A stretch of DNA of 64,000 nt from Thioclava sp. GXIMD2076. GTDB lineage: Bacteria > Pseudomonadota > Alphaproteobacteria > Rhodobacterales > Rhodobacteraceae. The notes under the pieces are model-generated. The model saw nothing but the letters and a program-made list of their open reading frames with translations, was not told where the DNA came from and did not search any database. This document shows, piece by piece, positions 1 to 64,000 of this stretch (position 1 is its first letter; the number at the start of each line of letters is the position of its first letter). The stretch lies in the NCBI RefSeq assembly GCF_037949795.1, contig NZ_CP149932.1, positions 919,001-983,000 on the forward strand, in the 5' to 3' direction. The translations under genes and the position numbers were made by a program.

Positions 1-623
1 TTTTTCACCACCTGACCTTGGCCGCCACAGGTGGGGCAGGTGCGTTCCACGGTGAAGAAACCGTTTTGTGCCCGGACCTTACCCATGCCACCGCAGGTGG
101 GGCAAGTTTGCGGCTCGGCGCCGCCCTCGGCACCCGTGCCATGGCAGCTGTCGCAGCTCTCGGAACCCGGAACATTGATCTGTTTCTGGGCGCCCTTGAA
201 CGCCTCTTCCAGCGTCACACGCAGGTTATAGCGCAGATCCGAGCCGCGGGTTGCGCGCGAACGCCCGCCACCACCGGCACGACCACCGCCGCCACCCATG
301 AAATCGCCAAAGAGATCCTCGAACACATCCGAGAAAGCGGAGGCGAAATCGCCCTGCTGGCCGTAGCCCGCACCGGGACGACCGCCACCCATGCCACCAT
401 CGAAGGCCGCATGGCCATAACGGTCATAGGCCGCTTTCTTCTCGGGGTCTTTCAGAACGTCATGCGCCTCGTTCACTTCCTTGAACATGGCTTCGGCGTT
501 CGGATTATCCGAATTCCGGTCGGGGTGAAGCTCTTTCGCTTTCGTGCGATAGGCCTTCTTGATCTCTTCGGCCGAGGCACCTTTCTGGATGCCCAGAACC
601 TCGTAGAAATCCTTTTTTGCCAT
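1..623 (-). CDS. dnaJ: Chaperone DnaJ (Hsp40), 3' part outside the window
   Basis: This is the co-chaperone that delivers unfolded clients to DnaK and stimulates its ATPase. The visible 207 codons begin [11 protein letters not shown] and show the J domain with its HPD motif ([15 protein letters not shown]), then a glycine-rich linker ([14 protein letters not shown]). The first CxxCxGxG-type zinc-binding repeats follow ([27 protein letters not shown]). The gene runs off the left edge, so the C-terminal substrate-binding domains are not visible. It lies just downstream of dnaK on the same strand, the usual order. A strong hairpin with a short T-tract separates the two genes and probably lowers dnaJ expression relative to dnaK. 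The identification is secure. Confidence 0.97.
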
Positions 624-648
624 TCTATAGCTCCCTTCGGAGAACATG

Positions 649-678
649 AAAACGGGCCCGCCCTAGCAGCGGGCCCGT
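649..678 (-). terminator. Hairpin terminator between dnaK and dnaJ
   Basis: A perfect 10-bp stem (ACGGGCCCGC at 652-661 and GCGGGCCCGT at 669-678) with a 7-nt loop is followed on the minus strand by four T residues. It lies between the dnaK stop (698) and the dnaJ start (623). As it sits inside an operon it would act as a partial terminator or mRNA-processing and stability element. Confidence 0.75.
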
Positions 679-697
679 CCACATTGTTCCAAGCCGA

Positions 698-2623
698 TCA
701 GTTGCGCTTACGATCTTCGCCGAGATCCTCGAAATCAGCGTCGACGATGTCGTCATCGCTCGGCGAGCGATTGTCGTCTGCTTCTTCCGCGTCCTCTTCC
801 GCCGAAGCCTTCTCCTGCTCGGCCTTGTAGATGGCCTCACCGAGTTTCATCGCAGCGTCCTGCAGGTTGGCGATCGCGCCCTTGATCTTGGCACCATCAT
901 CCGACTTGAGAGCTTCTTCCAGCGCGTTGGCCGCCAGCTCGATCACCTCGACGGTCGAACCATCGACCTTGTCGCCGTGATCCTCGAGCGATTTGCGGGT
1001 CGAGTGCAGCAGGCTCTCGCCTTGGTTGGTCGCCTCGACCAGTTCCTTGCGCTTTTTATCCGACTCAGCGTTTTCTTCCGCGTCACGCACCATGCGATCG
1101 ATATCCTCGTCGGACAGGCCGCCCGATGCCTGGATGGTGATCTTTTGCTCTTTATTCGTGCCTTTGTCTTTGGCCGAAACAGAGACGATACCGTTGGCGT
1201 CGATATCGAAGGTCACTTCGATCTGCGGCATACCGCGCGGTGCCGGCGGGATATCCTCGAGATTGAACTGGCCGAGCATCTTGTTATCGGCAGCCATCTC
1301 GCGTTCACCCTGGAACACGCGGATCGTCACAGCGTTCTGATTGTCTTCCGCGGTCGAGAAGATCTGGGATTTCTTGGTCGGGATCGTCGTGTTGCGGTCG
1401 ATCAGACGGGTGAACACGCCCCCCAGCGTTTCGATACCAAGCGACAGCGGGGTCACGTCCAGAAGAACAACGTCTTTCACATCGCCTTGCAGAACACCGG
1501 CCTGGATCGCCGCGCCAAGAGCCACAACCTCATCGGGGTTCACGCCTTTATGGGGCTCTTTCCCGAAGAATTTGGTCACTTCCTCAACGACTTTGGGCAT
1601 ACGGGTCATACCGCCGACCAGAACGACCTCGTCGATCTCGTCCTTGGAGATGCCTGCATCCTTCAGCGCTGCCTGACAGGGCTTGAGCGAGTTCTTGATC
1701 AGGTCGCCCACGAGGGTTTCCAGCTTCGAACGGGTCAGCTTCATGACCATGTGCAGCGGCGTGCCGGTTTTTGCGTCCATCGAGATGAAGGGCTGGTTGA
1801 CCTCGGTCGACTGGCTCGACGACAGTTCGATCTTCGCTTTTTCAGCCGCTTCTTTCAGACGCTGCAGCGCCATCTTGTCTTTGGTCAGATCAACGCCGTG
1901 CTCTTTCTTGAACTCGTCGGCGAGGAAGTTGACAATGCGCATATCGAAGTCTTCACCGCCAAGGAACGTGTCCCCGTTGGTGGATTTCACTTCGAACAGA
2001 CCGTCGTCGATTTCCAGAATGGTGATATCGAAGGTGCCGCCACCAAGGTCATAAACAGCGATGGTCTTGCTGTCTTTCTTGTCCAGACCATAGGCCAGTG
2101 CGGCGGCGGTCGGCTCGTTGATGATACGCAGAACCTCGAGGCCCGCGATCTTGCCGGCATCTTTGGTGGCCTGACGCTGAGCATCGTTGAAATAGGCCGG
2201 AACGGTGATGACGGCCTGCGTCACTTCCTCGCCCAGATAGGATTCAGCGGTCTCTTTCATCTTCTGCAGGGTCACGGCAGAAACCTGAGCGGGGGAGTAT
2301 TTCTCACCCTTCACTTCGACCCATGCGTCGCCATTGCCACCGTCAACGATGGAATAGGGCACGAGATCCTTGTCCTTTTGCACTTCGGCATCGGTGGTCC
2401 GACGGCCGATCAGGCGTTTCACGGCAAAGATCGTGTTGGTGGGGTTGGTAACCGCTTGGCGCTTTGCCGGCTGGCCGACCAGACGTTCTTCGTCGGTATA
2501 GGCCACGATCGACGGCGTGGTGCGTGCGCCTTCGGAGTTTTCAACGACTTTCGGCTGTGCGCCGTCCATGATGGCGACGCAGGAGTTGGTGGTCCCGAGG
2601 TCAATCCCGATGACTTTACCCAT
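698..2623 (-). CDS. dnaK: Molecular chaperone DnaK (Hsp70)
   Basis: This 641-residue ATP-dependent cytoplasmic chaperone has the usual DnaK length. The N-terminal ATPase domain carries the phosphate-1 motif [13 protein letters not shown], the phosphate-2 motif [12 protein letters not shown] and the adenosine motif [14 protein letters not shown] substrate-binding domain and an acidic, glutamate-rich helical lid follow, and the protein ends EDRKRN. An open frame extends upstream, but the start at 2623 ([10 protein letters not shown]) is where the family begins. The gene diverges from the AlkB-type dioxygenase gene, and the roughly 150-bp spacer must hold both promoters. I could not find a convincing heat-shock sigma site by eye. 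Confidence 0.99.
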
Positions 2624-2776
2624 ATCAATACCTCTTCTTTTGGCGATGTCGGGAAACAGGTCCGTCAAGGCCCCTGCCTCCCATCCCAGGGTTTGCAGTT
2701 TTAGCTTCCGATAACATTGCACGACCTTTGGCGCGGGCTCTGCAATCGGCTTCGGAAGCTATATAAGGAGGGCAAA

Positions 2777-3493
2777 ATGCTGCTGCAAGGTTTCGAGATG
2801 CCCGAAGATGACAAGAATCGAACAGATTTTTCGAACCCGCCTGCAAATCTCCCGCCTGACCCGTCTCTGGTGCGGCCCGAAGCGCGGGAGTTGCGTGGTT
2901 TTAGGGTCTATGAGGGCTGGCTCACGCCCGAAGAGCAGGCCGGATTGGTGACGGATCTGCGCGAAATCCTGCGCAAGGCCCCGCTTTTCTCGCCGGTTAC
3001 GCCCTCGGGCGCGCAGATGTCGGTGCGCATGAGTTCGGCGGGGAATTTCGGCTGGATGTCGGATGCGAAAGGCTACCGCTATGCGCCGCACCACCCGCAA
3101 GGGAGCGCGTGGCCGCCGATCCCGCCTGTCCTTACGGCGCTTTGGGGCGCGTTGGTGCCGCAAGCCCGCCCGCCCGAGACCTGCCTGATCAACTATTACG
3201 GGCCGGAGGCGAAAATGGGCATGCATCAGGACCGCGACGAGGGCGATCTGAGCCAGCCGGTCGTGTCGGTCTCGCTGGGGGACGAGGCGCTCTTCCGCAT
3301 CGGCAATCTGGAGCGCGGCGGCAAGACCGAAAGCCTCTGGCTACGCTCGGGCGATGTGGTGGTGATGGAGGGCGCGGCCCGCCTGCGTTATCACGGCGTG
3401 GACCGGATCGCAGCGGGCACCAGCCTGCTTCTCAAACAGCCCGGCCGGATCAATCTGACGATGCGCGTGGTCACACCGAGCCGCGTGGATTAG
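2777..3493 (+). CDS. alkB: AlkB-type Fe(II)/2-oxoglutarate-dependent DNA dealkylase
   Basis: A 238-residue member of the AlkB DNA-repair dioxygenases, which oxidatively remove alkyl groups from N1-methyladenine and N3-methylcytosine. The iron-binding HxD is seen in MGMHQDRDEG. The distal His is in ARLRYHGVDR, and the 2-oxoglutarate-binding arginines are near the C-terminus in INLTMRVV. The substrate loop NYYGPEAKMGMH is typical. The start at 2777 has a clean ribosome-binding site (AAGGAGG at about 2765-2771); an in-frame start at 2717 lacks one. The last 23 bp overlap the 3' end of the convergent alkane hydroxylase gene. The two genes share the name alkB but are unrelated. Confidence 0.93.
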   Translation: MLLQGFEMPEDDKNRTDFSNPPANLPPDPSLVRPEARELRGFRVYEGWLTPEEQAGLVTDLREILRKAPLFSPVTPSGAQMSVRMSSAGNFGWMSDAKGYRYAPHHPQGSAWPPIPPVLTALWGALVPQARPPETCLINYYGPEAKMGMHQDRDEGDLSQPVVSVSLGDEALFRIGNLERGGKTESLWLRSGDVVVMEGAARLRYHGVDRIAAGTSLLLKQPGRINLTMRVVTPSRVD

Positions 3494-4613
3494 GGAAAAG
3501 CCCCATGTTATAGGGCGACCAATCCTCGATATCGGGGTAGAACTGCGACCGCCATGCCCGCACCCGCGGGTTCATCCGTCGCCGCCAGAGGGGGGGGAAC
3601 ATCGCCAGCGTGGTCATTGCCGGATAGCCCAAGGGAAGCTGCGGCGCTTCCGATTTGGCATAGGTCTGCAAAAGCGGGAAACGGCGGCTGGGCTTGTAAT
3701 GATGGTCGGAATGGCGCTGCAGGTTGATCAGCAGCCAGTTCGAGGCAGTATGCGAGGCGTTCCAGCTGTGATGCGGTTGGACATGCTCGTATTTGCCCTC
3801 ACCTAGATAGCGCCGTGTCAGCCCGTAATGCTCGATATAATTGGTCAGCTCCAGCTGCCAGATCGCAAAAATCGCCTGAAGTGCAAAGAGGATCACGCCA
3901 AAGATCCCGCCCACCATGAAGGCCAGCAGAAGTGCCGCCAGCTGCAGCCCCGCATAGCGCCAGAACGGGTTCGACAGATCCCAATGCGGGCGGCCCGCGC
4001 GGTCGAGCCGGCGGCATTCGGCCTCGAGCGCCGAGGTCGGACAGTCTTTCAACACGCGCAGGAAATAGCGGTGGAAGCCCTCGTTATAGCGCGCCGTCAC
4101 CGCATCGCGCGGGGTGCCCACCCATGAATGATGGACCAGCAGATGCTCGCTGCGGAAATGCGAATAGAGCACCGAGGCCAGCAGCAGGTCGGCCAGCCAG
4201 CGTTCCACGGGGTCTTTCTGGTGCATCAGCTCATGCGCATAGACCATGCCGATCGTGCCCGAGATTACGCCTACCCCGAAGAAAAGCCCCACGATTTCAA
4301 TAAGGTTCATCCCGCTGTCATGGGTCGCGAAATAGATCGTGCCATAGATCACGCAGAGCTGGAGCGGCAGCCATGCCATGGTGATCGCGCGATACCAGAA
4401 CAGATCCTCCTCGGGCGTGTCCACATCCGGCTGGTCGGTATTCTTGCCAAGGATCTTGTCGAGAAGCGTCACCACCCACCACGCATAGAGCGGCAGTAGG
4501 ATCAGCGTCCAGCCGCCGAACATCATCTCGATCAGTACCAGCGGAATCGTCCCCAGAGACAGCCAGAAAGGCAGGGCGCGTTCCGGCTGGGCCAGCTCTT
4601 CGCGTGTGGACAT
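3471..4613 (-). CDS. alkB: Alkane 1-monooxygenase (membrane di-iron, AlkB/FADS superfamily)
   Basis: A 380-residue integral-membrane non-haem di-iron enzyme that hydroxylates the terminal carbon of medium-chain alkanes, using rubredoxin as electron donor. All histidine boxes are present: HELMHQ, SEHLLVHH and LQRHSDHH, plus the alkane-hydroxylase signature NYIEHYGL. Hydrophobic segments near the N-terminus (WTLILLPLYAWWVVTLL), the middle (LIEIVGLFFGVGVISGTIG) and around residue 240 fit the six-helix fold. No rubredoxin or rubredoxin reductase gene is nearby. The gene converges on the DNA-repair alkB gene with a 23-bp 3' overlap. Substrate range cannot be read from the sequence. Confidence 0.93.
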   Translation of the reverse strand: MSTREELAQPERALPFWLSLGTIPLVLIEMMFGGWTLILLPLYAWWVVTLLDKILGKNTDQPDVDTPEEDLFWYRAITMAWLPLQLCVIYGTIYFATHDSGMNLIEIVGLFFGVGVISGTIGMVYAHELMHQKDPVERWLADLLLASVLYSHFRSEHLLVHHSWVGTPRDAVTARYNEGFHRYFLRVLKDCPTSALEAECRRLDRAGRPHWDLSNPFWRYAGLQLAALLLAFMVGGIFGVILFALQAIFAIWQLELTNYIEHYGLTRRYLGEGKYEHVQPHHSWNASHTASNWLLINLQRHSDHHYKPSRRFPLLQTYAKSEAPQLPLGYPAMTTLAMFPPLWRRRMNPRVRAWRSQFYPDIEDWSPYNMGLFPNPRGSV

Positions 4614-4684
4614 ATCGGGCCTCCGTTATTCGCCGCCAGCATAGACATGATGGGCGCGGGGGTGCAATCGGGCTTGCGCGGCGG

Positions 4685-5728
4685 CTACTTGGCAGGAGCA
4701 GTCTGCGCCGCCTCCCAGACCTTTCGCATCAGCGTGGGCAGATCCTCGGGCGAGAACGCGTTATCGCCCAGCATCCCTTCCATATGGCCGGTTGCGCGAT
4801 GAACGGTCAGAACCAGATGGAAATGGGTGAATGTATGGCGCACGTCGGTGGGGGCTTGCGTCCAGTCAGCCGTGACGGGGGGCGCGAAAGCGGGGAGCGT
4901 CTCGGCCCAGTCGCTGGTCGGAAAGCCCAGCGTGCCGCCCAGAAGCCCGCGATCGGGGCGGCGCTCGACCAGCACCTCGCCGGAGGGGCCAGTGAGCACA
5001 TAGGCATGGCCCAAGCGTGTGGGCTTCACCTTTTTGGGCGCCTTGACCGGAAGGGTCGCGGCGATACCCTGCGCATGGCCCTCGCAGGCCGTATCGAGCG
5101 GACACAACGCACAGACCGGATTGCGCGGGGTGCAGATCGTAGCGCCCAGATCCATCATCGCTTGCGCATGATCGCCCGCACGGTGCGTGGGCGTAACCAA
5201 CCCCGCCAGCCGTGCGATTTCAGGGCGTGTGCCGGGCAGCGGATCGGTCAGCGCGAAGACGCGCGAGATCACACGTTCCACGTTGCCATCCACCACGGTG
5301 GCGGGCTCGTCAAAGGCGATGGAGGCAATGGCCGCCGCTGTATAGGGGCCAATACCGGGCAATGCCTGCAACTCGCGTGCGGTCTGCGGGAACTCTCCGC
5401 CCAACTCGAACGCCACAACACGGGCGCATTTCAACAGGTTGCGCGCACGGGCATAATAGCCGAGCCCCGCCCAAGCCGCCATGACATCACCATCCTCCGC
5501 CTGCGCCAGATCGGTGACGGTCGGCCAGCGGGTGGTGAAGGCGCGGAAATAGTCGCGCACGGCGGCCACGGTGGTCTGTTGCAGCATCACCTCCGACAGC
5601 CAGACGCGATAGGGCGCGGTCCGCAGCCCCTTTGCATGGTCCGCAGGCCCTGTGCGCCATGGCAGAACGCGGGCATTTCGGTCATACCATGCCAGTAGGG
5701 CGGGGCTGATATCGGCTACGTCACGCAA
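4685..5728 (-). CDS. mutY: A/G-specific adenine DNA glycosylase MutY
   Basis: This 347-residue protein removes adenine mispaired with 8-oxoguanine. The helix-hairpin-helix glycosylase core includes SEVMLQQTTVAAVRDYF, with the catalytic acid region in the N-terminal domain, and LQALPGIGPYTAAAI. The [4Fe-4S] cluster motif C-X6-C-X2-C-X5-C is visible (CTPRNPVCALCPLDTAC). The C-terminal NUDIX-like domain recognises 8-oxoG. The only plausible start is TTG at 5728: a stop codon lies two codons upstream, and AAGAGAG precedes it as a weak ribosome-binding site. The gene diverges from the DUF721 gene. Confidence 0.96.
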   Translation of the reverse strand: MRDVADISPALLAWYDRNARVLPWRTGPADHAKGLRTAPYRVWLSEVMLQQTTVAAVRDYFRAFTTRWPTVTDLAQAEDGDVMAAWAGLGYYARARNLLKCARVVAFELGGEFPQTARELQALPGIGPYTAAAIASIAFDEPATVVDGNVERVISRVFALTDPLPGTRPEIARLAGLVTPTHRAGDHAQAMMDLGATICTPRNPVCALCPLDTACEGHAQGIAATLPVKAPKKVKPTRLGHAYVLTGPSGEVLVERRPDRGLLGGTLGFPTSDWAETLPAFAPPVTADWTQAPTDVRHTFTHFHLVLTVHRATGHMEGMLGDNAFSPEDLPTLMRKVWEAAQTAPAK

Positions 5729-5808
5729 TATTTATGCTCTCTTATCGGCAAGTGGTTGGTATCGGGCCTCGGAGTGCCTAAAATAACAGTTGAACGCGAG
5801 ATTGACAG

Positions 5809-6399
5809 ATGGCCGCAAAGAAAACGACGACCAGCGATACGGGGAAAGCGAAACGGGGCAAAGGCTCCGGCTATAACCCTATGTCCTCGCGCCGGATGCG
5901 GGGGTTCGAATCCGCCTCCGGCCTGCTGAAAGACCGCATCCGCTCGGTGGGCGAGACGCGGGGCTTTGCCGTGACGCGGCTTCTGACCCATTGGTCCGAG
6001 ATCGTGGGCGAGGAAATCGCCGCCCAGTGCCGCCCCGTGAAAATCGGCTATGCGCGGGATGGGATGGGGGCCACCCTGACCCTGCTGACGCTCGGCGCCG
6101 CGGGTCCGATGATGCAGATGGAGATCCCGCGGATCCGCGAGAAGGTGAATGCCTGCTATGGCTATAATGCGATCTCGCGGATCACACTGACCCAGACCGC
6201 GCCCACAGGCTTTGCCGATGGGCAGGCGCAGTTTACCGCAGCCCCCAAGGCGCGGCCCGAACCCACTCCCGAAATCCGTGCTCAGGCCCAAGCGACAGCG
6301 GCCGATTGCAAGGATCCGGGGCTCAAATCCGCGCTGGAGATGCTGGCGCAGAATGTGTTGATGAAGTCGGCCAAGCGGTCTGACCAGAAGAAAGGCTAA
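5809..6399 (+). CDS. DUF721 (DciA-related) protein
   Basis: A 196-residue protein with a lysine-rich N-terminus. Its DUF721 core starts around residue 45 (ASGLLKDRIRSVGETRGFAV and TRLLTHWSEIVGEEIAAQ). A segment on surfaces and shared hydrophobicity follows (GATLTLLTLGAAGPMMQMEI). DUF721 includes DciA, the loader or partner of the replicative helicase in bacteria lacking DnaC. Whether this alphaproteobacterial member does the same job is inferred only from the family. The gene lies 3 bp upstream of the DsbA-like gene and is probably co-transcribed with it; mutY diverges on the other side. Confidence 0.85.
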   Translation: MAAKKTTTSDTGKAKRGKGSGYNPMSSRRMRGFESASGLLKDRIRSVGETRGFAVTRLLTHWSEIVGEEIAAQCRPVKIGYARDGMGATLTLLTLGAAGPMMQMEIPRIREKVNACYGYNAISRITLTQTAPTGFADGQAQFTAAPKARPEPTPEIRAQAQATAADCKDPGLKSALEMLAQNVLMKSAKRSDQKKG

Positions 6400-6402
6400 C
6401 TT

Positions 6403-7077
6403 ATGAACAGACGTTCCTTCCTGCTCGGGATTTCCGGTGCCGCCGTTGTGGCTGCATTGGGGGGCTGGATCAGCAGCCGCGGCCAGAGCGCCATGACCGG
6501 CTTTGCAACGCCTGCCGCCGCCGAAGATGCTGCTGACACGCCCAAGGCGGAAATCCTGCCCGATATCCCGATCGGTCAGGCAGATGCACCGGTGACGATC
6601 ATCGAATATGCCTCCTTCACCTGCCCGCATTGCGCGCATTGGCACGAGACCTCGTGGGCGAAGCTGAAGAAGGAATATATCGACACCGGCAAGGTGCGTT
6701 TCATCATGCGCGAGGTCTATTTCGACAAGTTCGGCCTCTGGGCAGGGCTGCTGGCGCAATGCGGCGGCGAGATGAAATATTACGCCGTGGCGGATATGAT
6801 CTTCGACGAGCAGAAAGACTGGATCGGCGACGGCCAGCAGGCCACGATTGCCGCCAACCTGCGCGCGCTGGGGCTTAAGGCCGGTCTGGACAAGGACGCG
6901 ATCGAGAATTGCCTCAATGACCAGACCCGCGCCCGCAACATGGTTGCGACCTTCCAGAAACATGCCGAAGAAGACAAGGTGGATGGCACGCCGACCTTCT
7001 TCATCAATGGCAAGAAATATTCCAACATGGCTTGGGATGATTTCAAGAAAGCCGTGGATGAAGCACTTGGCGCCTGA
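6403..7077 (+). CDS. DsbA-family thiol:disulfide oxidoreductase, exported
   Basis: A 224-residue periplasmic thioredoxin-fold protein. The N-terminus MNRRSFLLGISGAAVVAALGG looks like a Tat-type signal (RRSFLLG followed by a hydrophobic stretch). The CxxC active site is CPHC in YASFTCPHCAHWH. A helical insertion and the cis-proline segment follow (VDGTPTFFINGKKY). It most resembles the DsbA/BdbD-like proteins with a F/Y-xxPTFF ending, which oxidise cysteines of exported proteins. A terminator-like hairpin follows the stop codon. Substrates are unknown. Confidence 0.92.
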   Translation: MNRRSFLLGISGAAVVAALGGWISSRGQSAMTGFATPAAAEDAADTPKAEILPDIPIGQADAPVTIIEYASFTCPHCAHWHETSWAKLKKEYIDTGKVRFIMREVYFDKFGLWAGLLAQCGGEMKYYAVADMIFDEQKDWIGDGQQATIAANLRALGLKAGLDKDAIENCLNDQTRARNMVATFQKHAEEDKVDGTPTFFINGKKYSNMAWDDFKKAVDEALGA

Positions 7078-7100
7078 GCGCTGTTTCATGTGAAGCAATG

Positions 7101-7132
7101 AAAAGGGCCGCCCCGAGAGGCGGCCCCTTTCA
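7101..7132. terminator. Bidirectional intrinsic terminator
   Basis: A GC-rich hairpin (AAAGGGCCGCC and GGCGGCCCCTTT) with A residues on one side and T residues on the other lies between the convergent DsbA-like gene and leuD. It can serve both directions. Confidence 0.75.
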
Positions 7133-7176
7133 TTTGGGATCGGCGGGGGGAAGCCCCCTGCCTGAGACCTGCCCGT

Positions 7177-7782
7177 TCAGACCCACGGGCGCGATTGCGC
7201 GGCCTGTGCCTCGAAGCTGTCGATGGCGGAGGCCTTGTTCAGTGTCAGGCCGATATCATCGAGGCCTTCCAGCAGGCAGTGCTTCTTGAAAGGATCGACG
7301 TCGAACTTGACCACGGTGCCTTCGGAGGTGGTGATCTCCTGCGCTTCGAGATCCACCGTCATGCGCGCATTGGCGCCTTTTTCCGCGTCTTTCATCAGCG
7401 TATCAACGGCGTCCTGCGGCAGCACAATCGGCAGCATCCCGTTCTTGAACGAGTTGTTGAAGAAGATATCGGCGAAGGAGGTCGAGATGACCACCTTGAT
7501 GCCGAAATCCGCCAGCGCCCACGGCGCGTGCTCGCGCGAGGAACCGCAACCGAAATTGTCGCCCGCGATCAGGATCTGGCTCTCGCGATAGGCGGGTTTG
7601 TTGAGAATGAAATCGGGGTTCTCGCTGCCATCGCGGTTGTAGCGCATCTCGGCGAAGGCATGCACGCCGAGGCCGGTCCGTTTGATCGTCTTCAGGAAGC
7701 CCTTGGGGATGATCATATCGGTGTCGATATTGACCAGCGGCATGGGGGCGGCGATACCGGTAACTTTTTCGAATTTTTCCAT
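7177..7782 (-). CDS. leuD: 3-isopropylmalate dehydratase small subunit
   Basis: A 201-residue small subunit of isopropylmalate isomerase, the second step of leucine biosynthesis. The swivel-domain signatures are clear: [20 protein letters not shown] near the N-terminus, then [17 protein letters not shown], and [11 protein letters not shown]. It pairs with LeuC, whose gene lies 12 bp upstream on the same strand, so the two are translated from one transcript. The length is normal for proteobacterial LeuD. A terminator hairpin lies about 45 bp past the stop codon. Confidence 0.97.
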
Positions 7783-7794
7783 TGTCGTCGCTCC

Positions 7795-9219
7795 TTATGC
7801 GTCCGCCAGTTCCATGAACTTGCGCACATCGGTCAGTTTGCCGGTCACAGCGGCACAGGCGGCCATTGCCGGGCTCATCAGATGGGTGCGGCCCTTGTAG
7901 CCCTGACGACCCTCGAAGTTACGGTTCGAGGTGGAGGCGCAGCGCTCGCCCTCGGCCAGCTGGTCGGGGTTCATGGCGAGGCACATCGAGCAGCCTGCCA
8001 TACGCCATTCCATGCCTGCATCCAGGAAGATCTTGTCCAGACCCTCTTCCTCGGCCTGCGCACGGACCAGTCCCGAGCCGGGGACGACCATCGCGCGCAC
8101 GCCTTCGGCGACCTTACGGCCTTTGAGCACTTCTGCGGCAGCGCGCAGATCCTCGATACGGCCATTTGTGCAGGACCCGATAAACACCACGTCGATCGCG
8201 ATATCCTCAAGCTTGGTGCCCGGTTCGAGGCCCATATAGTCGAGCGAGCGTTTGGCCGCCTCGACCTTGCCGCCCTTGAACGAGTCCGGTGCCGGAACCT
8301 CGCCAGAAATCGGCAGAACGTCTTCGGGCGAGGTGCCCCAGGTCACAACCGGCTCGATCTCTTCGCCTTTCAGCGTGACGACCTTGTCGAAATGCGCGCC
8401 CTCATCGGTGAAGAGAGTCTTCCACCAGTTCAGAGCGGCTTCGAACTGCGCACCCTTGGGCGCGTGCGGACGGCCTTTGACATACTCGAAAGTCGTCTCG
8501 TCGGGCGCAATCAGACCCGCGCGGGCACCGCCTTCGATGGCCATGTTACACACGGTCATCCGGCCTTCCATCGACAGGCTCTGAATCGCCTCGCCGCAAT
8601 ACTCGATGACATGGCCGGTGCCGCCGCCGGTGCCGGTGGCGCCGATCACGGCCAGCGTGATGTCCTTGGCGGTCACGCCCGGCTTCAGCTTGCCGGTGAT
8701 CTCGACCTTCATGTTCTTGGATTTTTTCTGGATCAGTGTCTGCGTGGCCAGAACGTGTTCGACTTCCGAGGTGCCGATCCCGTGCGCAAGCGCGCCGAAC
8801 GCCCCATGGGTCGCAGTGTGGCTATCGCCGCAGACGACGGTCATGCCCGGCAGCGTCCAGCCGTTCTCGGGACCGACGATATGCACGATGCCCTGACGGA
8901 CATCCGATACCGGGTAGTAGTTCACGCCGAAATCCTTGGCGTTCTTGTCGAGTGCCTCGACCTGAATGCGGGATTCCTCGTTCTCGATCACGCCGGAGGC
9001 GCGGTCCAACGTGGTAGGGACGTTATGATCCGGAACAGCAATGGTCTTCTCTGGCGCGCGCACCTTGCGACCCGCCATGCGCAGGCCCTCGAAGGCTTGC
9101 GGGCTTGTCACTTCATGGACGAGATGGCGGTCGATATACAGCAGGCAGGTGCCGTCTTCGTCTTCGGACACAACATGGGCGTCCCAGATTTTGTCATAAA
9201 GGGTCTTCGGAGCAGACAT
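7795..9219 (-). CDS. leuC: 3-isopropylmalate dehydratase large subunit
   Basis: A 474-residue large subunit of isopropylmalate isomerase, an aconitase-family [4Fe-4S] enzyme. The conserved pieces include [21 protein letters not shown] and [17 protein letters not shown], with the cluster cysteines in this motif and in [12 protein letters not shown]. The start at 9219 ([17 protein letters not shown]) matches the family N-terminus; an in-frame ATG five codons earlier is possible. Neither has a strong ribosome-binding site. A small open frame and hairpin about 60-170 bp upstream may form a leader. Confidence 0.97.
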
Positions 9220-9280
9220 GGCTCTCACTTTCATAGGGATAGCTGTGGAATTACTCAGGGGGGTTCAGGCATGACACAAG

Positions 9281-9298
9281 GCCGCCCGAACAGGCGGC
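9281..9298 (-). promoter_or_regulatory. Hairpin in the leuC leader, possible attenuator
   Basis: A 6-bp GC stem (GCCGCC and GGCGGC, 6-nt loop) lies three bases past the stop codon of a 28-codon open frame and about 60 bases before leuC. On the leuC strand the stem is followed by TTGTGT, only a weak T-tract. Position suggests attenuation; sequence support is modest. Confidence 0.35.
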
Positions 9299-9301
9299 GC
9301 A

Positions 9302-9388
9302 TCAAAGTCGTGCGAGGACCGAGCGGCTTTCGCCGTAGAAGCGTTCGCGCAGGCGAACACGTTCCATGATGTCAAAAATCCGAGTCAT
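9302..9388 (-). CDS. Possible leader peptide upstream of leuC
   Basis: A 28-codon open frame reads MTRIFDIMERVRLRERF and ends SRSVLARL. It is arginine-rich, with only three leucine codons, so it is not a classical leucine attenuator peptide. A second in-frame ATG lies at 9367. No strong ribosome-binding site is seen (GCAGGGT before the first ATG). Its stop abuts the hairpin at 9281-9298. Expression and function are inferred only from this layout. The remaining bases between 9389 and 9467 show nothing else. Confidence 0.3.
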   Translation of the reverse strand: MTRIFDIMERVRLRERFYGESRSVLARL

Positions 9389-9467
9389 ACCCTGCCTATA
9401 CTCTCCTGCCCCGTATGCCGCAAGAAAATCTCGGGGCAGGGATGTTGACGTAGTTTCGGCCGAGGAC

Positions 9468-10715
9468 CTATTCGAATTCGCGCGAAATCAGGGCGCGGTT
9501 GATTTCCTGCCGCACCAGACGGCGCACCTTGCGGGTGATCTGCTCGCCCAGAGCGCCCTGCAACTCGGCGCGGATCATACGCCCGACCATCTGGCGCAGG
9601 GCGTCCTCGTCAAAGACCGGTGCGCCATCGGAGGGGCTCTGCCGTGCAACGCCTTGCCGGGCGCTCTCGGCCGTCAGCTCGGTTGCGGGGCGGGTAAGAT
9701 GCAGCCTGCGGGTGGCTTCGCGCAGGACATCGACCTCAGCCGCTGCGACAACGGATCCGGCTAGCGCCTCGGCTGCGGTTTCCAGCTCGGGGGGAAGGTC
9801 CTCTTCGGGATGCCAGTCTGCTTCCGGCGAGGCTCCGTCCGGCTCGGCGGCCCAGTCCTGCGAGGCGAGATCGGGGTCTTCGCTGTCCGGCTCCTCCACA
9901 GCATTGATCCCGGCAGGCTCCGCCTCCGCTGGACCATCATCATCTCCGCCCTCAAAAGCAGGGAAGGCCGTGCCGGTCTCGTCTTCCGGCTCCGTGGCGC
10001 CGAATGCCGTCGTTACGGGAGAGGTTGTCGTGCCGGTTGCGGTGCCGCCATGACCGAATGCGTTCAGCGCGCCCGCCAGAGGGGCTGGATCGCCTTCCTC
10101 CGGCTCGAAATCCTCCCCGACCGAGGGAAGGAGCGGTGTTTGAGCCGGAGATGGGAAAGGGCTGGCTGGCCGGGTCTGCATATGCGGTTCCAGCTGCAGC
10201 ACATCATCGGTCATCTCCGGTGCATCGGGGCTGGTGTGATCCATCTCTGCAGCGTCGAAGGCGGCTGTTTCGGACAAATCGGCTTCAGTGTCGGAAATAT
10301 CGGTCTCCTCGCTCTCGGGCCAGTCATGGGCGGGAGCGGTCTGGTTGACCGCTTCCCATTCCTGATCGAGGCTTTCCTCGGTATCGGCGGAGGCCCCGAA
10401 GTCAGTCTCGGCATCCGCGTCCGTCATGGCGCTTTCGGTCTGCGGGGCTTCATCCGTAAAGGGGGCGTCGTCTCCCGCCATCGCGAAGGTTGTGGCTGGG
10501 TCATAGGCCTCTGCCGCCTCATCCTCTTCCGCAAAGGAGGGGGCAGGCGCGTCCTCTACCCGATCCGATGCCGTCAGCACAAGAGCCTCTTCCGGCTCGG
10601 GATCGGGGCTTTCCGGAGATATGCGCGTGTTGGAACGAAGTGGATCTTGCGCGACAAGACGGCGAATGGAGGACAGGACGTCCTCGATTTCGATCATTTT
10701 CTCGGGCTCGGCCAT
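9468..10715 (-). CDS. PopZ-like (DUF2497-type) acidic polar-organising protein, tentative
   Basis: A 415-residue, strongly acidic, low-complexity protein with two conserved ends. The N-terminus (MAEPEKMIEIEDVLSSIRRLV) resembles the short helix that starts PopZ/DUF2497 proteins. The C-terminus (DALRQMVGRMIRAELQGAL, then GEQITRKVRRLVRQEINRAL) resembles their helical oligomerisation region. The 300-residue middle is rich in E, D, P and A, as in PopZ. PopZ forms a polar matrix that anchors chromosome origins and cell-cycle proteins. The start at 10715 has a good ribosome-binding site (GGAGAG), whereas an upstream in-frame ATG has none. The gene lies downstream of tolC on the same strand. The family assignment is by pattern only. 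Confidence 0.6.
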   Translation of the reverse strand: MAEPEKMIEIEDVLSSIRRLVAQDPLRSNTRISPESPDPEPEEALVLTASDRVEDAPAPSFAEEDEAAEAYDPATTFAMAGDDAPFTDEAPQTESAMTDADAETDFGASADTEESLDQEWEAVNQTAPAHDWPESEETDISDTEADLSETAAFDAAEMDHTSPDAPEMTDDVLQLEPHMQTRPASPFPSPAQTPLLPSVGEDFEPEEGDPAPLAGALNAFGHGGTATGTTTSPVTTAFGATEPEDETGTAFPAFEGGDDDGPAEAEPAGINAVEEPDSEDPDLASQDWAAEPDGASPEADWHPEEDLPPELETAAEALAGSVVAAAEVDVLREATRRLHLTRPATELTAESARQGVARQSPSDGAPVFDEDALRQMVGRMIRAELQGALGEQITRKVRRLVRQEINRALISREFE

Positions 10716-10820
10716 AGGCTCTCCAATCCGGCAGGCGACCCGGAGAGAGACAGTGCCACCCGGATCCGAACATTCACACAAGGCGGGCCCGGTGGCGGGC
10801 CCGCGGAACGGTGGAGGCGC

Positions 10821-12218
10821 TTATTTCTGGCCGATCGCCTTCAGAACGCGATCGAGCTTCTCGCCCCGGATGCTGGTCAGCGGCGCATTATGCACAACGT
10901 TATAATATGCGGCCGGATCGTAGGTCGGGATCCCCAGCTTCAGGTTTTCCACCGTTAGCAAACCCATATTAGATAATAGTTGATAATACGCTACCTGCAA
11001 ATCGGCCTCGGCGGTGATACGCGAGGCGCGGGCATCCAGAAGATCCTGTTCTGCATCGAGAACATCCAGCGTGGTGCGGGCACCGAGGGTGGCCTCTTCC
11101 TTCACGCCGTCATAGGCGACATTGGCGGCGCGGATCTGCTCGTCATAGGAGCGGATCTGGGCGCGATAGACGTCGATGGAGGAATAGGACGACAGCACGG
11201 CCTGCGCCACATCCACGGCTTCCTGACGCAGTTCCGCACGGGCTGAATCCCGGTTTGCCACGGCCTGACGATAGGCCGAATCCAGTGCACCACCCGAATA
11301 GAGTGTCTGGCTCAGCCCGATGCTGGCGGATTGGCCGACATAGCCGCCCTCGTCATTGGAGAGCGACAGCGAACCGGTGACTTCCGGCAGCTTGTTCGCT
11401 TTGGCCGATTGGATCGCGATTTCCGAGATCGTCACCGAATGCTGCAGCGATTTGATGCTGGGATGGTTGCGCTGTGCGGTGCTTGCGGCCTCGTCGCGCG
11501 ATTTCGGTAGATTGGGAGCCTTGGGCAGCGGTGCCAGCTGACCCGGATAATGGCCAGTTGCGGCCTTGTAATCCTCGCGCGCGGTCACGAGCGAGCCCTG
11601 CGCGCTTACCAGCGAGGCCTTAGCCGAGGCAAGCTGGGCTTCGGCCAGCGACACGTCCGTGCGGGTGACTTCGCCCACATCGAAACGGTCATTGGTGGCG
11701 TTGAGTTCTTCTTGCAGCACACGGACCGAGTTCTGGTTAATCGAGACCTGTTCCTGCGCGCTCTTCACATCAGAATAGGCCTGAACGGTGGCCAGAAGCA
11801 CCTGTTGCTCGATCGAGCGCAGGGTCTCACGGGTGGCCAGGACGGCTTCTTTCTGCGAGCTGACGGTCAGGCGGTTGCGCCCGAAATCGAATAGCGTGAT
11901 CGAGGCGCTCAGTGCGGTCGAGGCGGAGGAGCCTTCGGTGGTCACTTCGCGGCCCGTCGAGGACGACACGCCTTCCGACTTGCTCCAGCCATAATCCGCA
12001 GTCCATTGCACGACAGGACGCAGCGCGGCAACCGCCTGTGCAACATTCTCGTCTGCGGCCCGCAGCGTGGCGCGGTTCTGCTCCAGAAGGTTGGAGTTCT
12101 TATATGCGGAGATCATGGCATCGGCGAGCGTCTCTGCGCTTGCCATCGCCGATCCGATTGCCATGAACCCTACAGTTCCTGCGGCCAATACAAGTGATTT
12201 GAACATTTTGCCCGTCAT
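10821..12218 (-). CDS. tolC: TolC-family outer-membrane efflux/secretion channel
   Basis: A 465-residue outer-membrane channel protein. A signal peptide (KSLVLAAGTVGFMAIGSAMASA) is followed by two tandem TolC/OEP repeats of long alternating helices. These can be seen in LADAMISAYKNSNLLEQNRA, VRVLQEELNATNDRFDVGEV with TRTDVSLAEAQ in repeat one, and VAYDGVKEEATLGARTTLDV in repeat two. The motif GARTTLDVLDAEQ is typical of TolC. It would act as the exit duct for a type I exporter or RND pump, but no inner-membrane partner is in the window. The pcm-like methyltransferase gene lies 77 bp upstream on the same strand, the usual alphaproteobacterial order. Confidence 0.95.
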   Translation of the reverse strand: MTGKMFKSLVLAAGTVGFMAIGSAMASAETLADAMISAYKNSNLLEQNRATLRAADENVAQAVAALRPVVQWTADYGWSKSEGVSSSTGREVTTEGSSASTALSASITLFDFGRNRLTVSSQKEAVLATRETLRSIEQQVLLATVQAYSDVKSAQEQVSINQNSVRVLQEELNATNDRFDVGEVTRTDVSLAEAQLASAKASLVSAQGSLVTAREDYKAATGHYPGQLAPLPKAPNLPKSRDEAASTAQRNHPSIKSLQHSVTISEIAIQSAKANKLPEVTGSLSLSNDEGGYVGQSASIGLSQTLYSGGALDSAYRQAVANRDSARAELRQEAVDVAQAVLSSYSSIDVYRAQIRSYDEQIRAANVAYDGVKEEATLGARTTLDVLDAEQDLLDARASRITAEADLQVAYYQLLSNMGLLTVENLKLGIPTYDPAAYYNVVHNAPLTSIRGEKLDRVLKAIGQK

Positions 12219-12295
12219 GCCTCTGCTATGTTATCTGCCCGGCCTGACGGCGAGGGCTTTGGATAGACATCCTGCGATATGCCCGATGGGGCGCG

Positions 12296-12946
12296 TTACA
12301 GGCTGAAACTTTTTACTTTGCGGAAGCCCTCGAGAACCGGCGCTGCTGCGTTGAACACATCCCGCCAGTTCACCACACCATCGGTCTTGGTGCCGATACG
12401 CGCGATCCCGAGATTGTTTTCCATGAAGACCGCACCGATCCGGCCGCCTTCCTTGAGGGAGTCGATAATGGCCGGGGGGACCTCCTCGACGGCGCCCTCG
12501 ATAATGATCGCATCGAAGGGGCCGTGTTGCGGCGCGCCCTGTTCGAGCGCGTTTTGCACCACTGCGATATTGTCGACTTCGGCAGCACCCAGGGTTGCTT
12601 CGGCCTGTTTGGCCAGCGGATCTTCCTCTACCGCAACGACAGCTTCGGCCAGATGCGCGATCACGGCGGAGGAATATCCGTATCCGCAACCCAGATCGAG
12701 CACGAGGTCGGTTGCGGTGATGTTCAGGGCATCCAGCAGCTTGGAAAAAATGCGCGGCTCGAGCAGAACGCGGCCGGGCGCGAGTTCGAGATTTTCGCCC
12801 AGATAGGCGACCTCGCGCAGGGAATCGGGCACATAGCTTTCCCGCGGGACATTCAGCATGGCCTCGATGATCGGAAATTTCGTTACATCATTGGGCCGGA
12901 CTTGGGTGTCCACCATGACCACGCGGCGCGTTTCGAAGTCCTGCAT
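12296..12946 (-). CDS. Protein-L-isoaspartate O-methyltransferase family protein
   Basis: A 216-residue Rossmann-fold SAM methyltransferase of the PCMT family, which repairs isoaspartyl residues. The glycine-rich SAM site is [20 protein letters not shown], followed by [17 protein letters not shown]. The start at 12946 ([20 protein letters not shown]) is conserved in the short alphaproteobacterial branch. A longer open frame reaches 13018 but its N-terminus looks non-coding. It lies immediately upstream of tolC, an arrangement whose meaning is unclear. This branch often lacks the full catalytic N-terminus of E. coli Pcm, so its true substrate is uncertain. Confidence 0.85.
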
Positions 12947-13115
12947 TTTGCTAAACTCTTCAGTCTGGATTGTTGTGCCATTACTTACATAGAAAGCTTT
13001 TCGGGGCAAGTTAGGCATTGTCTCAGGGTGAAGATGTGAAAATCAATGCTGCTTGGGTGTCACACCCTCTTGCGCGACCTTGCACAATCGGTTAGACCGC
13101 GCCTCACCACTGGCT

Positions 13116-13189
13116 GGCGAGTTGGCGGAGTGGTGACGCAGCGGATTGCAAATCCGTGTACAGGAGTTCGATTCTCCTACTCGCCTCCA
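13116..13189 (+). tRNA. tRNA-Cys (GCA)
   Basis: A complete cloverleaf with encoded CCA. The acceptor arms GGCGAGT and ACTCGCC pair fully. The anticodon stem GGATT/AATCC encloses GCA, and the T arm reads AGGAG-TTCGATT-CTCCT. Its 3' part is the left attachment site of the integrated element, and the gene stays intact because the integrated copy restores it. Confidence 0.98.
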
Positions 13190-13190
13190 A
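13146..13190. repeat. Left attachment repeat (attL) in tRNA-Cys
   Basis: These 45 bp, from the anticodon (TTGCAAATCCG) to two bases past the tRNA body (GCCTCCAA), recur without mismatch at 32,264-32,308 in the same orientation. The flanking bases differ at both ends. A direct repeat comprising a tRNA 3' end next to a tyrosine recombinase gene is the standard signature of an integrated element. Confidence 0.95.
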
Positions 13191-13195
13191 TATTT

Positions 13196-14269
13196 TCAAT
13201 GACATAGCTGGTTCCTCTTCTTAGGGGTATCACTGTGGGTATCAGGTTCTTTCTCTGATCCCCGTTCGTTCCCCGTGTCATTTCGCTTCTCTGCCGCCTG
13301 CCGCGCCCGCATGATTTGACGCGCCTCACCGGCATATTTCCGGACCATCGCGTCGGTCGCGTGGCCGCTGAAAGATTTGATCTCGTCGTCCGAGCAGCCC
13401 GCCCAGGCCAACTCCTTGATTCCGCGATAGCGCAGAGCGTGCAGGTCAAACTGCTCCAGATGCATGCGCCGCCGCGCCTTGAGCATGATCTGCGCCATGT
13501 AGCGGTAGCTCATCTTACCGCCGGTCTGCGTGCGCAAGATCGGTCCCTCCGCACCATCTTCAAATCGTGCCTGAGCATCGAGCAGCGCGGCCTTCAGCTC
13601 CGCTGTGCAGGGCAATTGAAGCGCGTAGCCGGTCTTGTTTTGGCGAACCGCCAGCGTCTCGCCGTCAAAATCCGCCCAAGTAAAATCCACCCAGTCCCCG
13701 GGCCGCTGCACTGTGCCGACGCCAATCTCGAAGATAAGCCGCTCGGTGACCGTCGCCTTCTCGCGGAAAGTTGCCACGGCCTGATCGGTCCACGGCAGGT
13801 GGACCTGCTTCTTGTCGTCAGGCGTCGGCAAATGGCGGACACCCTTTGCCGGGTTCTGCAAAAGCCAGCCAAGATCAATCGCGTGCTCGCACAGGATAAC
13901 CAGCATCTGCGGGATATAATTGGCAAAGCGGACACGGTGCGCGTTGGCGCGCTGCGCTTTGATGACATCCTGCCGCGACAACAGCTTCACGTCCCGCTCG
14001 CCGATCTTCTCTTCGAGGTAGGTTAAGACCTTTTCGTAATCTTGACGGGTACGTGGCTTCAGCGATGTCCAGCGATCCGAGACCCGATAATCCTTCATCA
14101 AGGTCGACCAGCTGGTCTTGGCCTGCATCCTCTTACCGGTCAGGATCTCCCAATATTCGAGATCGAACTCGGGCGTCCCCTGCTTCGCGGAAATCCGATG
14201 GTAACGGCCCTGAACACGCACATACCAACGGCCGCTGGGGTGCCGCCAAAGGAATTTCTTCTTCACCAT
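13196..14269 (-). CDS. int: Tyrosine recombinase / site-specific integrase
   Basis: A 357-residue phage-type integrase. The N-terminal part (MVKKKFLWRHPSGRWYVRVQ) resembles an arm-type DNA-binding domain, and a SAM-like core-binding domain follows. The catalytic residues are visible: Arg in GTVQRPGDWV, HxxR in LHALRYRGI, His in SFSGHATDAM and the nucleophile Tyr in MVRKYAGEA. The C-terminal tail is charged and probably disordered. The stop codon lies 6 bp from the tRNA-Cys repeat, so the gene reads toward its own attachment site. Its start overlaps the end of the small helix-turn-helix gene upstream, suggesting translational coupling in a three-gene recombination operon. Confidence 0.95.
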   Translation of the reverse strand: MVKKKFLWRHPSGRWYVRVQGRYHRISAKQGTPEFDLEYWEILTGKRMQAKTSWSTLMKDYRVSDRWTSLKPRTRQDYEKVLTYLEEKIGERDVKLLSRQDVIKAQRANAHRVRFANYIPQMLVILCEHAIDLGWLLQNPAKGVRHLPTPDDKKQVHLPWTDQAVATFREKATVTERLIFEIGVGTVQRPGDWVDFTWADFDGETLAVRQNKTGYALQLPCTAELKAALLDAQARFEDGAEGPILRTQTGGKMSYRYMAQIMLKARRRMHLEQFDLHALRYRGIKELAWAGCSDDEIKSFSGHATDAMVRKYAGEARQIMRARQAAEKRNDTGNERGSEKEPDTHSDTPKKRNQLCH

Positions 14270-14472
14270 TCGACGTCCTCCAGCCCTTGCACGGCTTTGC
14301 CTGAGACAAAGGCCGAAAGCTCCTCAACGCTCCAGCGTGTCAGGCCCGGCGCTAGCTCTCGCCCACGCGGGACGCTGCCATGGGCGACGAGGCTGCGGAA
14401 TTCGTCGATCCGGACGCTTAGTAGATGTGCTGCGCCTCTCTCAGAGACGACCAATGGGCGAAGGTTGCTCAT
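14263..14472 (-). CDS. Small helix-turn-helix (AlpA/Xis-like) protein
   Basis: A 69-residue protein beginning MSNLRPLVVSERGAAHLLSV and containing RIDEFRSLVAHGSVPRG and LTRWSVEELSAFVSG. This layout (a short winged helix choosing a sequence, then a W-S-xx-EL segment) resembles AlpA/excisionase-type DNA-binding proteins. It overlaps the excisionase-like gene upstream and the integrase start downstream (ATGGTGA), so it probably belongs to the recombination-control operon. It may direct excision or regulate int. The longer open frame starting at 14619 overlaps the upstream gene and is less likely. Confidence 0.65.
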   Translation of the reverse strand: MSNLRPLVVSERGAAHLLSVRIDEFRSLVAHGSVPRGRELAPGLTRWSVEELSAFVSGKAVQGLEDVEW

Positions 14473-14680
14473 CAGAGGCCTCCTCGTCGGTCTGATCGTT
14501 GCGAAGGGCCTGGACCGTATGCGCATCCAGAAACTCGTTGAGGGCGCTCTCAGGAACGAGGAAGCGGCGCCCCACGCGGACGTGCCGTAGGCGGCGATCA
14601 CCAAGCAGGGATCGGACATGCCGCACGGACAATGACAGTCGCTCGGCCACGTCCTTCGGCTCTAACATCATCTCGGACAT
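14441..14680 (-). CDS. Excisionase-family DNA-binding protein
   Basis: A 79-residue protein with a MerR-like helix-turn-helix of the excisionase family: EPKDVAERLSLSVRHVRSLL, then RRLRHVRVGRRFLVPESAL. Such proteins bend DNA at attachment sites and favour excision. The start at 14680 has a good ribosome-binding site (AAGGAAA) and fits the domain; the longer frame to 14773 would run through the repeat-rich control region. It is the first gene of the leftward int operon and is divergent from the XRE repressor gene, a lysogeny-switch-like arrangement. Confidence 0.8.
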   Translation of the reverse strand: MSEMMLEPKDVAERLSLSVRHVRSLLGDRRLRHVRVGRRFLVPESALNEFLDAHTVQALRNDQTDEEASDEQPSPIGRL

Positions 14681-14744
14681 GGCTTTCCTTTCTTCTGGTA
14701 CATCGGTAGACCTCTTGGTGTCGAAACAAGCAATCCACGGACGA

Positions 14745-14792
14745 TATGTCCATATATGGCCACTTATGGCCAATTAAGGTCACTCATGTCCA
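14745..14792 (+). promoter_or_regulatory. Five 10-bp-phased operator repeats between xis-like gene and repressor
   Basis: Five units start exactly every 10 bp: TATGTCCA (14745), TATGGCCA (14755), TATGGCCA (14765), TAAGGTCA (14775) and CATGTCCA (14785). The fourth contains the ribosome-binding site of the XRE gene and the fifth its start codon. All units therefore lie on one face of the helix. The likely reading is a cooperative operator through which the XRE protein represses itself and the leftward recombination operon. Confidence 0.7.
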
Positions 14793-15187
14793 GTACCTTT
14801 TCGGAGATCGGGGGGCGTCTCAGGGAGTTGAGGGCACGAACGGGCCTGAATCAGCAGGATTTTGCTGAAACGATCGACACATCGTTCCGCTCCTACCGAG
14901 CCTATGAGAACGGACAGCGCGAGCTGCCAACCGCTGTCGTGCTGCGCATTCATGAGATCATGAACGTGTCGCCCCATTGGCTTCTGCTTGGGGAAAAGGA
15001 GCCGACCGACGACCGCAGCATGCAGATCATCGAGCAGGTCGCGAAGGCTTGCCTGGATGCGATGGATCAGTCACCAACTGAGCGCGACAATGCCGAAAAG
15101 GCCAAGAAGCTACGGCTCTTGGTCAAACTCAGCCTGGGCCAAGGCGAGTGCCTGCCGGAAACGGATATCAGGGAACTGCTAGGTTGA
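14786..15187 (+). CDS. XRE-family transcriptional repressor
   Basis: A 133-residue regulator. The N-terminal helix-turn-helix reads IGGRLRELRARTGLNQQDFA, then ETIDTSFRSYRAYENGQREL, a typical Cro/CI-type HTH_3. The C-terminal helical half (MQIIEQVAKACLDAMDQSP) probably dimerises. The start at 14786 is preceded by AAGGT within the operator array; an in-frame ATG at 14756 lies inside the repeats and is less likely. It diverges from the excisionase-like gene and would act as the maintenance repressor of the element. Confidence 0.85.
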   Translation: MSSTFSEIGGRLRELRARTGLNQQDFAETIDTSFRSYRAYENGQRELPTAVVLRIHEIMNVSPHWLLLGEKEPTDDRSMQIIEQVAKACLDAMDQSPTERDNAEKAKKLRLLVKLSLGQGECLPETDIRELLG

Positions 15188-15193
15188 GCGCCG

Positions 15194-15472
15194 ATGTCGA
15201 ACGTGAGGAAGAGGAGGCCGCCCTTGACGCATCTACCTGATCTTGCAACTGCACGGTTATTAAAGCTCGTGCGAAACCTTAAGTTTCTGGCAGCAGGCTT
15301 GTTCTTGACTGGACTGGGCTTCGGCGGCTTCTTTGTTAGTCTGCAAGGGAGCGCTGAAGCTAAAATCTCGAATTTAGCGGCCTGTATAGCTTTCTTGATA
15401 GCGGCCATAATGGCTCAGAGAGCAAAAGTCGAAGCTGCCCGCGCGTTACTCGGATTGACGATCCGGAATTAG
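15194..15472 (+). CDS. Small two-helix membrane protein, function unknown
   Basis: A 92-residue protein with a basic N-terminus (MSNVRKRRPP) and two predicted membrane segments, FLAAGLFLTGLGFGGFFVSL and ISNLAACIAFLIAAIMAQ. It starts 7 bp after the repressor stop and is probably co-transcribed with it. I recognise no family. Proteins of this size next to phage-like repressors can be superinfection-exclusion or toxin-like factors, but nothing in the sequence shows that. Confidence 0.6.
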   Translation: MSNVRKRRPPLTHLPDLATARLLKLVRNLKFLAAGLFLTGLGFGGFFVSLQGSAEAKISNLAACIAFLIAAIMAQRAKVEAARALLGLTIRN

Positions 15473-15762
15473 TCTAGAAACCAGCGAATAAAGATCAGAA
15501 ACTGAATTGGGCAGGACGTCCGACTGTCGTCGACGGAAAGAAAAAGACTGCATCCAAGAAACCTACAACCTGGCACCACGACGCATTCCAAATTATCCAT
15601 TTCGCTCAGCCGGAAATGTGACTTTACTTTCAGCCTAAAAAACTCTTGATCGCATCAGTCGGGACCACTTAGGGGCTGAATTGGCGAACCCGCAGCAGTA
15701 TGTTCAATTTCGTAGCTCTGCGCGGATGTGACAAAAGTAAACCAAAGTTTAAGATAACAGCA
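15473..15762. other. Intergenic stretch without recognisable gene
   Basis: This is 290 bp of AT-richer DNA between the small membrane-protein gene and the convergent UDG-like gene. I see no open frame with coding character, no tRNA and no strong hairpin with a T-tract. Confidence 0.6.
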
Positions 15763-16452
15763 TCAATGATCCACTGCTACATGGGACATGGAGAAAAGAT
15801 CGGGCTCAAGGTCTTCCATGACATCTGAATAAAGTCTTCTCATTGTTGAAAGAAACTCTTTCTGCCCGCCATAACTGGGGTGACGAACCTTTGAGACGTC
15901 CCTGCACGACACCGCTGAGGAAACTACATTAAAGGCGTCGTTACCAATGGCAACAATGCGCTTTGGCTTCAAATAATCCACAATCTGAACAAGGATGTCC
16001 GTCCCAGCTCTTCGCTCCTGCGCATTATGGGCGCGATTAGTGAATGGCTTGCTGCCTTCAAAAGGATGGAGCGGAAAGACATTCCACAAAAAAATCGGCG
16101 CCTGAACCTGGAGCAAAATATTCCAAATCACAGAAGCGGTCCGCTCTGACACCGGCTCGCCATATGTAGGCCGCTCAGGCTTCAAACCCCAGCGACTCAA
16201 ATGGCTTGAAAAATGGACATCATCTGTGAGAGCCAGTCCGGTTCTTCTGCCGCCACGATAACCGAGATCGCGTCCGACCCAGATAGCATCAAGATCAGCT
16301 GCGGCTGCGCGCTCCAACATTGCGTGCAGATAAAACCGTCTTATTTCGGGGGCTTCTTGTGCATCATAGACCGGGCATCGCTCGAAATATGGGTTGAAAG
16401 TGTTGTCAAACTCTAGGCGTTCTAAGGCCTTGAGTATATCGCCCGCGCTCAC
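15763..16452 (-). CDS. Uracil-DNA glycosylase-superfamily protein
   Basis: A 229-residue protein with the landmarks of the UDG fold. WVGRDLGYRGGRRTGLAL (58-75) takes the place of the GEAPG-type water-activating motif. NVFPLHPFEG (124-133) and VAIGNDAF form the core, and RHPSYGG (190-196) corresponds to the DNA-intercalation motif with its histidine. Family 4/5-type iron-sulfur cysteines are not arranged as expected, and the first motif is divergent (GRDLG), so the excised base may not be uracil. The start is GTG at 16452 with AAAGGGGC upstream; the preceding gene ends 2 bp away. It is the last gene of the four-gene leftward operon with TIR, Nmad2 and MazG-like genes, which points to attack on modified or uracil-containing phage DNA. 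Confidence 0.75.
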   Translation of the reverse strand: MSAGDILKALERLEFDNTFNPYFERCPVYDAQEAPEIRRFYLHAMLERAAAADLDAIWVGRDLGYRGGRRTGLALTDDVHFSSHLSRWGLKPERPTYGEPVSERTASVIWNILLQVQAPIFLWNVFPLHPFEGSKPFTNRAHNAQERRAGTDILVQIVDYLKPKRIVAIGNDAFNVVSSAVSCRDVSKVRHPSYGGQKEFLSTMRRLYSDVMEDLEPDLFSMSHVAVDH

Positions 16453-16454
16453 TG

Positions 16455-17603
16455 CTACGCCCCTTTCAGCGGCCTGTATTCGATCGTCCTCTTATCTCGA
16501 TTCCCGACCACGATACCACCGTTATTCTTACGCATCTGACGGAAGACCTCATACCCTTGTAGGATAGCAGTTTCCCATAGATTAAGCGGACATCGCTCCA
16601 CCTCGTAGCCGCGAACGAAATTGCTCACAGCCTTTAGCAAATCGAAAGAAACCGAAGTTTGACTCTCAAAGAAGTTCAATGCCTTAGCCTCCGAAAATAT
16701 GTAGGCAGACACCCCTTCATCGACAACGATCGCACGGCCACTGTCCTGCGCTTCATCGACCCTAGGATCACTCTTTCGCTTATGTTTGATCAGTGCCCTG
16801 AACGTCGGGGACCAGTGCAGGATGGCAGCGTTTGCGAAGTGGAAAACATCATGAAAGCGATAACCATCGGGGTCTGCAATATTATCCGTAAGCGGGTCCC
16901 CGATAAAAACCCCATTCCATCTCAAGTAGCTTCTTCCATTCGATCTTTGCGTGATCTCTATCTCAAACTGACGCGGAAGTTGCTCTTCTGCCGGAAAGCT
17001 AGCATCGAAGTCGGGAAGGCAATCTGGAGATGGCTTCAAGAAGCGCCCCGTTGATTTGCGAATATTTGATTTTAAAACTTCAGAGAAGGACACTCCTGAA
17101 GACTGCACGGCCTGAATGTAGGCGCGCACAAATTCAATCATTATCGGCTTGGCAGTTTTTTCATCAACTTTGACACCAAGAAGACGGGCGGAATCTTCTC
17201 CCAGCTTTAATAATACGTTATCTAGTGGCCCAAGGCCTTTTGCCGTCATCACACGTGCTATGGGTGCGCTTGGATCGGAATTTGCAGTGATATTTGCGAC
17301 AAACTGATCGCCCGAGGTCGCCTCTACAAAAAGCTCGGACAAGCTGAGTTTGAGCCTTCGGCAAAGTGCAGCAGCATACCATAGCGTATCACCCAGCTCT
17401 TCCTCAACGTCGCGTCGATACCCAGATTCAAAGGCACCCTTTTCCCGATGAAGCTTCTTGGACGTGCTCATAACACTGCCGACTTCACCAAAGAGACCGA
17501 GCAATATCGGCGTAATCTCATCGTCTGCAAATCGATCGGTAGGCGTAACGGCTTTCTCATAATCAGAAATTGAAATCTGGGGCGTGCTTGCTGAGTTACT
17601 CAT
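16455..17603 (-). CDS. MazG-like nucleotide pyrophosphohydrolase with a long C-terminal domain
   Basis: A 382-residue protein. Residues 30-95 form an all-alpha MazG-type NTP pyrophosphatase domain: GLFGEVGSV (Glu40) and VEEELGDTLWYAAALCRRL with the metal-binding ExxD (Glu69, Asp72). The remaining 280 residues form a helical domain containing YRFHDVFHFANAAILHW near residue 240 and VVDEGVSAYIFSEA, perhaps related to the MazG-associated C-terminal domain described for nucleotide-centric conflict systems. The ATG at 17603 overlaps the upstream Nmad2 stop (ATGA), so translation is coupled. The likely role is hydrolysis of a particular (d)NTP or signal nucleotide; the substrate is unknown. Confidence 0.75.
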   Translation of the reverse strand: MSNSASTPQISISDYEKAVTPTDRFADDEITPILLGLFGEVGSVMSTSKKLHREKGAFESGYRRDVEEELGDTLWYAAALCRRLKLSLSELFVEATSGDQFVANITANSDPSAPIARVMTAKGLGPLDNVLLKLGEDSARLLGVKVDEKTAKPIMIEFVRAYIQAVQSSGVSFSEVLKSNIRKSTGRFLKPSPDCLPDFDASFPAEEQLPRQFEIEITQRSNGRSYLRWNGVFIGDPLTDNIADPDGYRFHDVFHFANAAILHWSPTFRALIKHKRKSDPRVDEAQDSGRAIVVDEGVSAYIFSEAKALNFFESQTSVSFDLLKAVSNFVRGYEVERCPLNLWETAILQGYEVFRQMRKNNGGIVVGNRDKRTIEYRPLKGA

Positions 17604-18226
17604 TTTCTCCGTCGCGCCTCTTCTATCATATCATATGGCCGCCCTTGATAGCCCTGAACACCAAGGCCGGCTAACCAATTCTCAAAACCTTCTATCGTAT
17701 TTTGATCGGAAACTTTCTTCCGCCCGATACCAGAGTGGACGAGACCAGCATCGCGAAATTCTACAGGAATAAGCGGCCCCTCGGCCCCGAAATAGATGAA
17801 TTCGGAGGAAATCAAAACACGGTTCACTGAGGTGTCGCGATTAATATGCTTCTGTAAGGGTTTTCCCTCTGCGGTGCTGTGGTAAGAATTGAGTTGACTC
17901 CAACTGCCGTTGCCTGGGTCAGGATTGTATATATTATCGCCGCATGCCTTCCGGTAACTGCTGTGCAAATTTGGCTTTTTGCCCGCAAAGCGTGGATCAT
18001 TCCAGTATTCGGAAAATTTTAGTACTTCCTGCACCCGCATCGCGTGAACGAGATGCCCGCCACGTCGCACCCCTTTGCGATTACTGCCGGTGCCAACGAC
18101 CCAGTCTCCAATAGCGGCATGACGCCTAATGCTAGGCTTACAGGTTGCCAAAGTGCAAAACCCATAAAATGGATTGGGTGCAAACCCACTATCGAAGCGC
18201 ACAACGTAACTGTGGAGGGTCTTCAT
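17600..18226 (-). CDS. Nmad2-family (nucleotide modification-associated domain 2) protein
   Basis: A 208-residue protein that I recognise by its start and core as the Nmad2 family: MKTLHSYVVRFDSGFAPNPF, GFCTLATCKPSIRRHAAIGD, GTGSNRKGVRRGGHLVHAMR and FSEYWNDPRFAGKKPNL, then ACGDNIYNPDPGNG. The family is named for its association in phages and islands with enzymes of modified-nucleotide metabolism; its biochemical activity has not been established as far as I know. The start codon follows GAGGGT, which overlaps the 3' end of the TIR gene 9 bp upstream, and its stop overlaps the MazG-like start. It is thus locked into one operon with them. Confidence 0.85.
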   Translation of the reverse strand: MKTLHSYVVRFDSGFAPNPFYGFCTLATCKPSIRRHAAIGDWVVGTGSNRKGVRRGGHLVHAMRVQEVLKFSEYWNDPRFAGKKPNLHSSYRKACGDNIYNPDPGNGSWSQLNSYHSTAEGKPLQKHINRDTSVNRVLISSEFIYFGAEGPLIPVEFRDAGLVHSGIGRKKVSDQNTIEGFENWLAGLGVQGYQGRPYDMIEEARRRK

Positions 18227-18235
18227 TCTATACCC

Positions 18236-18712
18236 TCATGCGCACGGATGGCGGCGAATAGCGCGGGGTGGGAGAGGCTGACCTTTCGGGTCCTCAAAGC
18301 GCTCATATTCACCGTTAATCGCTTCGATAATCCTATCTGCATTCCAGCCAACGATCGCGTCGCCGTACTCATCAAGCGCTTCCGGAACTTCACAACCGTT
18401 CGATCCTTGCTCCCAAACTCCGACGATGGTCTTGCCTTTTTCACGAGCTCGCTCGATTTCCCAGTCCACCCACTCACTGTTTTTTGTTTCCGGAGTAATA
18501 TAAACGATAAGTGTGCTGGCCCAGTCAATTCTGGGCGCAAGGATCTGAGACTTAATATAGTCTGGAGATTTTGCGTTGTTGGGTTTTTCTGAATTTATGG
18601 AACCGTCCCTGACCTCCATCCCCTTACTTTTTAGAAGATTTTTCAGATCGGCTAATCCTGCATCGTCTTCGTGGATGTGGCTAATAAAAACGTTTTTGCT
18701 GCCCTTGCTCAT
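18236..18712 (-). CDS. TIR-domain protein (ThsB/DUF1863-like)
   Basis: A 158-residue, single-domain TIR-like protein. It opens with KNVFISHIHEDDAGLADLKN (strand A and helix A), then SPDYIKSQILAPRIDWASTL and IVYITPETKNSEWVDWEIER. In the last, the WVDWE element (81-85) corresponds to the TIR SxWCxxE motif, with Glu85 as the probable NADase residue. This form resembles the Thoeris ThsB group, whose members convert NAD into a cyclic signal on phage infection. The start at 18712 has GAGGAT upstream; a longer frame to 18832 overlaps the divergent gene and is unlikely. It heads the four-gene operon with Nmad2, MazG-like and UDG-like genes. Confidence 0.82.
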   Translation of the reverse strand: MSKGSKNVFISHIHEDDAGLADLKNLLKSKGMEVRDGSINSEKPNNAKSPDYIKSQILAPRIDWASTLIVYITPETKNSEWVDWEIERAREKGKTIVGVWEQGSNGCEVPEALDEYGDAIVGWNADRIIEAINGEYERFEDPKGQPLPPRAIRRHPCA

Positions 18713-18819
18713 TGATGCTATCCTCTGCTTCACACTACATGCTGGCGTCAGCGCAGTCACTTCCGCGACATCATGTGTCCGGCGCGCACTCAGATCAAGT
18801 CCGATAGTCAAGGAAATCG

Positions 18820-20073
18820 ATGCTACCGCCAATCCTCGAAATTTTCATCGTTTGGCATCCGCAGGATACGTCGGGTCTCCAGACGGCTGATGCGATATTC
18901 AAACACTTCATGCATGGCCCGACATTCTCAGGTGTCATTGGGGGAGGGATTCAGGTCTCCTTTCGCAGTACGCCTTGGGGTGGGGCCGGAACCGCACCAA
19001 GGCCGATCTACAACAGCGCTCATCCTGCTCCGAACGGCATCCGACCGGCCAGGTTCACTGTGATCGTTCCTCTACTTGGCACAGAACTCGCCGCTAGCGT
19101 CGAGGACGGAACGTCGAGTTGGTCCCGATACATCGCCGCGCTTCAAGAAGATCAGGCGCGATCACCAGATGAAATCGGAATCTACCCCTTTTTGTTGTCA
19201 GACGGCGCCACGAATGGTACGAAGTTAGGCGATATTTTGGGGCGCCATCAGTTCGTCGCTGCCGGGAAGCCTGAGCAGCTTGGCGAAAGCGAAGTGAGCA
19301 TGCTGTGCCGCGATCTAACGCAAGGGATAGCTCAACTGATCTCGCCGGATGAGATGGATCGATTGACGACCTTCATTAGCCACACCAAGCGTCATAGCAG
19401 CTCGGAAGGTGAAGATGTTGACGCCTTGGTCGATTTGGTGCGTGACGTCATTGGGAATACGCGGCTACGCGAGTATTTCGACGCCAGTGACCTTCAACCA
19501 GGCTCTGACTGGGATGCCGAGCTCAGAGGGAATGCTAGTCAGAGCGCGATGCTGGCCATTCGTACCGATCTCTACGCTAGCCGCTCTTGGTGTCAGCGCG
19601 AAATTGCCTTGGCGAAAACCAATGGCATGCCGGTGATAATGATGGACGCGATTGGCTTTGGTGAGGAACGCGGCTCCTTCTTGATGGATCATGTCCCGCG
19701 AGTGGCGGTTCGAAAAGTCGATGGCCGCTGGCAGAAGAAGGATGTCTATCGTGCCCTCAACCTGCTCGTAGACGAGTGCCTTAAGAGGGCGCTCTGGCTA
19801 CACCAAAAAGAACTATCCGGCGAGCGCCCGGAGCTGGATATAGCCTGGTGGGCACCTCATGCGCCCGAGCCGCTAACTTTACTCCATTGGATCGGCTCTC
19901 AGCTCGCGTCCGGAAACCCAAGCGAGGCGGAGGGTTCCTTGCGCATACTGCATCCTGATCCGCCCCTCGGAGAAGCTGAGCGGGAGGTACTACAAGAATA
20001 TGCAAAGAGCACACAGCTGGGCCGTGATATCGACATAATGACCCCACGCCAGCTTGCGACCAGAGGAGGCTGA
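18820..20073 (+). CDS. Two-module TIR protein
   Basis: A 417-residue protein. Residues 1-180 look like a degenerate TIR/Rossmann module (LEIFIVWHPQDTSGLQTADA, FTVIVPLLGTEL). Residues 183-275 form a clear TIR domain: TTFISHTKRH, FDASDLQPGSDWDAELRGNA and ASRSWCQREIALAK, with Glu261 the expected NADase catalytic residue. The 120-residue C-terminal part is unassigned (helical, with WWAPHAPEPLTLLHWIGSQL). AAGGAAA precedes the ATG. The SLOG gene follows after one base, so they form a pair. The gene diverges from the small TIR gene across 107 bp, so the two arms may share one control region. Confidence 0.82.
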   Translation: MLPPILEIFIVWHPQDTSGLQTADAIFKHFMHGPTFSGVIGGGIQVSFRSTPWGGAGTAPRPIYNSAHPAPNGIRPARFTVIVPLLGTELAASVEDGTSSWSRYIAALQEDQARSPDEIGIYPFLLSDGATNGTKLGDILGRHQFVAAGKPEQLGESEVSMLCRDLTQGIAQLISPDEMDRLTTFISHTKRHSSSEGEDVDALVDLVRDVIGNTRLREYFDASDLQPGSDWDAELRGNASQSAMLAIRTDLYASRSWCQREIALAKTNGMPVIMMDAIGFGEERGSFLMDHVPRVAVRKVDGRWQKKDVYRALNLLVDECLKRALWLHQKELSGERPELDIAWWAPHAPEPLTLLHWIGSQLASGNPSEAEGSLRILHPDPPLGEAEREVLQEYAKSTQLGRDIDIMTPRQLATRGG

Positions 20074-20074
20074 A

Positions 20075-20926
20075 GTGGCTGACGAAAAGCAAAGGGCTGA
20101 ACTGCTGCCTGCTGATGCCTTGAAAGGCAAGCGCTTAGGAATTTCTGTCTCGAACAGTCCGGACCTAGATCGGCTAGGCCTCACTGAGACCCACTTCCGC
20201 ATGACCTTGGGGGAACTCGTGCGTTCCGTAGTCATCGCGGGCGGCGACCTCTATTACGGTGGCCACTTGCAGCCCGAAGGTATCACGACTTTTCTCATCG
20301 AAGAACTTCATCGCTATGGTCGCCGTGACAGGCCTTTGAAGGTTTGCTTGGCTTGGAGCATTCATCGATCTATGAGCAAGGAACAGATCGCCGAACAGAA
20401 AGACTTCCTTGGTCTCTTTGGTGAGATTCACTTCTTGGACAGCAATGGGGATCGCTTGGAGGGCCCTCTTAATGAGGAGCCAGTAAGCGAGTTCTCTTCC
20501 GAAGAAAGGGCCGGAGCACTCAGCGGCTTACGCAACTACATGGCAAAAAACACCGACGCCCGCATTGTGATTGGTGGAAAACGCGATGGTTTTGAAGGCG
20601 CTATGCCTGGCATCGTAGAAGAGGTCTTGCTCTCTCTCGAAAGTAAACAGCCTGTCTTCTTGGCGGGTGGGTTCGGCGGCGCTGCGGTGGACATTATTCG
20701 CGTTCTCCGTCCTGGAAGTGCAGAATGGTTTCCTTTGAGCCCAGAGACAAGAAATGACTCCCGCTTACTGGATAGTCTCGAACGGGTTTCCGAAGTTGCC
20801 AGCCGGATGGAATGGGATGGTTTAAAAAACGGCCTGAGCGAAGAGGAGAATAGCCTCCTTGCAGCCTCATACCGCCCAAGCGAAATCGCCGCTCTAGTGG
20901 GGCGCGGCCTCGGAAGAATTCTGTAG
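20075..20926 (+). CDS. SLOG-fold nucleotide-sensor protein
   Basis: A 283-residue stand-alone protein with Rossmann-like SLOG landmarks: KRLGISVSNSPD (19-30), AGGDLYYGGHL (55-65), RIVIGGKRDGFEGAMPGIVE (163-182) and VFLAGGFGGAAVDIIRV (194-210). SLOG domains bind NAD- or nucleotide-derived ligands; in Thoeris the SLOG part of ThsA senses the TIR product. Here no SIR2 or transmembrane effector is fused to it. The start is GTG at 20075 with a near-perfect GAGGAGG seven bases away; the frame could be extended to a TTG at 20054 within the TIR gene. I infer that it senses, or processes, the product of the neighbouring TIR proteins. Confidence 0.78.
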   Translation: MADEKQRAELLPADALKGKRLGISVSNSPDLDRLGLTETHFRMTLGELVRSVVIAGGDLYYGGHLQPEGITTFLIEELHRYGRRDRPLKVCLAWSIHRSMSKEQIAEQKDFLGLFGEIHFLDSNGDRLEGPLNEEPVSEFSSEERAGALSGLRNYMAKNTDARIVIGGKRDGFEGAMPGIVEEVLLSLESKQPVFLAGGFGGAAVDIIRVLRPGSAEWFPLSPETRNDSRLLDSLERVSEVASRMEWDGLKNGLSEEENSLLAASYRPSEIAALVGRGLGRIL

Positions 20927-21169
20927 CTCTGATGTTCTAATAATTTTCCGACATGCTTCGGAGGATAAGCCATATAGAAACGCCTCCCGTGCGCTACTCC
21001 CCGATACAGGTTTAGCTACACTTGCATTGACATTCACCTGAAGCAGACATCTAAGTCTCTCAACAACACCCCCCAGGCGACCGGCAGAAAGGCCGAGCTC
21101 AATACCGGGGGGTTGCTTGTTCTCAGGGGGTTGTTCGTCACCCGGAGGTCCACGAATAGTCCCTTTCAT
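20894..21169 (-). CDS. Small hypothetical protein behind a shared promoter/operator block
   Basis: A possible 91-residue protein beginning MKGTIRGPPGDEQPPENKQP, with a helical-looking middle (GLSAGRLGGVVERLRCLL) and no recognised family. Its 3' end overlaps the SLOG gene by 33 bp. Support comes mainly from context. The block at 21,186-21,253, 17 bp upstream, is homologous in layout and sequence to those in front of the leftward mobC and relB-like genes, with the same spacing (about 65 bp from palindrome to start as for mobC). No clear ribosome-binding site is seen. It could also be a decayed gene behind an intact promoter. Confidence 0.4.
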   Translation of the reverse strand: MKGTIRGPPGDEQPPENKQPPGIELGLSAGRLGGVVERLRCLLQVNVNASVAKPVSGSSAREAFLYGLSSEACRKIIRTSELQNSSEAAPH

Positions 21170-21185
21170 ATCTATGCAGCTTCGT

Positions 21186-21253
21186 TACCTGCTGGCGTCT
21201 AACCGATCATGTTTGCACCCGCCTCAGTGCCCAGTGTGGCCCCGGACCACATT
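21186..21253 (-). promoter_or_regulatory. Promoter/operator block, copy 1
   Basis: On the plus strand it starts TACCTGCTGGCG and ends in an imperfect palindrome (TGTGGCC, then GGACCACA; 21,235-21,251). The same order and spacing (47-49 bp) occur at 27,801 and 28,809. This copy has one mismatch in the left arm. It faces the small leftward gene starting at 21,169 and lies 180 bp upstream of the rightward methyltransferase gene. Confidence 0.55.
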
Positions 21254-21377
21254 TTCGATCCGACCAGCCGTAGTGCTTCGGCGTTGCCCCCGCCCCCTCA
21301 GGGGCAATCACGGTAACTAGATACCATCAAAACCCAAGCGCTCCGACAGACAATTACGTCGGTTTACGTTTGTTTTC

Positions 21378-21406
21378 GGTAGTTTCGTGCAGTTTCCTGC
21401 ACTACC
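21378..21406 (+). promoter_or_regulatory. Bulged hairpin upstream of the methyltransferase gene
   Basis: GTGCAG and CTGCAC (21,387-21,402) enclose a 4-nt loop. The stem continues through GGTAG (21,378-21,382) and CTACC (21,402-21,406) if a small bulge is allowed. It lies 28 bp before the start codon and has no T-tract. It could be an operator or an mRNA structure controlling methyltransferase synthesis. The rest of 20,927-21,430 shows only the small leftward gene and the operator block. Confidence 0.4.
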
Positions 21407-21433
21407 AATAGGGTAACTACGCCGAGGCCCTTG

Positions 21434-24130
21434 ATGAATCCTACTGAAATTTATGACGCATTGGCGGAAATTGCTGCCGAACCGTTTGATGCCACCGAAT
21501 TCCCCTTTGCCTTTGCCGCCGCCACCGATGGCGCTAAGGCGGCGATCTCCAAGCTGCGGAGCGGGTCGACCAATAAGTCCGACCTGCCCGGCGGTGTGCT
21601 GTTCGGCAAGAAGTTCCACTTTGCCCCCGTGCTCGCGGGCTCGACCGATGCCATGCTGGACCAGCTGCGCAGCTCGAAGAAGACCAAGACCTCGAAGCCC
21701 GCGATCCTGATCGCGACGGATGGCGAGATGATCTCGGCAGAGCATCCGGCTTCGGGCGATACGCTCCACTGTCGCTTCGCGGAGCTTGGCGATAACTTCG
21801 GTTTCTTCCTGCCCGCAGCGGGCAAGGAACGCTACCGCGCGGTCGAAGAAAACCCCGTCGACGTCAAGGCGACCGGCAAGCTGGCCCGCCTCTATGACGC
21901 GCTGACCAGGGCCAACCCCGATTGGGGCAGCGACGAGCGTCGGCATGAGATGAACCAGCTGATGATGCGGCTGATCTTCTGCATGTTCGCCGAGGACGTC
22001 GGCATCTTCCCCGACAATCAGTTCTCGCGCCTGCTGTTCACCCACGCGGGCGACAAGGGCGAGGAGGCGCGCGAAACCATCATCGCGGCCTTCCAGGCGA
22101 TGAACCTGCCCAAGACCAAGCGTGAGGGCCTGCCCGCCTGGACGGGCGAGCTGGAATACGTCAACGGCGGGCTCTTTGCGGGCACCATCGACGCGCCGCG
22201 CTTTGATGCCGTGGCCTTCCGCTATCTGCGCGAGGCCTGCGACCTGAACTGGCGCGAGATCAACCCCGACATCTTCGGTTCGATGATCCAGTCGGTCGCG
22301 GACCCGAAGCAGCGCTCGGAGCTGGGGATGCACTACACCTCGGTGCCGAACATCATGAAGGTGATCGGGCCGCTGTTCCTTGATGATCTCGATGCCGAGA
22401 TCCAAAAGACGTGGGACCGTAGCCGCGGGCTGCAACAGGTGCTGGACCGGATGTCGCGCATCCGCGTGTTCGACCCGGCCTGCGGATCGGGCAACTTCCT
22501 TGTCGTGTCCTACCGTGAGCTGCGGGCGCGCGAGACGCGCATCCTGCGGCGGCTGGAAGAGCTGAACGGCCCCGGGTCGCTGACCATGTTCTCGGCCATC
22601 CCGATCAGCCATTTCTACGGCATCGAGATCGCGGATTTCGCCGCCGAAACCGCCAAGCTGGCGCTATTCATCGCCGAATATCAGGCGAATGCCAGCTTTG
22701 CCGAGGTTTTTGGCCGCCGCCCTGCCGCGCTGCCCCTGAAGGATGCGGCGCATATTCGCACCGGGAATTCGCTACGTATCGACTGGGAGGAGGTCTGCCC
22801 GCCACCTGGAGATGGTGAGGAAGTGTTCATCGCGGGCAATCCGCCGTTCGCCGGTTCGACCTATCAGACGGCAGATCAAAAGAACGATATGCGAGAGCTT
22901 CTCGCGGGTAACTTCAAGACGTTCAAAGATCTGGACTACGTCATATGCTGGTTCTTCGTGGCTGCTCGATACATCGGCACGAGAAATGTTTCTGCGGCCT
23001 TTGTCGCCACGAACTCCATTTGCCAAGGTCAATCGGTGCCGATGTTCTGGGGAAATACCCTGTCTGAGCAGTGTCAGATTCAGTTTGCACACCAGCCATT
23101 CAAATGGACCAACAACGCCACAAAAAATGCGGCGGTGTTGTGTGTTGTCGTGGGTATCTCTGCCGCTAATAGCCGAAAAAAAATTCTTTATGACGGCGAC
23201 CTTCGTGAAGAAGTCACATCGATAAACGGCTACTTGGTTGAAGGTCCGAATGTAGCTGTTTCAGCCTCCAACACAGCGATTTTTGACTTGCCGAAGATGT
23301 ACCGCGGTAGCGCCGCTACAGAGGGTGGGCACTTGATCCTGACTGAATCTGAAGCCCAAGATCTTTCAGAGGATTACCCTGAGGGAACGAAATTTGTTCG
23401 CAAATTTCTCGGCTCTAAGGAGGTTGTGCGCGGGGAGACGAGATGGTGTCTTTGGATCAAGGATGAGGACGTTGAACTTGCATGGAGCATCCCGCCAATC
23501 GCTGAAAGACTGGAAGCGGTGGCAAAGTTCCGTGCTGCGAGCAAGAACGCTGTAACGCGCCCAGCTGCCGCGACGCCCCACCGATTTTGGTTCATCAGCG
23601 GCGAGGCTGAAAGCCACTCGATACTTGTTCCCCGCGTTACATCCGAACGTCGCCCATACCTTGCCGTCGAACGGGTTGGGGCCGATGTGATTTCATCAGA
23701 CCTCAATCAAGTGCTCTACGACGCGCCTGAATGGTGCATCGCGCTCATTGCATCGCGACTCCATATTGTCTGGATCGGTACCGTTTGTGGCAGGTTGGAG
23801 AGCCGCTACCGGTACTCCAACACCCTGGGCTGGAACACCTTCCCTGTGCCGAAATTCACTGAAGACCAGCTGGAGGCGCTCTCGGCCTCGGCCCGCAAAA
23901 TCCTGCGTTGTCGCTATTCCCATTACCCCGCCACGATTGCCGAGCTCTACGACCCCGACAAGATGCCCGACGACCTGCGCGCCGTGCATCGGGAAAACGA
24001 CGAGCTGCTGGAAGGCATGTATATCGGCCGCCCCTTCCGCAATGACACCGAACGGCTGGAGAAGCTCTTCAAGCTCTATGCCGCCAAGGTGAAGTCGCTG
24101 GAGTCCGCGCCAAAGAAAAAGAGGGCCTGA
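21434..24130 (+). CDS. Large SAM-dependent DNA methyltransferase (MmeI/type IIG-like, no nuclease seen)
   Basis: An 898-residue DNA methyltransferase. The N-terminal 300 residues are helical (FPFAFAAATDGAKAAISKLR, then RRHEMNQLMMRLIFCMFAED) and lack an obvious PD-ExK nuclease motif. SAM motif I is VFDPACGSGNFLVV (near residue 348) and catalytic motif IV is IAGNPPFAG (near 469), the NPPF form of amino-methyltransferases making N6-methyladenine. A target-recognition region follows (about 500-800), then a conserved helical end. GC content drops visibly across roughly 22.8-23.8 kb, the recognition region. The start at 21434 is preceded by GAGG. The gene heads a three-gene operon with a helicase and a GIY-YIG nuclease. 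Confidence 0.9.
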   Translation: MNPTEIYDALAEIAAEPFDATEFPFAFAAATDGAKAAISKLRSGSTNKSDLPGGVLFGKKFHFAPVLAGSTDAMLDQLRSSKKTKTSKPAILIATDGEMISAEHPASGDTLHCRFAELGDNFGFFLPAAGKERYRAVEENPVDVKATGKLARLYDALTRANPDWGSDERRHEMNQLMMRLIFCMFAEDVGIFPDNQFSRLLFTHAGDKGEEARETIIAAFQAMNLPKTKREGLPAWTGELEYVNGGLFAGTIDAPRFDAVAFRYLREACDLNWREINPDIFGSMIQSVADPKQRSELGMHYTSVPNIMKVIGPLFLDDLDAEIQKTWDRSRGLQQVLDRMSRIRVFDPACGSGNFLVVSYRELRARETRILRRLEELNGPGSLTMFSAIPISHFYGIEIADFAAETAKLALFIAEYQANASFAEVFGRRPAALPLKDAAHIRTGNSLRIDWEEVCPPPGDGEEVFIAGNPPFAGSTYQTADQKNDMRELLAGNFKTFKDLDYVICWFFVAARYIGTRNVSAAFVATNSICQGQSVPMFWGNTLSEQCQIQFAHQPFKWTNNATKNAAVLCVVVGISAANSRKKILYDGDLREEVTSINGYLVEGPNVAVSASNTAIFDLPKMYRGSAATEGGHLILTESEAQDLSEDYPEGTKFVRKFLGSKEVVRGETRWCLWIKDEDVELAWSIPPIAERLEAVAKFRAASKNAVTRPAAATPHRFWFISGEAESHSILVPRVTSERRPYLAVERVGADVISSDLNQVLYDAPEWCIALIASRLHIVWIGTVCGRLESRYRYSNTLGWNTFPVPKFTEDQLEALSASARKILRCRYSHYPATIAELYDPDKMPDDLRAVHRENDELLEGMYIGRPFRNDTERLEKLFKLYAAKVKSLESAPKKKRA

Positions 24131-24133
24131 CAC

Positions 24134-26209
24134 ATGGTTCAGATGGTTAATGTCACCTACGGCACCTCCAAGGCGACCACGAATGCTCTTGGTCAGCGCC
24201 CGATGCAGGCCCGCACCTATGCCGCCCGCGCCGCGCAGTTCCTGCTGCTGAAGGCACCGCCCGCGGCAGGCAAGAGCCGCGCGCTGATGTTCGTGGCGCT
24301 CGACAAGCTGCGCCATCAGGGGCTGGAAAAGGTGATCGTCTGCGTGCCCGAAACCTCGATCGGCGGGTCGTTTCGCTCGACCGATCTGACCAGCTATGGG
24401 TTCGAGGCGGATTGGGAGGTCGATGACCGCTGGAACCTCTGCCTGACCGGCGAGGATGCCGACAAGCAGAAGGTAAAGGCCTTCCAGACCTTTATGGACA
24501 GCGACGCATCGGTGCTGGTCTGCACCCATGCCACCTTCCGCTTCGGCTTTGACGAGGTGATCAAGACCAAGGGGATCGAGGCCTTTGACAGCTGCTTCAT
24601 CGCCATCGACGAGTTCCACCATGTCTCGGCCTCGGACAACAACCGGCTGGGGGTGATCCTGCGCAGCCTGATCAATCGCGCCGAGTGCCATGTCATGGCG
24701 ATGACCGGCAGCTATTTCCGGGGCGATGCCGACCCGGTGCTGCGCCCCGAGGACGAAGATCGCTTCACCAAGATCACCTACAGCTATTACGAGCAGCTGG
24801 AGGGCTATGCCTGGCTCAAGGCGCTCGGGATCAATTACGAGTTCTACAAGGGCAATTACGTCAACGGGCTGCCGGGGGTACTGAACCCCGACCAGAAGAC
24901 GATCATCCACATCCCGCATCGTGGTTCGTCCGAGGCGTTTGATGACAAGTTCAATGAGGTGGGCAAGATCATCGACCTGCTGGGCACCCATGAAGGGCGT
25001 GATCCCGAGACAGGGTTCGATCTGGTGCGCAAGCCTGATGGCGCGGTGCTGAAGGTCGCGGACCTAGTGGATGACGGGCCGGGGCGCGATATCGTCAAGG
25101 CAGCGCTGTCGCGCGAGATCAAGGGGCGGGACGGCAAGCGCGATGACGTGGCAGACCGGGCCAAGGTCGACATTATCATCGCGCTCGGGATGGCCAAGGA
25201 AGGCTTCGACTGGGTCTGGTGTGAACATGCGCTGACCATCGGCTATCGCTCGTCGCTGACCGAGATCGTGCAGATCATCGGGCGCGCCACCCGTGATGCA
25301 CCGGGCAAGCCCCGCGCGCTGTTCACGAACCTTGTTGCCGAACCCGGTGTGGAAACTGGCGTCGTGACCGATGCTGTGAACGACATGCTCAAGGCGATCT
25401 CCGGGTCCCTGCTGATGGAGCAAGTTCTGGCTCCGAACTTCAAGTTTTACCGCCGCGAAGATGGCGACGTGCGCGCGCCGATGGGCTCCGATGACGAGGG
25501 CAATATCACCATCGGCATCAAGGGGCTGGTCGAGCCGCCCACGGATCGCTCGCGCGAGATCTGCGAGAAGGACATGAACGACCTGATGGCGACAGCCTAT
25601 CAGGAGATGGACCGGCGCGTGCTATCGCCAGACACTGCCCCCGAGGTTGCCACGCAGATGGTGCTGACCGATATCATCGAGAAGCGGTATGAGACGCTGG
25701 ATGCTGAGGAAGCGGAGTCTGTTCGTCAGCATCTCGCGGCGCATATGAACGTGCTGACGCTGGCGCGGAAGGAAGCGGAACGTGGTTTTGCCGAGGGTCA
25801 GTCGCCCCTGAGCGGCACGCCCCCGAAGCCGAGCGGTGATGACGATGACGGCGACCCCGCCAGCGCGCCGAATACTCTGCTGGAGATGGTTCGGAAGTTT
25901 ATCAACGTCCGGGACATCGACATCGAGCTGATCGACAGCGTGAACACCTTCCAGGAACGCTTCGAGGTCGCGTCGAAATCGCTGAACTCCGAGCTGCTGT
26001 CGCATGTGCAGTCTGCGATGGTTGCCCTGCGCGTGAACATGACCGGCGATGAGGCCAGGACGCTTTGGCCGCGCATCAAGGCCTTCCGCGCCACCGAAGG
26101 ACGTGAGCCGAATGTCCATTCCGCCAATCCGCTTGAAAAGCGCATGGCAGAGGCGCTTGCCTGGCTGAAGGCTGAAAAGGCCAAACGTCTTCGTGAGGGG
26201 GCTCTGTGA
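24134..26209 (+). CDS. DEAD/DEAH-type superfamily 2 helicase
   Basis: A 691-residue SF2 ATPase. Walker A is LKAPPAAGKSRAL (40-52), the Walker B/DExH motif is CFIAIDEFHHV, motif III is AMTGSY, and motif VI reads EIVQIIGRATRD near residue 380. The C-terminal third holds an acidic low-complexity linker (SGDDDDGDPASA) and a helical domain. It starts 3 bp after the methyltransferase stop, and its own stop overlaps the nuclease start (TGATG). It would be the motor of a restriction-like complex, moving on DNA after the methyltransferase subunit tests methylation state. This role is inferred from gene order. Confidence 0.9.
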   Translation: MVQMVNVTYGTSKATTNALGQRPMQARTYAARAAQFLLLKAPPAAGKSRALMFVALDKLRHQGLEKVIVCVPETSIGGSFRSTDLTSYGFEADWEVDDRWNLCLTGEDADKQKVKAFQTFMDSDASVLVCTHATFRFGFDEVIKTKGIEAFDSCFIAIDEFHHVSASDNNRLGVILRSLINRAECHVMAMTGSYFRGDADPVLRPEDEDRFTKITYSYYEQLEGYAWLKALGINYEFYKGNYVNGLPGVLNPDQKTIIHIPHRGSSEAFDDKFNEVGKIIDLLGTHEGRDPETGFDLVRKPDGAVLKVADLVDDGPGRDIVKAALSREIKGRDGKRDDVADRAKVDIIIALGMAKEGFDWVWCEHALTIGYRSSLTEIVQIIGRATRDAPGKPRALFTNLVAEPGVETGVVTDAVNDMLKAISGSLLMEQVLAPNFKFYRREDGDVRAPMGSDDEGNITIGIKGLVEPPTDRSREICEKDMNDLMATAYQEMDRRVLSPDTAPEVATQMVLTDIIEKRYETLDAEEAESVRQHLAAHMNVLTLARKEAERGFAEGQSPLSGTPPKPSGDDDDGDPASAPNTLLEMVRKFINVRDIDIELIDSVNTFQERFEVASKSLNSELLSHVQSAMVALRVNMTGDEARTLWPRIKAFRATEGREPNVHSANPLEKRMAEALAWLKAEKAKRLREGAL

Positions 26210-27417
26210 TGTCGCGCCCAAGCCTGGAAGACATTTTCGCGGAAGACGACGAATTCGGCCTGTTGGATGTCAAACCTCGCGCGGGGCGCAGTGGTCCAGC
26301 GCAGGATCGTGGCGTCGCCGCCTTGCTCGAAGTCACAGCCTTCCATGAGCGTCATTCGCGCCTCCCTGATCCAGATGCCGTGGATCACGACGAGATGCGC
26401 CTTGGCGCGATCTGGGACACCGTGAAGCTGGCTCCCACCGATCAGATGCGGGCCGTCGATCGGTTGGGACTGCTTAGCGAAGACGCAGTTCCCACGCCGC
26501 GCTCATGGCACGATGACCCCGCCGACGCTGATATTCCCGATAGCTTGGATGACATCTTCGCAGATGACGATCTTGATGTTGATGTGTCACTGGTCAGCCT
26601 CAAGCACACCACGCCCTCCGCAGAAAGGCATGTTCCGGATCATCGCGCTGACTTCGTGCCCTGTCAGGATTTCGAGCAGTTCCGGGAGCGTTTCGAAACC
26701 GTCCAGCGCGGCCTGGAGGCTGGTGAACGCAAAGCAAGCCCGGTGCGGAAATGGTCGGTCATCGAGCCTATCGAAGGGGACTTCTTCATCAGGAACGGCT
26801 TGCTGGCCATGATTGCCGAGAAGTCGGAAATGACTGTCCGTGGCGGTGCGCGTGACCATCGGCTCCGCGTCATCTTTTCAAACGGCACGGAGAGCGACCC
26901 GCTCATGTCATCATTCCGTAAATCCCTGAATGACGACAAGACGGCCCGTATGGTCCAAAAGGTTGGCTTCGGGCCGCTTGATCCTGAATGGGAGAGCGAT
27001 CAGCTCGAACTCTCGGGAACGGTCTATGTTGCCCGCTCCCGATCCGAAAACCCCGAAATCAAAGGGCAGCGCATGATCTTGCACAAGATCGGTGTCACTA
27101 GTCAGGACGTCGCCCGCCGCGTTGCTGACGCCAAAAACGATCCGACGTTCCTTCTTGCTCCAGTGGAGATTGTCGCGACCTACAGTCTGCAAAACCTATC
27201 GCGCAGTAAGGTCGAAAACTTGCTCCATCGCTTCTTCGCAGCGGCGCGTCCGGCCGAGCTCTTCGTCACCGATCGATTTGGGAAAAAGGTGTTCCCGAAG
27301 GAATGGTTCTATGTCCTGCCCGACCATGTCGGCCAAGCGGCCAAGCTGATCGAGGACGGCACCTTACACCAGTATAGATACGACCCCGCGTCACAGAGGA
27401 TAGTCCCCAAAAATTGA
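26209..27417 (+). CDS. GIY-YIG (T5orf172/Mug113-like) nuclease
   Basis: A 402-residue protein. The C-terminal 140 residues carry the GIY-YIG fold: GTVYVARSRSENPEI, ILHKIGVTSQDVARRVADAK and LSRSKVENLLHRFF with the conserved Glu, then FPKEWFYVLPDHV. The N-terminal 250 residues are acidic and unassigned (SLEDIFAEDDEFGLLD, with a similar DSLDDIFADDDLDVD at about 100-114). The repeated SLEDIF/SLDDIF motif may be a docking peptide. The ATG overlaps the helicase stop by one base. It is the likely effector nuclease of the trio. Confidence 0.85.
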   Translation: MSRPSLEDIFAEDDEFGLLDVKPRAGRSGPAQDRGVAALLEVTAFHERHSRLPDPDAVDHDEMRLGAIWDTVKLAPTDQMRAVDRLGLLSEDAVPTPRSWHDDPADADIPDSLDDIFADDDLDVDVSLVSLKHTTPSAERHVPDHRADFVPCQDFEQFRERFETVQRGLEAGERKASPVRKWSVIEPIEGDFFIRNGLLAMIAEKSEMTVRGGARDHRLRVIFSNGTESDPLMSSFRKSLNDDKTARMVQKVGFGPLDPEWESDQLELSGTVYVARSRSENPEIKGQRMILHKIGVTSQDVARRVADAKNDPTFLLAPVEIVATYSLQNLSRSKVENLLHRFFAAARPAELFVTDRFGKKVFPKEWFYVLPDHVGQAAKLIEDGTLHQYRYDPASQRIVPKN

Positions 27418-27447
27418 AGGCGTCGCCGCTCCCAGTATGGAGCGTAG

Positions 27448-27744
27448 CTACTTGCTCCGCTTCGCCTCGATGATCTGGAGACCCGCTTTCATAACGTCTT
27501 CATGCGCATAAGAGGCCCGTTTGCCTTTCACGGCAGCCTCAAGGCGCGCCCGAAACCAACGTTCATAGTCTTCGGGATCGGGCTCCAGCCAGCTGGGCAA
27601 ACCGCCTTCGCGGATCACCACTTTCAGGAAAAGCTCTACTGCTGCCGCAAAAGGGATGCCTGCCTCGTTGAGAACGCCTCTAGCTGCCTCGGCGGTGCCT
27701 GTGTCAATCGAGACATTGAGGGTGGAGCCTGTCTTGAGGTGCAT
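27448..27744 (-). CDS. RelB/DinJ-like antitoxin without a toxin gene
   Basis: A 98-residue protein. The N-terminal ribbon-helix-helix part reads MHLKTGSTLNVSIDTGTAEA and ARGVLNEAGIPFAAAVELFL, the usual RelB/DinJ signature. EDYERWFRARLEAAVKGKRA follows and would be the toxin-binding region. The start at 27744 has AAGGA upstream; a longer frame to 27768 is unlikely. No RelE/YafQ-type toxin gene precedes or follows it: the downstream side is the convergent nuclease gene. It is either an orphan that counteracts a toxin on other elements or a regulator. The promoter/operator block upstream resembles that of mobC. Confidence 0.75.
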   Translation of the reverse strand: MHLKTGSTLNVSIDTGTAEAARGVLNEAGIPFAAAVELFLKVVIREGGLPSWLEPDPEDYERWFRARLEAAVKGKRASYAHEDVMKAGLQIIEAKRSK

Positions 27745-27800
27745 CGCTCGTCCTTCGCTTTGGATCATCCGCCGTTGATCAATGACATAAAAAGGTGGCC

Positions 27801-27883
27801 TACCTGCCGGCGCTTAGCCTATCCTACATTAGCGCCAACCCCACGGGAAAATGTGGTCCGGGACCACATTTCCGGACCACATT
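27801..27883 (-). promoter_or_regulatory. Promoter/operator block, copy 2 (perfect palindrome)
   Basis: The block begins TACCTGCCGGCG on the plus strand. It holds CCTATCCTACATTAG and ends with a perfect palindrome whose arms AATGTGGTCC and GGACCACATT flank one G (27,850-27,870). An extra half-site, GGACCACATT, follows at 27,874-27,883. It lies upstream of the leftward RelB-like gene. The layout is shared with copies at 21,186 and 28,809. Confidence 0.7.
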
Positions 27884-27911
27884 CGCATTGCTGAGTTCAT
27901 CACGTTTTCTG

Positions 27912-28130
27912 TCTTCATCAGCCACTTCTCGTTGCGCTGCCTTCGTAGCTGCTGGAGTTCTTTGAAGGGATGCCTAGCCGTCGCTCGACGGCGCGCTGGA
28001 CCATGCATGTCGATGCGCCTGCGCTTGGCCTCGCTTGCCTGCCCGATCTCGCAGTCGGACAAGGTTTCTGAGCGATTGCGCACAGGGCTCGATCAGAGTT
28101 CCGAGCACGATGCAGAGCAGCGCACCGGAA
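27912..28130 (-). pseudogene. Mosaic relic of three T4SS-region genes
   Basis: Three consecutive segments match separate parts of the intact cluster to the right, in the same order. 27,912-28,024 matches the end of virB6 (29,049-29,161). 28,025-28,070 matches the middle of eexN (30,043-30,088). 28,071-28,130 matches the middle of the gene upstream of virB5 (31,077-31,135). VirB5 itself is absent. Encoded peptides are partly preserved (MVQRAVERRLGIP, ETLSDCEIGQAS, ALLCIVLGTLIEPCAQSL) although many third positions differ, so this came from a related cluster, not a fresh duplication. The reading frames do not join into one gene. The remaining bases up to 28,230 hold no recognisable gene. Confidence 0.75.
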
Positions 28131-28230
28131 CGGAACCGGTGCAAGTCCACTTCGCCAAACTGGCCGCGGGTTCGAATACCTTCGGGGCTAATCCATCAAC
28201 GCTCGAAGTCCGACCCGGTATTGAAGCCCG

Positions 28231-28791
28231 TCATGGCTGATCGTCGTCCCCCAGCCCTGTCTGGACCTTGAAGCGACCCTCGGCATAAGTGCTCAAAGCC
28301 TTCCGCAGATCGGAAATGTCGGCGCGCAGCATCTCGACTTCGGCCTTGGTCAACTCATTCCCCACCCCCGTCAGGACGCCGCGATTGAGGGCATGGGCGA
28401 TCTGGTTCGCGTTGACAGCGAGGCCACGAAGCTGCCGGTAGGCTGCACGCACGCCGCGCCGCTCACCTCCCACCATCTGAGGAGCTTTCCGCATGCGGGC
28501 CGAGAGAAGAGCCGCAGCCCAGGTAGATGGCGGTACACCTTGCGCCTGTGCTTCGGCCGCGAGTCTTTCCCTGACATCTTCCGCAAGGCGCACCGTAACC
28601 TTTCCTTCCCGGCGCGCCCGCGTTGGCAAGGGCCGATGCGTTTCGGGCTGGTCCTCCTCATCGAGAACCAATCTTATGATATTCCCGAGAAGCCCGGAAA
28701 CTGTCTGCCCCTGATTTTGTGCTATGGCCGCCAGAAGCGCGTGCTGCTCGGCGGTCAGATATGTGATTGCGGATTTCTTTTTTGTAGGCAT
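28231..28791 (-). CDS. mobC: MobC-like mobilisation (relaxosome) protein
   Basis: A 186-residue accessory protein for conjugative mobilisation. The N-terminus is basic (MPTKKKSAITYLTAEQHALL). The core KVTVRLAEDVRERLAAEAQA resembles ribbon-helix-helix proteins. The C-terminal MobC part reads YRQLRGLAVNANQIAHALNR, then LTKAEVEMLRADISDLRKAL. MobC helps melt oriT DNA for the relaxase, which would normally lie just downstream; here that place is taken by the mosaic relic, so the relaxase gene has been lost. The ATG at 28791 starts the conserved part. The promoter/operator block, copy 3, lies upstream. Confidence 0.82.
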   Translation of the reverse strand: MPTKKKSAITYLTAEQHALLAAIAQNQGQTVSGLLGNIIRLVLDEEDQPETHRPLPTRARREGKVTVRLAEDVRERLAAEAQAQGVPPSTWAAALLSARMRKAPQMVGGERRGVRAAYRQLRGLAVNANQIAHALNRGVLTGVGNELTKAEVEMLRADISDLRKALSTYAEGRFKVQTGLGDDDQP

Positions 28792-28808
28792 TGAGATCAA
28801 AAGTAAAT

Positions 28809-28879
28809 TACTCGCTGGCGCGTCGCCTATCCTGCATTAGTGAAAGTCCGAGCCCAGAGTGTGGTCCGGGACCACATTT
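28809..28879 (-). promoter_or_regulatory. Promoter/operator block, copy 3
   Basis: This starts TACTCGCTGGCG, contains CCTATCCTGCATTAG and ends with GTGGTCC and GGACCAC around one G (palindrome 28,859-28,878). It lies about 67 bp upstream of the mobC start, the same distance as copy 1 from its gene. Because this block is close to the mobilisation gene it may also be near oriT. Confidence 0.7.
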
Positions 28880-28923
28880 GCGGGCCTCGTCGGTTAGCAG
28901 GTAGGATCGGGTTTCAGATGCAG

Positions 28924-28943
28924 AATGTGGTCCCGGACCACAT
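28924..28943. promoter_or_regulatory. Fourth operator palindrome
   Basis: AATGTGGTCC and GGACCACAT flank a single C. It lies 45 bp right of the copy 3 palindrome and lacks the rest of the promoter block. The central base differs (C here, G in copies 2 and 3). It lies between mobC and virB6, which are both leftward. Confidence 0.65.
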
Positions 28944-29054
28944 CCCCGCCACGAAGATGGCGGCTATGGGTTAGGGCGAAGACGGGCAAGCACATCCGGG
29001 ACCTCCGAAAGCTGTGCCGGGATCGGCATCTCTGCATTCCAGCTTCGCTCTTCA

Positions 29055-29957
29055 TCAGCCACTTCTCGTTGCGCTGCCTTCGTAGCTGCTGGAGCTCGAA
29101 GTGGGGATGCCTAGCCGCCGCTCGACCGCGCGCTGGACCATGCCTGTCGACGCGCCTGCGCCTGCACTCAGCGCCGATGCCATCGAGGGCAGCAGGAAGA
29201 ACAGGAAGAAGCTCGTTGCGACGATGCCCAGGAAGTAGAACAGCCCGATGACCACCCCGAGCTTGGAATTGGCCGTAAGCGCATTCTCCAACATCGCCAG
29301 AATGACGATCGCCATCACGTAGAGCAGGACCTTGTAAATCGCGAAATTGACCAACTGCCCCAGCCAGCTGAAGAACCAGCCTCGGGAGAAGTTGAACAAG
29401 GCGAAAGAGATGAAAAGAGGCCCGATCGCCGCCAGCAGGGTGAAGCCCAAGGTGACCAAAAGCGAGAAGCCGAAAGCGATGGCGCTCAGCAGGACGCCTG
29501 CTGCCATCGTGAAGAAGTAGTAGATGGGCCCTGCTACCCGGCTGCTCATTCCGCCCTTCTGCGCATAGAACTCCAGCACATCCTGGGCGACGCTGTTGGT
29601 TTTCGCGAAAATGGAATCCGATGGCAGGGCATTTCCTGATCCGCCGCCGGTCAGCTGGTCAACGAATTCGGGCAGCCCCTCGGTGATGGTACTGCCGACC
29701 CACGCCGTGTAGGAGCCTGCCTGCACGACCAGTGTCCAGATCACGAAAAGCTTCATAGCCCGGAAGAGGAAGTCCATGAGCGGCTCTTGGATGCTGCCTC
29801 GGATGATCGCCCAGCCGTAGACGATCAGGTAGGTCGTCATCGCGGCGGTCAGGGGCACGGTGAGCGTCCCGGACATCGAGCTAGAGATGCTGCTTGCCGC
29901 CTCCGTGGTGGTGGTCAGGAAGTCGCTGTAGAGGGACTGCCAGAGTTTCTCCGCCAT
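29055..29957 (-). CDS. virB6: VirB6/TrbL-family inner-membrane T4SS protein
   Basis: A 300-residue polytopic protein of the type IV secretion inner-membrane complex. Hydrophobic segments include VPLTAAMTTYLIVYGWAIIR, AMKLFVIWTLVVQAGSYTAW, a long central stretch (MAAGVLLSAIAFGFSLLVTL), and VVIGLFYFLGIVATSFFLFF. A central conserved Trp-containing loop (FNFSRGWFFSWLGQLVNFAI) is typical of VirB6. The C-terminus is Ser-rich. It follows eexN directly, the usual order virB5-eexN-virB6. VirB1-4, VirB8-11 and VirD4 are absent from the window, so it has no complete machine here. Confidence 0.88.
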   Translation of the reverse strand: MAEKLWQSLYSDFLTTTTEAASSISSSMSGTLTVPLTAAMTTYLIVYGWAIIRGSIQEPLMDFLFRAMKLFVIWTLVVQAGSYTAWVGSTITEGLPEFVDQLTGGGSGNALPSDSIFAKTNSVAQDVLEFYAQKGGMSSRVAGPIYYFFTMAAGVLLSAIAFGFSLLVTLGFTLLAAIGPLFISFALFNFSRGWFFSWLGQLVNFAIYKVLLYVMAIVILAMLENALTANSKLGVVIGLFYFLGIVATSFFLFFLLPSMASALSAGAGASTGMVQRAVERRLGIPTSSSSSYEGSATRSG

Positions 29958-29960
29958 CTG

Positions 29961-30188
29961 TCACTCCCCAAAATACTGTTCGACGACGCTGCGGTCATCT
30001 TGGCTTTCGACGATGTCTTGGGCGGTACGAGCATTCCGGCAGTTAGCCTTGCTTGCCTGTCCGATCTCGCAGTCGGACAAGGTTTCTGCCCGCGCTTCCG
30101 GGGAGGATTTAAAAAAGTCGACTGTCTGCGCCTCTTCCTTGCATGCGCTTAGGGTGATCAGCAGGGTCGTCAGGAATATCATTCTCAT
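29961..30188 (-). CDS. eexN: EexN-type entry-exclusion lipoprotein
   Basis: A 75-residue lipoprotein. The lipobox is LSAC in MRMIFLTTLLITLSACKEEA, followed by TVDFFKSSPEARAETLSDCE and KANCRNARTAQDIV with two further cysteines, the usual EexN pattern. Such proteins, encoded between virB5 and virB6, stop entry of a related conjugative plasmid into a cell already holding one. Start ATG at 30188 overlaps the virB5 stop region; a GTG one codon earlier is possible. Since the T4SS is incomplete, this may persist because it protects the host or the element from related plasmids. Confidence 0.75.
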   Translation of the reverse strand: MRMIFLTTLLITLSACKEEAQTVDFFKSSPEARAETLSDCEIGQASKANCRNARTAQDIVESQDDRSVVEQYFGE

Positions 30189-30191
30189 CAC

Positions 30192-30905
30192 TCAGTCCCC
30201 GAAATATTGGTCGACGATGTCGCGGTTCTGTTGGCTTTCCTGCAGCGTGATCTCGGTCGTGCGGCGTTCCTCGGCCTCGTCCTGCGCATCTTGCAGCATG
30301 GCCATGCCCTGCACGCGGACGACGTCGTTTTGCAGCATGGCCTGCTCGATGCCGATCCGGGCATTCAGGGCGTCAACTTCCTTTTGCGTGCTGACGCTGC
30401 CGATCTGCTGGCGAAGCCGTTCGAGGCCCTCAAGACGATCATCGGAGAGGTCGATCGTCCGTTCGCCAATCGCCCCCTTTCGGCTGGTCGAGCTGCGGAT
30501 GCGGGCAAGCTCTTGCGCGTAAAAATCGTCGGCGGTGATGTCGCCGTCTTCGAGGGACGTAAACTGCTCGAACTGCTGCGCTGTCCCGGCCATGGAGCCC
30601 GAGAGATCATCAAGATCGAAATCGAAAGCAGCCGCAACCTTCTGTGCGTCCTGTCCGAGTATTTCGCGTACATCCGGGTCATTCAGAAGATCCACGACAT
30701 CGCCCATGTTGGTCGCGCCGTTGATCGAGCTGTAGAGCTGCACCGCCTGCTCATACTCTTTCACCAGCTGAGCGATTTCCTGGGCGAACTGCTGCTTTTG
30801 ATTTGCCAGCGCCGATGCATCGATGACCGGCACGCCCTGGGCAAAGGCCCCGCTGGATGCTGCGACACCTGCTGCCGACAGCACGATTGCAAATAGTGTT
30901 TTCAT
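30192..30905 (-). CDS. virB5: VirB5-like T4SS pilus-tip protein
   Basis: A 237-residue exported protein. The signal peptide is MKTLFAIVLSAAGVAASSGAFA, followed by QGVPVIDASALANQKQQFAQ and a mostly helical body (VKEYEQAVQLYSSINGATNM, RLRQQIGSVSTQKEVDALNA). This is the VirB5/TraC family found at the tip of conjugative pili. The start at 30905 fits the signal peptide; the frame runs on to 31157 without signal. It ends in DIVDQYFGD, echoed in the end of the neighbouring EexN (SVVEQYFGE), which suggests an old exchange or duplication of the gene end. Confidence 0.85.
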   Translation of the reverse strand: MKTLFAIVLSAAGVAASSGAFAQGVPVIDASALANQKQQFAQEIAQLVKEYEQAVQLYSSINGATNMGDVVDLLNDPDVREILGQDAQKVAAAFDFDLDDLSGSMAGTAQQFEQFTSLEDGDITADDFYAQELARIRSSTSRKGAIGERTIDLSDDRLEGLERLRQQIGSVSTQKEVDALNARIGIEQAMLQNDVVRVQGMAMLQDAQDEAEERRTTEITLQESQQNRDIVDQYFGD

Positions 30906-30927
30906 GACAGTCTCCGTGAGGCTGGTG

Positions 30928-31401
30928 TCAGTGGGAGGTGTGATTGGAGGCGCGTGAGCGTGCCCGCCAATGTATGGCTTGCGCATCGGCGCCCGCACGG
31001 GCGTAGAGGTCAGCCAAGATGCGGGCCGTATTGCGGTGCCTACGCCCGTGCCGCAGCAACGCGGGGCTGAGCTTGAGCGATTGCGCACAGGGCGCGACCA
31101 GAGTGCCGAACAGGATGCAGAGCAGCGCCCCGGTGCAGCCGATGCCGATCCAAACATTCGGCAGGGATGAATGCGCGAGACAGGCTTCGACCGGCTCTGC
31201 GCAGGTCGGACGAAGAACCAGCCAACTCAGGGACGCAACGGCTGCGACAGAGGCCCCACTGATCGTGATCCTCAGCGTCATCCGGGCCGTGAAGTCCGGG
31301 GCAAGACTGCCGAACGGAAGACAGGCCCGATAGCATGCGATTTGCAGGCGAACGGGGGAAAACGGCAAATCCCGATTTCTCAGCATTTTTGAAATCCGCA
31401 T
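30928..31401 (-). CDS. Membrane protein of unknown function upstream of virB5
   Basis: A 157-residue protein with one or two membrane segments, LPNVWIGIGCTGALLCILFG and perhaps RITISGASVAAVASLSWLVL, and a basic C-terminus. Its ATG overlaps the stop of the initiator-like gene (TGATG) and GAGGTGG precedes it, so it is probably translated. A related peptide (ALLCIVLGTLIEPCAQSL) is found in the mosaic relic with mostly silent or conservative changes, which supports coding. Its position suggests a link to the T4SS cluster, but I recognise no family. Confidence 0.6.
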   Translation of the reverse strand: MRISKMLRNRDLPFSPVRLQIACYRACLPFGSLAPDFTARMTLRITISGASVAAVASLSWLVLRPTCAEPVEACLAHSSLPNVWIGIGCTGALLCILFGTLVAPCAQSLKLSPALLRHGRRHRNTARILADLYARAGADAQAIHWRARSRASNHTSH

Positions 31402-32153
31402 CACAGACCACCTCGGGCGCTTTGGGGCGGATGAGCGGAAACATGGCGCGTAAGCCGTTTCACAGCTTCGATCTGGGCCGCCAACTGGTCACTACCACGC
31501 GGCGCGGGGTGGAGGTCTGGCAACCAGAAGCCGCGCTTGCCGTCATGTCGTTCCTCGGGAAGCAGGCGCCCTAATGGTGGCAAGCCTGCTTCTTCGAGCC
31601 TGTCGCTCCACTCCCTCGCGAAGCAGATGCTGGTAGGGACGAAGCGCAGGCGCAGCTCCGACACCCGCGATCCGGCCCTGCCAGCCCCTATTTCCTTGTT
31701 TTGTTTCTTGGCTTTAGTTGGAGGACAATCCTGTCCCTCTTCGGCGGACGGGTTTGTCTCCCTTTCAGGACAGGATTGTCCCCCTTTGGCGGGGCGAAGG
31801 GAGACAATATTGTCCCGCTTTCTCTCCTCCTGCTCCTCGCGTAGCTTCTGAGCAGCAGCGTGTGATTGCTTGGACGGCACATACTCTGTCGAATGCCTCA
31901 GACCGTTCCCGTGCGTGATCTCGAACCACTTGCCCTTGAGTTCGGAGATCGCGCGCTGGACGGTCTTTTTCGTGATCCCCAAAGCCTTGGAAATCCGATC
32001 GAATGAGGGCCATGCCTTGGCCAGCCGATGGTTGTAATGTTCCAGCACAATATAGGCGGCGACCTGGATCGTGCGGGGGCTCAGCTCCTGATCTTGAACG
32101 AGCTGCGACAGCCACTGAAGCTGGATTTCGCGGAAGGGACGCAGCGCACTCAT
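31401..32153 (-). CDS. Helix-turn-helix replication-initiator-like protein
   Basis: A 250-residue protein. Its N-terminal 100 residues form a winged helix-turn-helix: ELSPRTIQVAAYIVLEHYNH, then WPSFDRISKALGITKKTVQR and AISELKGKWFEI. A Gln/Glu/Lys-rich linker follows and includes the repeated peptides GGQSCPER and GQDCPPTK; then comes a basic C-terminal part. This layout resembles plasmid initiators and lambda-O-like proteins. Four palindromic or semi-palindromic DNA motifs lie within the linker-coding part, as expected if the origin is inside the gene. The 110 bp between the start and attR hold nothing recognisable. Its role could also be transcriptional. Confidence 0.65.
   Translation of the reverse strand: MSALRPFREIQLQWLSQLVQDQELSPRTIQVAAYIVLEHYNHRLAKAWPSFDRISKALGITKKTVQRAISELKGKWFEITHGNGLRHSTEYVPSKQSHAAAQKLREEQEERKRDNIVSLRPAKGGQSCPERETNPSAEEGQDCPPTKAKKQNKEIGAGRAGSRVSELRLRFVPTSICFAREWSDRLEEAGLPPLGRLLPEERHDGKRGFWLPDLHPAPRGSDQLAAQIEAVKRLTRHVSAHPPQSARGGL
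31723..31816. repeat. Palindromic repeat cluster inside the initiator-like gene
   Basis: Four related sites: GGACAATCCTGTCC (31,723-31,736), GACGGGTTTGTC (31,747-31,758), GGACAGGATTGTCC (31,768-31,781) and GACAATATTGTC (31,803-31,814). The last is a perfect 12-bp palindrome. Centres are about 23, 22 and 34 bp apart, near two or three helical turns. They encode the repeated QSCP/QDCP peptides. A possible replication origin or autoregulatory site. Confidence 0.6.
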
Positions 32154-32263
32154 GCTGCGATTCCCGTGGAAATCTCAGGGGTATCATGTTCCCACGCGGT
32201 TCGGGCTTTGTCCTGATACTCGGGAAGACCTAAGGCGTTGATTTCGCGTGAAAGAGAGACGGC

Positions 32264-32308
32264 TTGCAAATCCGTGTACAGGAGTTCGATTCTCCTACTC
32301 GCCTCCAA
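32264..32308. repeat. Right attachment repeat (attR)
   Basis: This is an exact 45-bp copy of 13,146-13,190: the 3' part of tRNA-Cys from the anticodon on. No 5' half is present, so it is not a tRNA gene. It marks the right end of the integrated element; chromosomal sequence resumes at 32,309. Confidence 0.95.
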
Positions 32309-32515
32309 ATTCTTCATTCAATTTAGACAGCAAGAAAGATCGTAGCGGTCCGGTATCTGCTGGTTTGCGTTTGATCGGCGTAAAAATCCTGTTGCGATTG
32401 TTCGCCGGCGGGCGGCTGCGCTCAGTGCCGGTTTTTCGCGCGGTCCGACGCCGCTTGCGATCGGGGCGGATGCGCCAAGGCTGTCTGTCACGGATAGCGA
32501 AAAGGTAGAAAAACA

Positions 32516-32542
32516 AAAGCCTCGCTTTGGGCGAGGCTTTTT
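32516..32542. terminator. Terminator of tRNA-Lys
   Basis: AAAGCCTCGC and GCGAGGCTTT form a perfect 10-bp stem with a 5-nt loop. On the minus strand TTGTTT follows, 17 bp past the tRNA-Lys 3' end. It is T-flanked on both strands. Between 32,309 and 32,515 I see no gene. Confidence 0.8.
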
Positions 32543-32558
32543 GCTTCTAGAGTGAAAG

Positions 32559-32634
32559 TGGTGAGCCGTGCAGGATTCGAACCTGCGACCCACTGATTAA
32601 AAGTCAGTTGCTCTACCAACTGAGCTAACGGCCC
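32559..32634 (-). tRNA. tRNA-Lys (TTT)
   Basis: Read on the minus strand, the acceptor GGGCCGT pairs with ACGGCTC (one G-U). The D arm is GCTC-AGTTGGTAGA-GCAA, the anticodon loop is CTTTTAA with anticodon TTT, and the T arm carries GGTTCGAATCC. CCA is encoded. Confidence 0.97.
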
Positions 32635-32780
32635 ACTTTCTTTCGTTTCCAACCGGTTCGCTGTGTGCTTCCCTGCTGGTGTGGGCGCCTTCTACGGTCC
32701 TAGACGGGGGGCGTCAACAGCGAAATTCAAAAAAAATGAGATCTCTGGAAAAAACTTCTCGGGCAGCGTATATCGCGCCC

Positions 32781-33614
32781 ATGGAAAACGCGTCTTTACC
32801 CCAGTCCTCACTGGCCTTCATGAAAATGCATGGTCTTGGAAACGATTTCGTCGTGATCGATGCCCGTAATGGTGCCGATCCGGTGACCCCTGCCTTGGCC
32901 GAGGCCCTTGCAGACCGGCATCGCGGGGTGGGCTTTGACCAGCTCGCCCTGATCGGCCCCTCGCAAGAGGCCGATTTCCATCTGAAATTCTATAATTCGG
33001 ATGGCTCTCTCTCGGGCGCCTGTGGCAATGCCTCGCGCTGTGTTTCCGACTGGATGATGAAAGAACTGGGCAAGGACCATGTGCGTTTCACTACCGATCG
33101 TGGTCAGCTGGAGGCGAAGCGTGCAGCCAATGGACTGGTCTCGGTCAATATGGGGGCGCCGATTCTGGACGCTGCGATGATTCCCTTTGACGGCGATCCG
33201 CAAGCGACGGGGATAGAGGGCGATCCGGTGGCTGTGGGTATGGGCAATCCGCATTGCGTTTTCTTTGTCGAGGATGCCGAAAAGGTCGCGCTGGAAAGCT
33301 GGGGCGCCGAGATGGAGCATCACCCGGGCTTCCCGGAGCGCACCAATGTCGAGTTTGCCTCCGTCACCGGCCCCGACCATCTGCGGATGCGGGTCTGGGA
33401 GCGCGGGGCAGGGGTGACGCTTGCCTGCGGCTCGGGCACCTGTGCGACTGCCGTGGCGGCGCATCTGCGTGGTCTTACGGGGCGTCGGGTGATCGTTGAT
33501 GTCGATGGCGGCCGCCTCGAGATCGACTGGCGCGAGGATGGCGTCTGGATGACCGGCCCCACCGCTTTCGTGTTCCGCGCCGAACTGACCTCTGATTTCC
33601 TGGGTGCCCTATGA
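32781..33614 (+). CDS. dapF: Diaminopimelate epimerase
   Basis: A 277-residue enzyme that converts LL- to meso-diaminopimelate for lysine and peptidoglycan synthesis. The two catalytic cysteines are in [19 protein letters not shown] and [13 protein letters not shown], in the family's two mirrored domains. The start region reads [20 protein letters not shown]. The ATG at 32781 and the one at 32820 are both possible; neither has a good ribosome-binding site. I chose the first because relatives usually carry several residues before MKMHGLGND. The mtaB gene overlaps its end by 4 bp. Confidence 0.96.
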
Positions 33615-34864
33615 AACCGCCTGTCTTTGCCACGCTTGGTTGCCGCCTGAACGCCTATGAGAGCGAGGCGATGAAGGAACTCGCGGCCGCGGCAGGCGTC
33701 GAGGGCGCTGTTGTGGTGAATACCTGTGCGGTCACGGCCGAGGCCGTGCGCAAGGCCAAGCAGGAAATCCGCCGTCTGGCGCGCGAGAATCCCGACGCGC
33801 CGATCATTGTGACCGGCTGTGCCGCGCAGACCGAGCCCGAGACATTTGCCGGTATGGCAGAGGTGACCAAGGTCATCGGCAATCACGAGAAGATGCTGCC
33901 CGAGACATGGGCGCAGATGCGTGTGCCCAACCTGATCGGCGAGACCGAGAAGGTGCAGGTCGATGATATCATGTCGGTCAAGGAGACAGCGGGTCATCTG
34001 ATTGACGGCTTCGGCCGCCACCGCGCCTATGTGCAGGTCCAGAACGGCTGCGATCACCGCTGCACCTTCTGTATCATCCCCTATGGCCGCGGCAATTCGC
34101 GCTCCGTGCCTGCGGGGGTCGTGGTCGAGCAGATCAAGCGTCTGCGTGACCGCGGATTCAACGAGGTGGTGCTGACCGGTGTCGATCTGACCTCATGGGG
34201 GGCAGATCTGCCGGGAGAGCCGCGCCTGGGCGATCTGGTGATGCGCATCCTCAAACTTGTGCCGGATCTGCCGCGTCTGCGGATTTCCTCGATCGATTCC
34301 ATCGAGGCCGACGAGAACCTGATGCTGGCGATTGCCACCGAGCCGCGCCTGATGCCGCATCTGCATCTGTCGCTGCAGGCGGGCGATGACATGGTGCTCA
34401 AACGCATGAAGCGCCGCCATCTGCGTGACGATGCCATTGCATTTTGCGAAGAGGCGCGCAGGCTGCGCCCCGGTATCGTTTTTGGTGCAGATATTATCGC
34501 CGGTTTCCCCACCGAGACCGAGGAGATGTTCCAGAACTCGTTGAAACTGGTCGAGGAATGCGGGCTCACCTTCCTGCATGTCTTCCCCTATTCGGCGCGC
34601 AAGGGCACGCCTGCGGCGCGGATGCCCGCAGTGAATGGCACGGCGATCAAGGATCGTGCGCGGCGTCTGCGCGAGGCGGGGGACCATGCACTCGGGGCGC
34701 ATCTTCAGGCGCAGGTCGGGCGCGAGCTGGTGATCCTGACCGAGGGGCCGCAGGCCGGACGTACCGAGACTTTCACCGAGGTGCATTTCGACACCGATCA
34801 ACCCGAGGGCACCATCCTGACCGCAACAATCCGCGGCCATGACGGAAAACGCCTGCTCGTATGA
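33611..34864 (+). CDS. mtaB: tRNA t6A37 methylthiotransferase MtaB
   Basis: A 417-residue radical-SAM enzyme adding a methylthio group to N6-threonylcarbamoyladenosine at position 37 of tRNA. The N-terminal UPF0004 domain begins [20 protein letters not shown] and contributes three cluster cysteines (GCRLN, NTCAVT, TGCAAQ). The radical-SAM CxxxCxxC is [18 protein letters not shown]-terminal TRAM-like part follows. The length matches the MtaB/YqeV branch and not MiaB or RimO. It is translationally coupled to dapF (ATGA overlap), a common pairing in Rhodobacterales. Confidence 0.95.
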
Positions 34865-35004
34865 CGCCTTATCTCCCCGCTGCCCCCTCGCGCCGGTCAA
34901 GAAAGCGTGTTCTGCCGCAGCGATAGCTTGGCGGCGTGGCACGGCTCATTGCGTATGGTGTCCTACGCGGCTAGGATTTGGGGAACACGAGAGAGGACAT
35001 ATCC

Positions 35005-36732
35005 ATGCCGTTTCGAATGACGCCGGTTCGCGCGTTGGCCTTTTCAATCGCCGCGCTGCAGGCGCCGATGGCTTTTGCCGCCGATGCACCCGATGCCGCA
35101 GGTGCCTATCTCGCCGCGCGGGCTGCTACTGCGGATAATGATTACCAGACTGCAACGAGCTATTATGCCCAGCTGTTGCAGAAGGGGATCATCGATCGCG
35201 GTGTGGCGGAATCCTCGATGACGGCGCAACTGGTGCTGGGGGATTTCGACAAGGCCGTCGAGATCGCCAATCAGGTTGCGGCAACGGATGCCGATGCGGC
35301 CGATAGCCAGCCGGTCTTTCTGGTGCGTCTGGCGGATGCCGTGCGCAATGATCGTTTCGACGAGGCGTTGAAACTGGTCGATAGCACCCAGAATATCGGG
35401 CCGCTCTTCACCCAGCTTTACCGCGCATGGGTCTATGTGGGCCAAGGCAAGATGACGGATGCGTTCGATGCTTTCGATCAGGTTGCCAAATTGCCGGGCC
35501 TGCAGGGCTTTGCCGAGTATCATAAGGCGCTGGCCATGGCGCAGGTGGGCGATTTCGAGAGCGCCGACAAGATCCTCTCGGGCGAGGCATCCGATGCGAT
35601 CCACGCGACCCGCCGCGGCGTGATGGCCCATGTCGAGGTGCTGTCCAATCTCGACCGTAACGCGGATGCGGTAGCGCTTCTGAAATCGGTCTTCGGGGAT
35701 GCGCTCGATCCGCAGCTTGCCGCGCTGAGTAAACGTCTGGAGGATGGCGAGACGCTGCCCTTCGATGTGGCCACCAATGCGCAGGAAGGTGTGGGCGAGC
35801 TTTACTATTCCATCGGTGCGGCGCTTTCGGGCGGCGATGTCGAGGATGCGGTGCCGCTTCTGCATGCGCGGATCGCGCAATGGCTGAACCCGCGCAATGC
35901 CGATGCCACGCTGCTGGCGGCCTCGGTGCTGGACCAGCAGGAACAATATGATCTGGCGATTGCCACCTATGACCAGATCGATGCCGCGAGCCAGCTGCAT
36001 TACGCCGCCGAGCTTGGCAAGGCCGAGACCATGATGCGCGCCGGCCAAGCCGACGAGGCGATCAAGACCGTGCAGGCCGTGGCCGAAGCCGATCCCGAAC
36101 TGCGCGGGGTCTGGGTCTCGCTGGGCGATATGCTGCGCCGCGAGGAGCGGTTCGGCGAGGCTGCCGAGGCCTATCAAAAGGCGCTCTCGCGCATCCAGAC
36201 GCCCGAGCCGCGCGACTGGTTTGTCTATTATGCCGCCGGTATCTCGGATGAGCGGTCGGACAAATGGGACCGTGCCGAAGGCGAGTTCCGCAAGGCGCTC
36301 GAGCTCAATCCGGGCCAGCCTTCGGTGCTGAACTATCTCGGGTATTCCTATGTGGAAAAAGGCGAGAACCTCGAAGAGGCGCTGAAGATGATCCGCGAGG
36401 CGGTGAAAAACTCGCCCGATTCCGGTTATATCATCGACAGTCTCGGCTGGGCGCTCTTCCGTCTGGGCCGTTACGACGAGGCGGTGACCGAGATGGAGAA
36501 GGCCGCCACGCTGGAATCCGTCGATCCGCTGGTCAATGACCACTTGGGCGATGTCTACTGGGCCGTGGGCCGCAAGCGCGAGGCACGGTTCCAGTGGAAG
36601 CGCGCCATTGCCTTCGGTCCGGGCGAGGATGTGGATATGGACCGTGTGCAGCGCAAGCTGGATATGGGGCTTGATGCGGTGCTCAAAGAAGAGGGCGCAG
36701 CGCCCCTGAAGGCACAACCGGCGGTCCAATGA
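35005..36732 (+). CDS. Exported tetratricopeptide-repeat protein
   Basis: A 575-residue protein with a signal peptide (MTPVRALAFSIAALQAPMAF, cleaved near AFAADAP) and a body of TPR repeats. Clear units are WVSLGDMLRREERFGEAAEA, SVLNYLGYSYVEKGENLEEA and YIIDSLGWALFRLGRYDEAV, then PLVNDHLGDVYWAVGRKREA. The start at 35005 has GAGAGGA upstream. Such proteins act as scaffolds in the periplasm or outer membrane; alphaproteobacterial relatives lie next to ispE, as here (ATGA overlap). A specific function is unknown. Confidence 0.88.
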   Translation: MPFRMTPVRALAFSIAALQAPMAFAADAPDAAGAYLAARAATADNDYQTATSYYAQLLQKGIIDRGVAESSMTAQLVLGDFDKAVEIANQVAATDADAADSQPVFLVRLADAVRNDRFDEALKLVDSTQNIGPLFTQLYRAWVYVGQGKMTDAFDAFDQVAKLPGLQGFAEYHKALAMAQVGDFESADKILSGEASDAIHATRRGVMAHVEVLSNLDRNADAVALLKSVFGDALDPQLAALSKRLEDGETLPFDVATNAQEGVGELYYSIGAALSGGDVEDAVPLLHARIAQWLNPRNADATLLAASVLDQQEQYDLAIATYDQIDAASQLHYAAELGKAETMMRAGQADEAIKTVQAVAEADPELRGVWVSLGDMLRREERFGEAAEAYQKALSRIQTPEPRDWFVYYAAGISDERSDKWDRAEGEFRKALELNPGQPSVLNYLGYSYVEKGENLEEALKMIREAVKNSPDSGYIIDSLGWALFRLGRYDEAVTEMEKAATLESVDPLVNDHLGDVYWAVGRKREARFQWKRAIAFGPGEDVDMDRVQRKLDMGLDAVLKEEGAAPLKAQPAVQ

Positions 36733-37604
36733 CCCTGTCCGGTATCGCGCCTGCCAAGGTCAATCTGTCGCTTGCGGTGACGGGGCGTCGGGCGGATGGC
36801 TATCATACGCTCGAGAGCCTCGTTGTTTTTGCAGGGTTTGGCGACCGGCTGGAGGTGGCGCCGCATGAGGCGCTGGTGCTTGAGGTCGATGGCCCCTTTG
36901 CCAGAGGTGTGCCGGTCGACGGGCGCAATCTGGTGCTGAAGGCCGCGCATCTGTTGCAGGAAAGAACGGGCTGCCGGAAGGGTGCGCGGATCACGCTGAC
37001 CAAGACCCTGCCGCATGGTGGCGGGATCGGGGGAGGGTCATCCGATGCGGCGCTGGCGCTGAAGCTCTTGGCCGAGCTGTGGGATGTGCCGCCGCTAAGC
37101 GCCGGGGAGGCGCTGGCCCTTGGGGCGGATGTGCCCGTGTGCATGCAGGCGCCGCAGCCCCAGATCATGCGCGGCATCGGCGAGTTGCTGGTGCCCGCAC
37201 CGGTTCTGCCCGATAGCTGGCTGGTGCTGGTCAACCCGCAGATCGAGACGCCGACAGGGGCGATGTTCAGGGCTCTGGCGCGCGAGACGGGCGTCGCCCC
37301 CGCGCCTGTCCTTCATGTGCCGCCGGGGATGGGGTATGAGGATTTCGCGCTCTGGCTGGCCGCGCATGGCAACGATTTCGCAGATGTCCTGACGGACGCG
37401 CAGGGGCCGGAGCATATGCCCCAGATCGCCCTGATCCTCGAGGCGCTGTCATTGCAACCGGGCTGCCTGATGCAGAACCTTTCGGGCTCCGGCAGCACTT
37501 GCTGGGGGCTCTTTGCTACGCGGACGCAGGCCGAGACCGCAGCAGAGACGCTGGCAAATGAAAAGGCCGGCTGGTGGGTCCAGCCGGCGCAGATGTTGTC
37601 CTGA
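36729..37604 (+). CDS. ispE: 4-diphosphocytidyl-2-C-methyl-D-erythritol kinase
   Basis: A 291-residue GHMP kinase of the MEP isoprenoid pathway. It starts MTLSGIAPAKVNLSLAVTGR with the substrate-binding Lys/Asn, and has the ATP loop LPHGGGIGGGSSDAALALKL. The C-terminal GHMP motif is NLSGSGSTCWGLFAT. It overlaps the end of the TPR gene by 4 bp. Its neighbour on the other strand makes polyprenyl diphosphate from IspE-derived precursors, so this corner is isoprenoid metabolism. Confidence 0.96.
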   Translation: MTLSGIAPAKVNLSLAVTGRRADGYHTLESLVVFAGFGDRLEVAPHEALVLEVDGPFARGVPVDGRNLVLKAAHLLQERTGCRKGARITLTKTLPHGGGIGGGSSDAALALKLLAELWDVPPLSAGEALALGADVPVCMQAPQPQIMRGIGELLVPAPVLPDSWLVLVNPQIETPTGAMFRALARETGVAPAPVLHVPPGMGYEDFALWLAAHGNDFADVLTDAQGPEHMPQIALILEALSLQPGCLMQNLSGSGSTCWGLFATRTQAETAAETLANEKAGWWVQPAQMLS

Positions 37605-37614
37605 AGGCGGCGCC

Positions 37615-38616
37615 TTAGCGCACGCGGGCCACGACGTAATCGGCCAGATCATCCAGCATGGCGCGCAGCGGATGGTCGGGCAGAGCGCCGAGTGCGGCGC
37701 GGGCGCGGTCGGCCCAGACGATCGCGGCATCGCGGGTGGCCGCCAATGTGCCATGTTTGGCCATCAGCGCCATCGCCTGCTCCAGATCACCGTCCTGCTG
37801 GTCACCTTTCTCGATGACACGGCTCCAGAAGGCGCGCTCGGTCTGATCGGCGGCCGCCACGGCCTTGATGACCGGCAGGGTCAGCTTGCGCTCGCGGAAA
37901 TCATCGCCGGTATTCTTGCCGATAACATCGGTCACCCCGCCATAATCGAGCAGGTCATCGACCATCTGGAAGGCAATACCCAGCGCATCGCCATAATCGA
38001 ACAGCGCCTTTTCCGAGGCCGGATCGGCTTCGGCCAGAACACCGCCCACCTGGGTCGCTGCCGAGAACAGCGCCGCGGTCTTGCCACGGATGACCTGCAG
38101 GTAGATGTCCTCGGTGGTCGCCAGATCCTGCGCCGCCGTCAGCTGCAGCACCTCGCCCTCGGCAATCACGGCCGAGGCATTCGACAGGATGCCCAGCACA
38201 CGCATATTGTCGGGCTCGGTCATCAGCTGGAACGCACGGGCAAAGAGATAATCGCCGACCAAGACGCTGGATTTGTTATCCCAGAGAAGGTTCGCGGTCG
38301 GGCGGCCACGACGCTGCGCGCTTTCATCGACCACATCGTCATGCAGAAGTGTCGCGGTGTGGATGAACTCGACGGTGGCGGCCAGATGGACGTGATAGGG
38401 GCCGTCATAGCCGCAGATCCGCGCGGCAGCCAGTGTCAGCATCGGGCGCAGGCGCTTGCCGCCCGCCTCGACCAGATGCGCGGTCACTTCCGGAATGCGC
38501 GGTGCGTGTTTCGAGGCCATCTTGGTGCGGATCAGGGCATTCACCGCCTCCATATCGCCGGCGAGAGCCTGCGCAAGCCGGTCATGCGGTTTTACTGCCT
38601 TGTCGTCGAGGCTCAT
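37615..38616 (-). CDS. Long-chain polyprenyl diphosphate synthase (ubiquinone side chain)
   Basis: A 333-residue trans-prenyltransferase. The first aspartate-rich motif is TATLLHDDVVDESAQRRG and the second is FQMVDDLLDYGG, followed by DDFRERKLTLPVI. The small residues before the first motif and the overall length fit octaprenyl or decaprenyl diphosphate synthase, which supplies the ubiquinone tail. The exact chain length cannot be read. The start at 38616 (MSLDDKAVKPHDRLAQALAG) has AAGGA just upstream; the frame is open to 38778 but runs into the divergent gene. Confidence 0.93.
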   Translation of the reverse strand: MSLDDKAVKPHDRLAQALAGDMEAVNALIRTKMASKHAPRIPEVTAHLVEAGGKRLRPMLTLAAARICGYDGPYHVHLAATVEFIHTATLLHDDVVDESAQRRGRPTANLLWDNKSSVLVGDYLFARAFQLMTEPDNMRVLGILSNASAVIAEGEVLQLTAAQDLATTEDIYLQVIRGKTAALFSAATQVGGVLAEADPASEKALFDYGDALGIAFQMVDDLLDYGGVTDVIGKNTGDDFRERKLTLPVIKAVAAADQTERAFWSRVIEKGDQQDGDLEQAMALMAKHGTLAATRDAAIVWADRARAALGALPDHPLRAMLDDLADYVVARVR

Positions 38617-38679
38617 CTTCCTTGTCCTTCCCGCTCTCCCCATCTCGACAGGCACGGGGCCGGACGGTAATGAGGATGG

Positions 38680-38892
38680 ATGAAAGAGCTTCTGCGCACG
38701 ACAAATCCCGTGAAATTGGCCTTGGCCAAAGCCCTTCTTACCGGCGAGGGTATAAACAGCTTTGAAATGGACGTCCATATGAGCGTGCTCGAAGGCAGCA
38801 TAGGTATTTTGCCGCGTCGTCTTATGGTCACGGATGGGGATCTGGCGCGGGCAAGGGTGGTGCTGGACGATAACGAGATCGGCTCGGACTGA
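38680..38892 (+). CDS. DUF2007 small protein (putative signal-transducing)
   Basis: A 70-residue protein: MKELLRTTNPVKLALAKALL, then GEGINSFEMDVHMSVLEGSI and MVTDGDLARARVVLDD. This is the DUF2007 fold, a small ferredoxin-like domain found in bacteria next to many genes; it has no established function. Its stop overlaps the following methyltransferase gene (TGATG), and it diverges from the polyprenyl synthase gene, an order repeated in many Rhodobacterales. Confidence 0.88.
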   Translation: MKELLRTTNPVKLALAKALLTGEGINSFEMDVHMSVLEGSIGILPRRLMVTDGDLARARVVLDDNEIGSD

Positions 38893-39647
38893 TGTTTGCC
38901 CCCGAAGATCTGAGCTGCGATGATTTCATCGGTGGGGCGCTGCGAATCTACCAGCCGCGTTTCGGCTATCGCGCGGCAATGGACCCGGTGCTGCTGGCGG
39001 CGGCCTGTGGCGCGCAGGCGGGCGAGAGCGTGTTGGAGCTGGGCTGCGGGGCAGGGGTGGCAAGCCTGTGTCTGGGGCGGCGTGTGGCGGGGCTCGATCT
39101 GCACGGGCTGGAATTGCAGCCCGTCTATGCCGATCTGGCGCGCCGCAATGCGCAGGCCAATGATCTGGAGTTTACCGTGCATGAGGGCGATCTGGAGCAG
39201 ATGCCCGCTGCGCTGCGGCAGATGAGCTTCGATCATGTCATCGCCAACCCGCCCTATTTTGCACCGCAGAACGGGACCGCGGCGCGAGATGCAGGTCGCG
39301 AGACGGCCCAACGCGAGGCGACTCCGCTTTCCGAATGGATCCGCCAAGGGCTGAAACGCCTGAAACCCTCGGGCCATCTGGTGCTGATCCAGAATGCCGA
39401 CCGGCTCGATGACATCCTGTGTGCCCTGCATGGGCGGTCTGGGGCGATTCGGATTCTGCCGATTGCGGCGCGTCAGGGGCGTGATGCGGGGCGGGTGATC
39501 GTGATCTCACGAAAAGGTGCGAAAACGCCACTGAAGCTGCTGGCGCCTCTGGTTCTGCATGCACGCGCACATCACACGGGGGATGCCGAGGACTTGAGCG
39601 AAGTTGCGCAGTCCATACTGCGTATGGGGCAAAAATTGCCGATATGA
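38892..39647 (+). CDS. tRNA1(Val) A37 N6-methyltransferase-like protein
   Basis: A 251-residue SAM methyltransferase. Motif I is VLELGCGAGVASLCLGRRVA and the catalytic NPPY is VIANPPYFAPQNGTA, typical of the TrmN6/YfiC group that methylates A37 of tRNA-Val. Further landmarks are HLVLIQNADRLDDI and VIVISRKGAKTPLKLLAPLV near the C-terminus. A role in release-factor or other RNA methylation cannot be excluded, since the NPPY family is broad. Translation is coupled to the DUF2007 gene. Confidence 0.85.
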   Translation: MFAPEDLSCDDFIGGALRIYQPRFGYRAAMDPVLLAAACGAQAGESVLELGCGAGVASLCLGRRVAGLDLHGLELQPVYADLARRNAQANDLEFTVHEGDLEQMPAALRQMSFDHVIANPPYFAPQNGTAARDAGRETAQREATPLSEWIRQGLKRLKPSGHLVLIQNADRLDDILCALHGRSGAIRILPIAARQGRDAGRVIVISRKGAKTPLKLLAPLVLHARAHHTGDAEDLSEVAQSILRMGQKLPI

Positions 39648-39770
39648 CTTTAACATTTTCGCAATAATTCGCCACTCAATCTGGAGGTAAGCCCACAAGC
39701 ACGACAAACTCGTGACAGAAACGAAAAAACGTGCTGAACTGTAAGGGCTCAAACAGAGAGGAGACTGCCC

Positions 39771-39938
39771 ATGTCGCTCAGTTCGCATATCACCGAACTC
39801 CGCAAGAAGCACCAGGCTCTGTCCGCCGAGGTTGAGCGCGCGACTCGAAATCCTGGCTTCCCCGGGCTGCAAATTGCCCAGATGAAGAAGCAGAAACTGC
39901 ATATCAAGCAGGAGATCGTGCGTCTCGAACAGGCGTGA
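39771..39938 (+). CDS. DUF465 (YdcH-type) small protein
   Basis: A 55-residue protein read directly from the DNA: MSLSSHITELRKKHQALSAE, then ERATRNPGFPGLQIAQMKKQ and LHIKQEIVRLEQA. It is a helical hairpin of the DUF465/YdcH family, common in proteobacteria and of unknown function. GAGAGGAG precedes the ATG. The likely 6S RNA begins just after its stop. Confidence 0.85.
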   Translation: MSLSSHITELRKKHQALSAEVERATRNPGFPGLQIAQMKKQKLHIKQEIVRLEQA

Positions 39939-39941
39939 CCT

Positions 39942-40091
39942 CACTGTTGTAGCCCGATCCTTGGGCTGCAGCGCAGCACGTTAGCGAGGACACACGGGAT
40001 CCGCAGGATCAGCTGGCCAGCACCGTGGACCTCAACCCCAGACCCTATCCATGATGGCCCGTAGACACGGGTCGGGATGTCAACGACAGTG
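39942..40091 (+). ncRNA. ssrS: Probable 6S RNA (strand tentative)
   Basis: The ends of this 150-nt stretch pair: CACTGTTGT (39,942-39,950) with ACGACAGTG (40,083-40,091, one G-U). An internal helix follows, CCCGATCC (about 39,953-39,960) with GGGTCGGG (about 40,069-40,076). Toward the tip, CACGG and CCGTG form an apical hairpin. One long, interrupted hairpin with closed ends of this size is the form of 6S RNA, which traps RNA polymerase in stationary phase. No coding potential is seen. The strand is uncertain because such a fold is nearly symmetrical. Confidence 0.55.
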
Positions 40092-40172
40092 ATCGGCAGC
40101 AGCGTTTGCCGAGCAGCCCCTCTGTGCCTTCCGGTCGAGAACGGGCCGGAGCTTCCGAGGGACCCCAAAAGG

Positions 40173-40200
40173 AAAAGGCCCGCGCGTGACGGGCCTTTTT
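40173..40200. terminator. Bidirectional terminator
   Basis: AAAAGGCCCG and CGGGCCTTTTT form a strong stem with a 7-nt loop and T-tracts on both strands. It lies just past the phaB stop and about 80 bp after the probable 6S RNA. Confidence 0.85.
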
Positions 40201-40220
40201 CATGTGCGGTATCCAAGGCT

Positions 40221-40943
40221 TCAGGACAGATACTGACCGCCATTCGCGGAGAGCGTCGAGCCGGTGATGAAGCTTGCCTCGTCGGAGGCGAGGAAGACCA
40301 CGGCTCGCGCGATATCTTCCGGCTCGCCCAGACGGCCCACAGGGATGGTGCCGATGATGGCCTCGCGCACCTTTTCCGGCACGGCCATAACCATCTCGGT
40401 CGCGATATAGCCCGGGCAGATGACGTTGACGGTGATGTTGTTGCGCGCGCCTTCCTGTGCAAGTGCTTTGGTGAAGCCGATATCGCCCGCCTTCGCCGCC
40501 GAGTAATTGGCTTGCCCGAACTGGCCTTTCTGGCCATTGATCGACGAGATGTTGATCACGCGCCCGAATTTGCGCTCGCGCATGCCCGGCCAGAGCGGAT
40601 GGGTCATGTTGAACGCGCCCGACAGGTTGGTCCCGATGACCTGATCCCATTGATCTTTGGTCATTTTATGGAACGGTGCGTCACGCGTGATGCCCGCATT
40701 GTTGACGAGGATATCCACGGGACCCAAATCGGCCTCGACCTTGGCGATCCCTGCGGCGCAGGCATCGTAATCGGCAACTGACCATTTATAGGTCGGGATG
40801 CCGGTCTCTTCGGTAAATTTGGCAGCGGCCTCGTCGTTACCGGCATAATTGGCGGCAACGGTATAGCCTGCGGCTTTCAGAGCCTTGGCGATCGCCGCGC
40901 CGATACCGCGGGATCCGCCGGTCACGAGTGCAACTCTGGGCAT
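40221..40943 (-). CDS. phaB: Acetoacetyl-CoA reductase
   Basis: A 240-residue short-chain dehydrogenase making (R)-3-hydroxybutyryl-CoA for polyhydroxybutyrate. The NADPH-binding motif is VALVTGGSRGIGAAIAKAL, the NNAG motif VDILVNNAGITRDAPFHK, and the catalytic Ser/Tyr/Lys lie in NISSINGQKGQFGQANYSAA followed by K. It lies downstream of phaA on the same strand, the usual pair. PHB synthase (phaC) is not in the window. The length and the motif GQFGQANYSAAK are typical of PhaB and distinguish it from FabG. Confidence 0.95.
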   Translation of the reverse strand: MPRVALVTGGSRGIGAAIAKALKAAGYTVAANYAGNDEAAAKFTEETGIPTYKWSVADYDACAAGIAKVEADLGPVDILVNNAGITRDAPFHKMTKDQWDQVIGTNLSGAFNMTHPLWPGMRERKFGRVINISSINGQKGQFGQANYSAAKAGDIGFTKALAQEGARNNITVNVICPGYIATEMVMAVPEKVREAIIGTIPVGRLGEPEDIARAVVFLASDEASFITGSTLSANGGQYLS

Positions 40944-41011
40944 TCTTTTCCTCCTGGGCCGGTTCTGGCCCTTATAGTCTGTCCGTTATAATTCGTAGTG
41001 CGGTTGAGGGC

Positions 41012-42190
41012 TCATAGCCCTTCAAGGCACATTGCCACGCCCATGCCGCCGCCGATGCACAGCGTGGCGAGGCCTTTTTTGGCTTTGCTGCGCTTCATCT
41101 CGAACAGCAGGGTGTTCAGGATACGGGCCCCGCTTGCACCGATCGGGTGACCGATTGCGATTGCGCCGCCATTGACGTTCACCTTGGAGGTGTCCCAGCC
41201 CATATCCTTGTTCACGGCACAAGCTTGGGCGGCAAACGCCTCATTGGCTTCAATCAGGTCCAGATCTGCGGCCGACCACCCTGCCTTTTCGAGCGCCTTG
41301 CGCGACGACGGAATCGGACCACAGCCCATGATCGAGGGATCCAGGCCAGCCGTTGCATAGGAGGCAATTCGCGCCATCGGGGTAAGTCCACGTTTCTCGG
41401 CCTCTTCCTCGGTCATCAGTAGAACCGCAGCGGCGCCGTCGTTGATTCCCGAAGCATTCCCGGCCGTGACCGTACCGCCGTCGCGCATGAACGCGGGGCG
41501 TAGCTTCTGCATGCTCTCGATGGTGGCACCGTGGCGGATATATTCGTCGGCATCGACGATGATCTCGCCTTTACGGGTCGAGATCGTGAAGGGGATGATC
41601 TCGTCCTTGAACTTGCCGGCCTTCTGCGCAGCTTCAGCTTTCTGCTGTGAGGCGAGGGCAAATTCGTCCTGCATCTCGCGGCTGATCTTCCATTGGGCGG
41701 CGACGTTCTCCGCTGTCTGGCCCATATGGTAGCCGTTGAATGCGTCCCACAGGCCATCCTTGATCATGGAGTCGATCATTTTCATGTCGCCCATCTTGGT
41801 GCCCGAGCGTAGATGGGCGACGTGGGGCGACATTGACATGTTTTCCTGTCCGCCCGCGATGACAATGGAGGCATCGCCCAGCATGATATGTTGTGCCGCC
41901 AGCGCGACCGAGCGAAGGCCGGAGCCGCAGACCTGATTGATGCTCCATGCCGCCGACTCGATCGGCAGACCGGCGTTAATATGCGCCTGACGCGCAGGGT
42001 TCTGGCCCTGGCCGGCCGTGAGGACCTGTCCCAAAATCGTCTCGCTGACATCCGCCTTGTCGATGCCTGCACGCTCGACGACGGCCTCGAGGACAGATTT
42101 GCCAAGGTCTTGGGCTGGAACGTCTGCGAGCGATCCGTTGAAGCTGCCAACTGCGGTGCGTGCAGCCGAAACGATGACGACATTGGTCAT
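41012..42190 (-). CDS. phaA: Acetyl-CoA acetyltransferase (beta-ketothiolase)
   Basis: A 392-residue thiolase condensing two acetyl-CoA. The acylated cysteine is in [20 protein letters not shown], the His in [20 protein letters not shown] and the second Cys in [14 protein letters not shown]. The start at 42190 ([20 protein letters not shown]) has AGGAGGA upstream. It is followed by phaB 68 bp downstream. The upstream spacer (42,191-42,414) is AT-rich and should hold the promoter. Confidence 0.96.
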
Positions 42191-42414
42191 TATTCTTTCC
42201 TCCTGAGAAGCGATTTCTATCGCGCTTGCATCGCAGGATGCCGTCTCGCAGGAGGAGGTCAAGTGTCAATCGTAAAGATTTCAATGATTTTTTGAAATAT
42301 TGTTTTTCAGATGATGGCAAGAACGATCTGCTCGGTAAACCTTGCCACACAAGGACCGCGTCAGAGAAAATATCTGCAACAATGCAATTTCAGGACAAAT
42401 ACGAGTTAAACCGT

Positions 42415-43254
42415 TCACGCACGCATTCTGCCCGCCGGGGGCGTCTTCCAAGGTGGCATAATTGTTGGCGCTCCGAAATAGTAACCTTGCATGCAATCGA
42501 CACCCAATGAGGTCAAAAATGCGGCATCGTCGCAGTTCTCGACAGCTTCGGCGACGGTGAACATCTCGAAATGCCGCGCAACCGACATCAGCGCCTCGGT
42601 CAGAACCTGATTATCGGGGCTTTCGGCGATGCCTTTGATGAACTGGCCATCAATCTTGAGAATATCGAAATAGAACTCGCGCAGGTAACGGAAAGACGTG
42701 TAGCCCGCGCCGAAATCATCCAGTGCAAAGGCAACGCCACGCGCCTGTAGATCCTGCATGAAGACGGTGACCAGTTCCGGCATCTGCATCGCCGAGCTTT
42801 CGGTTATTTCCAGAATCAACCGCTCGGCAACCGTTTCATCGGCGGCCAGCCCTTTGTTCAGCGTCTTCATCCAGTTCGGATAGCCGATCGAACGCGCCGA
42901 CATATTGATGGACAGGCGAAGCCCGTCATTCTCACGCAAGGCGATCAGGCCTGCCTCAAGCGCGAGGCAGTCCAGCTTGCGCCCGAGCGAGGTATTCTCG
43001 ACCGTTTCGATGAAATCTTTGGCCGGAATGACACGGCCACGCTCGTCCAGAACACGGATCAGGCCTTCGTAAAATGCTATCTGATCGGGCCGCGAGGTCT
43101 GGACGACGGGCTGGAACGCGAGCACGACGTCGTGCCGTTCGACTGCACGCTCCACCATAGCTATGGTATTCTTGTCACGCTGGGCAATCGCGAAGGAAAG
43201 CGGGCTTTCGGACGAATGGTCGGTATCGAGATCGAGATTAGAATCGCTTTTCAT
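42415..43254 (-). CDS. EAL-domain cyclic-di-GMP phosphodiesterase
   Basis: A 279-residue stand-alone EAL protein; there is no transmembrane or sensory domain except a short acidic N-terminus. The signature is present as YEGLIRVLDERG (EGL in place of EAL), then RLSINMSARSIGYP, LILEITESSA, FALDDFGAGYTSFRYL, DILKIDGQFIKGIA and TVAEAVENCDDAAFLTSLGV. Together these supply the metal and catalytic residues, so it should hydrolyse c-di-GMP. The gene diverges from the PAS-domain gene, which may work in the same signalling network. Confidence 0.9.
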   Translation of the reverse strand: MKSDSNLDLDTDHSSESPLSFAIAQRDKNTIAMVERAVERHDVVLAFQPVVQTSRPDQIAFYEGLIRVLDERGRVIPAKDFIETVENTSLGRKLDCLALEAGLIALRENDGLRLSINMSARSIGYPNWMKTLNKGLAADETVAERLILEITESSAMQMPELVTVFMQDLQARGVAFALDDFGAGYTSFRYLREFYFDILKIDGQFIKGIAESPDNQVLTEALMSVARHFEMFTVAEAVENCDDAAFLTSLGVDCMQGYYFGAPTIMPPWKTPPAGRMRA

Positions 43255-43439
43255 CTTTTGCGCTCCGTCAGTGGACCGTGTGAGATTGCAACTTTAGGGC
43301 TAAGATTTTGTAAATAGGAATTTTCTCTTACCTTTATGGTAAACGGATCCTGAATGTCTGTGTGCTCAGCGGCGTAAACCAAACCGTAACCGCAATCGGC
43401 ATATGGTGCCTGCAGATCCACGCAAAAGGGCATTGGTTT

Positions 43440-44669
43440 ATGAACGCGCAGACCGGTTTTTCGACGACTCACGAGAGTGAGGCCCCGTTCGGTTTTGATG
43501 AACTGTTTTATTCTCGCACCGATACGCGCGGTGTCATTCAGGCGGGGAACGATGTCTTCCAGCGCGTCGCTGGTTTCTCGTGGGACGAGCTGATCAACGC
43601 CCCCCATAAGGTTGTTCGCCATAAGGATGTGCCCAAGGGCGTGTTCTGCATCATGTGGGACTCGATCCAGAAGGGAAACCCGATCGGGGCCTATGTGAAG
43701 AACCGTTGTAAAAATGGTGATTATTACTGGGTTCTGGCTGTAATTCTCCCAATTGAGGGGGGGTATCTCAGTGTGCGTCTCAAGCCGTCGAGTGATGTGT
43801 TCCAGCGGATCAAGGAGATCTATCCGCAAATCGTGGAGCGGGAGCAACGTGAGGGGCTGACAGCGGAAGACTCGGCAGATCTGCTGCGCGAAGAGGCCGC
43901 CACTCAGGGGTTCTCGAGCTATACGAGCTTTATCGCCTATGCTCTGGGGCAGGAGCTTGCAAAGCGTGATGACCGGCTGAAACGTACCGCAGACCGCCGT
44001 ACCCGTATACTTGCCGAGATGAACCATGCGCTTGAGAAGGCGACCGAACAGCAGGTGAAGCTGCTGCGCAGCTTCGAGGCGCTGCAATCCGTTCCGAACA
44101 ATATGCGAATCGTCGCTTCGCGGATGGAGCCTTCGGGCGGGCCGGTATCGGCGATTTCCGAGAATTACAAAGCGAGTTCTCAGGTTATTTCGCAGCGTCT
44201 GGCAAGTTTCGTCGGCGGTAGCGACAATATGTGCGAGCGGCTGTCCCGCGAGGTCGCGCGTGTCCTCTTCCTGATCGGTTGTAACCGTGTCATGTCCGAG
44301 ATGGTCGTGAATATCGATAAAAGCGTTCCGGTCCCGCAGATTGACTGGATGGAGGAGCAGGCACTTCTGAACCGCCTCGAGGCGAAATGCACCGATGATG
44401 CTCGGGCAGCCATGTCACGCGCCGTCGGTTACGCGGCCGAACTCAATCGCGCCAGTGCCGATATTCGGCGCCAGATGCTGGGCCTCGACACGATCCGCGT
44501 GCTCGGGCGCGTGGAATGCGGCCGGATGCGGGATGTCGGTGGTCTTTCGACAACGATCGACCAGCTTGATTCCTTCCATGCCGATATCAAGGAACGGCTC
44601 GAGGCGATCATGCAGCTTTCCGAGGTCATCGAAAATGCGATGTCCTCCTATATGCGCAGCACCGCCTGA
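43440..44669 (+). CDS. PAS-domain sensor protein (Aer/MCP-like but without a signalling tip)
   Basis: A 409-residue cytoplasmic protein. Residues 15-120 form a PAS domain: FDELFYSRTDTRGVIQAGND, FQRVAGFSWDELINAPHKVV and RHKDVPKGVFCIMWDSIQKG, then YVKNRCKNGDYYWVLAV, strongly like the PAS domain of Aer. The rest is helical (HALEKATEQQVKLLRSFEAL), but the canonical MCP hairpin tip is not seen. The start at 43440 (MNAQTGFSTTHESEAPFGFD) has AAAGGG upstream; a longer frame begins at 43362. It may sense redox state or oxygen. Confidence 0.75.
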   Translation: MNAQTGFSTTHESEAPFGFDELFYSRTDTRGVIQAGNDVFQRVAGFSWDELINAPHKVVRHKDVPKGVFCIMWDSIQKGNPIGAYVKNRCKNGDYYWVLAVILPIEGGYLSVRLKPSSDVFQRIKEIYPQIVEREQREGLTAEDSADLLREEAATQGFSSYTSFIAYALGQELAKRDDRLKRTADRRTRILAEMNHALEKATEQQVKLLRSFEALQSVPNNMRIVASRMEPSGGPVSAISENYKASSQVISQRLASFVGGSDNMCERLSREVARVLFLIGCNRVMSEMVVNIDKSVPVPQIDWMEEQALLNRLEAKCTDDARAAMSRAVGYAAELNRASADIRRQMLGLDTIRVLGRVECGRMRDVGGLSTTIDQLDSFHADIKERLEAIMQLSEVIENAMSSYMRSTA

Positions 44670-44684
44670 TACAACCCCTTAGAT

Positions 44685-45227
44685 CTACTCTGAAACAACG
44701 GCGCGCAGAAATGCCTGCGCGTCCGTGCCGGACCAGTCGGCGCCGCCGATGAGCCGTGCTACTTCCTGCCCCTCGCGATTGATGATAATCGTTACCGGCA
44801 GGCCCAGCACCCCTAAGGACCGTGCGGCCCGTTGGGAGCGGTCGGTATATTTCGGCAGGCTTTCGACCCCGATATCGGCAAAGAACCGGTCGATCTTCTG
44901 CGCCGAATTTCGTCCGCTCGCAACCGTGACCACCGACAGATCATCCCCACCCACCGATCTCTGCAGGTTTTCCAGTGCCGGCATTTCCTCGCGGCAGGGA
45001 ACGCACCATGTGGCCCAGAAATTCAGCACGACCACCTTTCCCCGGTAGTCTGCGAGATGGTGCGCTTGGCCCCCTTCATCCTCGAACGCCACATCCGGCA
45101 GGCTGATCGGCGCGTCATAGGTCACCAGTTTCTGCATCTCGCCGGTTTTGTACTGATCGAGCTCCGCAGCCATCGCCGCATTTGCACCAAGCGCGAGGGC
45201 CGTATAAAGGACGAGGGACCGCAGCAT
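44685..45227 (-). CDS. tlpA: TlpA-like periplasmic thiol-disulfide protein
   Basis: A 180-residue exported thioredoxin-fold protein. The signal peptide reads MLRSLVLYTALALGANAAMA and the CxxC is in VLNFWATWCVPCREEMPALE. The cis-Pro motif is LGVLGLPVTIIINREGQE. This type keeps cysteines reduced for cytochrome c or cytochrome oxidase assembly. The start at 45227 has GGAGGC upstream; a longer frame is open to 45407 but overlaps argH. It diverges from argH, a Rhodobacterales neighbourhood. Confidence 0.9.
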   Translation of the reverse strand: MLRSLVLYTALALGANAAMAAELDQYKTGEMQKLVTYDAPISLPDVAFEDEGGQAHHLADYRGKVVVLNFWATWCVPCREEMPALENLQRSVGGDDLSVVTVASGRNSAQKIDRFFADIGVESLPKYTDRSQRAARSLGVLGLPVTIIINREGQEVARLIGGADWSGTDAQAFLRAVVSE

Positions 45228-45254
45228 TTTGCCTCCAGATGACAGGGCCGAAAG

Positions 45255-46661
45255 ATGACCGAACAGACCAGCGAACCGAAATCCTCCAACGCAATGTGGG
45301 GCGGGCGTTTCGCCGCAGGTCCCGACGCGATCATGGAGGCGATCAATGCCTCGATCGGGTTTGACCAGCGTCTTGCCGCACAGGATATCCGGGGTAGCCG
45401 GGCCCATGCCGCGATGTTGGCCGCGCAGGGTATCATCACTGATAACGATGCAAGCGCCATCAGGGAAGGTCTTCTCACCGTTTTGTCAGAGATCGAAGAG
45501 GGGAAGTTCACCTTCTCCACAGCGCTCGAAGATATCCACATGAATGTCGAGGCGCGGCTGAAAGAGATCATTGGCGAACCAGCGGGCCGCCTGCACACCG
45601 CGCGTTCGCGCAATGATCAGGTTGCGACCGATTTCCGCCTTTGGGTGCGCGATCAATGCGACGCAGCAATCAACGGGCTTGACGGGCTGATCAAATCGCT
45701 GATCGGTCAGGCCGAAGCTGGCGCCGATTGGGTTATGCCGGGCTTCACCCATCTGCAGACCGCGCAGCCGGTCACCTGGGGCCATCACATGATGGCCTAT
45801 GTGGAGATGTTCGCGCGGGATCTGGGCCGGTTCACCGATGCCCGCAAACGTATGAACGAATCACCTCTGGGGGCGGCGGCGCTGGCTGGCACCGGGTTCG
45901 ATATCGATCGCCATGCGACCGCGAAGGCGCTCGATTTCGACCGTCCGATGGCCAATAGCCTCGATGCGGTATCGGATCGTGACTTCGCGCTCGAATTCCT
46001 CTCGGCGTCCTCGATCTGCGCCGTGCATATGAGCCGTCTGGCCGAGGAGTTGGTGATCTGGTCCTCCGCGCAGTTCCGTTTTGTCGCAATGTCGGACAAA
46101 TGGTCGACGGGTTCCTCGATCATGCCGCAAAAGCGCAATCCCGATGCGGCCGAGTTGATCCGCGCCAAGATCGGCCGTATCCTCGGTGCGACAGTGGCCC
46201 TCTTTACCATCATGAAGGGCCTGCCGCTCGCCTATTCCAAGGATATGCAGGAAGACAAGGAGCAGGTGTTTGATGCCGCCGACAACCTCATGCTGTCGCT
46301 GGCGGCGATGGCGGGCATGATCTCCGATCTGACCGTCAAGACCGACAAGCTCGAAGCGGCGGCATCGAGCGGCTTTTCCACCGCGACCGATCTGGCCGAC
46401 TGGCTCGTGCGCGAGGCGGGTCTGCCCTTCCGCGACGCCCACCATGTGACCGGCACTCTGGTTGCAATGGCCGAGGACAAGGGCTGCGATCTGCCGGATC
46501 TGACGCTTGCCGATATGCAGTCGGTCAATGCAGCTATCACCGAGGACATTTTCACGGTGCTGGGTGTGCATAACTCTGTTGCCTCGCGGATGTCATATGG
46601 TGGCACCGCGCCCGCGCAGGTGCGCGCCCAGATCACCCGTTGGAAAGAGGCGCTGGCATGA
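45255..46661 (+). CDS. argH: Argininosuccinate lyase
   Basis: A 468-residue fumarase-superfamily enzyme, the last step of arginine biosynthesis. Signatures are [59 protein letters not shown] with the catalytic His, and the signature loop [20 protein letters not shown]. Its stop overlaps the start of the lptM-like gene (ATGA). The operon continues to lysA. Confidence 0.97.
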
Positions 46662-46753
46662 AGGCTGCACTTGTCCTAGCGCTTCTGGCGCTGGCGGCCT
46701 GCGGGGTCGAAGGTCCGCCGGTCTCGCCTGCCGAAGCACAGCAGAACCAATAA
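46658..46753 (+). CDS. lptM: LptM-like small lipoprotein
   Basis: A 31-residue lipoprotein: [20 protein letters not shown], then [11 protein letters not shown]. The lipobox is LAAC, and the CG-x-x-GPP sequence that follows is the hallmark of LptM, a small lipoprotein helping assembly of the LPS transporter LptD. Position between argH and lysA, and an ATGA overlap with argH, agree with LptM annotation in related genomes. Confidence 0.75.
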
Positions 46754-46805
46754 TATCAGGCCGCCCGGCACGGGCGGTCCTCTTACAGGGTATCGGAAAG
46801 ACCTC

Positions 46806-48071
46806 ATGGATCACTTCACATATAAAGATGGTGCGTTGCATGCCGAGGATGTGCCCGTATCGGAGATCGCCAAATCGGTCGGCACGCCGGTCTATATCTA
46901 TTCGGCCGCCACGCTGGAACGTCACTTCAAGCTGTTCCAGGAGGCGCTTGGCTGGACCGATCATCTGATCTGTTTCGCGATCAAATCGAACAGCAATCTG
47001 GCGGTGCTGAAACTGCTGGGCGATCTGGGCGCGGGTATGGATGTGGTCTCGGGTGGGGAATATCGTCGCGCCAAGGCTGCGGGCGTCCCCGGCGAGCGGA
47101 TCGTGTTCTCGGGCGTGGGTAAGACCCGCGAGGAGATCGCGCTGGTGCTTGACGGTGGTATCCGCCAGTTCAACGTGGAATCCGAGCCTGAATTGCTGGC
47201 CATTTCGGACATCGCGGCGGCCAAGGGGCTCAAGGCCCCCATCGCCATCCGCGTGAACCCCGATGTGGATGCCAAGACCCATGAGAAGATCGCCACCGGC
47301 AAATCCGAGAATAAATTCGGGATTCCGATCGCTAAGGCGCAGGCTGTCTATGCGATGGCGGCAAAGCTGCCGGGGATCGATGTCGTGGGTATTGACGTGC
47401 ATATTGGCTCGCAACTGACCGATCTCGAACCCTTCGAAGCCGCTTTCAACAAGGTGGCCGAACTGACACGCGCCCTGCGCGCCGACGGTCACGATATCCG
47501 TCGTCTCGATCTGGGTGGCGGTCTGGGCATTCCCTATCAGCGCGATAATAACGCACCGCCCCTGCCGATCGAATATGGCGATGTCATCCGCCGTGCGGTG
47601 GGTGATTTGGGCTGCGAGATCGAGATCGAGCCGGGCCGTCTAATCTCGGGCAATGCCGGTATTCTGGTCTCCGAGGTGATTTATCTGAAAGAGGGCGAGG
47701 GCCGGAACTTCCTGATTCTCGACGCGGCGATGAATGATCTGGTGCGCCCGTCGATGTATGGCGCGCATCACGACATCATTCCGGTGGTCGAGGCACAAGC
47801 CGGCGTCGAGCAGGAGTCCTTCGATATTGTGGGCCCTGTCTGCGAGACCGGCGACACTTTCGCCAAGGCCCGCAACCTTCCACCCGTAGGTGCCGGAGAT
47901 CTTGTAGCTTTCCGCTCGGCAGGGGCGTATGGTGCGGTCATGGCCTCCGAATATAACTCGCGCCCGCTGATCCCCGAGGTTCTGGTGCGTGGTGATCACT
48001 TCGCTGTTATCCGCCAACGACCAAGCTTTGAGGAAATGCTTTCTCGCGATAGCATTCCAGAGTGGCTCTAA
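46806..48071 (+). CDS. lysA: Diaminopimelate decarboxylase
   Basis: A 421-residue PLP enzyme (alanine-racemase fold) converting meso-diaminopimelate to lysine. The PLP lysine is in LICFAIKSNSNLAVLKLLGD; the glycine loop is RLDLGGGLGIPYQ; EPGRLISGNAGILVSEVI binds phosphate and substrate; and GPVCETGDTFAKAR holds the cysteine. The length is standard. A GC hairpin (46,760-46,781) precedes it, and it is followed by the TIGR02302 gene 45 bp on. Confidence 0.97.
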   Translation: MDHFTYKDGALHAEDVPVSEIAKSVGTPVYIYSAATLERHFKLFQEALGWTDHLICFAIKSNSNLAVLKLLGDLGAGMDVVSGGEYRRAKAAGVPGERIVFSGVGKTREEIALVLDGGIRQFNVESEPELLAISDIAAAKGLKAPIAIRVNPDVDAKTHEKIATGKSENKFGIPIAKAQAVYAMAAKLPGIDVVGIDVHIGSQLTDLEPFEAAFNKVAELTRALRADGHDIRRLDLGGGLGIPYQRDNNAPPLPIEYGDVIRRAVGDLGCEIEIEPGRLISGNAGILVSEVIYLKEGEGRNFLILDAAMNDLVRPSMYGAHHDIIPVVEAQAGVEQESFDIVGPVCETGDTFAKARNLPPVGAGDLVAFRSAGAYGAVMASEYNSRPLIPEVLVRGDHFAVIRQRPSFEEMLSRDSIPEWL

Positions 48072-48085
48072 GCACGACCCTGTTT

Positions 48086-48106
48086 CGGGCGTGTCCGACA
48101 CGCCCG
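48086..48106 (+). other. Perfect hairpin between lysA and the TIGR02302 gene
   Basis: CGGGCGTGT and ACACGCCCG form a 9-bp stem with a 3-nt loop just before the ribosome-binding site GGAAAGGA. There is no T-tract, so it is more likely an mRNA stability or translation-modulating structure than a terminator. Confidence 0.5.
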
Positions 48107-48116
48107 GAAAGGACCG

Positions 48117-50660
48117 ATGACAAAGCGCAAGCCTGATCCCGTCCTCTCATCCACCGATCCCGCTCTGCGGAAGGTGTCCCGCAAGATTTCGCAGACCCGC
48201 CTCGGGCTTGTGGTCGAACGTGGTTTGCGTGCCTTCTGGCCCGCGCTTTCGCTCTTGGCCGTTGCGGTGGCGGCGCTTGCCTTCGGGATGGCTGAACTGC
48301 CTGCGGGTGTGTTCTGGGGGATCGTGCTCCTCTGGGCGTTGGCGCTTTGTGCCACATTAGCCATTGGTTTCAGAGCGTTCCATTGGCCCAGCCGTGCCGA
48401 GGCCCTCGCGCGGGTTGATGAAACCCTCCCAGGTCGTCCACTGACCGCTTTGGGTGATGGTATGGCTCTGGGCGGGGACGATCCGGCCACCGCGGCCTTG
48501 TGGCAGGCCCATATGACCCGCATGGCCGAGCGTGCCAAGGCGGCCAAGGCAGTACGCCCCGATCCCGATCTCGCACCGCGCGACCCTTACGCGCTCAGAA
48601 TGACGGCGATCCTGTTGCTGGTTGTTGCGCTCGTCTTTGGCGCGCCCGCGCGGATGTTCAATCCGGGCGCTGTGCCGGGCGGCACCGCGCCCGCCCTCGC
48701 CGCGATGGGCCCCAGCTGGGAAGGTTGGGCCGAGCCGCCGCGCTATACCGGCCAGCCCGGCCTCTACCTGAACAATCTCAAGACCGATACGCTCACGTTG
48801 CCAGAGGGCACGCGGTTTTCTTTCCGCTTCTATGGCGATGCAAGCGCGATCGGTTTTACCGAAAGCGTGTCCAGTCCTGCGGCGGTCCCGCAATCCGAGG
48901 CCACCACCGATGTCTCGCGCCGCGATTTCGAGGCGGTGCAGAACGGGATCGTCGAGATATCTGCCAATGGCGGGCGCAAGTTCGACATCACAATTGCCCC
49001 TGATAACGCCCCCGAAGTGGCGCTGACGGGCAGCGTGGAACGCCGTGCCGATGGCACGATGGTTCTGCCCTTCCATGCCTCCGATGATTATGCCGTGACC
49101 AGTGGGCAGGCGAAGATCAAGCTGGATCTGGCGGCCATCCCGCGCAAATTCGGGCTGAAAATCGATCCCGAACCGCGCGAGACCCTGATTTTCGATCTGC
49201 CGATGCCCTATACCGGTTCGCGCAGCGATTTCGATGGTTCACTGGTCGAGCAGGCCGAGAAGCACCCTTGGGCCAACCTGCCGGTGAAGCTCGAGCTGGA
49301 TGTGACCGACGGGCGCGGCCAGACCGGCAGCAGCGGCTGGCAGGAGATCACCCTACCGGGGCGGCGCTTCTTCGATCCGTTGGCCTCGGCGCTGATCGAG
49401 ATGCGGCAGGACCTGCTGTGGAACCGCGAGAATGGCCCCTATGTCGCCGAGATCCTGAAGGCCCTGAACAATCGCGCCACCGATCTGATCCGCTCGACCG
49501 AGGTGCGGGTTCTGCTGCGGGGCGTGATCGGGCGGCTCGATCAGGGGCTCGAGACGCCCGGGGTGCGCGATGAGCTGGCCGATATGCTTTGGCAGATGGC
49601 CGAGCTGGTCGAGGATGGCGGGCTGTCCAATGCGCTCGAACGGATGCAGCGCGCGCAGGAGCGTCTGTCGGAGGCCATGCGCAACGGCGCCTCGCAGGAC
49701 GAGATCGACAAGCTGATGCAGGAGCTGAAAGAGGCGACCGACGACTATATCCGCATGCTGGCCGAGCGGAACAAGGATCAGGGCGACCAGCCGCCGCAGG
49801 ACGGTCAGCAGCAGGGCCAGCAGATCACCGGTGACCAGCTCCAGCAGATGATGGACGAGATCCAGCGCCTGATGAAGGAAGGCCGCATGGCCGAGGCGCA
49901 GGAGCTTCTGGAACAGTTCAACCGCATGATGGAGAACATGCAGGTCACGCAGGGCCAGGGCGAGGGCAACCAACAGATGCAGAGCCTGCGCGACACTTTG
50001 CGCGACCAGCAGGAACTGTCCGACGAAGCCTTCCGCGATCTGCAGAATGGCGAACAGGGCCAAGGTCAGCAGGGTCAGCAGAATGGGCAGGGCCAGCAGA
50101 GCGGAGAGGGTCAACCCGGCCAGGGCAATGGCAGCTCCGGTCAGAGCCTGTCCGAGCGCCAGCGCGCGCTGCGGCAGGAACTCGACCGCCAGAAGGGCCT
50201 GCTACCCGATCTGGGCTCGGAAGAAAGCGACCGCGCGCAGAAGCGTCTCAATGACGCTGGCGAGGCGATGGAACGTGCCGAGGAGGCGCTGCGCGAGGGG
50301 GATAATGGCCGTGCGCTCGATAATCAGGCCGAGGCGATCCAGTCCCTTCGCGACGGGATGCAGGCGCTGAACAATGCACAAAACGGCGAGGAACGCCGTC
50401 AGGCGGGCCAGCAGGGCGAACAGGGCGAGGCACGCGGCGGCGAGGGCGGACAGAATGGCCAGCGCGAGGTGCCGAGGGATCCACTCGGCCGCTCGGCGGG
50501 CGATGGCAACCGCGTGGGCACCGACGAGAATATGCTCCAAGGGGAGAACCCCTATGGCCGCGCGCGCGATCTGCTGGACGAAATCCGCCGCCGTCAGGCC
50601 GAACGCGACCGCAGCGCGGACGAGCGCGATTATCTCGACCGGCTGTTGGACCGGTTCTGA
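48117..50660 (+). CDS. TIGR02302 (DUF4175) membrane protein
   Basis: An 847-residue protein of the alphaproteobacterial TIGR02302 family. Two or three membrane segments lie in the first 170 residues (ALSLLAVAVAALAFGMAEL, GVFWGIVLLWALALCATLAI, MTAILLLVVALVFGAP). A beta-rich periplasmic-type part is followed by a coiled helical C-terminal third rich in Q, E and G (GEQGQGQQGQQNGQGQQSGE). The end is RNLDRLLDRF-like, as in the family (DYLDRLLDRF). No function is known. Confidence 0.9.
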   Translation: MTKRKPDPVLSSTDPALRKVSRKISQTRLGLVVERGLRAFWPALSLLAVAVAALAFGMAELPAGVFWGIVLLWALALCATLAIGFRAFHWPSRAEALARVDETLPGRPLTALGDGMALGGDDPATAALWQAHMTRMAERAKAAKAVRPDPDLAPRDPYALRMTAILLLVVALVFGAPARMFNPGAVPGGTAPALAAMGPSWEGWAEPPRYTGQPGLYLNNLKTDTLTLPEGTRFSFRFYGDASAIGFTESVSSPAAVPQSEATTDVSRRDFEAVQNGIVEISANGGRKFDITIAPDNAPEVALTGSVERRADGTMVLPFHASDDYAVTSGQAKIKLDLAAIPRKFGLKIDPEPRETLIFDLPMPYTGSRSDFDGSLVEQAEKHPWANLPVKLELDVTDGRGQTGSSGWQEITLPGRRFFDPLASALIEMRQDLLWNRENGPYVAEILKALNNRATDLIRSTEVRVLLRGVIGRLDQGLETPGVRDELADMLWQMAELVEDGGLSNALERMQRAQERLSEAMRNGASQDEIDKLMQELKEATDDYIRMLAERNKDQGDQPPQDGQQQGQQITGDQLQQMMDEIQRLMKEGRMAEAQELLEQFNRMMENMQVTQGQGEGNQQMQSLRDTLRDQQELSDEAFRDLQNGEQGQGQQGQQNGQGQQSGEGQPGQGNGSSGQSLSERQRALRQELDRQKGLLPDLGSEESDRAQKRLNDAGEAMERAEEALREGDNGRALDNQAEAIQSLRDGMQALNNAQNGEERRQAGQQGEQGEARGGEGGQNGQREVPRDPLGRSAGDGNRVGTDENMLQGENPYGRARDLLDEIRRRQAERDRSADERDYLDRLLDRF

Positions 50661-50685
50661 CGGGCGGGATTTGGCGGCGCGGCGT

Positions 50686-52200
50686 TCAGTTCGTGCCGCC
50701 CAGCCAGACAATCAGCTTCTCAAGCTGTATATCAAGTGCCAGACGCGCCTGATCGACAGCCGCGACATAGCCTGCCAGAGGCACCTGCAGTGCGGGGATC
50801 GTGGCCGAGATTTGGTCCGAGGCCAGATAGAGCGCCGCCATGATCACTGCCAACCCTACCACCAGCCCGAAGCCCAGCCGGAACCCGCTGCGCTGGCGTG
50901 CCAGTGTCTGCGGCGCATCGAACGCGGCGGCATGACGACCGCGATCAGAAGTGGCGCGCAGCGTGGAGTTGATCTCCTCGATATCGGGCAACTGGTCGCG
51001 ACGGCTGAAATGGTTGACCTTGTCGACCGGATGGAGAGGCGGCGCAGGCGGCACGAGGACTGGCTCGACATGCAGGAGTTCGGTTTCTTCCTCCGGCGTT
51101 TCCGGTTCGGGCTCTTGTGGCGCTTCGGGCTCGGTCGCGGTGTTTCCGGTATAGCTGACCGAGACATGGGCCTTGTCCTTGGCAGCTTCCTCGGGCTTTT
51201 GGGGTTCGGAAGCTTCGGGTTCCGGCTCTTCGGAACCAAGAAAATCATCCTCGTCCAGCGTCGCGCCGATATGGTAATCGGGATCCTCGTTCGCAAATTC
51301 CTCGGGGCTCAGCGGTTCTGCATAGGCCGCCACGACGGGAATGTCCTCGGGGTCGTCCTGCGAGAATTCGGGTGCGGGAAGGACGGCCTCGAATGCGTCC
51401 TCCCCAAAGGATAGCTCGTCCTCGGGGATCGCCTCGTCGGGCTCGTATTCCGCGGATCTGTCTTCCAAGCCGTCCTCGGTTTCGGCACATGGCGTGCCCT
51501 CTGGCCAGAAGTTATCCTCCTCTCCGGAGACGGTGTCCGCCGGGCTACCTTCCTCGACGGTCCTGTCCTCGACCGGCTGCGCGGTTTCGGCTTCCTGTGT
51601 CTGGCGCAGAAGAGCCAGCTTGGCCTGCACACGGCTGGCGGCGGCCTTGGCGACCGGCTCGAGGTTCATTTCTTCTTGCGTCTGCAGCAGACTGCCCTCG
51701 GCACGGCGGGCTTGCGCCTCGCGCTCTGCCTCTTCGCGAAGGATCGCCAGAAGCCCGTCATCAAGCTTGCGGCGCGGCATCAGGCCCGGTTGGGGTGCGG
51801 GGCGAAGCTCCTCCCCGATCTCGTTGTCCGGATCGCCAGAGAGCTCCTCGGGCTCGGAGCTCTCTGCCATCACGGGCTCTTCCGGCAGGGCCTTGTTATC
51901 CTCGAGCGCCTTGGCGATTTCGGCGGCAATGGCATCGTCGTGGAGATCCTGCGCGCGGTCGGCATCGGCCAGATTGCGGATCGTGCCGCCCGGTTGCCAC
52001 TCGGATTGTGGGGCCTCGCTGAAACCCGGGGCCCTGGCATAACGGGGATCCTCGGCCGGATGGGGCATGGCCAGCATGCGCGCCGACGGCTGGAACCACA
52101 TCGTCTGGCAGTTCGCGCATTGCACATCGCGCCCGCCATCGGGAATGACCTTGTCGCTGACTTCGTATTGGGCTGCGCATTTGGGGCAGGTCAATCGCAT
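50686..52200 (-). CDS. MJ0042 zinc-ribbon, acidic, single-pass membrane protein
   Basis: A 504-residue protein. The N-terminus is a zinc ribbon: MRLTCPKCAAQYEVSDKVIP, then GGRDVQCANCQTMWFQ, with two CxxC pairs. The middle is long, acidic and disordered. A membrane segment is near the end (GFGLVVGLAVIMAALYLASD), followed by a short amphipathic end (LDIQLEKLIVWLGGTN). The start at 52200 is set by the zinc ribbon. It diverges from ftsE. Function is unknown; similar proteins are common near ftsEX in Rhodobacterales. Confidence 0.85.
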   Translation of the reverse strand: MRLTCPKCAAQYEVSDKVIPDGGRDVQCANCQTMWFQPSARMLAMPHPAEDPRYARAPGFSEAPQSEWQPGGTIRNLADADRAQDLHDDAIAAEIAKALEDNKALPEEPVMAESSEPEELSGDPDNEIGEELRPAPQPGLMPRRKLDDGLLAILREEAEREAQARRAEGSLLQTQEEMNLEPVAKAAASRVQAKLALLRQTQEAETAQPVEDRTVEEGSPADTVSGEEDNFWPEGTPCAETEDGLEDRSAEYEPDEAIPEDELSFGEDAFEAVLPAPEFSQDDPEDIPVVAAYAEPLSPEEFANEDPDYHIGATLDEDDFLGSEEPEPEASEPQKPEEAAKDKAHVSVSYTGNTATEPEAPQEPEPETPEEETELLHVEPVLVPPAPPLHPVDKVNHFSRRDQLPDIEEINSTLRATSDRGRHAAAFDAPQTLARQRSGFRLGFGLVVGLAVIMAALYLASDQISATIPALQVPLAGYVAAVDQARLALDIQLEKLIVWLGGTN

Positions 52201-52357
52201 TGGGGATATGCCTCGGTCACTATATATGGGCCCAATGTCCGCTCGGGACGTTACCGCCAATCTGGCAATTCATTTTACGATGTTGTAGCAAGCAGCCAAT
52301 CAATATCCAAGTATTAGCATCGATCAGAGCAAAAATGACGATGCGAGGGGGCCTTTG

Positions 52358-53029
52358 GTGATCGAATTAGAAAATGTCGCGATTGGCTATAACGGGATCG
52401 AGCTTCTGTCGGAGGTCTCTCTCAGGCTCGTCCCCGGATCGTTCCATTTTCTGACGGGCCCGTCCGGCGCAGGGAAAACCTCGTTTCTGAAGATGTGCTA
52501 TGCCGAACTGTTGCCGGTGGCGGGCCATATCAGCCTGATGGGGCAGGATGTGCGCGCCATGACCCGCGATGACCGCGCGATGATGCGCCAGCGGATCGGC
52601 GTGGTGCATCAGGACTGCCAGTTTCTCGACCATCTGCCGTTGATCGAGAATGTCGCGCTGCCGCTGACCGTCTCGGGGCGGCCCGCGCATCCGCAGGAAA
52701 TCGGCGAGCTTCTGGCCTGGGTCGGGCTGAAGGCGCAGGCCAATGCCCTGCCGCCCCAGCTTTCGGGCGGCGAGCGTCAGCGTGCGGCGCTGGCCCGCGC
52801 GGTGATGATGAGCCCCGATGTCATTCTGGCTGACGAGCCTACCGGCAACCTCGATTGGGAAATGTCGCTCAGGCTGCTGGGGCTGTTGGTGGAGCTGAAC
52901 CGGATGGGCAAGACGGTGGTGATTGCCACCCATGATCTCAACCTGATCCGGCAGGCCAAGGCGCAGGTGCAGGCGCGGGTTTTGCGGATTTCGGGGCGGC
53001 GGTTGCAATTGGCGGGGGCGGACCTGTGA
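52358..53029 (+). CDS. ftsE: Cell-division ATP-binding protein FtsE
   Basis: A 223-residue ABC ATPase that works with FtsX to activate peptidoglycan hydrolases at the septum. Walker A is LTGPSGAGKTSFLKMCYAEL, the signature is QLSGGERQRAALARAV, Walker B is DVILADEPTGNLDW, and the H-loop is VVIATHDLNLI. The start is GTG at 52358 with GAGGGGG upstream; a TTG one codon earlier is possible. The stop overlaps the ftsX start. Confidence 0.95.
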   Translation: MIELENVAIGYNGIELLSEVSLRLVPGSFHFLTGPSGAGKTSFLKMCYAELLPVAGHISLMGQDVRAMTRDDRAMMRQRIGVVHQDCQFLDHLPLIENVALPLTVSGRPAHPQEIGELLAWVGLKAQANALPPQLSGGERQRAALARAVMMSPDVILADEPTGNLDWEMSLRLLGLLVELNRMGKTVVIATHDLNLIRQAKAQVQARVLRISGRRLQLAGADL

Positions 53030-53916
53030 TGATGAATTTCCTCAAGATCGAGCAGGGCACGGCGGGGCGGGTCGTCCCGCCCACCGGCTTTACCGCACGG
53101 CTGACGTTGATCACGGCCGCCGCAATGGCCTTTCTGGCGGTCTTCGCGCTGGCGCTGTCGCTGGCGACGAACCGGCTGGCGCATCGCTGGGCCGATGCCT
53201 TGGCGCGCACCGCCACGGTGCGGATCTCGGCGCCCGAGGACCAGATGCAGACGCAGGTCGATGCGGTTCTCAAGGTGCTGGGCGAGACGCCGGGTATCTC
53301 GGACTACAAGGCGCTGGATGATGACCAGATGCTGAAGCTGTTGAAGCCGTGGTTCGGCTCCGACCTGCCGGTGGATACGCTGCCGCTGCCGCGCCTTGTC
53401 GAGATTACCGAAAGCGGGCAGGGGATCGATGTGGAAGGGCTGCGGCTCAGGCTACAGGCCGAGGCCCCCGGTGCGGTGCTCGATGACCATACCCGCTGGC
53501 GGCGTCCGCTGGTGCAGGCGGCCGGCCGGCTGCGGATGCTGGGGCTGGTGTCGCTTGTCCTGATCGGCGGGGCGATGGCAGGGATGATCACGCTGGCGGC
53601 GCAAGCGGCGCTGGCGGCCAATGGTCAGGTGATCCGCACGCTGCGCCTTGTGGGCGCGCGCGACCAGTTCATCGCCCGCGCCTTTGTGCGCCGCTTCACC
53701 GCCCGCGGGCTGGCGGGAGCGGTGATCGGGACGCTTCTGGGCATGGCCGCTGTGGCGATGCTGCCCGATGCGAGCCCCGCAGGCGCCTTCCTCACGGGGC
53801 TCGGCTTCACGGGGGCGGGCTGGCTCTGGCCGCTCCTCATTCCGGTGCTTGCCGCCTTCGTGGCCTTCGGGGCCACGCAATTTGCCGCAATGCGCATGCT
53901 GAAAGGGATCCGCTGA
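53029..53916 (+). CDS. ftsX: Cell-division protein FtsX
   Basis: A 295-residue membrane partner of FtsE. Membrane segments: LTLITAAAMAFLAVFALALS near residue 30, then LGLVSLVLIGGAMAGMITLA, GLAGAVIGTLLGMAAVAML and WPLLIPVLAAFVAFGATQFA near the C-terminus, fitting the four-helix FtsX topology with an extracytoplasmic loop between helices 1 and 2. It overlaps ftsE (TGATG) and plsC (TGATG), so all three are translationally coupled. Confidence 0.93.
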   Translation: MMNFLKIEQGTAGRVVPPTGFTARLTLITAAAMAFLAVFALALSLATNRLAHRWADALARTATVRISAPEDQMQTQVDAVLKVLGETPGISDYKALDDDQMLKLLKPWFGSDLPVDTLPLPRLVEITESGQGIDVEGLRLRLQAEAPGAVLDDHTRWRRPLVQAAGRLRMLGLVSLVLIGGAMAGMITLAAQAALAANGQVIRTLRLVGARDQFIARAFVRRFTARGLAGAVIGTLLGMAAVAMLPDASPAGAFLTGLGFTGAGWLWPLLIPVLAAFVAFGATQFAAMRMLKGIR

Positions 53917-54659
53917 TGCAATATCTCCGCTCTATCGTCTTTATCGTCCAGATGTATCTGGTGATGGCCGTGATGACGGTCTGCCTGTTTCCGTTCGCGC
54001 TGATCGGCGGGCGGAATGTGGCGGTGATGATCTGCCGGACCTATTGCCACTGGATCCGCTTTACCGCGCGCTGGCTCGTGGGGCTGCGCACCGAGGTGCG
54101 TGGCACGGTGCCCGAAGGTGATGTGCTGATCTGCGCCAAACACCAGAGCTTCATGGATATCCTGATAATCTATTCGGCCCTGCCGAAGGGCAAGTTCATC
54201 ATGAAGCGCGAGCTGGCCTATATGCCGTTTCTGGGGTGGTTCGCCTGGGCCATCGGCTGCATTCCGGTCAACCGTGGCAAGGGCGGCGCGGCGGTGAAGG
54301 CGATGCTGAAAGCCGCCAAGAAAGGGCAGGAAAAGGGCGGCCAGCTGGTGATCTTCCCGCAAGGCACCCGTGTCGCGCCCGGCGATGTCAGGCCCTACAA
54401 GATCGGGGCGGGGGCGCTCTATTCCACGCTCAAGACGGCGGCAGTGCCGGTGGCGGTGAATGTGGGGCTATTCTGGCCCAAACATGCGATCCTGCGCAAA
54501 CCCGGACTGGCGGTGATCGAGTTCCTGCCCGCCATCGAGCCCGGCCTCAAGGTCGATGCCTTCATGGCCGAGATCGAGAGCCAGATCGAGACGCGGTCCA
54601 ATATGCTGATGGCCGAAGCCGGGATGCCGATCGTGGCCGCGCTCGACCCGAAGGGCTGA
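53916..54659 (+). CDS. plsC: 1-acyl-sn-glycerol-3-phosphate acyltransferase
   Basis: A 247-residue membrane enzyme converting lysophosphatidic acid to phosphatidic acid. The HX4D catalytic motif is CAKHQSFMDILI, the glycerol-phosphate-binding motif is VIFPQGTRVAPGD, and the N-terminal anchor is IVFIVQMYLVMAVMTVCLF. NRGKGGAAVKAML lies between. It ends the ftsE-ftsX-plsC operon, just before a terminator. Confidence 0.93.
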   Translation: MQYLRSIVFIVQMYLVMAVMTVCLFPFALIGGRNVAVMICRTYCHWIRFTARWLVGLRTEVRGTVPEGDVLICAKHQSFMDILIIYSALPKGKFIMKRELAYMPFLGWFAWAIGCIPVNRGKGGAAVKAMLKAAKKGQEKGGQLVIFPQGTRVAPGDVRPYKIGAGALYSTLKTAAVPVAVNVGLFWPKHAILRKPGLAVIEFLPAIEPGLKVDAFMAEIESQIETRSNMLMAEAGMPIVAALDPKG

Positions 54660-54678
54660 TCCCGCTCCGCGCCAAAAG

Positions 54679-54716
54679 AAAAGCCCCCGCTCAGCAGGAC
54701 TGGCGGGGGCTTTTGA
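54679..54716. terminator. Bidirectional terminator between plsC and accA
   Basis: AAAAGCCCCCGC (54,679-54,690) and GCGGGGGCTTTT (54,703-54,714) form a 12-bp stem. Both flanks are A- or T-rich. It separates two convergent genes. Confidence 0.85.
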
Positions 54717-54745
54717 CTGTCCGGTATCTGTCAGGCCGGCAGGGA

Positions 54746-55708
54746 TCAGGCCGCGAGGCCCTTGGACCCCATATCGAGGAATTTCTTGCGGCGGGATTTG
54801 ACCAGCGCGGCACCGTCACGGCCCGAAAGCTCTTTCAGCATCGCGGTGATTTCTTTCGATACGGCGTCAAAAGTGGCCGCGCGGTCGCGTTGGGCACCGC
54901 CCATCGGTTCCTTGATGATCCGGTCAATCACCTCGAGCTTTTTCAGATCCTGCGCGGTCAGGCGCAGCGCCTCGGCGGCTTCGCGCATCTTCTCGGCATC
55001 CTTCCACAGGATCGAGGCGCAGCCCTCGGGCGAGATCACCGAATAGATCGAATGTTCGAGCATCGCGACGCGGTCGCCTGCGGCAAAGCCCACGGCCCCG
55101 CCCGAACCACCTTCACCGATTACGATGGAGATCATCGGAACCTTGATGTTGAGGCAGGTCTGGGTCGAACGTGCAATCGCTTCCGATTGGCCGCGCTCTT
55201 CCGCGCCCTTGCCCGGATAGGCACCGGGGGTGTCGATCAGAGAGATTACCGGCAGGCCGAACTTATCAGCCATTTCCATCAGGCGGATCGCCTTACGGTA
55301 GCCCTCGGGGCGCGCCATGCCGAAATTGCGCGCGATGCGCGAGGCGGTGTCATGGCCCTTCTCGTGGCCGATCACCACCACCGGCTGGTCGTTGAAGCGC
55401 GCAAGGCCACCCATGACGGCATGGTCATCGGCAAAGTTGCGGTCGCCTGCAAGCGGCGTGAATTCGGTGAAGAGCGTCTCGATATAGTCTTTGCAATGCG
55501 GACGCTCGGGGTGACGGGCGACCTGACATTTGCGCCAGGGCGAGAGATCCTTATACAGGTCTTTCAGCATCTGCGCGGCTTTCTTGTCCAGCGCGGCTGC
55601 TTCCTTCTCTACATCCATCTCATCGTTTGCCCGTGCCAAGGCGCGCAGCTCTTCGGCTTTGCCCTCGATCTCGGCAAGGGGCTTTTCGAATTCGAGATAG
55701 CTGATCAT
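54746..55708 (-). CDS. accA: Acetyl-CoA carboxylase carboxyltransferase subunit alpha
   Basis: A 320-residue subunit that, with AccD, transfers carboxyl from biotin to acetyl-CoA, starting fatty acid synthesis. The start [33 protein letters not shown] region ([20 protein letters not shown]), [20 protein letters not shown] and the oxyanion segment [17 protein letters not shown] are all typical. GGAGGGT precedes the start at 55708; a longer frame is open to 55756. Confidence 0.96.
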
Positions 55709-55828
55709 CGTGACCCTCCGGTTGGCTCGATGGCGCCTATATGACCTCGTGCGCATGGAAATGCAACGGTAGGGCTGTGACGATGTGAAACCTATGCTAC
55801 ATGAGCCTCAGGTGGTGAGGAGAGCAGG

Positions 55829-56296
55829 ATGATTGGCGAGGTCACTATTCGGGATGTGGCGGCCGTCCGGTTGGCGGCGATCGCGCATCGCGGAGCCTAT
55901 GAGGATCTGGAGGCGGCGTTCGGGCGCTTGGTCAATGTCTTCGAGGAGGGGCTGTTGTGGCGCCATGTTCTGGGGGCGGCGGCTATAGGTTACGACAATC
56001 CGCGTGTGACCCCTGTGGACAAGCTGCGTTCGGATGCCTGTTTCATCGTGTCCGAGGGCTGTCCCATCGTCGCCCCCCTCAGGGAAATCCATTATCCCGA
56101 GGGCCGTTATGCGGTGTTGGAAGTGACAGGCTCCTACCGGCAACTACCGCAGGCCTATGCCAAGCTGGGCGACGAATGGTATCCGGCCTCGGGCGAGACC
56201 CATCGCGGGTTGGTGGCCTATGAGGTCTATCTCAACAATCCCGAAGAAGTGCCCGAGCGGGAGCTGCGGACAGAGATCCGGCTCCCGCTGACGTAA
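55829..56296 (+). CDS. GyrI-like small-molecule-binding protein
   Basis: A 155-residue protein made only of the GyrI/AraC effector-binding domain: TIRDVAAVRLAAIAHRGAYE, then AAIGYDNPRVTPVDKLRSDA, and GRYAVLEVTGSYRQLPQAYA and DEWYPASGETHRGLVAYEVY. SHV-type ligand-binding residues (Tyr, Glu near the end) fit drug or haem-binding relatives. Its stop directly adjoins the stop of mcl1 on the other strand. Its ligand is unknown. Confidence 0.8.
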   Translation: MIGEVTIRDVAAVRLAAIAHRGAYEDLEAAFGRLVNVFEEGLLWRHVLGAAAIGYDNPRVTPVDKLRSDACFIVSEGCPIVAPLREIHYPEGRYAVLEVTGSYRQLPQAYAKLGDEWYPASGETHRGLVAYEVYLNNPEEVPERELRTEIRLPLT

Positions 56297-57253
56297 TCAC
56301 ACGCCGATCATCTCGGCCTGCCGCACGATGACCTCGGCTTGACGCATCGAGGCAATATCGACAAGACGGCCCTTATAGACCGCCGCGCCAGCGCCTTCGG
56401 ATTTTGCCTGTTCCATCGCCGCCAGAATCTCGCGCGCCTCTGTCACCGCTGCCTCGGAGGGCGTGAAGACCTCGTTGGCGAGCGCGATCTGTTTGGGATG
56501 GATCGCCCATTTGCCGACCATGCCCAGCGTGGCCGAGCGCAGCGCCTGTGCGCGGAAGCCCTCGTCGTCGGAGAAGTCGCCGAATGGCCCGTCCACCGGC
56601 AGGAGCCCATGGGTGCGGCAGGCCGCCACAATCGCCGTTTGCGCCCAATGCCAGGGGTCGGACCAGTATTTCGCGCCCTCATGCAGCATATAGTAGTTTT
56701 CCTGCGTGCCCCCGATACCGGTGGTCGCCATCCCCATCGAGGCGGCAAAATCAGCAGCACCGAGACTCATCGCCTGCAGGCGGGGCGAGGAGGCCGCGAT
56801 CTCCTCGACATGGGCGATACCGGCGGCAGATTCGATGATCACCTCGAGGCTGACCTTTTTCTGGCGGCCCTTGGCGGCTTCGATCGCGGTAATCAGCGCA
56901 TCCACCGCATAGACATCCGCTGCGCAGCCGACCTTGGGGATCATGATCTGGTCGATGCGCTCCGAGCCTTCCTCCAAAAGCTCGACCACATCGCGATACC
57001 AGTAGGGCGTATCGAGCGCGTTGATCCGCACCGAGAGATACTTGGTGTTCCAGTCGATCTCGTGGCTGGCGGCGATGATGTTTTTGCGGGCAACCGCCTT
57101 ATCATTGGGCGCGACGCTATCTTCGAGGTCCAAATTGATGACATCCGCCGCAGAGGCTGCCATCTTGGCGAAGAGCTTCGTGTTGGAACCGGGGCCAAAG
57201 AGCTGGCACCGGTTCGGGCGGGCAGGCGGGGTGGGCTGGATGCGGAAACTCAT
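56297..57253 (-). CDS. mcl1: L-malyl-CoA/beta-methylmalyl-CoA lyase
   Basis: A 318-residue HpcH/HpaI-CitE-fold enzyme. Landmarks are NRCQLFGPGSNTKLFAKMAA, NLDLEDSVAPNDKAVARKN, VSLEVIIESAAGIAHVEEIA with the metal-binding Glu, LGAADFAASMGM with the Asp, and GKWAIHPKQIALANEVFTPS. This matches Rhodobacter Mcl1 of the ethylmalonyl-CoA pathway, which cleaves malyl-CoA to acetyl-CoA and glyoxylate. The start at 57253 has GGAGGA upstream; the frame is open far beyond. It is divergent from dgcN, with palindromes in the spacer. Confidence 0.93.
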   Translation of the reverse strand: MSFRIQPTPPARPNRCQLFGPGSNTKLFAKMAASAADVINLDLEDSVAPNDKAVARKNIIAASHEIDWNTKYLSVRINALDTPYWYRDVVELLEEGSERIDQIMIPKVGCAADVYAVDALITAIEAAKGRQKKVSLEVIIESAAGIAHVEEIAASSPRLQAMSLGAADFAASMGMATTGIGGTQENYYMLHEGAKYWSDPWHWAQTAIVAACRTHGLLPVDGPFGDFSDDEGFRAQALRSATLGMVGKWAIHPKQIALANEVFTPSEAAVTEAREILAAMEQAKSEGAGAAVYKGRLVDIASMRQAEVIVRQAEMIGV

Positions 57254-57326
57254 CGGTCCTCCGGTAATGATGTTTCTATCCTGATGCTTCGTTTGGTATA
57301 TTGTTGCGCGCCGATTTTCAATGATT

Positions 57327-57341
57327 TTCTGCATTGCAGAA
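57327..57341 (-). promoter_or_regulatory. Candidate operator upstream of mcl1
   Basis: TTCTGCA and TGCAGAA flank a single T, a perfect 7-bp inverted repeat, 74 bp upstream of the mcl1 start. It resembles in form (TGCA centre) operators of short-chain-acyl-CoA regulators, but the regulator is unknown. The 302-bp spacer 57,254-57,555 holds no gene. Confidence 0.4.
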
Positions 57342-57470
57342 TGAACGACTCGTTTATGCGGCACAGTCTTGCTTGAATCATTAAAATCACCGCTCAATCT
57401 CCGACGAATTTCCGGCATCGTGCAAATAAAATCGGCCAAATGGCCTTTTGACGAAATATATTTCAGAATT

Positions 57471-57484
57471 ATCATTCGAATGAT
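57471..57484 (+). promoter_or_regulatory. Candidate operator upstream of dgcN
   Basis: ATCATTCGAATGAT is a perfect 14-bp palindrome 72 bp upstream of the dgcN start, the mirror distance of the mcl1-side palindrome. GGCCAAATGGCC (57,434-57,445) is a further, looser inverted repeat. A regulator of D-glutamate use might bind here. Confidence 0.4.
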
Positions 57485-57555
57485 CCCCAAATACCAAAGA
57501 AATTTCATCGAAAAGAGCCTAGCTTAGGATCAACGACTAATTTGGAGGCCTTGTT

Positions 57556-58581
57556 ATGGCGCTTATCGAAACCCCGTATCTGCTTTTCCTTGGTGACGCG
57601 CCGGACTCTCTGGCCGCGAAAGTGGCGCAAGGTATCAAGGACTGGCGTCCCGAGTTCGCCGTGGGCCAGTTCCGTATGGACGGGTGCAAGGCCGATATGG
57701 GTCTGACCGACATGACGCTGGAAGAGGCTGTTGCGGCAGGCTGCAAGACGCTGGTGATCGGCGTGGCCAACCGTGGTGGCGTAATTTCCGCTGCATGGAA
57801 AGAAGTTCTGATCAAGGCGCTTGAAGCCGGTATGGATCTGGCCTCGGGCCTCCATAACCTGCTGCGCGAAGAAGCCGATCTGGTGGCCGCTGCCGAGAAA
57901 CACGGCCGTCAGCTGCATGACGTGCGTATTCCTTCGGTGAAATATCCGATCGCCAATGGCGAGAAGCGCCGCGGCAAGCGCATGCTGGCCGTGGGCACCG
58001 ATTGCTCGGTCGGCAAGATGTATACCGCGCTCTGCGTGGAAAAAGAGATGCGCGAGCGCGGCATGAAAGCCAGCTTCCGTGCCACCGGCCAGACCGGTAT
58101 CCTGATCACCGGTGACGGTGTGCCGCTCGATGCCGTGATCGCCGATTTCATGGCCGGCTCGGTCGAATATCTGACCCCCGATAACGACGATGATCACTGG
58201 GATCTGATCGAGGGTCAGGGCTCGCTGTTCCATGTGTCCTATTCGGGCGTGACCATGGCGCTGATCCATGGCGGCCAACCCGATGCGCTGGTGATCTGCC
58301 ACGAGCCGACCCGTGCGCATATGCGTGGTCTGCCGGGCTACCAGCTGCCGTCGATCCAGGCCGTGGCCGATCTGGCGCTGCAACTGGCGCAGGTCGCGAA
58401 CTCCGACTGTAAGGTTGTCGGTGTCTCGGTGAACACCAAGGATATGCCGGAAGCCGAAGCCAAAGCCTATCTGGCCAAGGTCGAAGCCGAAATGGGCCTT
58501 CCCGCAACCGACCCCTTCCGCTTCGGTGCCGGTCCGCTGGTTGATGCGCTCGAAGCTCTCGACGCCGTCGCCGCCGAGTAA
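57556..58581 (+). CDS. dgcN: DgcN, D-glutamate N-acetyltransferase (DUF1611)
   Basis: A 341-residue DUF1611 protein. The N-terminal Rossmann-like part begins MALIETPYLLFLGDAPDSLA. A P-loop-type segment lies near residue 147 (LAVGTDCSVGKMYTALCVEK), followed by FRATGQTGILITGDGVPLDA and LIEGQGSLFHVSYSGVTMAL. In marine bacteria the DgcN-DgcA pair acetylates D-glutamate and racemises the N-acetyl product. Presence of dgcA and a D-amino-acid transaminase downstream on the same strand supports the same pathway. A terminator follows the stop codon. Confidence 0.88.
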   Translation: MALIETPYLLFLGDAPDSLAAKVAQGIKDWRPEFAVGQFRMDGCKADMGLTDMTLEEAVAAGCKTLVIGVANRGGVISAAWKEVLIKALEAGMDLASGLHNLLREEADLVAAAEKHGRQLHDVRIPSVKYPIANGEKRRGKRMLAVGTDCSVGKMYTALCVEKEMRERGMKASFRATGQTGILITGDGVPLDAVIADFMAGSVEYLTPDNDDDHWDLIEGQGSLFHVSYSGVTMALIHGGQPDALVICHEPTRAHMRGLPGYQLPSIQAVADLALQLAQVANSDCKVVGVSVNTKDMPEAEAKAYLAKVEAEMGLPATDPFRFGAGPLVDALEALDAVAAE

Positions 58582-58589
58582 GCCCTATA

Positions 58590-58619
58590 CCCGCCGGGAT
58601 CACGTCTCGGCGGGTTTTT
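58590..58619 (+). terminator. Intrinsic terminator between dgcN and dgcA
   Basis: CCCGCCG and CGGCGGG form a 7-bp stem followed by five T residues. It may make dgcN more abundant than the two genes behind it. Confidence 0.8.
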
Positions 58620-58702
58620 ACTGACACTCTCGCAAAAAGTCTTAGCTTGCCGGTCGAAGGGCCGTCAGAACGCATGGCCAGAGCCAGAGTGAGGAAGATA
58701 TC

Positions 58703-59665
58703 ATGATCAAAGTTACCCCCGACAGTTTCAAACTCGCCGAGGCATTCACCATCTCGCGCGGCTCGCGCACGCAATCCGACGTGCTGACCGTGCGGATCGA
58801 CCGCGATGGCCTGACCGGCTGGGGCGAGTGCCTGCCCTATGCCCGCTACGCCGAGACGCTCGATAGTGTGACCGCGCAGATCAATTCGCTGCCCGCCGGT
58901 ATCACCCGTATGGAGCTGCAGGAGGCACTGCCCGCCGGTGCCGCGCGCAATGCCGTGGATTGCGCGCTGTGGGATCTGGAGGCCAAGAAGGCCGGCAAGC
59001 GCGTCTGGGAGCTGGCGGGGCTTGCTGCACCCAAGCCGGAAGTGACCGCCTATACGCTCTCGCTCGATACAGTCGAGACGATGCGCGAGAAGGCCGCGAA
59101 AAACGCCCATCGCCCCGTGTTGAAGATCAAGCTCGGCACACCTGACGATATTCCGCGTCTCGAGGCCGTGCGCGAAGGTGCGCCCAAGGCCAAGATCATC
59201 CTTGATGCCAATGAAGGCTGGGAGATGGAGACATTCCTCGATATCCAGAAACATCTGGTGCGCCTCAATATCGCGATGGTCGAGCAGCCCCTGCCTGCCG
59301 CCGCTGATGAGGGCCTGATGGGCGTCGAGCGTCTGGTGCCGATCTGCGCCGATGAAGCCTGCCATGACCGCGCCTCGATGGCGCATCTGCGCGGCAAATA
59401 CGATATGATCAACATCAAGCTCGACAAGACCGGCGGCCTGACCGAGGCGCTTGCGCTGCGCGATCTGGCTCTGTCCGAAGGCTATAAGGTAATGGTCGGG
59501 TGTATGCTGGGCTCGTCTCTGGGCATGGCGCCCGCGACGCTCGTGGCGCAGGGGGCGGACATCGTCGATCTTGACGCCCCGCTGCTTCTGGCAGAAGACC
59601 GTGACCAGCCGCTGCATTACGAAGACGGTAAAGTTTATCCGCCCGAAGCGTCGCTTTGGGGCTGA
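58703..59665 (+). CDS. dgcA: DgcA, N-acetyl-D-glutamate racemase (dipeptide-epimerase-like enolase)
   Basis: A 320-residue enolase-superfamily enzyme. The first acid-base lysine is in RPVLKIKLGTPDD, metal ligands are in IILDANEGWEMET, MVEQPLPAAADEG and VPICADEACHDRA, and the second lysine is in MINIKLDKTGGLTEALALRD. The annotation in many genomes is dipeptide epimerase; beside DgcN it is better read as N-acetyl-D-glutamate racemase. Its stop is 20 bp before the transaminase gene. Confidence 0.88.
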   Translation: MIKVTPDSFKLAEAFTISRGSRTQSDVLTVRIDRDGLTGWGECLPYARYAETLDSVTAQINSLPAGITRMELQEALPAGAARNAVDCALWDLEAKKAGKRVWELAGLAAPKPEVTAYTLSLDTVETMREKAAKNAHRPVLKIKLGTPDDIPRLEAVREGAPKAKIILDANEGWEMETFLDIQKHLVRLNIAMVEQPLPAAADEGLMGVERLVPICADEACHDRASMAHLRGKYDMINIKLDKTGGLTEALALRDLALSEGYKVMVGCMLGSSLGMAPATLVAQGADIVDLDAPLLLAEDRDQPLHYEDGKVYPPEASLWG

Positions 59666-59685
59666 GGGAAGAAGGAGTAAGGCCG

Positions 59686-60549
59686 ATGAGCCGTATTGTT
59701 TATCTCAACGGTGAGTATATCCCCGAAGAAGAGGCCAAGGTTTCGATCTTCGACCGTGGTTTTGTCATGGGCGATGCCGTCTATGAGGTGACTGCCGTGA
59801 TCGGCGGCAAGCTGTGGGATTTCGAGGGCCATGTGAAGCGTCTTGCCCGTTCGCTGAACGAGCTGGAGATGCAGAACCCGCTCAGCCGCGAAGAGCTTCT
59901 GGAGATCCACCGCGAGCTGATCGCACGCAATCCCGAGTTCATCGACGGCGGCATCTACCTGCAGATCTCGCGCGGCAATGCCGGTGACCGCGACTTCGCC
60001 TTCCCGCCCGCCGATGTGAAGCCGACCGTAGTGCTTTATACCCAAGCCAAGAACGGCCTGCTGGATGACCCCAAGGCCAAGAAAGGCATCAAGGTCATTT
60101 CCGTGCCGGATCTGCGTTGGCACCGTCGCGACATCAAGACCGTGCAGCTGCTCTACCCGTCGCTGGCCAAGATGGCGGCCAAGAAAGCGCATGTCGATGA
60201 TGCTTGGTTTGTCGAGGACGGTTTCGTGACCGAAGGCTCGTCGAATAACGTCTATATCGTGAAAAACGGCAATATCATCACGCGCCCGCTCTCCAATGAC
60301 ATCCTGCACGGGATCACTCGTGCGGCGCTGCTGCGCTATGCGAGCGAAGCGCAGATGACCATCGAGGAGCGCCCCTTCACCATCGAGGAAGCACAAGCCG
60401 CCGATGAGGCCTTCTTCACCTCGGCCTCGGCCTTCGTGACGCCGGTCGTCGAAGTGGATGGCAAGCCGGTTGCGAGCGGCAAGCCCGGCCCCGTCGCCGT
60501 GCGCCTGCGCGAGATCTATCTGGAAGAAAGCGCCAAATCGGCGATCTGA
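59686..60549 (+). CDS. D-amino-acid transaminase
   Basis: A 287-residue fold-type IV PLP aminotransferase. MSRIVYLNGEYIPEEEAKVS is the typical start, IFDRGFVMGDAVYEVTAV follows, and the PLP lysine is in DLRWHRRDIKTVQLLYPSLA. The EGSSNNVYIVKNG and FTSASAFVTPVVEVDG segments are characteristic. It interconverts D-alanine and D-glutamate, and so connects to the DgcN-DgcA route. GAAGGAG precedes the ATG at 59686. A terminator follows. Confidence 0.93.
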   Translation: MSRIVYLNGEYIPEEEAKVSIFDRGFVMGDAVYEVTAVIGGKLWDFEGHVKRLARSLNELEMQNPLSREELLEIHRELIARNPEFIDGGIYLQISRGNAGDRDFAFPPADVKPTVVLYTQAKNGLLDDPKAKKGIKVISVPDLRWHRRDIKTVQLLYPSLAKMAAKKAHVDDAWFVEDGFVTEGSSNNVYIVKNGNIITRPLSNDILHGITRAALLRYASEAQMTIEERPFTIEEAQAADEAFFTSASAFVTPVVEVDGKPVASGKPGPVAVRLREIYLEESAKSAI

Positions 60550-60581
60550 TCCTTTGCGATCCGCATATCTTCAGACAAAAG

Positions 60582-60610
60582 AAAACCCCGGCCGCAAGAC
60601 CGGGGTTTTT
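60582..60610. terminator. Bidirectional terminator
   Basis: AAAACCCCGG and CCGGGGTTTTT form a strong stem with A- and T-tracts on either side, between the transaminase gene and the convergent calcium-binding-repeat gene. Confidence 0.85.
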
Positions 60611-60626
60611 GCATTGCTGCGCGGGG

Positions 60627-62183
60627 TCAGATGGCCGAGGTCACTTCGATTGTCGGCGAGTAATACTCGTCCGCTGTGACGCTGTAGAGCGAGATCTGCT
60701 GGCTCAGCGTTTCGAGGTCTTCCGTCACGCCATCCAGATAGACCACGGTCTCGCCATCGATCTTCACGCTTGTGCCGTTCGAATCCGCCGAGATCGTGAA
60801 GCCGTTCGGCGCCTCATCGGACACGAGTTCCAGAGCTTCGGGGTCATCCCCGCTGGCAGCCGTGCCGAAATCGGTAATGGTCACAGGGTCGCCGCCGCCC
60901 GTGACGGTGCTGACGATATACGCGTCGTTGCCAGCCCCGCCGGTCATCTCGTCCCCGTCATCGCCCACAAGCAGATCATCGCCCGCGCCACCTTCCAGCG
61001 TATCGGACTGGCCAGCCTGCTGATCGAGCGCGACCAGAAGATCATCGTTATAGCCGCCATTGAGGGAGTCCTCGCCGCTCGTGTCGACCAGAACGTCACT
61101 GCCGATATTGCCGCGCAGTGTGTCATCGCCATCCCCGCCCAGAATGGCGTCATTCCCCGCGCCGCCATCGATATAGTCGTCGCCATCTCCGCCCGAGCCG
61201 CCGAAGAAGCCCTCGTCCTCGAGCGAATTGACCAGATCCCCGAGCGCATCGCCCACGGCATCCGGATCACCGGGGTCGACCGAGTCGAGATCGAGCGCGT
61301 CGAGATCGAGCGTGTCGAGCGCGTCCGCATTGCTGTCATCGCCGCCTTCGAGCATGAGCGTGTCGTCACCATCATTGCCCAGGATCGTGTCGCTGCCATC
61401 GCTGCCGTGGATCCGGTCGCGCCCCGCAGTGCCTTGCGTGACCTCACCGGAGGCGCTCACCTGCAGGACGGGGCTCGTGTCCTCGACGGTTTCTTCAGCG
61501 GCGGTGTTGTCGCCGGTGCCATCATCCACGGCCACGCTGTCGTCATCATCGGTAGCTGTGTCGTCCGTATCGCTCGCATCCTCGTCCGAGCTGTCGTCAC
61601 CTGTGGTGCTGTCATCCACGGCCACGCTGTCGTCATCGGTCACGTCATCATCGGTGGCTGTGTCGTCCGCATCGCTCGCATCCTCGTCCGAGCTGTCGTT
61701 ACCAGTGGTGCTGTCATCCACGGCTACGCTGTCGTCATCGGTCGCGTCATCATCGGAGGTTGTGTCTTCCGCGTCGCTCGCATCCCCGTCGGAGCTGTCG
61801 TCACCAGTGGTGCTGTCATCCACGGCTACGCTGTCGTCATCGGTCGCATCATCGTCGGAGGTTGTGTCTTCCGCGTCGCTCGCATCCCCGTCGGAGCTGT
61901 CGTCACCTGTGGTGCTGTCATCCACGGCTACGCTGTCGTCGTCAGTCACGTCATCATCGGTGGCTGTGTCGTCCGCGTCGCTTGCGTCCCCGTCCGAGCT
62001 GTCTGCGCCGGAGCTGTCGGTATCTGTCGTAGTATCATTCGCGACTACGTTGTCGTCGGACTCATCCGCGCCTGAATCGAGCTGCTGATGATGGTCGTCA
62101 TCGTCCTCATCATCCTTGAAGTGATCGTAAACGCCCCAGGTGAATGCCATCGGAAGAAGCGAGAGAAGTAAAAGCGCGCCCAT
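60627..62183 (-). CDS. Acidic RTX-type calcium-binding-repeat protein with variable 34-residue repeats
   Basis: A 518-residue protein. The N-terminal 20 residues are a hydrophobic anchor (MGALLLLSLLPMAFTWGVYD), not a cleavable signal. A highly acidic region of Asp/Ser/Thr follows, built of 34-residue tandem repeats (DDDSVAVDDSTTGDDSSDG). Calcium-binding nonapeptides come next: GSDGSDTILGNDGDDTLMLE, then GGDGDDYIDGGAGNDAILGG and LEGGAGDDLLVGDDGDE. The RTX-like C-terminal end is the sort used by type I exporters, although the anchor suggests a membrane-attached form. The start at 62183 is ATG; a GTG four codons earlier is possible. Confidence 0.85.
   Translation of the reverse strand: MGALLLLSLLPMAFTWGVYDHFKDDEDDDDHHQQLDSGADESDDNVVANDTTTDTDSSGADSSDGDASDADDTATDDDVTDDDSVAVDDSTTGDDSSDGDASDAEDTTSDDDATDDDSVAVDDSTTGDDSSDGDASDAEDTTSDDDATDDDSVAVDDSTTGNDSSDEDASDADDTATDDDVTDDDSVAVDDSTTGDDSSDEDASDTDDTATDDDDSVAVDDGTGDNTAAEETVEDTSPVLQVSASGEVTQGTAGRDRIHGSDGSDTILGNDGDDTLMLEGGDDSNADALDTLDLDALDLDSVDPGDPDAVGDALGDLVNSLEDEGFFGGSGGDGDDYIDGGAGNDAILGGDGDDTLRGNIGSDVLVDTSGEDSLNGGYNDDLLVALDQQAGQSDTLEGGAGDDLLVGDDGDEMTGGAGNDAYIVSTVTGGGDPVTITDFGTAASGDDPEALELVSDEAPNGFTISADSNGTSVKIDGETVVYLDGVTEDLETLSQQISLYSVTADEYYSPTIEVTSAI
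61591..61998 (-). repeat. 102-bp tandem repeats in the acidic protein gene
   Basis: Four units begin at 61,591, 61,693, 61,795 and 61,897, each 102 bp (34 codons) long and starting CTGTCGT on the plus strand; partial units lie at both sides. Units differ at few positions, often silent. Copy number is likely to vary between strains. Confidence 0.9.
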
Positions 62184-62308
62184 AACCTGTTCCACAAACT
62201 ATAATGGAACCTTTTGGAGCACTTCGTTTATGGTTTAGTCAATCTTAATCGAATACAGGGGTAAAAATCGCAGCTTATGGAAACAGTTGGGTGCTTCGGG
62301 TATGATTG

Positions 62309-63064
62309 TTATGGGTTCTGGAGGCTGTCCAATGCCTGTGTCAGAAGCGGAGCAAGCCGCGCGGCCCAACCCTTCTGCTGCTCTTCCGTTACAATCAGGT
62401 CCTGCCGCAGTTCGATCAGCGTATTGAGGCGTCCCGATTGCAGCGCATGGCGGTCGATGGAGTCGCCCGCGAGATGGCCTTTATAGGGTTCGTTATCGCC
62501 GGTCGGGATATGTTGGGCATGTAGCGCCGCGATCAGCGGTTCGGCCAGACGGCGGTCGCGCGGGTCCGACAGGATCCCCACCTGCCACGGCCGCGGCGGG
62601 CGTCCGCGCAGCTGCGGTGTGAAGGAATGGATCGCGCAGATCACGGTATCCTCGCGTCGCGCGGCAAGTGTCTCCAGCGCCGCGTGATAGGGGCGGTGCA
62701 GGCGCTCCAGACGGCGGGCCTTCTCGGTGCGGTCGGCATGGCGGTTGGCGGGGATGATCGTCCCGTCATAAAGCTTCATCAGGAGCGTGGGGTCGGCCTC
62801 GCCGCGGTTCGGGTCGATGACGAGCCGCGAGAAATCCGAACTGATCATCGGCGCGCCCATGAGATCGGCCAGTGCACGGGCCACCCCCAGCGCGCCCGGA
62901 TCATAGGCGATATGGCGCCCCATATCTTCGGGCGGCAGCCCCAGATCGCCGCCATTGATCCAGTCGGGCACATGGTTGGTGGCGTGATCACAGGTAATCA
63001 GCCAGCGCGACGCTCGGTCGATGCCGTGGATAAGGAAGGCAGGGTTGGTCGGGGGTGCGGTCAT
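62309..63064 (-). CDS. N-formylglutamate amidohydrolase family protein
   Basis: A 251-residue member of the N-formylglutamate deformylase family (last step of one histidine-degradation route). Key pieces: WLITCDHATNHVPDW (zinc-type His/Asp), HIAYDPGALGVARALADLMG, ISSDFSRLVIDPNRGEADPT and VICAIHSFTPQLRGRPPRPW. No hut genes are nearby, so the substrate may differ. It lies next to pyk, as in other Rhodobacterales. The 125 bp to the acidic protein gene show no terminator. Confidence 0.88.
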   Translation of the reverse strand: MTAPPTNPAFLIHGIDRASRWLITCDHATNHVPDWINGGDLGLPPEDMGRHIAYDPGALGVARALADLMGAPMISSDFSRLVIDPNRGEADPTLLMKLYDGTIIPANRHADRTEKARRLERLHRPYHAALETLAARREDTVICAIHSFTPQLRGRPPRPWQVGILSDPRDRRLAEPLIAALHAQHIPTGDNEPYKGHLAGDSIDRHALQSGRLNTLIELRQDLIVTEEQQKGWAARLAPLLTQALDSLQNP

Positions 63065-63219
63065 GGGGAAGCGTCCGATGTCACGTATTCTTAGTTTTAT
63101 TACTGCATTGACGTGAATAAGCGAGCCTGCCCCGAAGTGCCAGTTGATCCTGCGACAAAATTGCGCAATACCTTGGGCCGGCCCACGACTAAATTGTAAT
63201 TCCTAGCCAACGAGGTCGC

Positions 63220-64000
63220 ATGAGACGCCTTCGCAAAGTAAAGATCGTCGCCACTCTGGGCCCTGCATCTTCCGATTATGAAACCATTCGCGGTCTGTTC
63301 GAAGCCGGAGCCGATGTGTTCCGCCTGAACATGAGCCACGGGACGCATGACGAGCAGCGCGCGCGCTACGACATCATCCGTCAGGTTGAAGAAGATCTGG
63401 GGCGCCCGATCGCCGTGCTGGCGGACCTTCAGGGTCCCAAGCTCCGCGTCGGGGTGTTCGCAGAGGGGTCGGAAGATCTCGTGGAGGGCGATGCCTTCCG
63501 TCTAGATCTCGACGAGACCGCCGGGGACAAGACCCGCGTCTGTCTGCCCCATCCCGAAATTTTTGCAGCTCTCGAGGCTGGCACCACGCTTTTGGTCAAT
63601 GACGGCAAGATCCGCCTGAAGGTCGAGAAATGCGGTCCGGATTTCGCCGATTGCACCGTGACAGTGGGAGGGACCATCTCCAACCGCAAGGGCGTGAACG
63701 TGCCGGATGTGGTTCTGCCGATCCCCGCATTGTCGCCCAAGGACAAGAAAGATCTGGAATTCGCCTGCCAGCTGGGCGCCGACTGGCTCGCGCTCAGCTT
63801 CGTGCAGCGTGCCGATGACGTGCTCGAGGCGAGAGCCATGGCGCAGGGCCGTGCTCTCATTCTGTCCAAGATCGAGAAACCGGCCGCCGTGAAAGCCTAT
63901 GACGAGATCCTTGAGGTCTCCGACGGGATCATGGTCGCGCGGGGTGACCTTGGCGTCGAACTGCCTGTGCAGAACGTGCCGCCAATCCAGAAGAAGCTGG
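63220..64000 (+). CDS. pyk: Pyruvate kinase, 5' part (continues past the window)
   Basis: The first 260 codons of pyruvate kinase are visible: MRRLRKVKIVATLGPASSDY, RLNMSHGTHDEQRAR, VLADLQGPKLRVGVF, TLLVNDGKIRLKVEKCG and ALILSKIEKPAAVKAYDEIL with the catalytic Lys, and MVARGDLGVELPVQNVPPIQ. The B domain lies around residues 75-170. The start at 63220 follows GAGG. The gene runs off the right edge without a stop. It transfers phosphate from phosphoenolpyruvate to ADP. Confidence 0.96.
   Translation, partial: MRRLRKVKIVATLGPASSDYETIRGLFEAGADVFRLNMSHGTHDEQRARYDIIRQVEEDLGRPIAVLADLQGPKLRVGVFAEGSEDLVEGDAFRLDLDETAGDKTRVCLPHPEIFAALEAGTTLLVNDGKIRLKVEKCGPDFADCTVTVGGTISNRKGVNVPDVVLPIPALSPKDKKDLEFACQLGADWLALSFVQRADDVLEARAMAQGRALILSKIEKPAAVKAYDEILEVSDGIMVARGDLGVELPVQNVPPIQKKL

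Follow-up and report, generated by a model that had tools for sequence, protein, structure and literature searches.

The locus at positions 15763 to 20926 of the DNA analysed here (the window, 64,000 nucleotides of Thioclava sp. GXIMD2076) holds two divergent groups of genes, and raises the question whether these form one system and what that system would do. The features were as follows (position, strand, description).

13146..13190, forward: attL-like repeat, 3' part of tRNA-Cys (45-bp perfect repeat)
13196..14269, reverse: island tyrosine integrase (PF00589, 4.6e-11), adjoining the 13146-13190 repeat
15763..16452, reverse: UDG-superfamily DNA glycosylase, 229 aa, family-4-like (PF03167; motifs GRDLGYRGGRRTG and RHPSYGG)
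16455..17603, reverse: all-alpha NTP pyrophosphohydrolase of MazG type with a fused MazG_C domain, 382 aa (PF18722)
17600..18226, reverse: Nmad2, 208 aa, candidate reader of a modified base or nucleotide (PF18753)
18236..18712, reverse: short ThsB-like TIR protein, presumed to make the signal (158 aa; ThsB_TIR PF08937, 2.4e-23)
18713..18819, no strand: divergent spacer, 107 bp, common to both arms, presumed site of both promoters
18820..20073, forward: TIR protein, 417 aa, presumed NADase effector (N-terminal region, TIR domain, conserved C-terminal PDPPLG-type motif)
20054..20926, forward: SLOG cluster 2 protein, presumed to sense the signal together with the TIR protein (290 aa from an uncertain TTG start; PF18163)
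32264..32308, forward: attR-like repeat (45-bp perfect repeat)

Layout of the locus and its six genes

The six genes described in a first-pass annotation were recovered as ORFs at these positions, four leftward and two rightward, and the profile HMM search that it had called for gave Pfam matches for all six. In the leftward arm, UDG and MazG are separated by 2 bp, MazG and Nmad2 overlap by 4 bp, and a 9-bp gap lies between Nmad2 and the short TIR gene. With TTG 20054 taken as the SLOG start, the genes of the 417-aa TIR protein and SLOG share 20 bp. The short TIR gene most likely starts at ATG 18712; together with the facing ATG 18820, this gives a spacer of exactly 107 bp, the length originally reported. 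Among 14 other measured divergent loci, two of which are the same contig, the spacer was 89-112 bp in 13 and was skewed by start choice in the 14th (L043); two further loci were not measurable. A sigma-70-like site was sought in the 107-bp spacer, and none was found above shuffles. GC content was 0.52 in the six-gene stretch vs 0.61 in the remaining window, in agreement with the AT-richer DNA noted before. The integrated element was likewise confirmed as a 19.2-kb island at tRNA-Cys, bounded by the 45-bp direct repeats and carrying the tyrosine integrase.

Alignments comprised 49 or 52 Nmad2 sequences, 40 or 55 of 94 MazG_C ORFs, 26 of 75 UDG, 31 of 86 short TIR and 19 of 30 long TIR sequences. 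Nmad2 matched PF18753 at 4.8e-75 (251.9 bits; cut-off 26.1). A soft match of its AlphaFold model hints that its fold may resemble PUA-like domains (YTH/EVE/ASCH). PDB sequence searches with Nmad2 and SLOG gave no real match, and Nmad2 had a single match in a viral fold library, with no name attached (7.5e-4).

The UDG lies only just above threshold (PF03167, 25.8 bits; cut-off 24.3), with a sub-threshold match to a type-4 UDG model (E 0.0031) and a weak PDB-profile match to UDG 4zbx (E 0.0084). Residues R61, D62, N124 and H191 are identical in all 26 aligned homologues, and the superfamily motifs (motif A acid D62; HPS motif H191-P-S) are kept in 26/26. From its motif position, D62 is presumably catalytic. 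Because the same genome contains two further UDG-family matches, both stronger than the cassette UDG, the plain housekeeping role that had been raised against a defence function is unlikely.

For the gene annotated earlier as MazG-like, the MazG type holds, but MazG_C makes up the bulk of the gene and gives the better match (PF18722, 3.9e-84); the Pfam MazG domain falls below its cut-off. The protein matched iMazG 2q5z at 5.6e-9, and in its metal-site motif E..EE..D, residues E40, E69 and D72 are present in 40 of 40 aligned sequences and E68 in 39. A dimeric-dUTPase-like N-half is hinted at by a soft match of the protein's AlphaFold model.

The short TIR protein matched PADLOC ThsB (PDLC00418) at 2.8e-66, and its E85 is identical in 31/31 aligned sequences. 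In the 417-aa TIR protein, TIR_2 (PF13676) was found at residues 185-267 (1.9e-6), with W257 and E261 identical in 19/19. Since the TIR glutamate is kept, this protein is probably a killing NADase and not a second signal maker. SLOG matched PF18163 at 1.5e-58 (198.9 bits; cut-off 25.3). In Gloeothece, Priestia and locus L137, TIR and SLOG are fused in one chain. Nmad2 and SLOG show correlated pairwise distances across 25 loci (r 0.76; duplicate locus excluded, species history not removed).

Co-occurrence of the two arms

MazG_C was found in 13 and SLOG2 in 6 of 385 genomes of the class; both occurred in three, one of them the window's own, vs 0.2 expected. All three genomes have MazG_C and SLOG2 next to each other, arranged divergently in the same order. 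Rhodobacter sp. NTK016B (L038) carries the same six genes at 95% identity over 5147 bp (window 15790-20936); the homology ends at the limits of the gene set, with 1.8-2.1 kb alongside having no match below E 0.03. A further locus (L039) showed 67.6% identity across window 15851-20908. Genomes G077 and G227 also hold the six genes divergently (the G077 contig is L049; L026 and L049 are the same DNA, as are L024 and L065), and a Rhodococcus RHA1 plasmid has five of the six together with a 5-hmdU-kinase-type gene.

The first-pass annotation had proposed co-occurrence of the arms in other genomes as a check. As they co-occur beyond chance and form a single homology block in the closest relative found, the objection that the arms do not travel together fails, and on sequence grounds the two arms are one unit at this locus. 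Of the six-gene system proposed earlier, the association of the arms thus stands, far above chance, but not the idea of a fixed set.

An obligate six-gene system was rejected, as the arms are separable: TIR-SLOG2 lacked left-arm genes at 10 of the 18 TIR-SLOG2 places examined, and 60 of 80 Nmad2 loci had no TIR-SLOG2 within 7 kb. The divergent layout was retained at 13 of these 80.

A recurrent core with varying effectors

The core is not rare: a single scan across GTDB species genomes gave 398 Nmad2-relative stretches, and locus counts rest on the best 80 of these. Neighbours were labelled using profiles built from these loci, and single members were checked against Pfam, NCBIfam and PADLOC. 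Within 7 kb of Nmad2, the short TIR was present at 78 of the 80 loci, MazG_C at 74 and UDG at 65. For the 62 loci with 5 kb on both sides, the counts were 61 for the short TIR, 58 for MazG_C and 58 for UDG or the 5-hmdU-kinase type. Collapsing at 80% Nmad2 identity left 47 loci (short TIR 45, MazG_C 42, UDG 35, TIR-SLOG2 17, any SLOG effector 27). A SLOG-bearing effector accompanied the core at 48 of the 62 loci with full flanks, nearly all of which have the short TIR, and at 55/80 overall; the earlier idea of a TIR signal maker and a SLOG reader fits this pattern.

The SLOG-bearing effectors beside the core were TIR-SLOG2, Thoeris type III ThcB4/ThcA, SIR2-SLOG ThsA and, at 7/80 loci, SLOG-patatin. 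Tested against Thoeris profiles, neighbouring effectors matched ThcB4 (8.2e-145), ThcA (9.2e-79) and ThsA (8.8e-154). Relatives of the cassette parts were found across several bacterial phyla with differing killing modules. The system is modular, with a recurrent core and a varying effector. Separately, patatin genes without SLOG were seen at L050 and L089.

In all 15 class hits, MazG_C was adjoined by UDG (10) or the 5-hmdU-kinase type (5), a pairing suggestive of uracil-type bases; one or the other lay beside MazG_C at 70 of 74 Nmad2 loci. MazG_C was present in 34 plasmid records, six of which were examined. MazG_C with UDG is a separable module in its own right, which allows for two systems side by side: the short TIR and Nmad2 would form, with TIR-SLOG, a Thoeris-like alarm set off by its own trigger (e.g. 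a phage protein), and the co-travelling MazG_C and UDG would be a separate defence, Brig-like base excision plus a partner that cleans dNTPs. We regard this as possible though unlikely. It would account for the 7/15 class hits in which MazG_C and UDG or the 5-hmdU-kinase type occur without the short TIR and Nmad2. No SLOG effector was found at these seven in the flanks examined, which are long only at L028, L029 and L035 (0/7 vs 48/62, Fisher 1.1e-4; 0/3 gives 0.016). Conversely, TIR/Nmad2 occurs without MazG_C at 6/80 loci, two of the six cut by a contig end, and a UDG-type glycosylase is reported to defend alone (PMC11078745). Against two systems, MazG_C and UDG both lie on the Nmad2 strand at 63/80 loci, the nearest relative's homology block covers both arms, and Nmad2 is tied to TIR although its family name places it with base chemistry.

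A role outside immunity, in which the island carries these genes for base modification or repair and the TIR proteins do unrelated work, is scarcely probable. In its favour, members of the UDG and MazG families are also at work in repair and nucleotide cleaning, and distant Nmad2 genes stand amid genes judged ordinary by eye at L133-L135; the recurrence of Thoeris-type effectors beside the core, the two other UDGs in the genome and the cassette-like homology block count against it.

Phage records were also searched. None of 50,697 matched Nmad2 or UDG at 1e-3, and an origin of the left arm in phages was not supported. MazG was matched by 53, with the MazG domain alone covered among the matches listed. 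Nmad2 relatives were found on seven IMG/VR contigs, and on five of these other core genes were present too.

Proposed mechanism and comparison with known systems

We give even chances to the reading that all six genes make up a single mobile anti-phage cassette, in which a Thoeris-like TIR-to-SLOG alarm is coupled to a module that senses and excises modified pyrimidines. The trigger would be an abnormal pyrimidine that arises during infection; the likeliest candidate is uracil or a uracil substituted at position 5, whether in DNA or as a nucleotide, and Nmad2, probably a PUA-like reader, would recognise it. Nmad2 would then activate the short ThsB-like TIR with which it is partnered, and this TIR would convert NAD+ to an ADP-ribose-type signal. 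Signal-bound SLOG would release the NADase of the partner TIR protein, and NAD+ would be lost before phage production. UDG would cut the abnormal base out of DNA and the MazG protein destroy the matching dNTP, an action that could both hit phage DNA and keep host DNA trigger-free. What the sequences show directly is the gene order, conservation, the homology block shared with the nearest relative, the module pairings and the conserved motif residues. TIR NADase activity, sensing by SLOG, and glycosylase and NTPase chemistry are assigned from known families; the trigger, order of activation, signal, ligand and defence itself are what we infer.

More tentatively, and with some doubt, the locus may represent a distinct class of TIR immunity. 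Here the PUA-like reader Nmad2 would directly gate TIR, the trigger would be a pyrimidine of the uracil/5-hydroxymethyluracil kind, a dNTPase and a glycosylase (or 5-hmdU-kinase type) would process that base too, and the signal would be read by SLOG effectors that can replace one another (TIR, SIR2, patatin).

The enzymes could instead feed the signal: the short TIR would join a modified base freed by UDG (or a modified dNMP from MazG_C) to NAD+-derived ADP-ribose, and SLOG would read the phage mark. A precedent is His-ADPR, in which ADP-ribose is joined to another molecule and which is the type II Thoeris signal (PMC12847820); UDG and MazG_C also usually lie within the TIR run. This is nevertheless very improbable: L107, L113 and L116, all with full flanks, have TIR and Nmad2 with no UDG, 5-hmdU-kinase type or MazG_C within 7 kb, and the core stands beside effectors of different SLOG families, which suggests an ordinary shared signal. 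Improbable as well is a guard arrangement with UDG and MazG_C as bait or brakes, where MazG_C would normally clear a growth-made trigger nucleotide, which would get through to Nmad2-TIR once a phage blocked or saturated MazG_C. A trigger-destroying dUTPase-like NTPase would explain the frequent pairing of MazG_C with the alarm, and MazG_C is more constant than UDG (74/80 vs 65/80), but it was not seen nearby at 6/80 loci, four of which are not cut by a contig end.

For many TIR systems we know of no trigger. Should Nmad2 both read a base or nucleotide and gate TIR, as in the cassette reading, trigger reader, signal maker, sensor and killer would all lie on 5 kb, a tractable case, and base-excision defence (Brig) would be joined to TIR signalling. 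The swapped SLOG effectors offer a natural test of whether TIR-SLOG2, ThcB4/ThcA, ThsA and SLOG-patatin answer a common signal.

Work on nucleotide-centric conflict systems by Burroughs and others in 2015 reportedly predicted TIR and SLOG as nucleotide signal makers and sensors. PMC13092281 cites that work as predicting several of these domains. The DefensePredictor candidates there (MazG, MazG-C, NMAD, UDG, aGPT-PPlase; predicted defensive, unvalidated in that study) share domain names with the window genes. The terms 'SLOG' and 'TIR domain' both occur 0 times in that main text, so the TIR/SLOG link is not stated in those words. Among the matches listed in a literature search on the gene set and type III/IV Thoeris, subscription papers aside, the TIR/SLOG-linked set was not recognised.

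Thoeris type III (ThcA NF058525, ThcB4 NF058526) resembles the locus in having the gene of a TIR protein of ~400 aa adjoining a stand-alone SLOG gene, often with small TIR proteins close by, and ThcA and ThcB4 profiles matched within 7 kb of Nmad2 at 28/80 loci. However, the window's two TIR and SLOG proteins gave 0 matches to NCBIfam ThcA and ThcB4 at E 0.01, its SLOG is of cluster 2 and not cluster 3, and the TIR proteins of the two systems align only across 138 columns, covering the TIR domain and its flanks. Type I (SIR2-SLOG ThsA, TIR ThsB) shares a ThsB-like TIR with a SLOG-bearing NADase, and the ThsA profile matched beside the core at 6/80 loci; in the window, the NADase half is instead a TIR protein on a separate gene. 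SIR2 and the macro domain of the type II TM-macro effector were both absent by Pfam from the eight ORFs scanned (15763-26209), as the first-pass annotation had stated. A whole-genome STALD search matched nowhere, as did its search control.

Brig1, a UDG-superfamily glycosylase, protects against phages with modified DNA, and brig1 is located near a ThsA-like gene (PMC11078745). The same protection is described for Brig3 (PMC13160076) and, as cited there, for Brig2, which acts on modified thymine. Compared by description, the likeness is a UDG-superfamily glycosylase in a defence setting. Where, by these accounts, Brig1 alone suffices and Brig3 pairs with BapA, the window UDG lies in a run with an NTPase, Nmad2 and TIR.

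The six-gene locus and its genomic island

ORF analysis and domain searches bore out the layout proposed in the first-pass annotation, with four leftward and two rightward genes; 107 bp separate the outward-facing start codons of the two arms.

Features in and around the locus
within 15763-20926, leftward (four genes): UDG, MazG with MazG_C, Nmad2 and a short ThsB-like TIR
within 15763-20926, rightward (two genes): a TIR protein of 417 aa and a SLOG cluster 2 (SLOG2) protein
13146-32308: element integrated in tRNA-Cys, 19.2 kb long, with one copy of a perfect 45-bp repeat (3′ part of tRNA-Cys) at each end

The locus had also been described, correctly, as AT-richer (GC 0.52 vs 0.61 in the remaining window) and as lying in an integrated element: the tRNA-Cys element carries the six genes together with integrase, TrbL, T4SS-family, NikA/MobC-like and HTH_36 genes. 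It is probably too small for complete conjugation. Beyond the six genes, 21431-27417 holds three nearly touching genes that may form a second defence operon: an MmeI-type restriction-modification gene, then genes for a DEAD helicase and for a MUG113/T5orf172-domain protein.

Conservation of the gene set and spread of Nmad2

The strongest single result was obtained with Rhodobacter sp. NTK016B (L038), which matches the six genes at 95% identity over window positions 15790-20936. For the DNA 1.8 kb left and 2.1 kb right of the block, nothing matching L038 was found below E 0.03. Since homology stops at the ends of the gene set, the set appears, judging from this single pair, to have been transferred or maintained as a cassette. 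A second homology block (L039; window 15851-20908) showed 67.6% identity.

Among 385 genomes of the class, the window's included, MazG_C and Nmad2 were each present in 13 and SLOG2 in 6. MazG_C and Nmad2 occurred together in nine genomes (approximately 0.4 expected), MazG_C and SLOG2 in three (approximately 0.2 expected), and in all three the six genes were adjacent and divergent as in the window. The proposed co-occurrence of the six families thus held for these genomes, the window's among them, and for the block shared with L038, but arms and modules are separate in many genomes, which counts against one fixed system.

A single Nmad2 scan of GTDB species genomes yielded 398 relatives, of which the best 80 were fetched. 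Judged by record title, and for the higher groups partly by general taxonomy, these include Alpha-, Beta- and Gammaproteobacteria, Acidobacteriota, Gemmatimonadota, Chloroflexota, Ignavibacteriae, Poribacteria, Latescibacteria and Omnitrophota; plasmid loci extend the range to Actinomycetota and Cyanobacteriota.

Genes near Nmad2, as numbers of loci: within 7 kb (best 80 of 398); loci with 5 kb on both sides of Nmad2 (n = 62); loci collapsed at 80% Nmad2 identity (n = 47)
Short TIR: 78; 61; 45
MazG_C: 74; 58; 42
UDG: 65; 53; 35
TIR–SLOG2: 20; 16; 17
ThcA with ThcB4: 28; 26; 5
ThsA: 6; 5; 4
SLOG-patatin: 7; 6; 2
5-hmdU-kinase-type gene: 6; 5; –
Any SLOG-bearing effector: –; 48; 27

The window-like divergent layout was found in 13 of the 20 TIR–SLOG2 loci; one of the 13 (L049) is the contig of class genome G077. 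Two of the 80 loci lack the short TIR; L094 ends at a contig end, L108 does not. Nmad2 without TIR was also seen in L133, L134 and L135 (distant relatives at 8580, 8806 and 8864), from three 1.7-2.0 Mb genomes of the window's class. These keep a D..LAPN...C...C-K-P motif, none of the other profiles matched near them, and a non-immune role is possible. Three loci (L020, L096, L105) each carry two divergent TIR-Nmad2 pairs with a thymidylate-kinase-like gene between, one pair being adjoined by a big patatin-like gene.

Modular organization

Three modules are distinguished: short TIR with Nmad2; MazG_C with UDG or a 5-hmdU-kinase-type gene (PF18723 was confirmed by Pfam on one member); and an effector. 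MazG_C was adjoined by UDG (10) or the kinase-type gene (5) in 15/15 class matches, and accompanied by either in 70 of the 74 Nmad2 loci having MazG_C; the four without either are L045 and L108 plus L087 and L094, both cut.

Viewed from SLOG2, TIR and SLOG2 strictly form a pair or are fused: TIR was adjacent or fused in 8/8 plasmid records (an IS splits the pair in L016) and in 10/12 distinct genomes, the other two holding SLOG-patatin genes next to ThcA/ThcB4. Left-arm genes adjoin it in four of eight plasmids and four of ten genomes (window counted). One more plasmid, Roseicitreum pRA02, missed by the plasmid search, has core genes as well as a more distant TIR–SLOG2. On Klebsiella pneumoniae plasmid pKpnB199 (L018 6963-9801), a ThsB-like TIR is divergent from TIR-SLOG2 between IS elements; left-arm nucleotide genes were not found in the 18.8 kb fetched.

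Short TIR and Nmad2 were lacking at 7 of the 15 class MazG_C matches; one of the seven (G274) has an Nmad2 piece at the end of another contig. In the DNA examined, a SLOG effector was found near 0/7 of these vs 48/62 Nmad2 loci (Fisher 1.1e-4; long-flank MazG_C loci alone, 0/3, Fisher 0.016), which suggests that SLOG effectors go with the TIR+Nmad2 pair.

Two further effector candidates were noted. In L028 (6469-7269) and L035 (10976-11689), a papain-like C1 peptidase lies near MazG_C with UDG or the kinase-type gene and no TIR/Nmad2, and is possibly another effector of the nucleotide module. A protein of approximately 170-280 aa adjoins TIR-Nmad2 in 10/80 loci (e.g. L093 7772-8464), with no SLOG effector seen in eight of the ten; two members scanned gave no Pfam match, and some show, by eye, a membrane-like N-terminal stretch. 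It is a candidate effector family.

Proposed mechanism and known systems

Nmad2 is the best candidate for the switch of the left-arm TIR, as it is the nearly constant companion of the short TIR across the loci examined; its occurrence apart from TIR in L108 and L133-L135 speaks against the model. Uracil or a 5-substituted uracil is suggested as the trigger base by the association of MazG_C with UDG or the kinase-type gene and by a dUTPase-like model; such fold matches are soft. In published accounts of Thoeris, ADP-ribose signals from TIR enzymes are answered by SLOG-bearing ThsA (PMC12847820, PMC11204291, PMC13232231). By this precedent, the left-arm short TIR is likely the signal maker and TIR–SLOG2 likely the reader and NADase. 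Other reports describe UDG-type glycosylases protecting against phages with modified DNA (PMC11078745, PMC13160076), and related domains were previously predicted to be defensive (PMC13092281).
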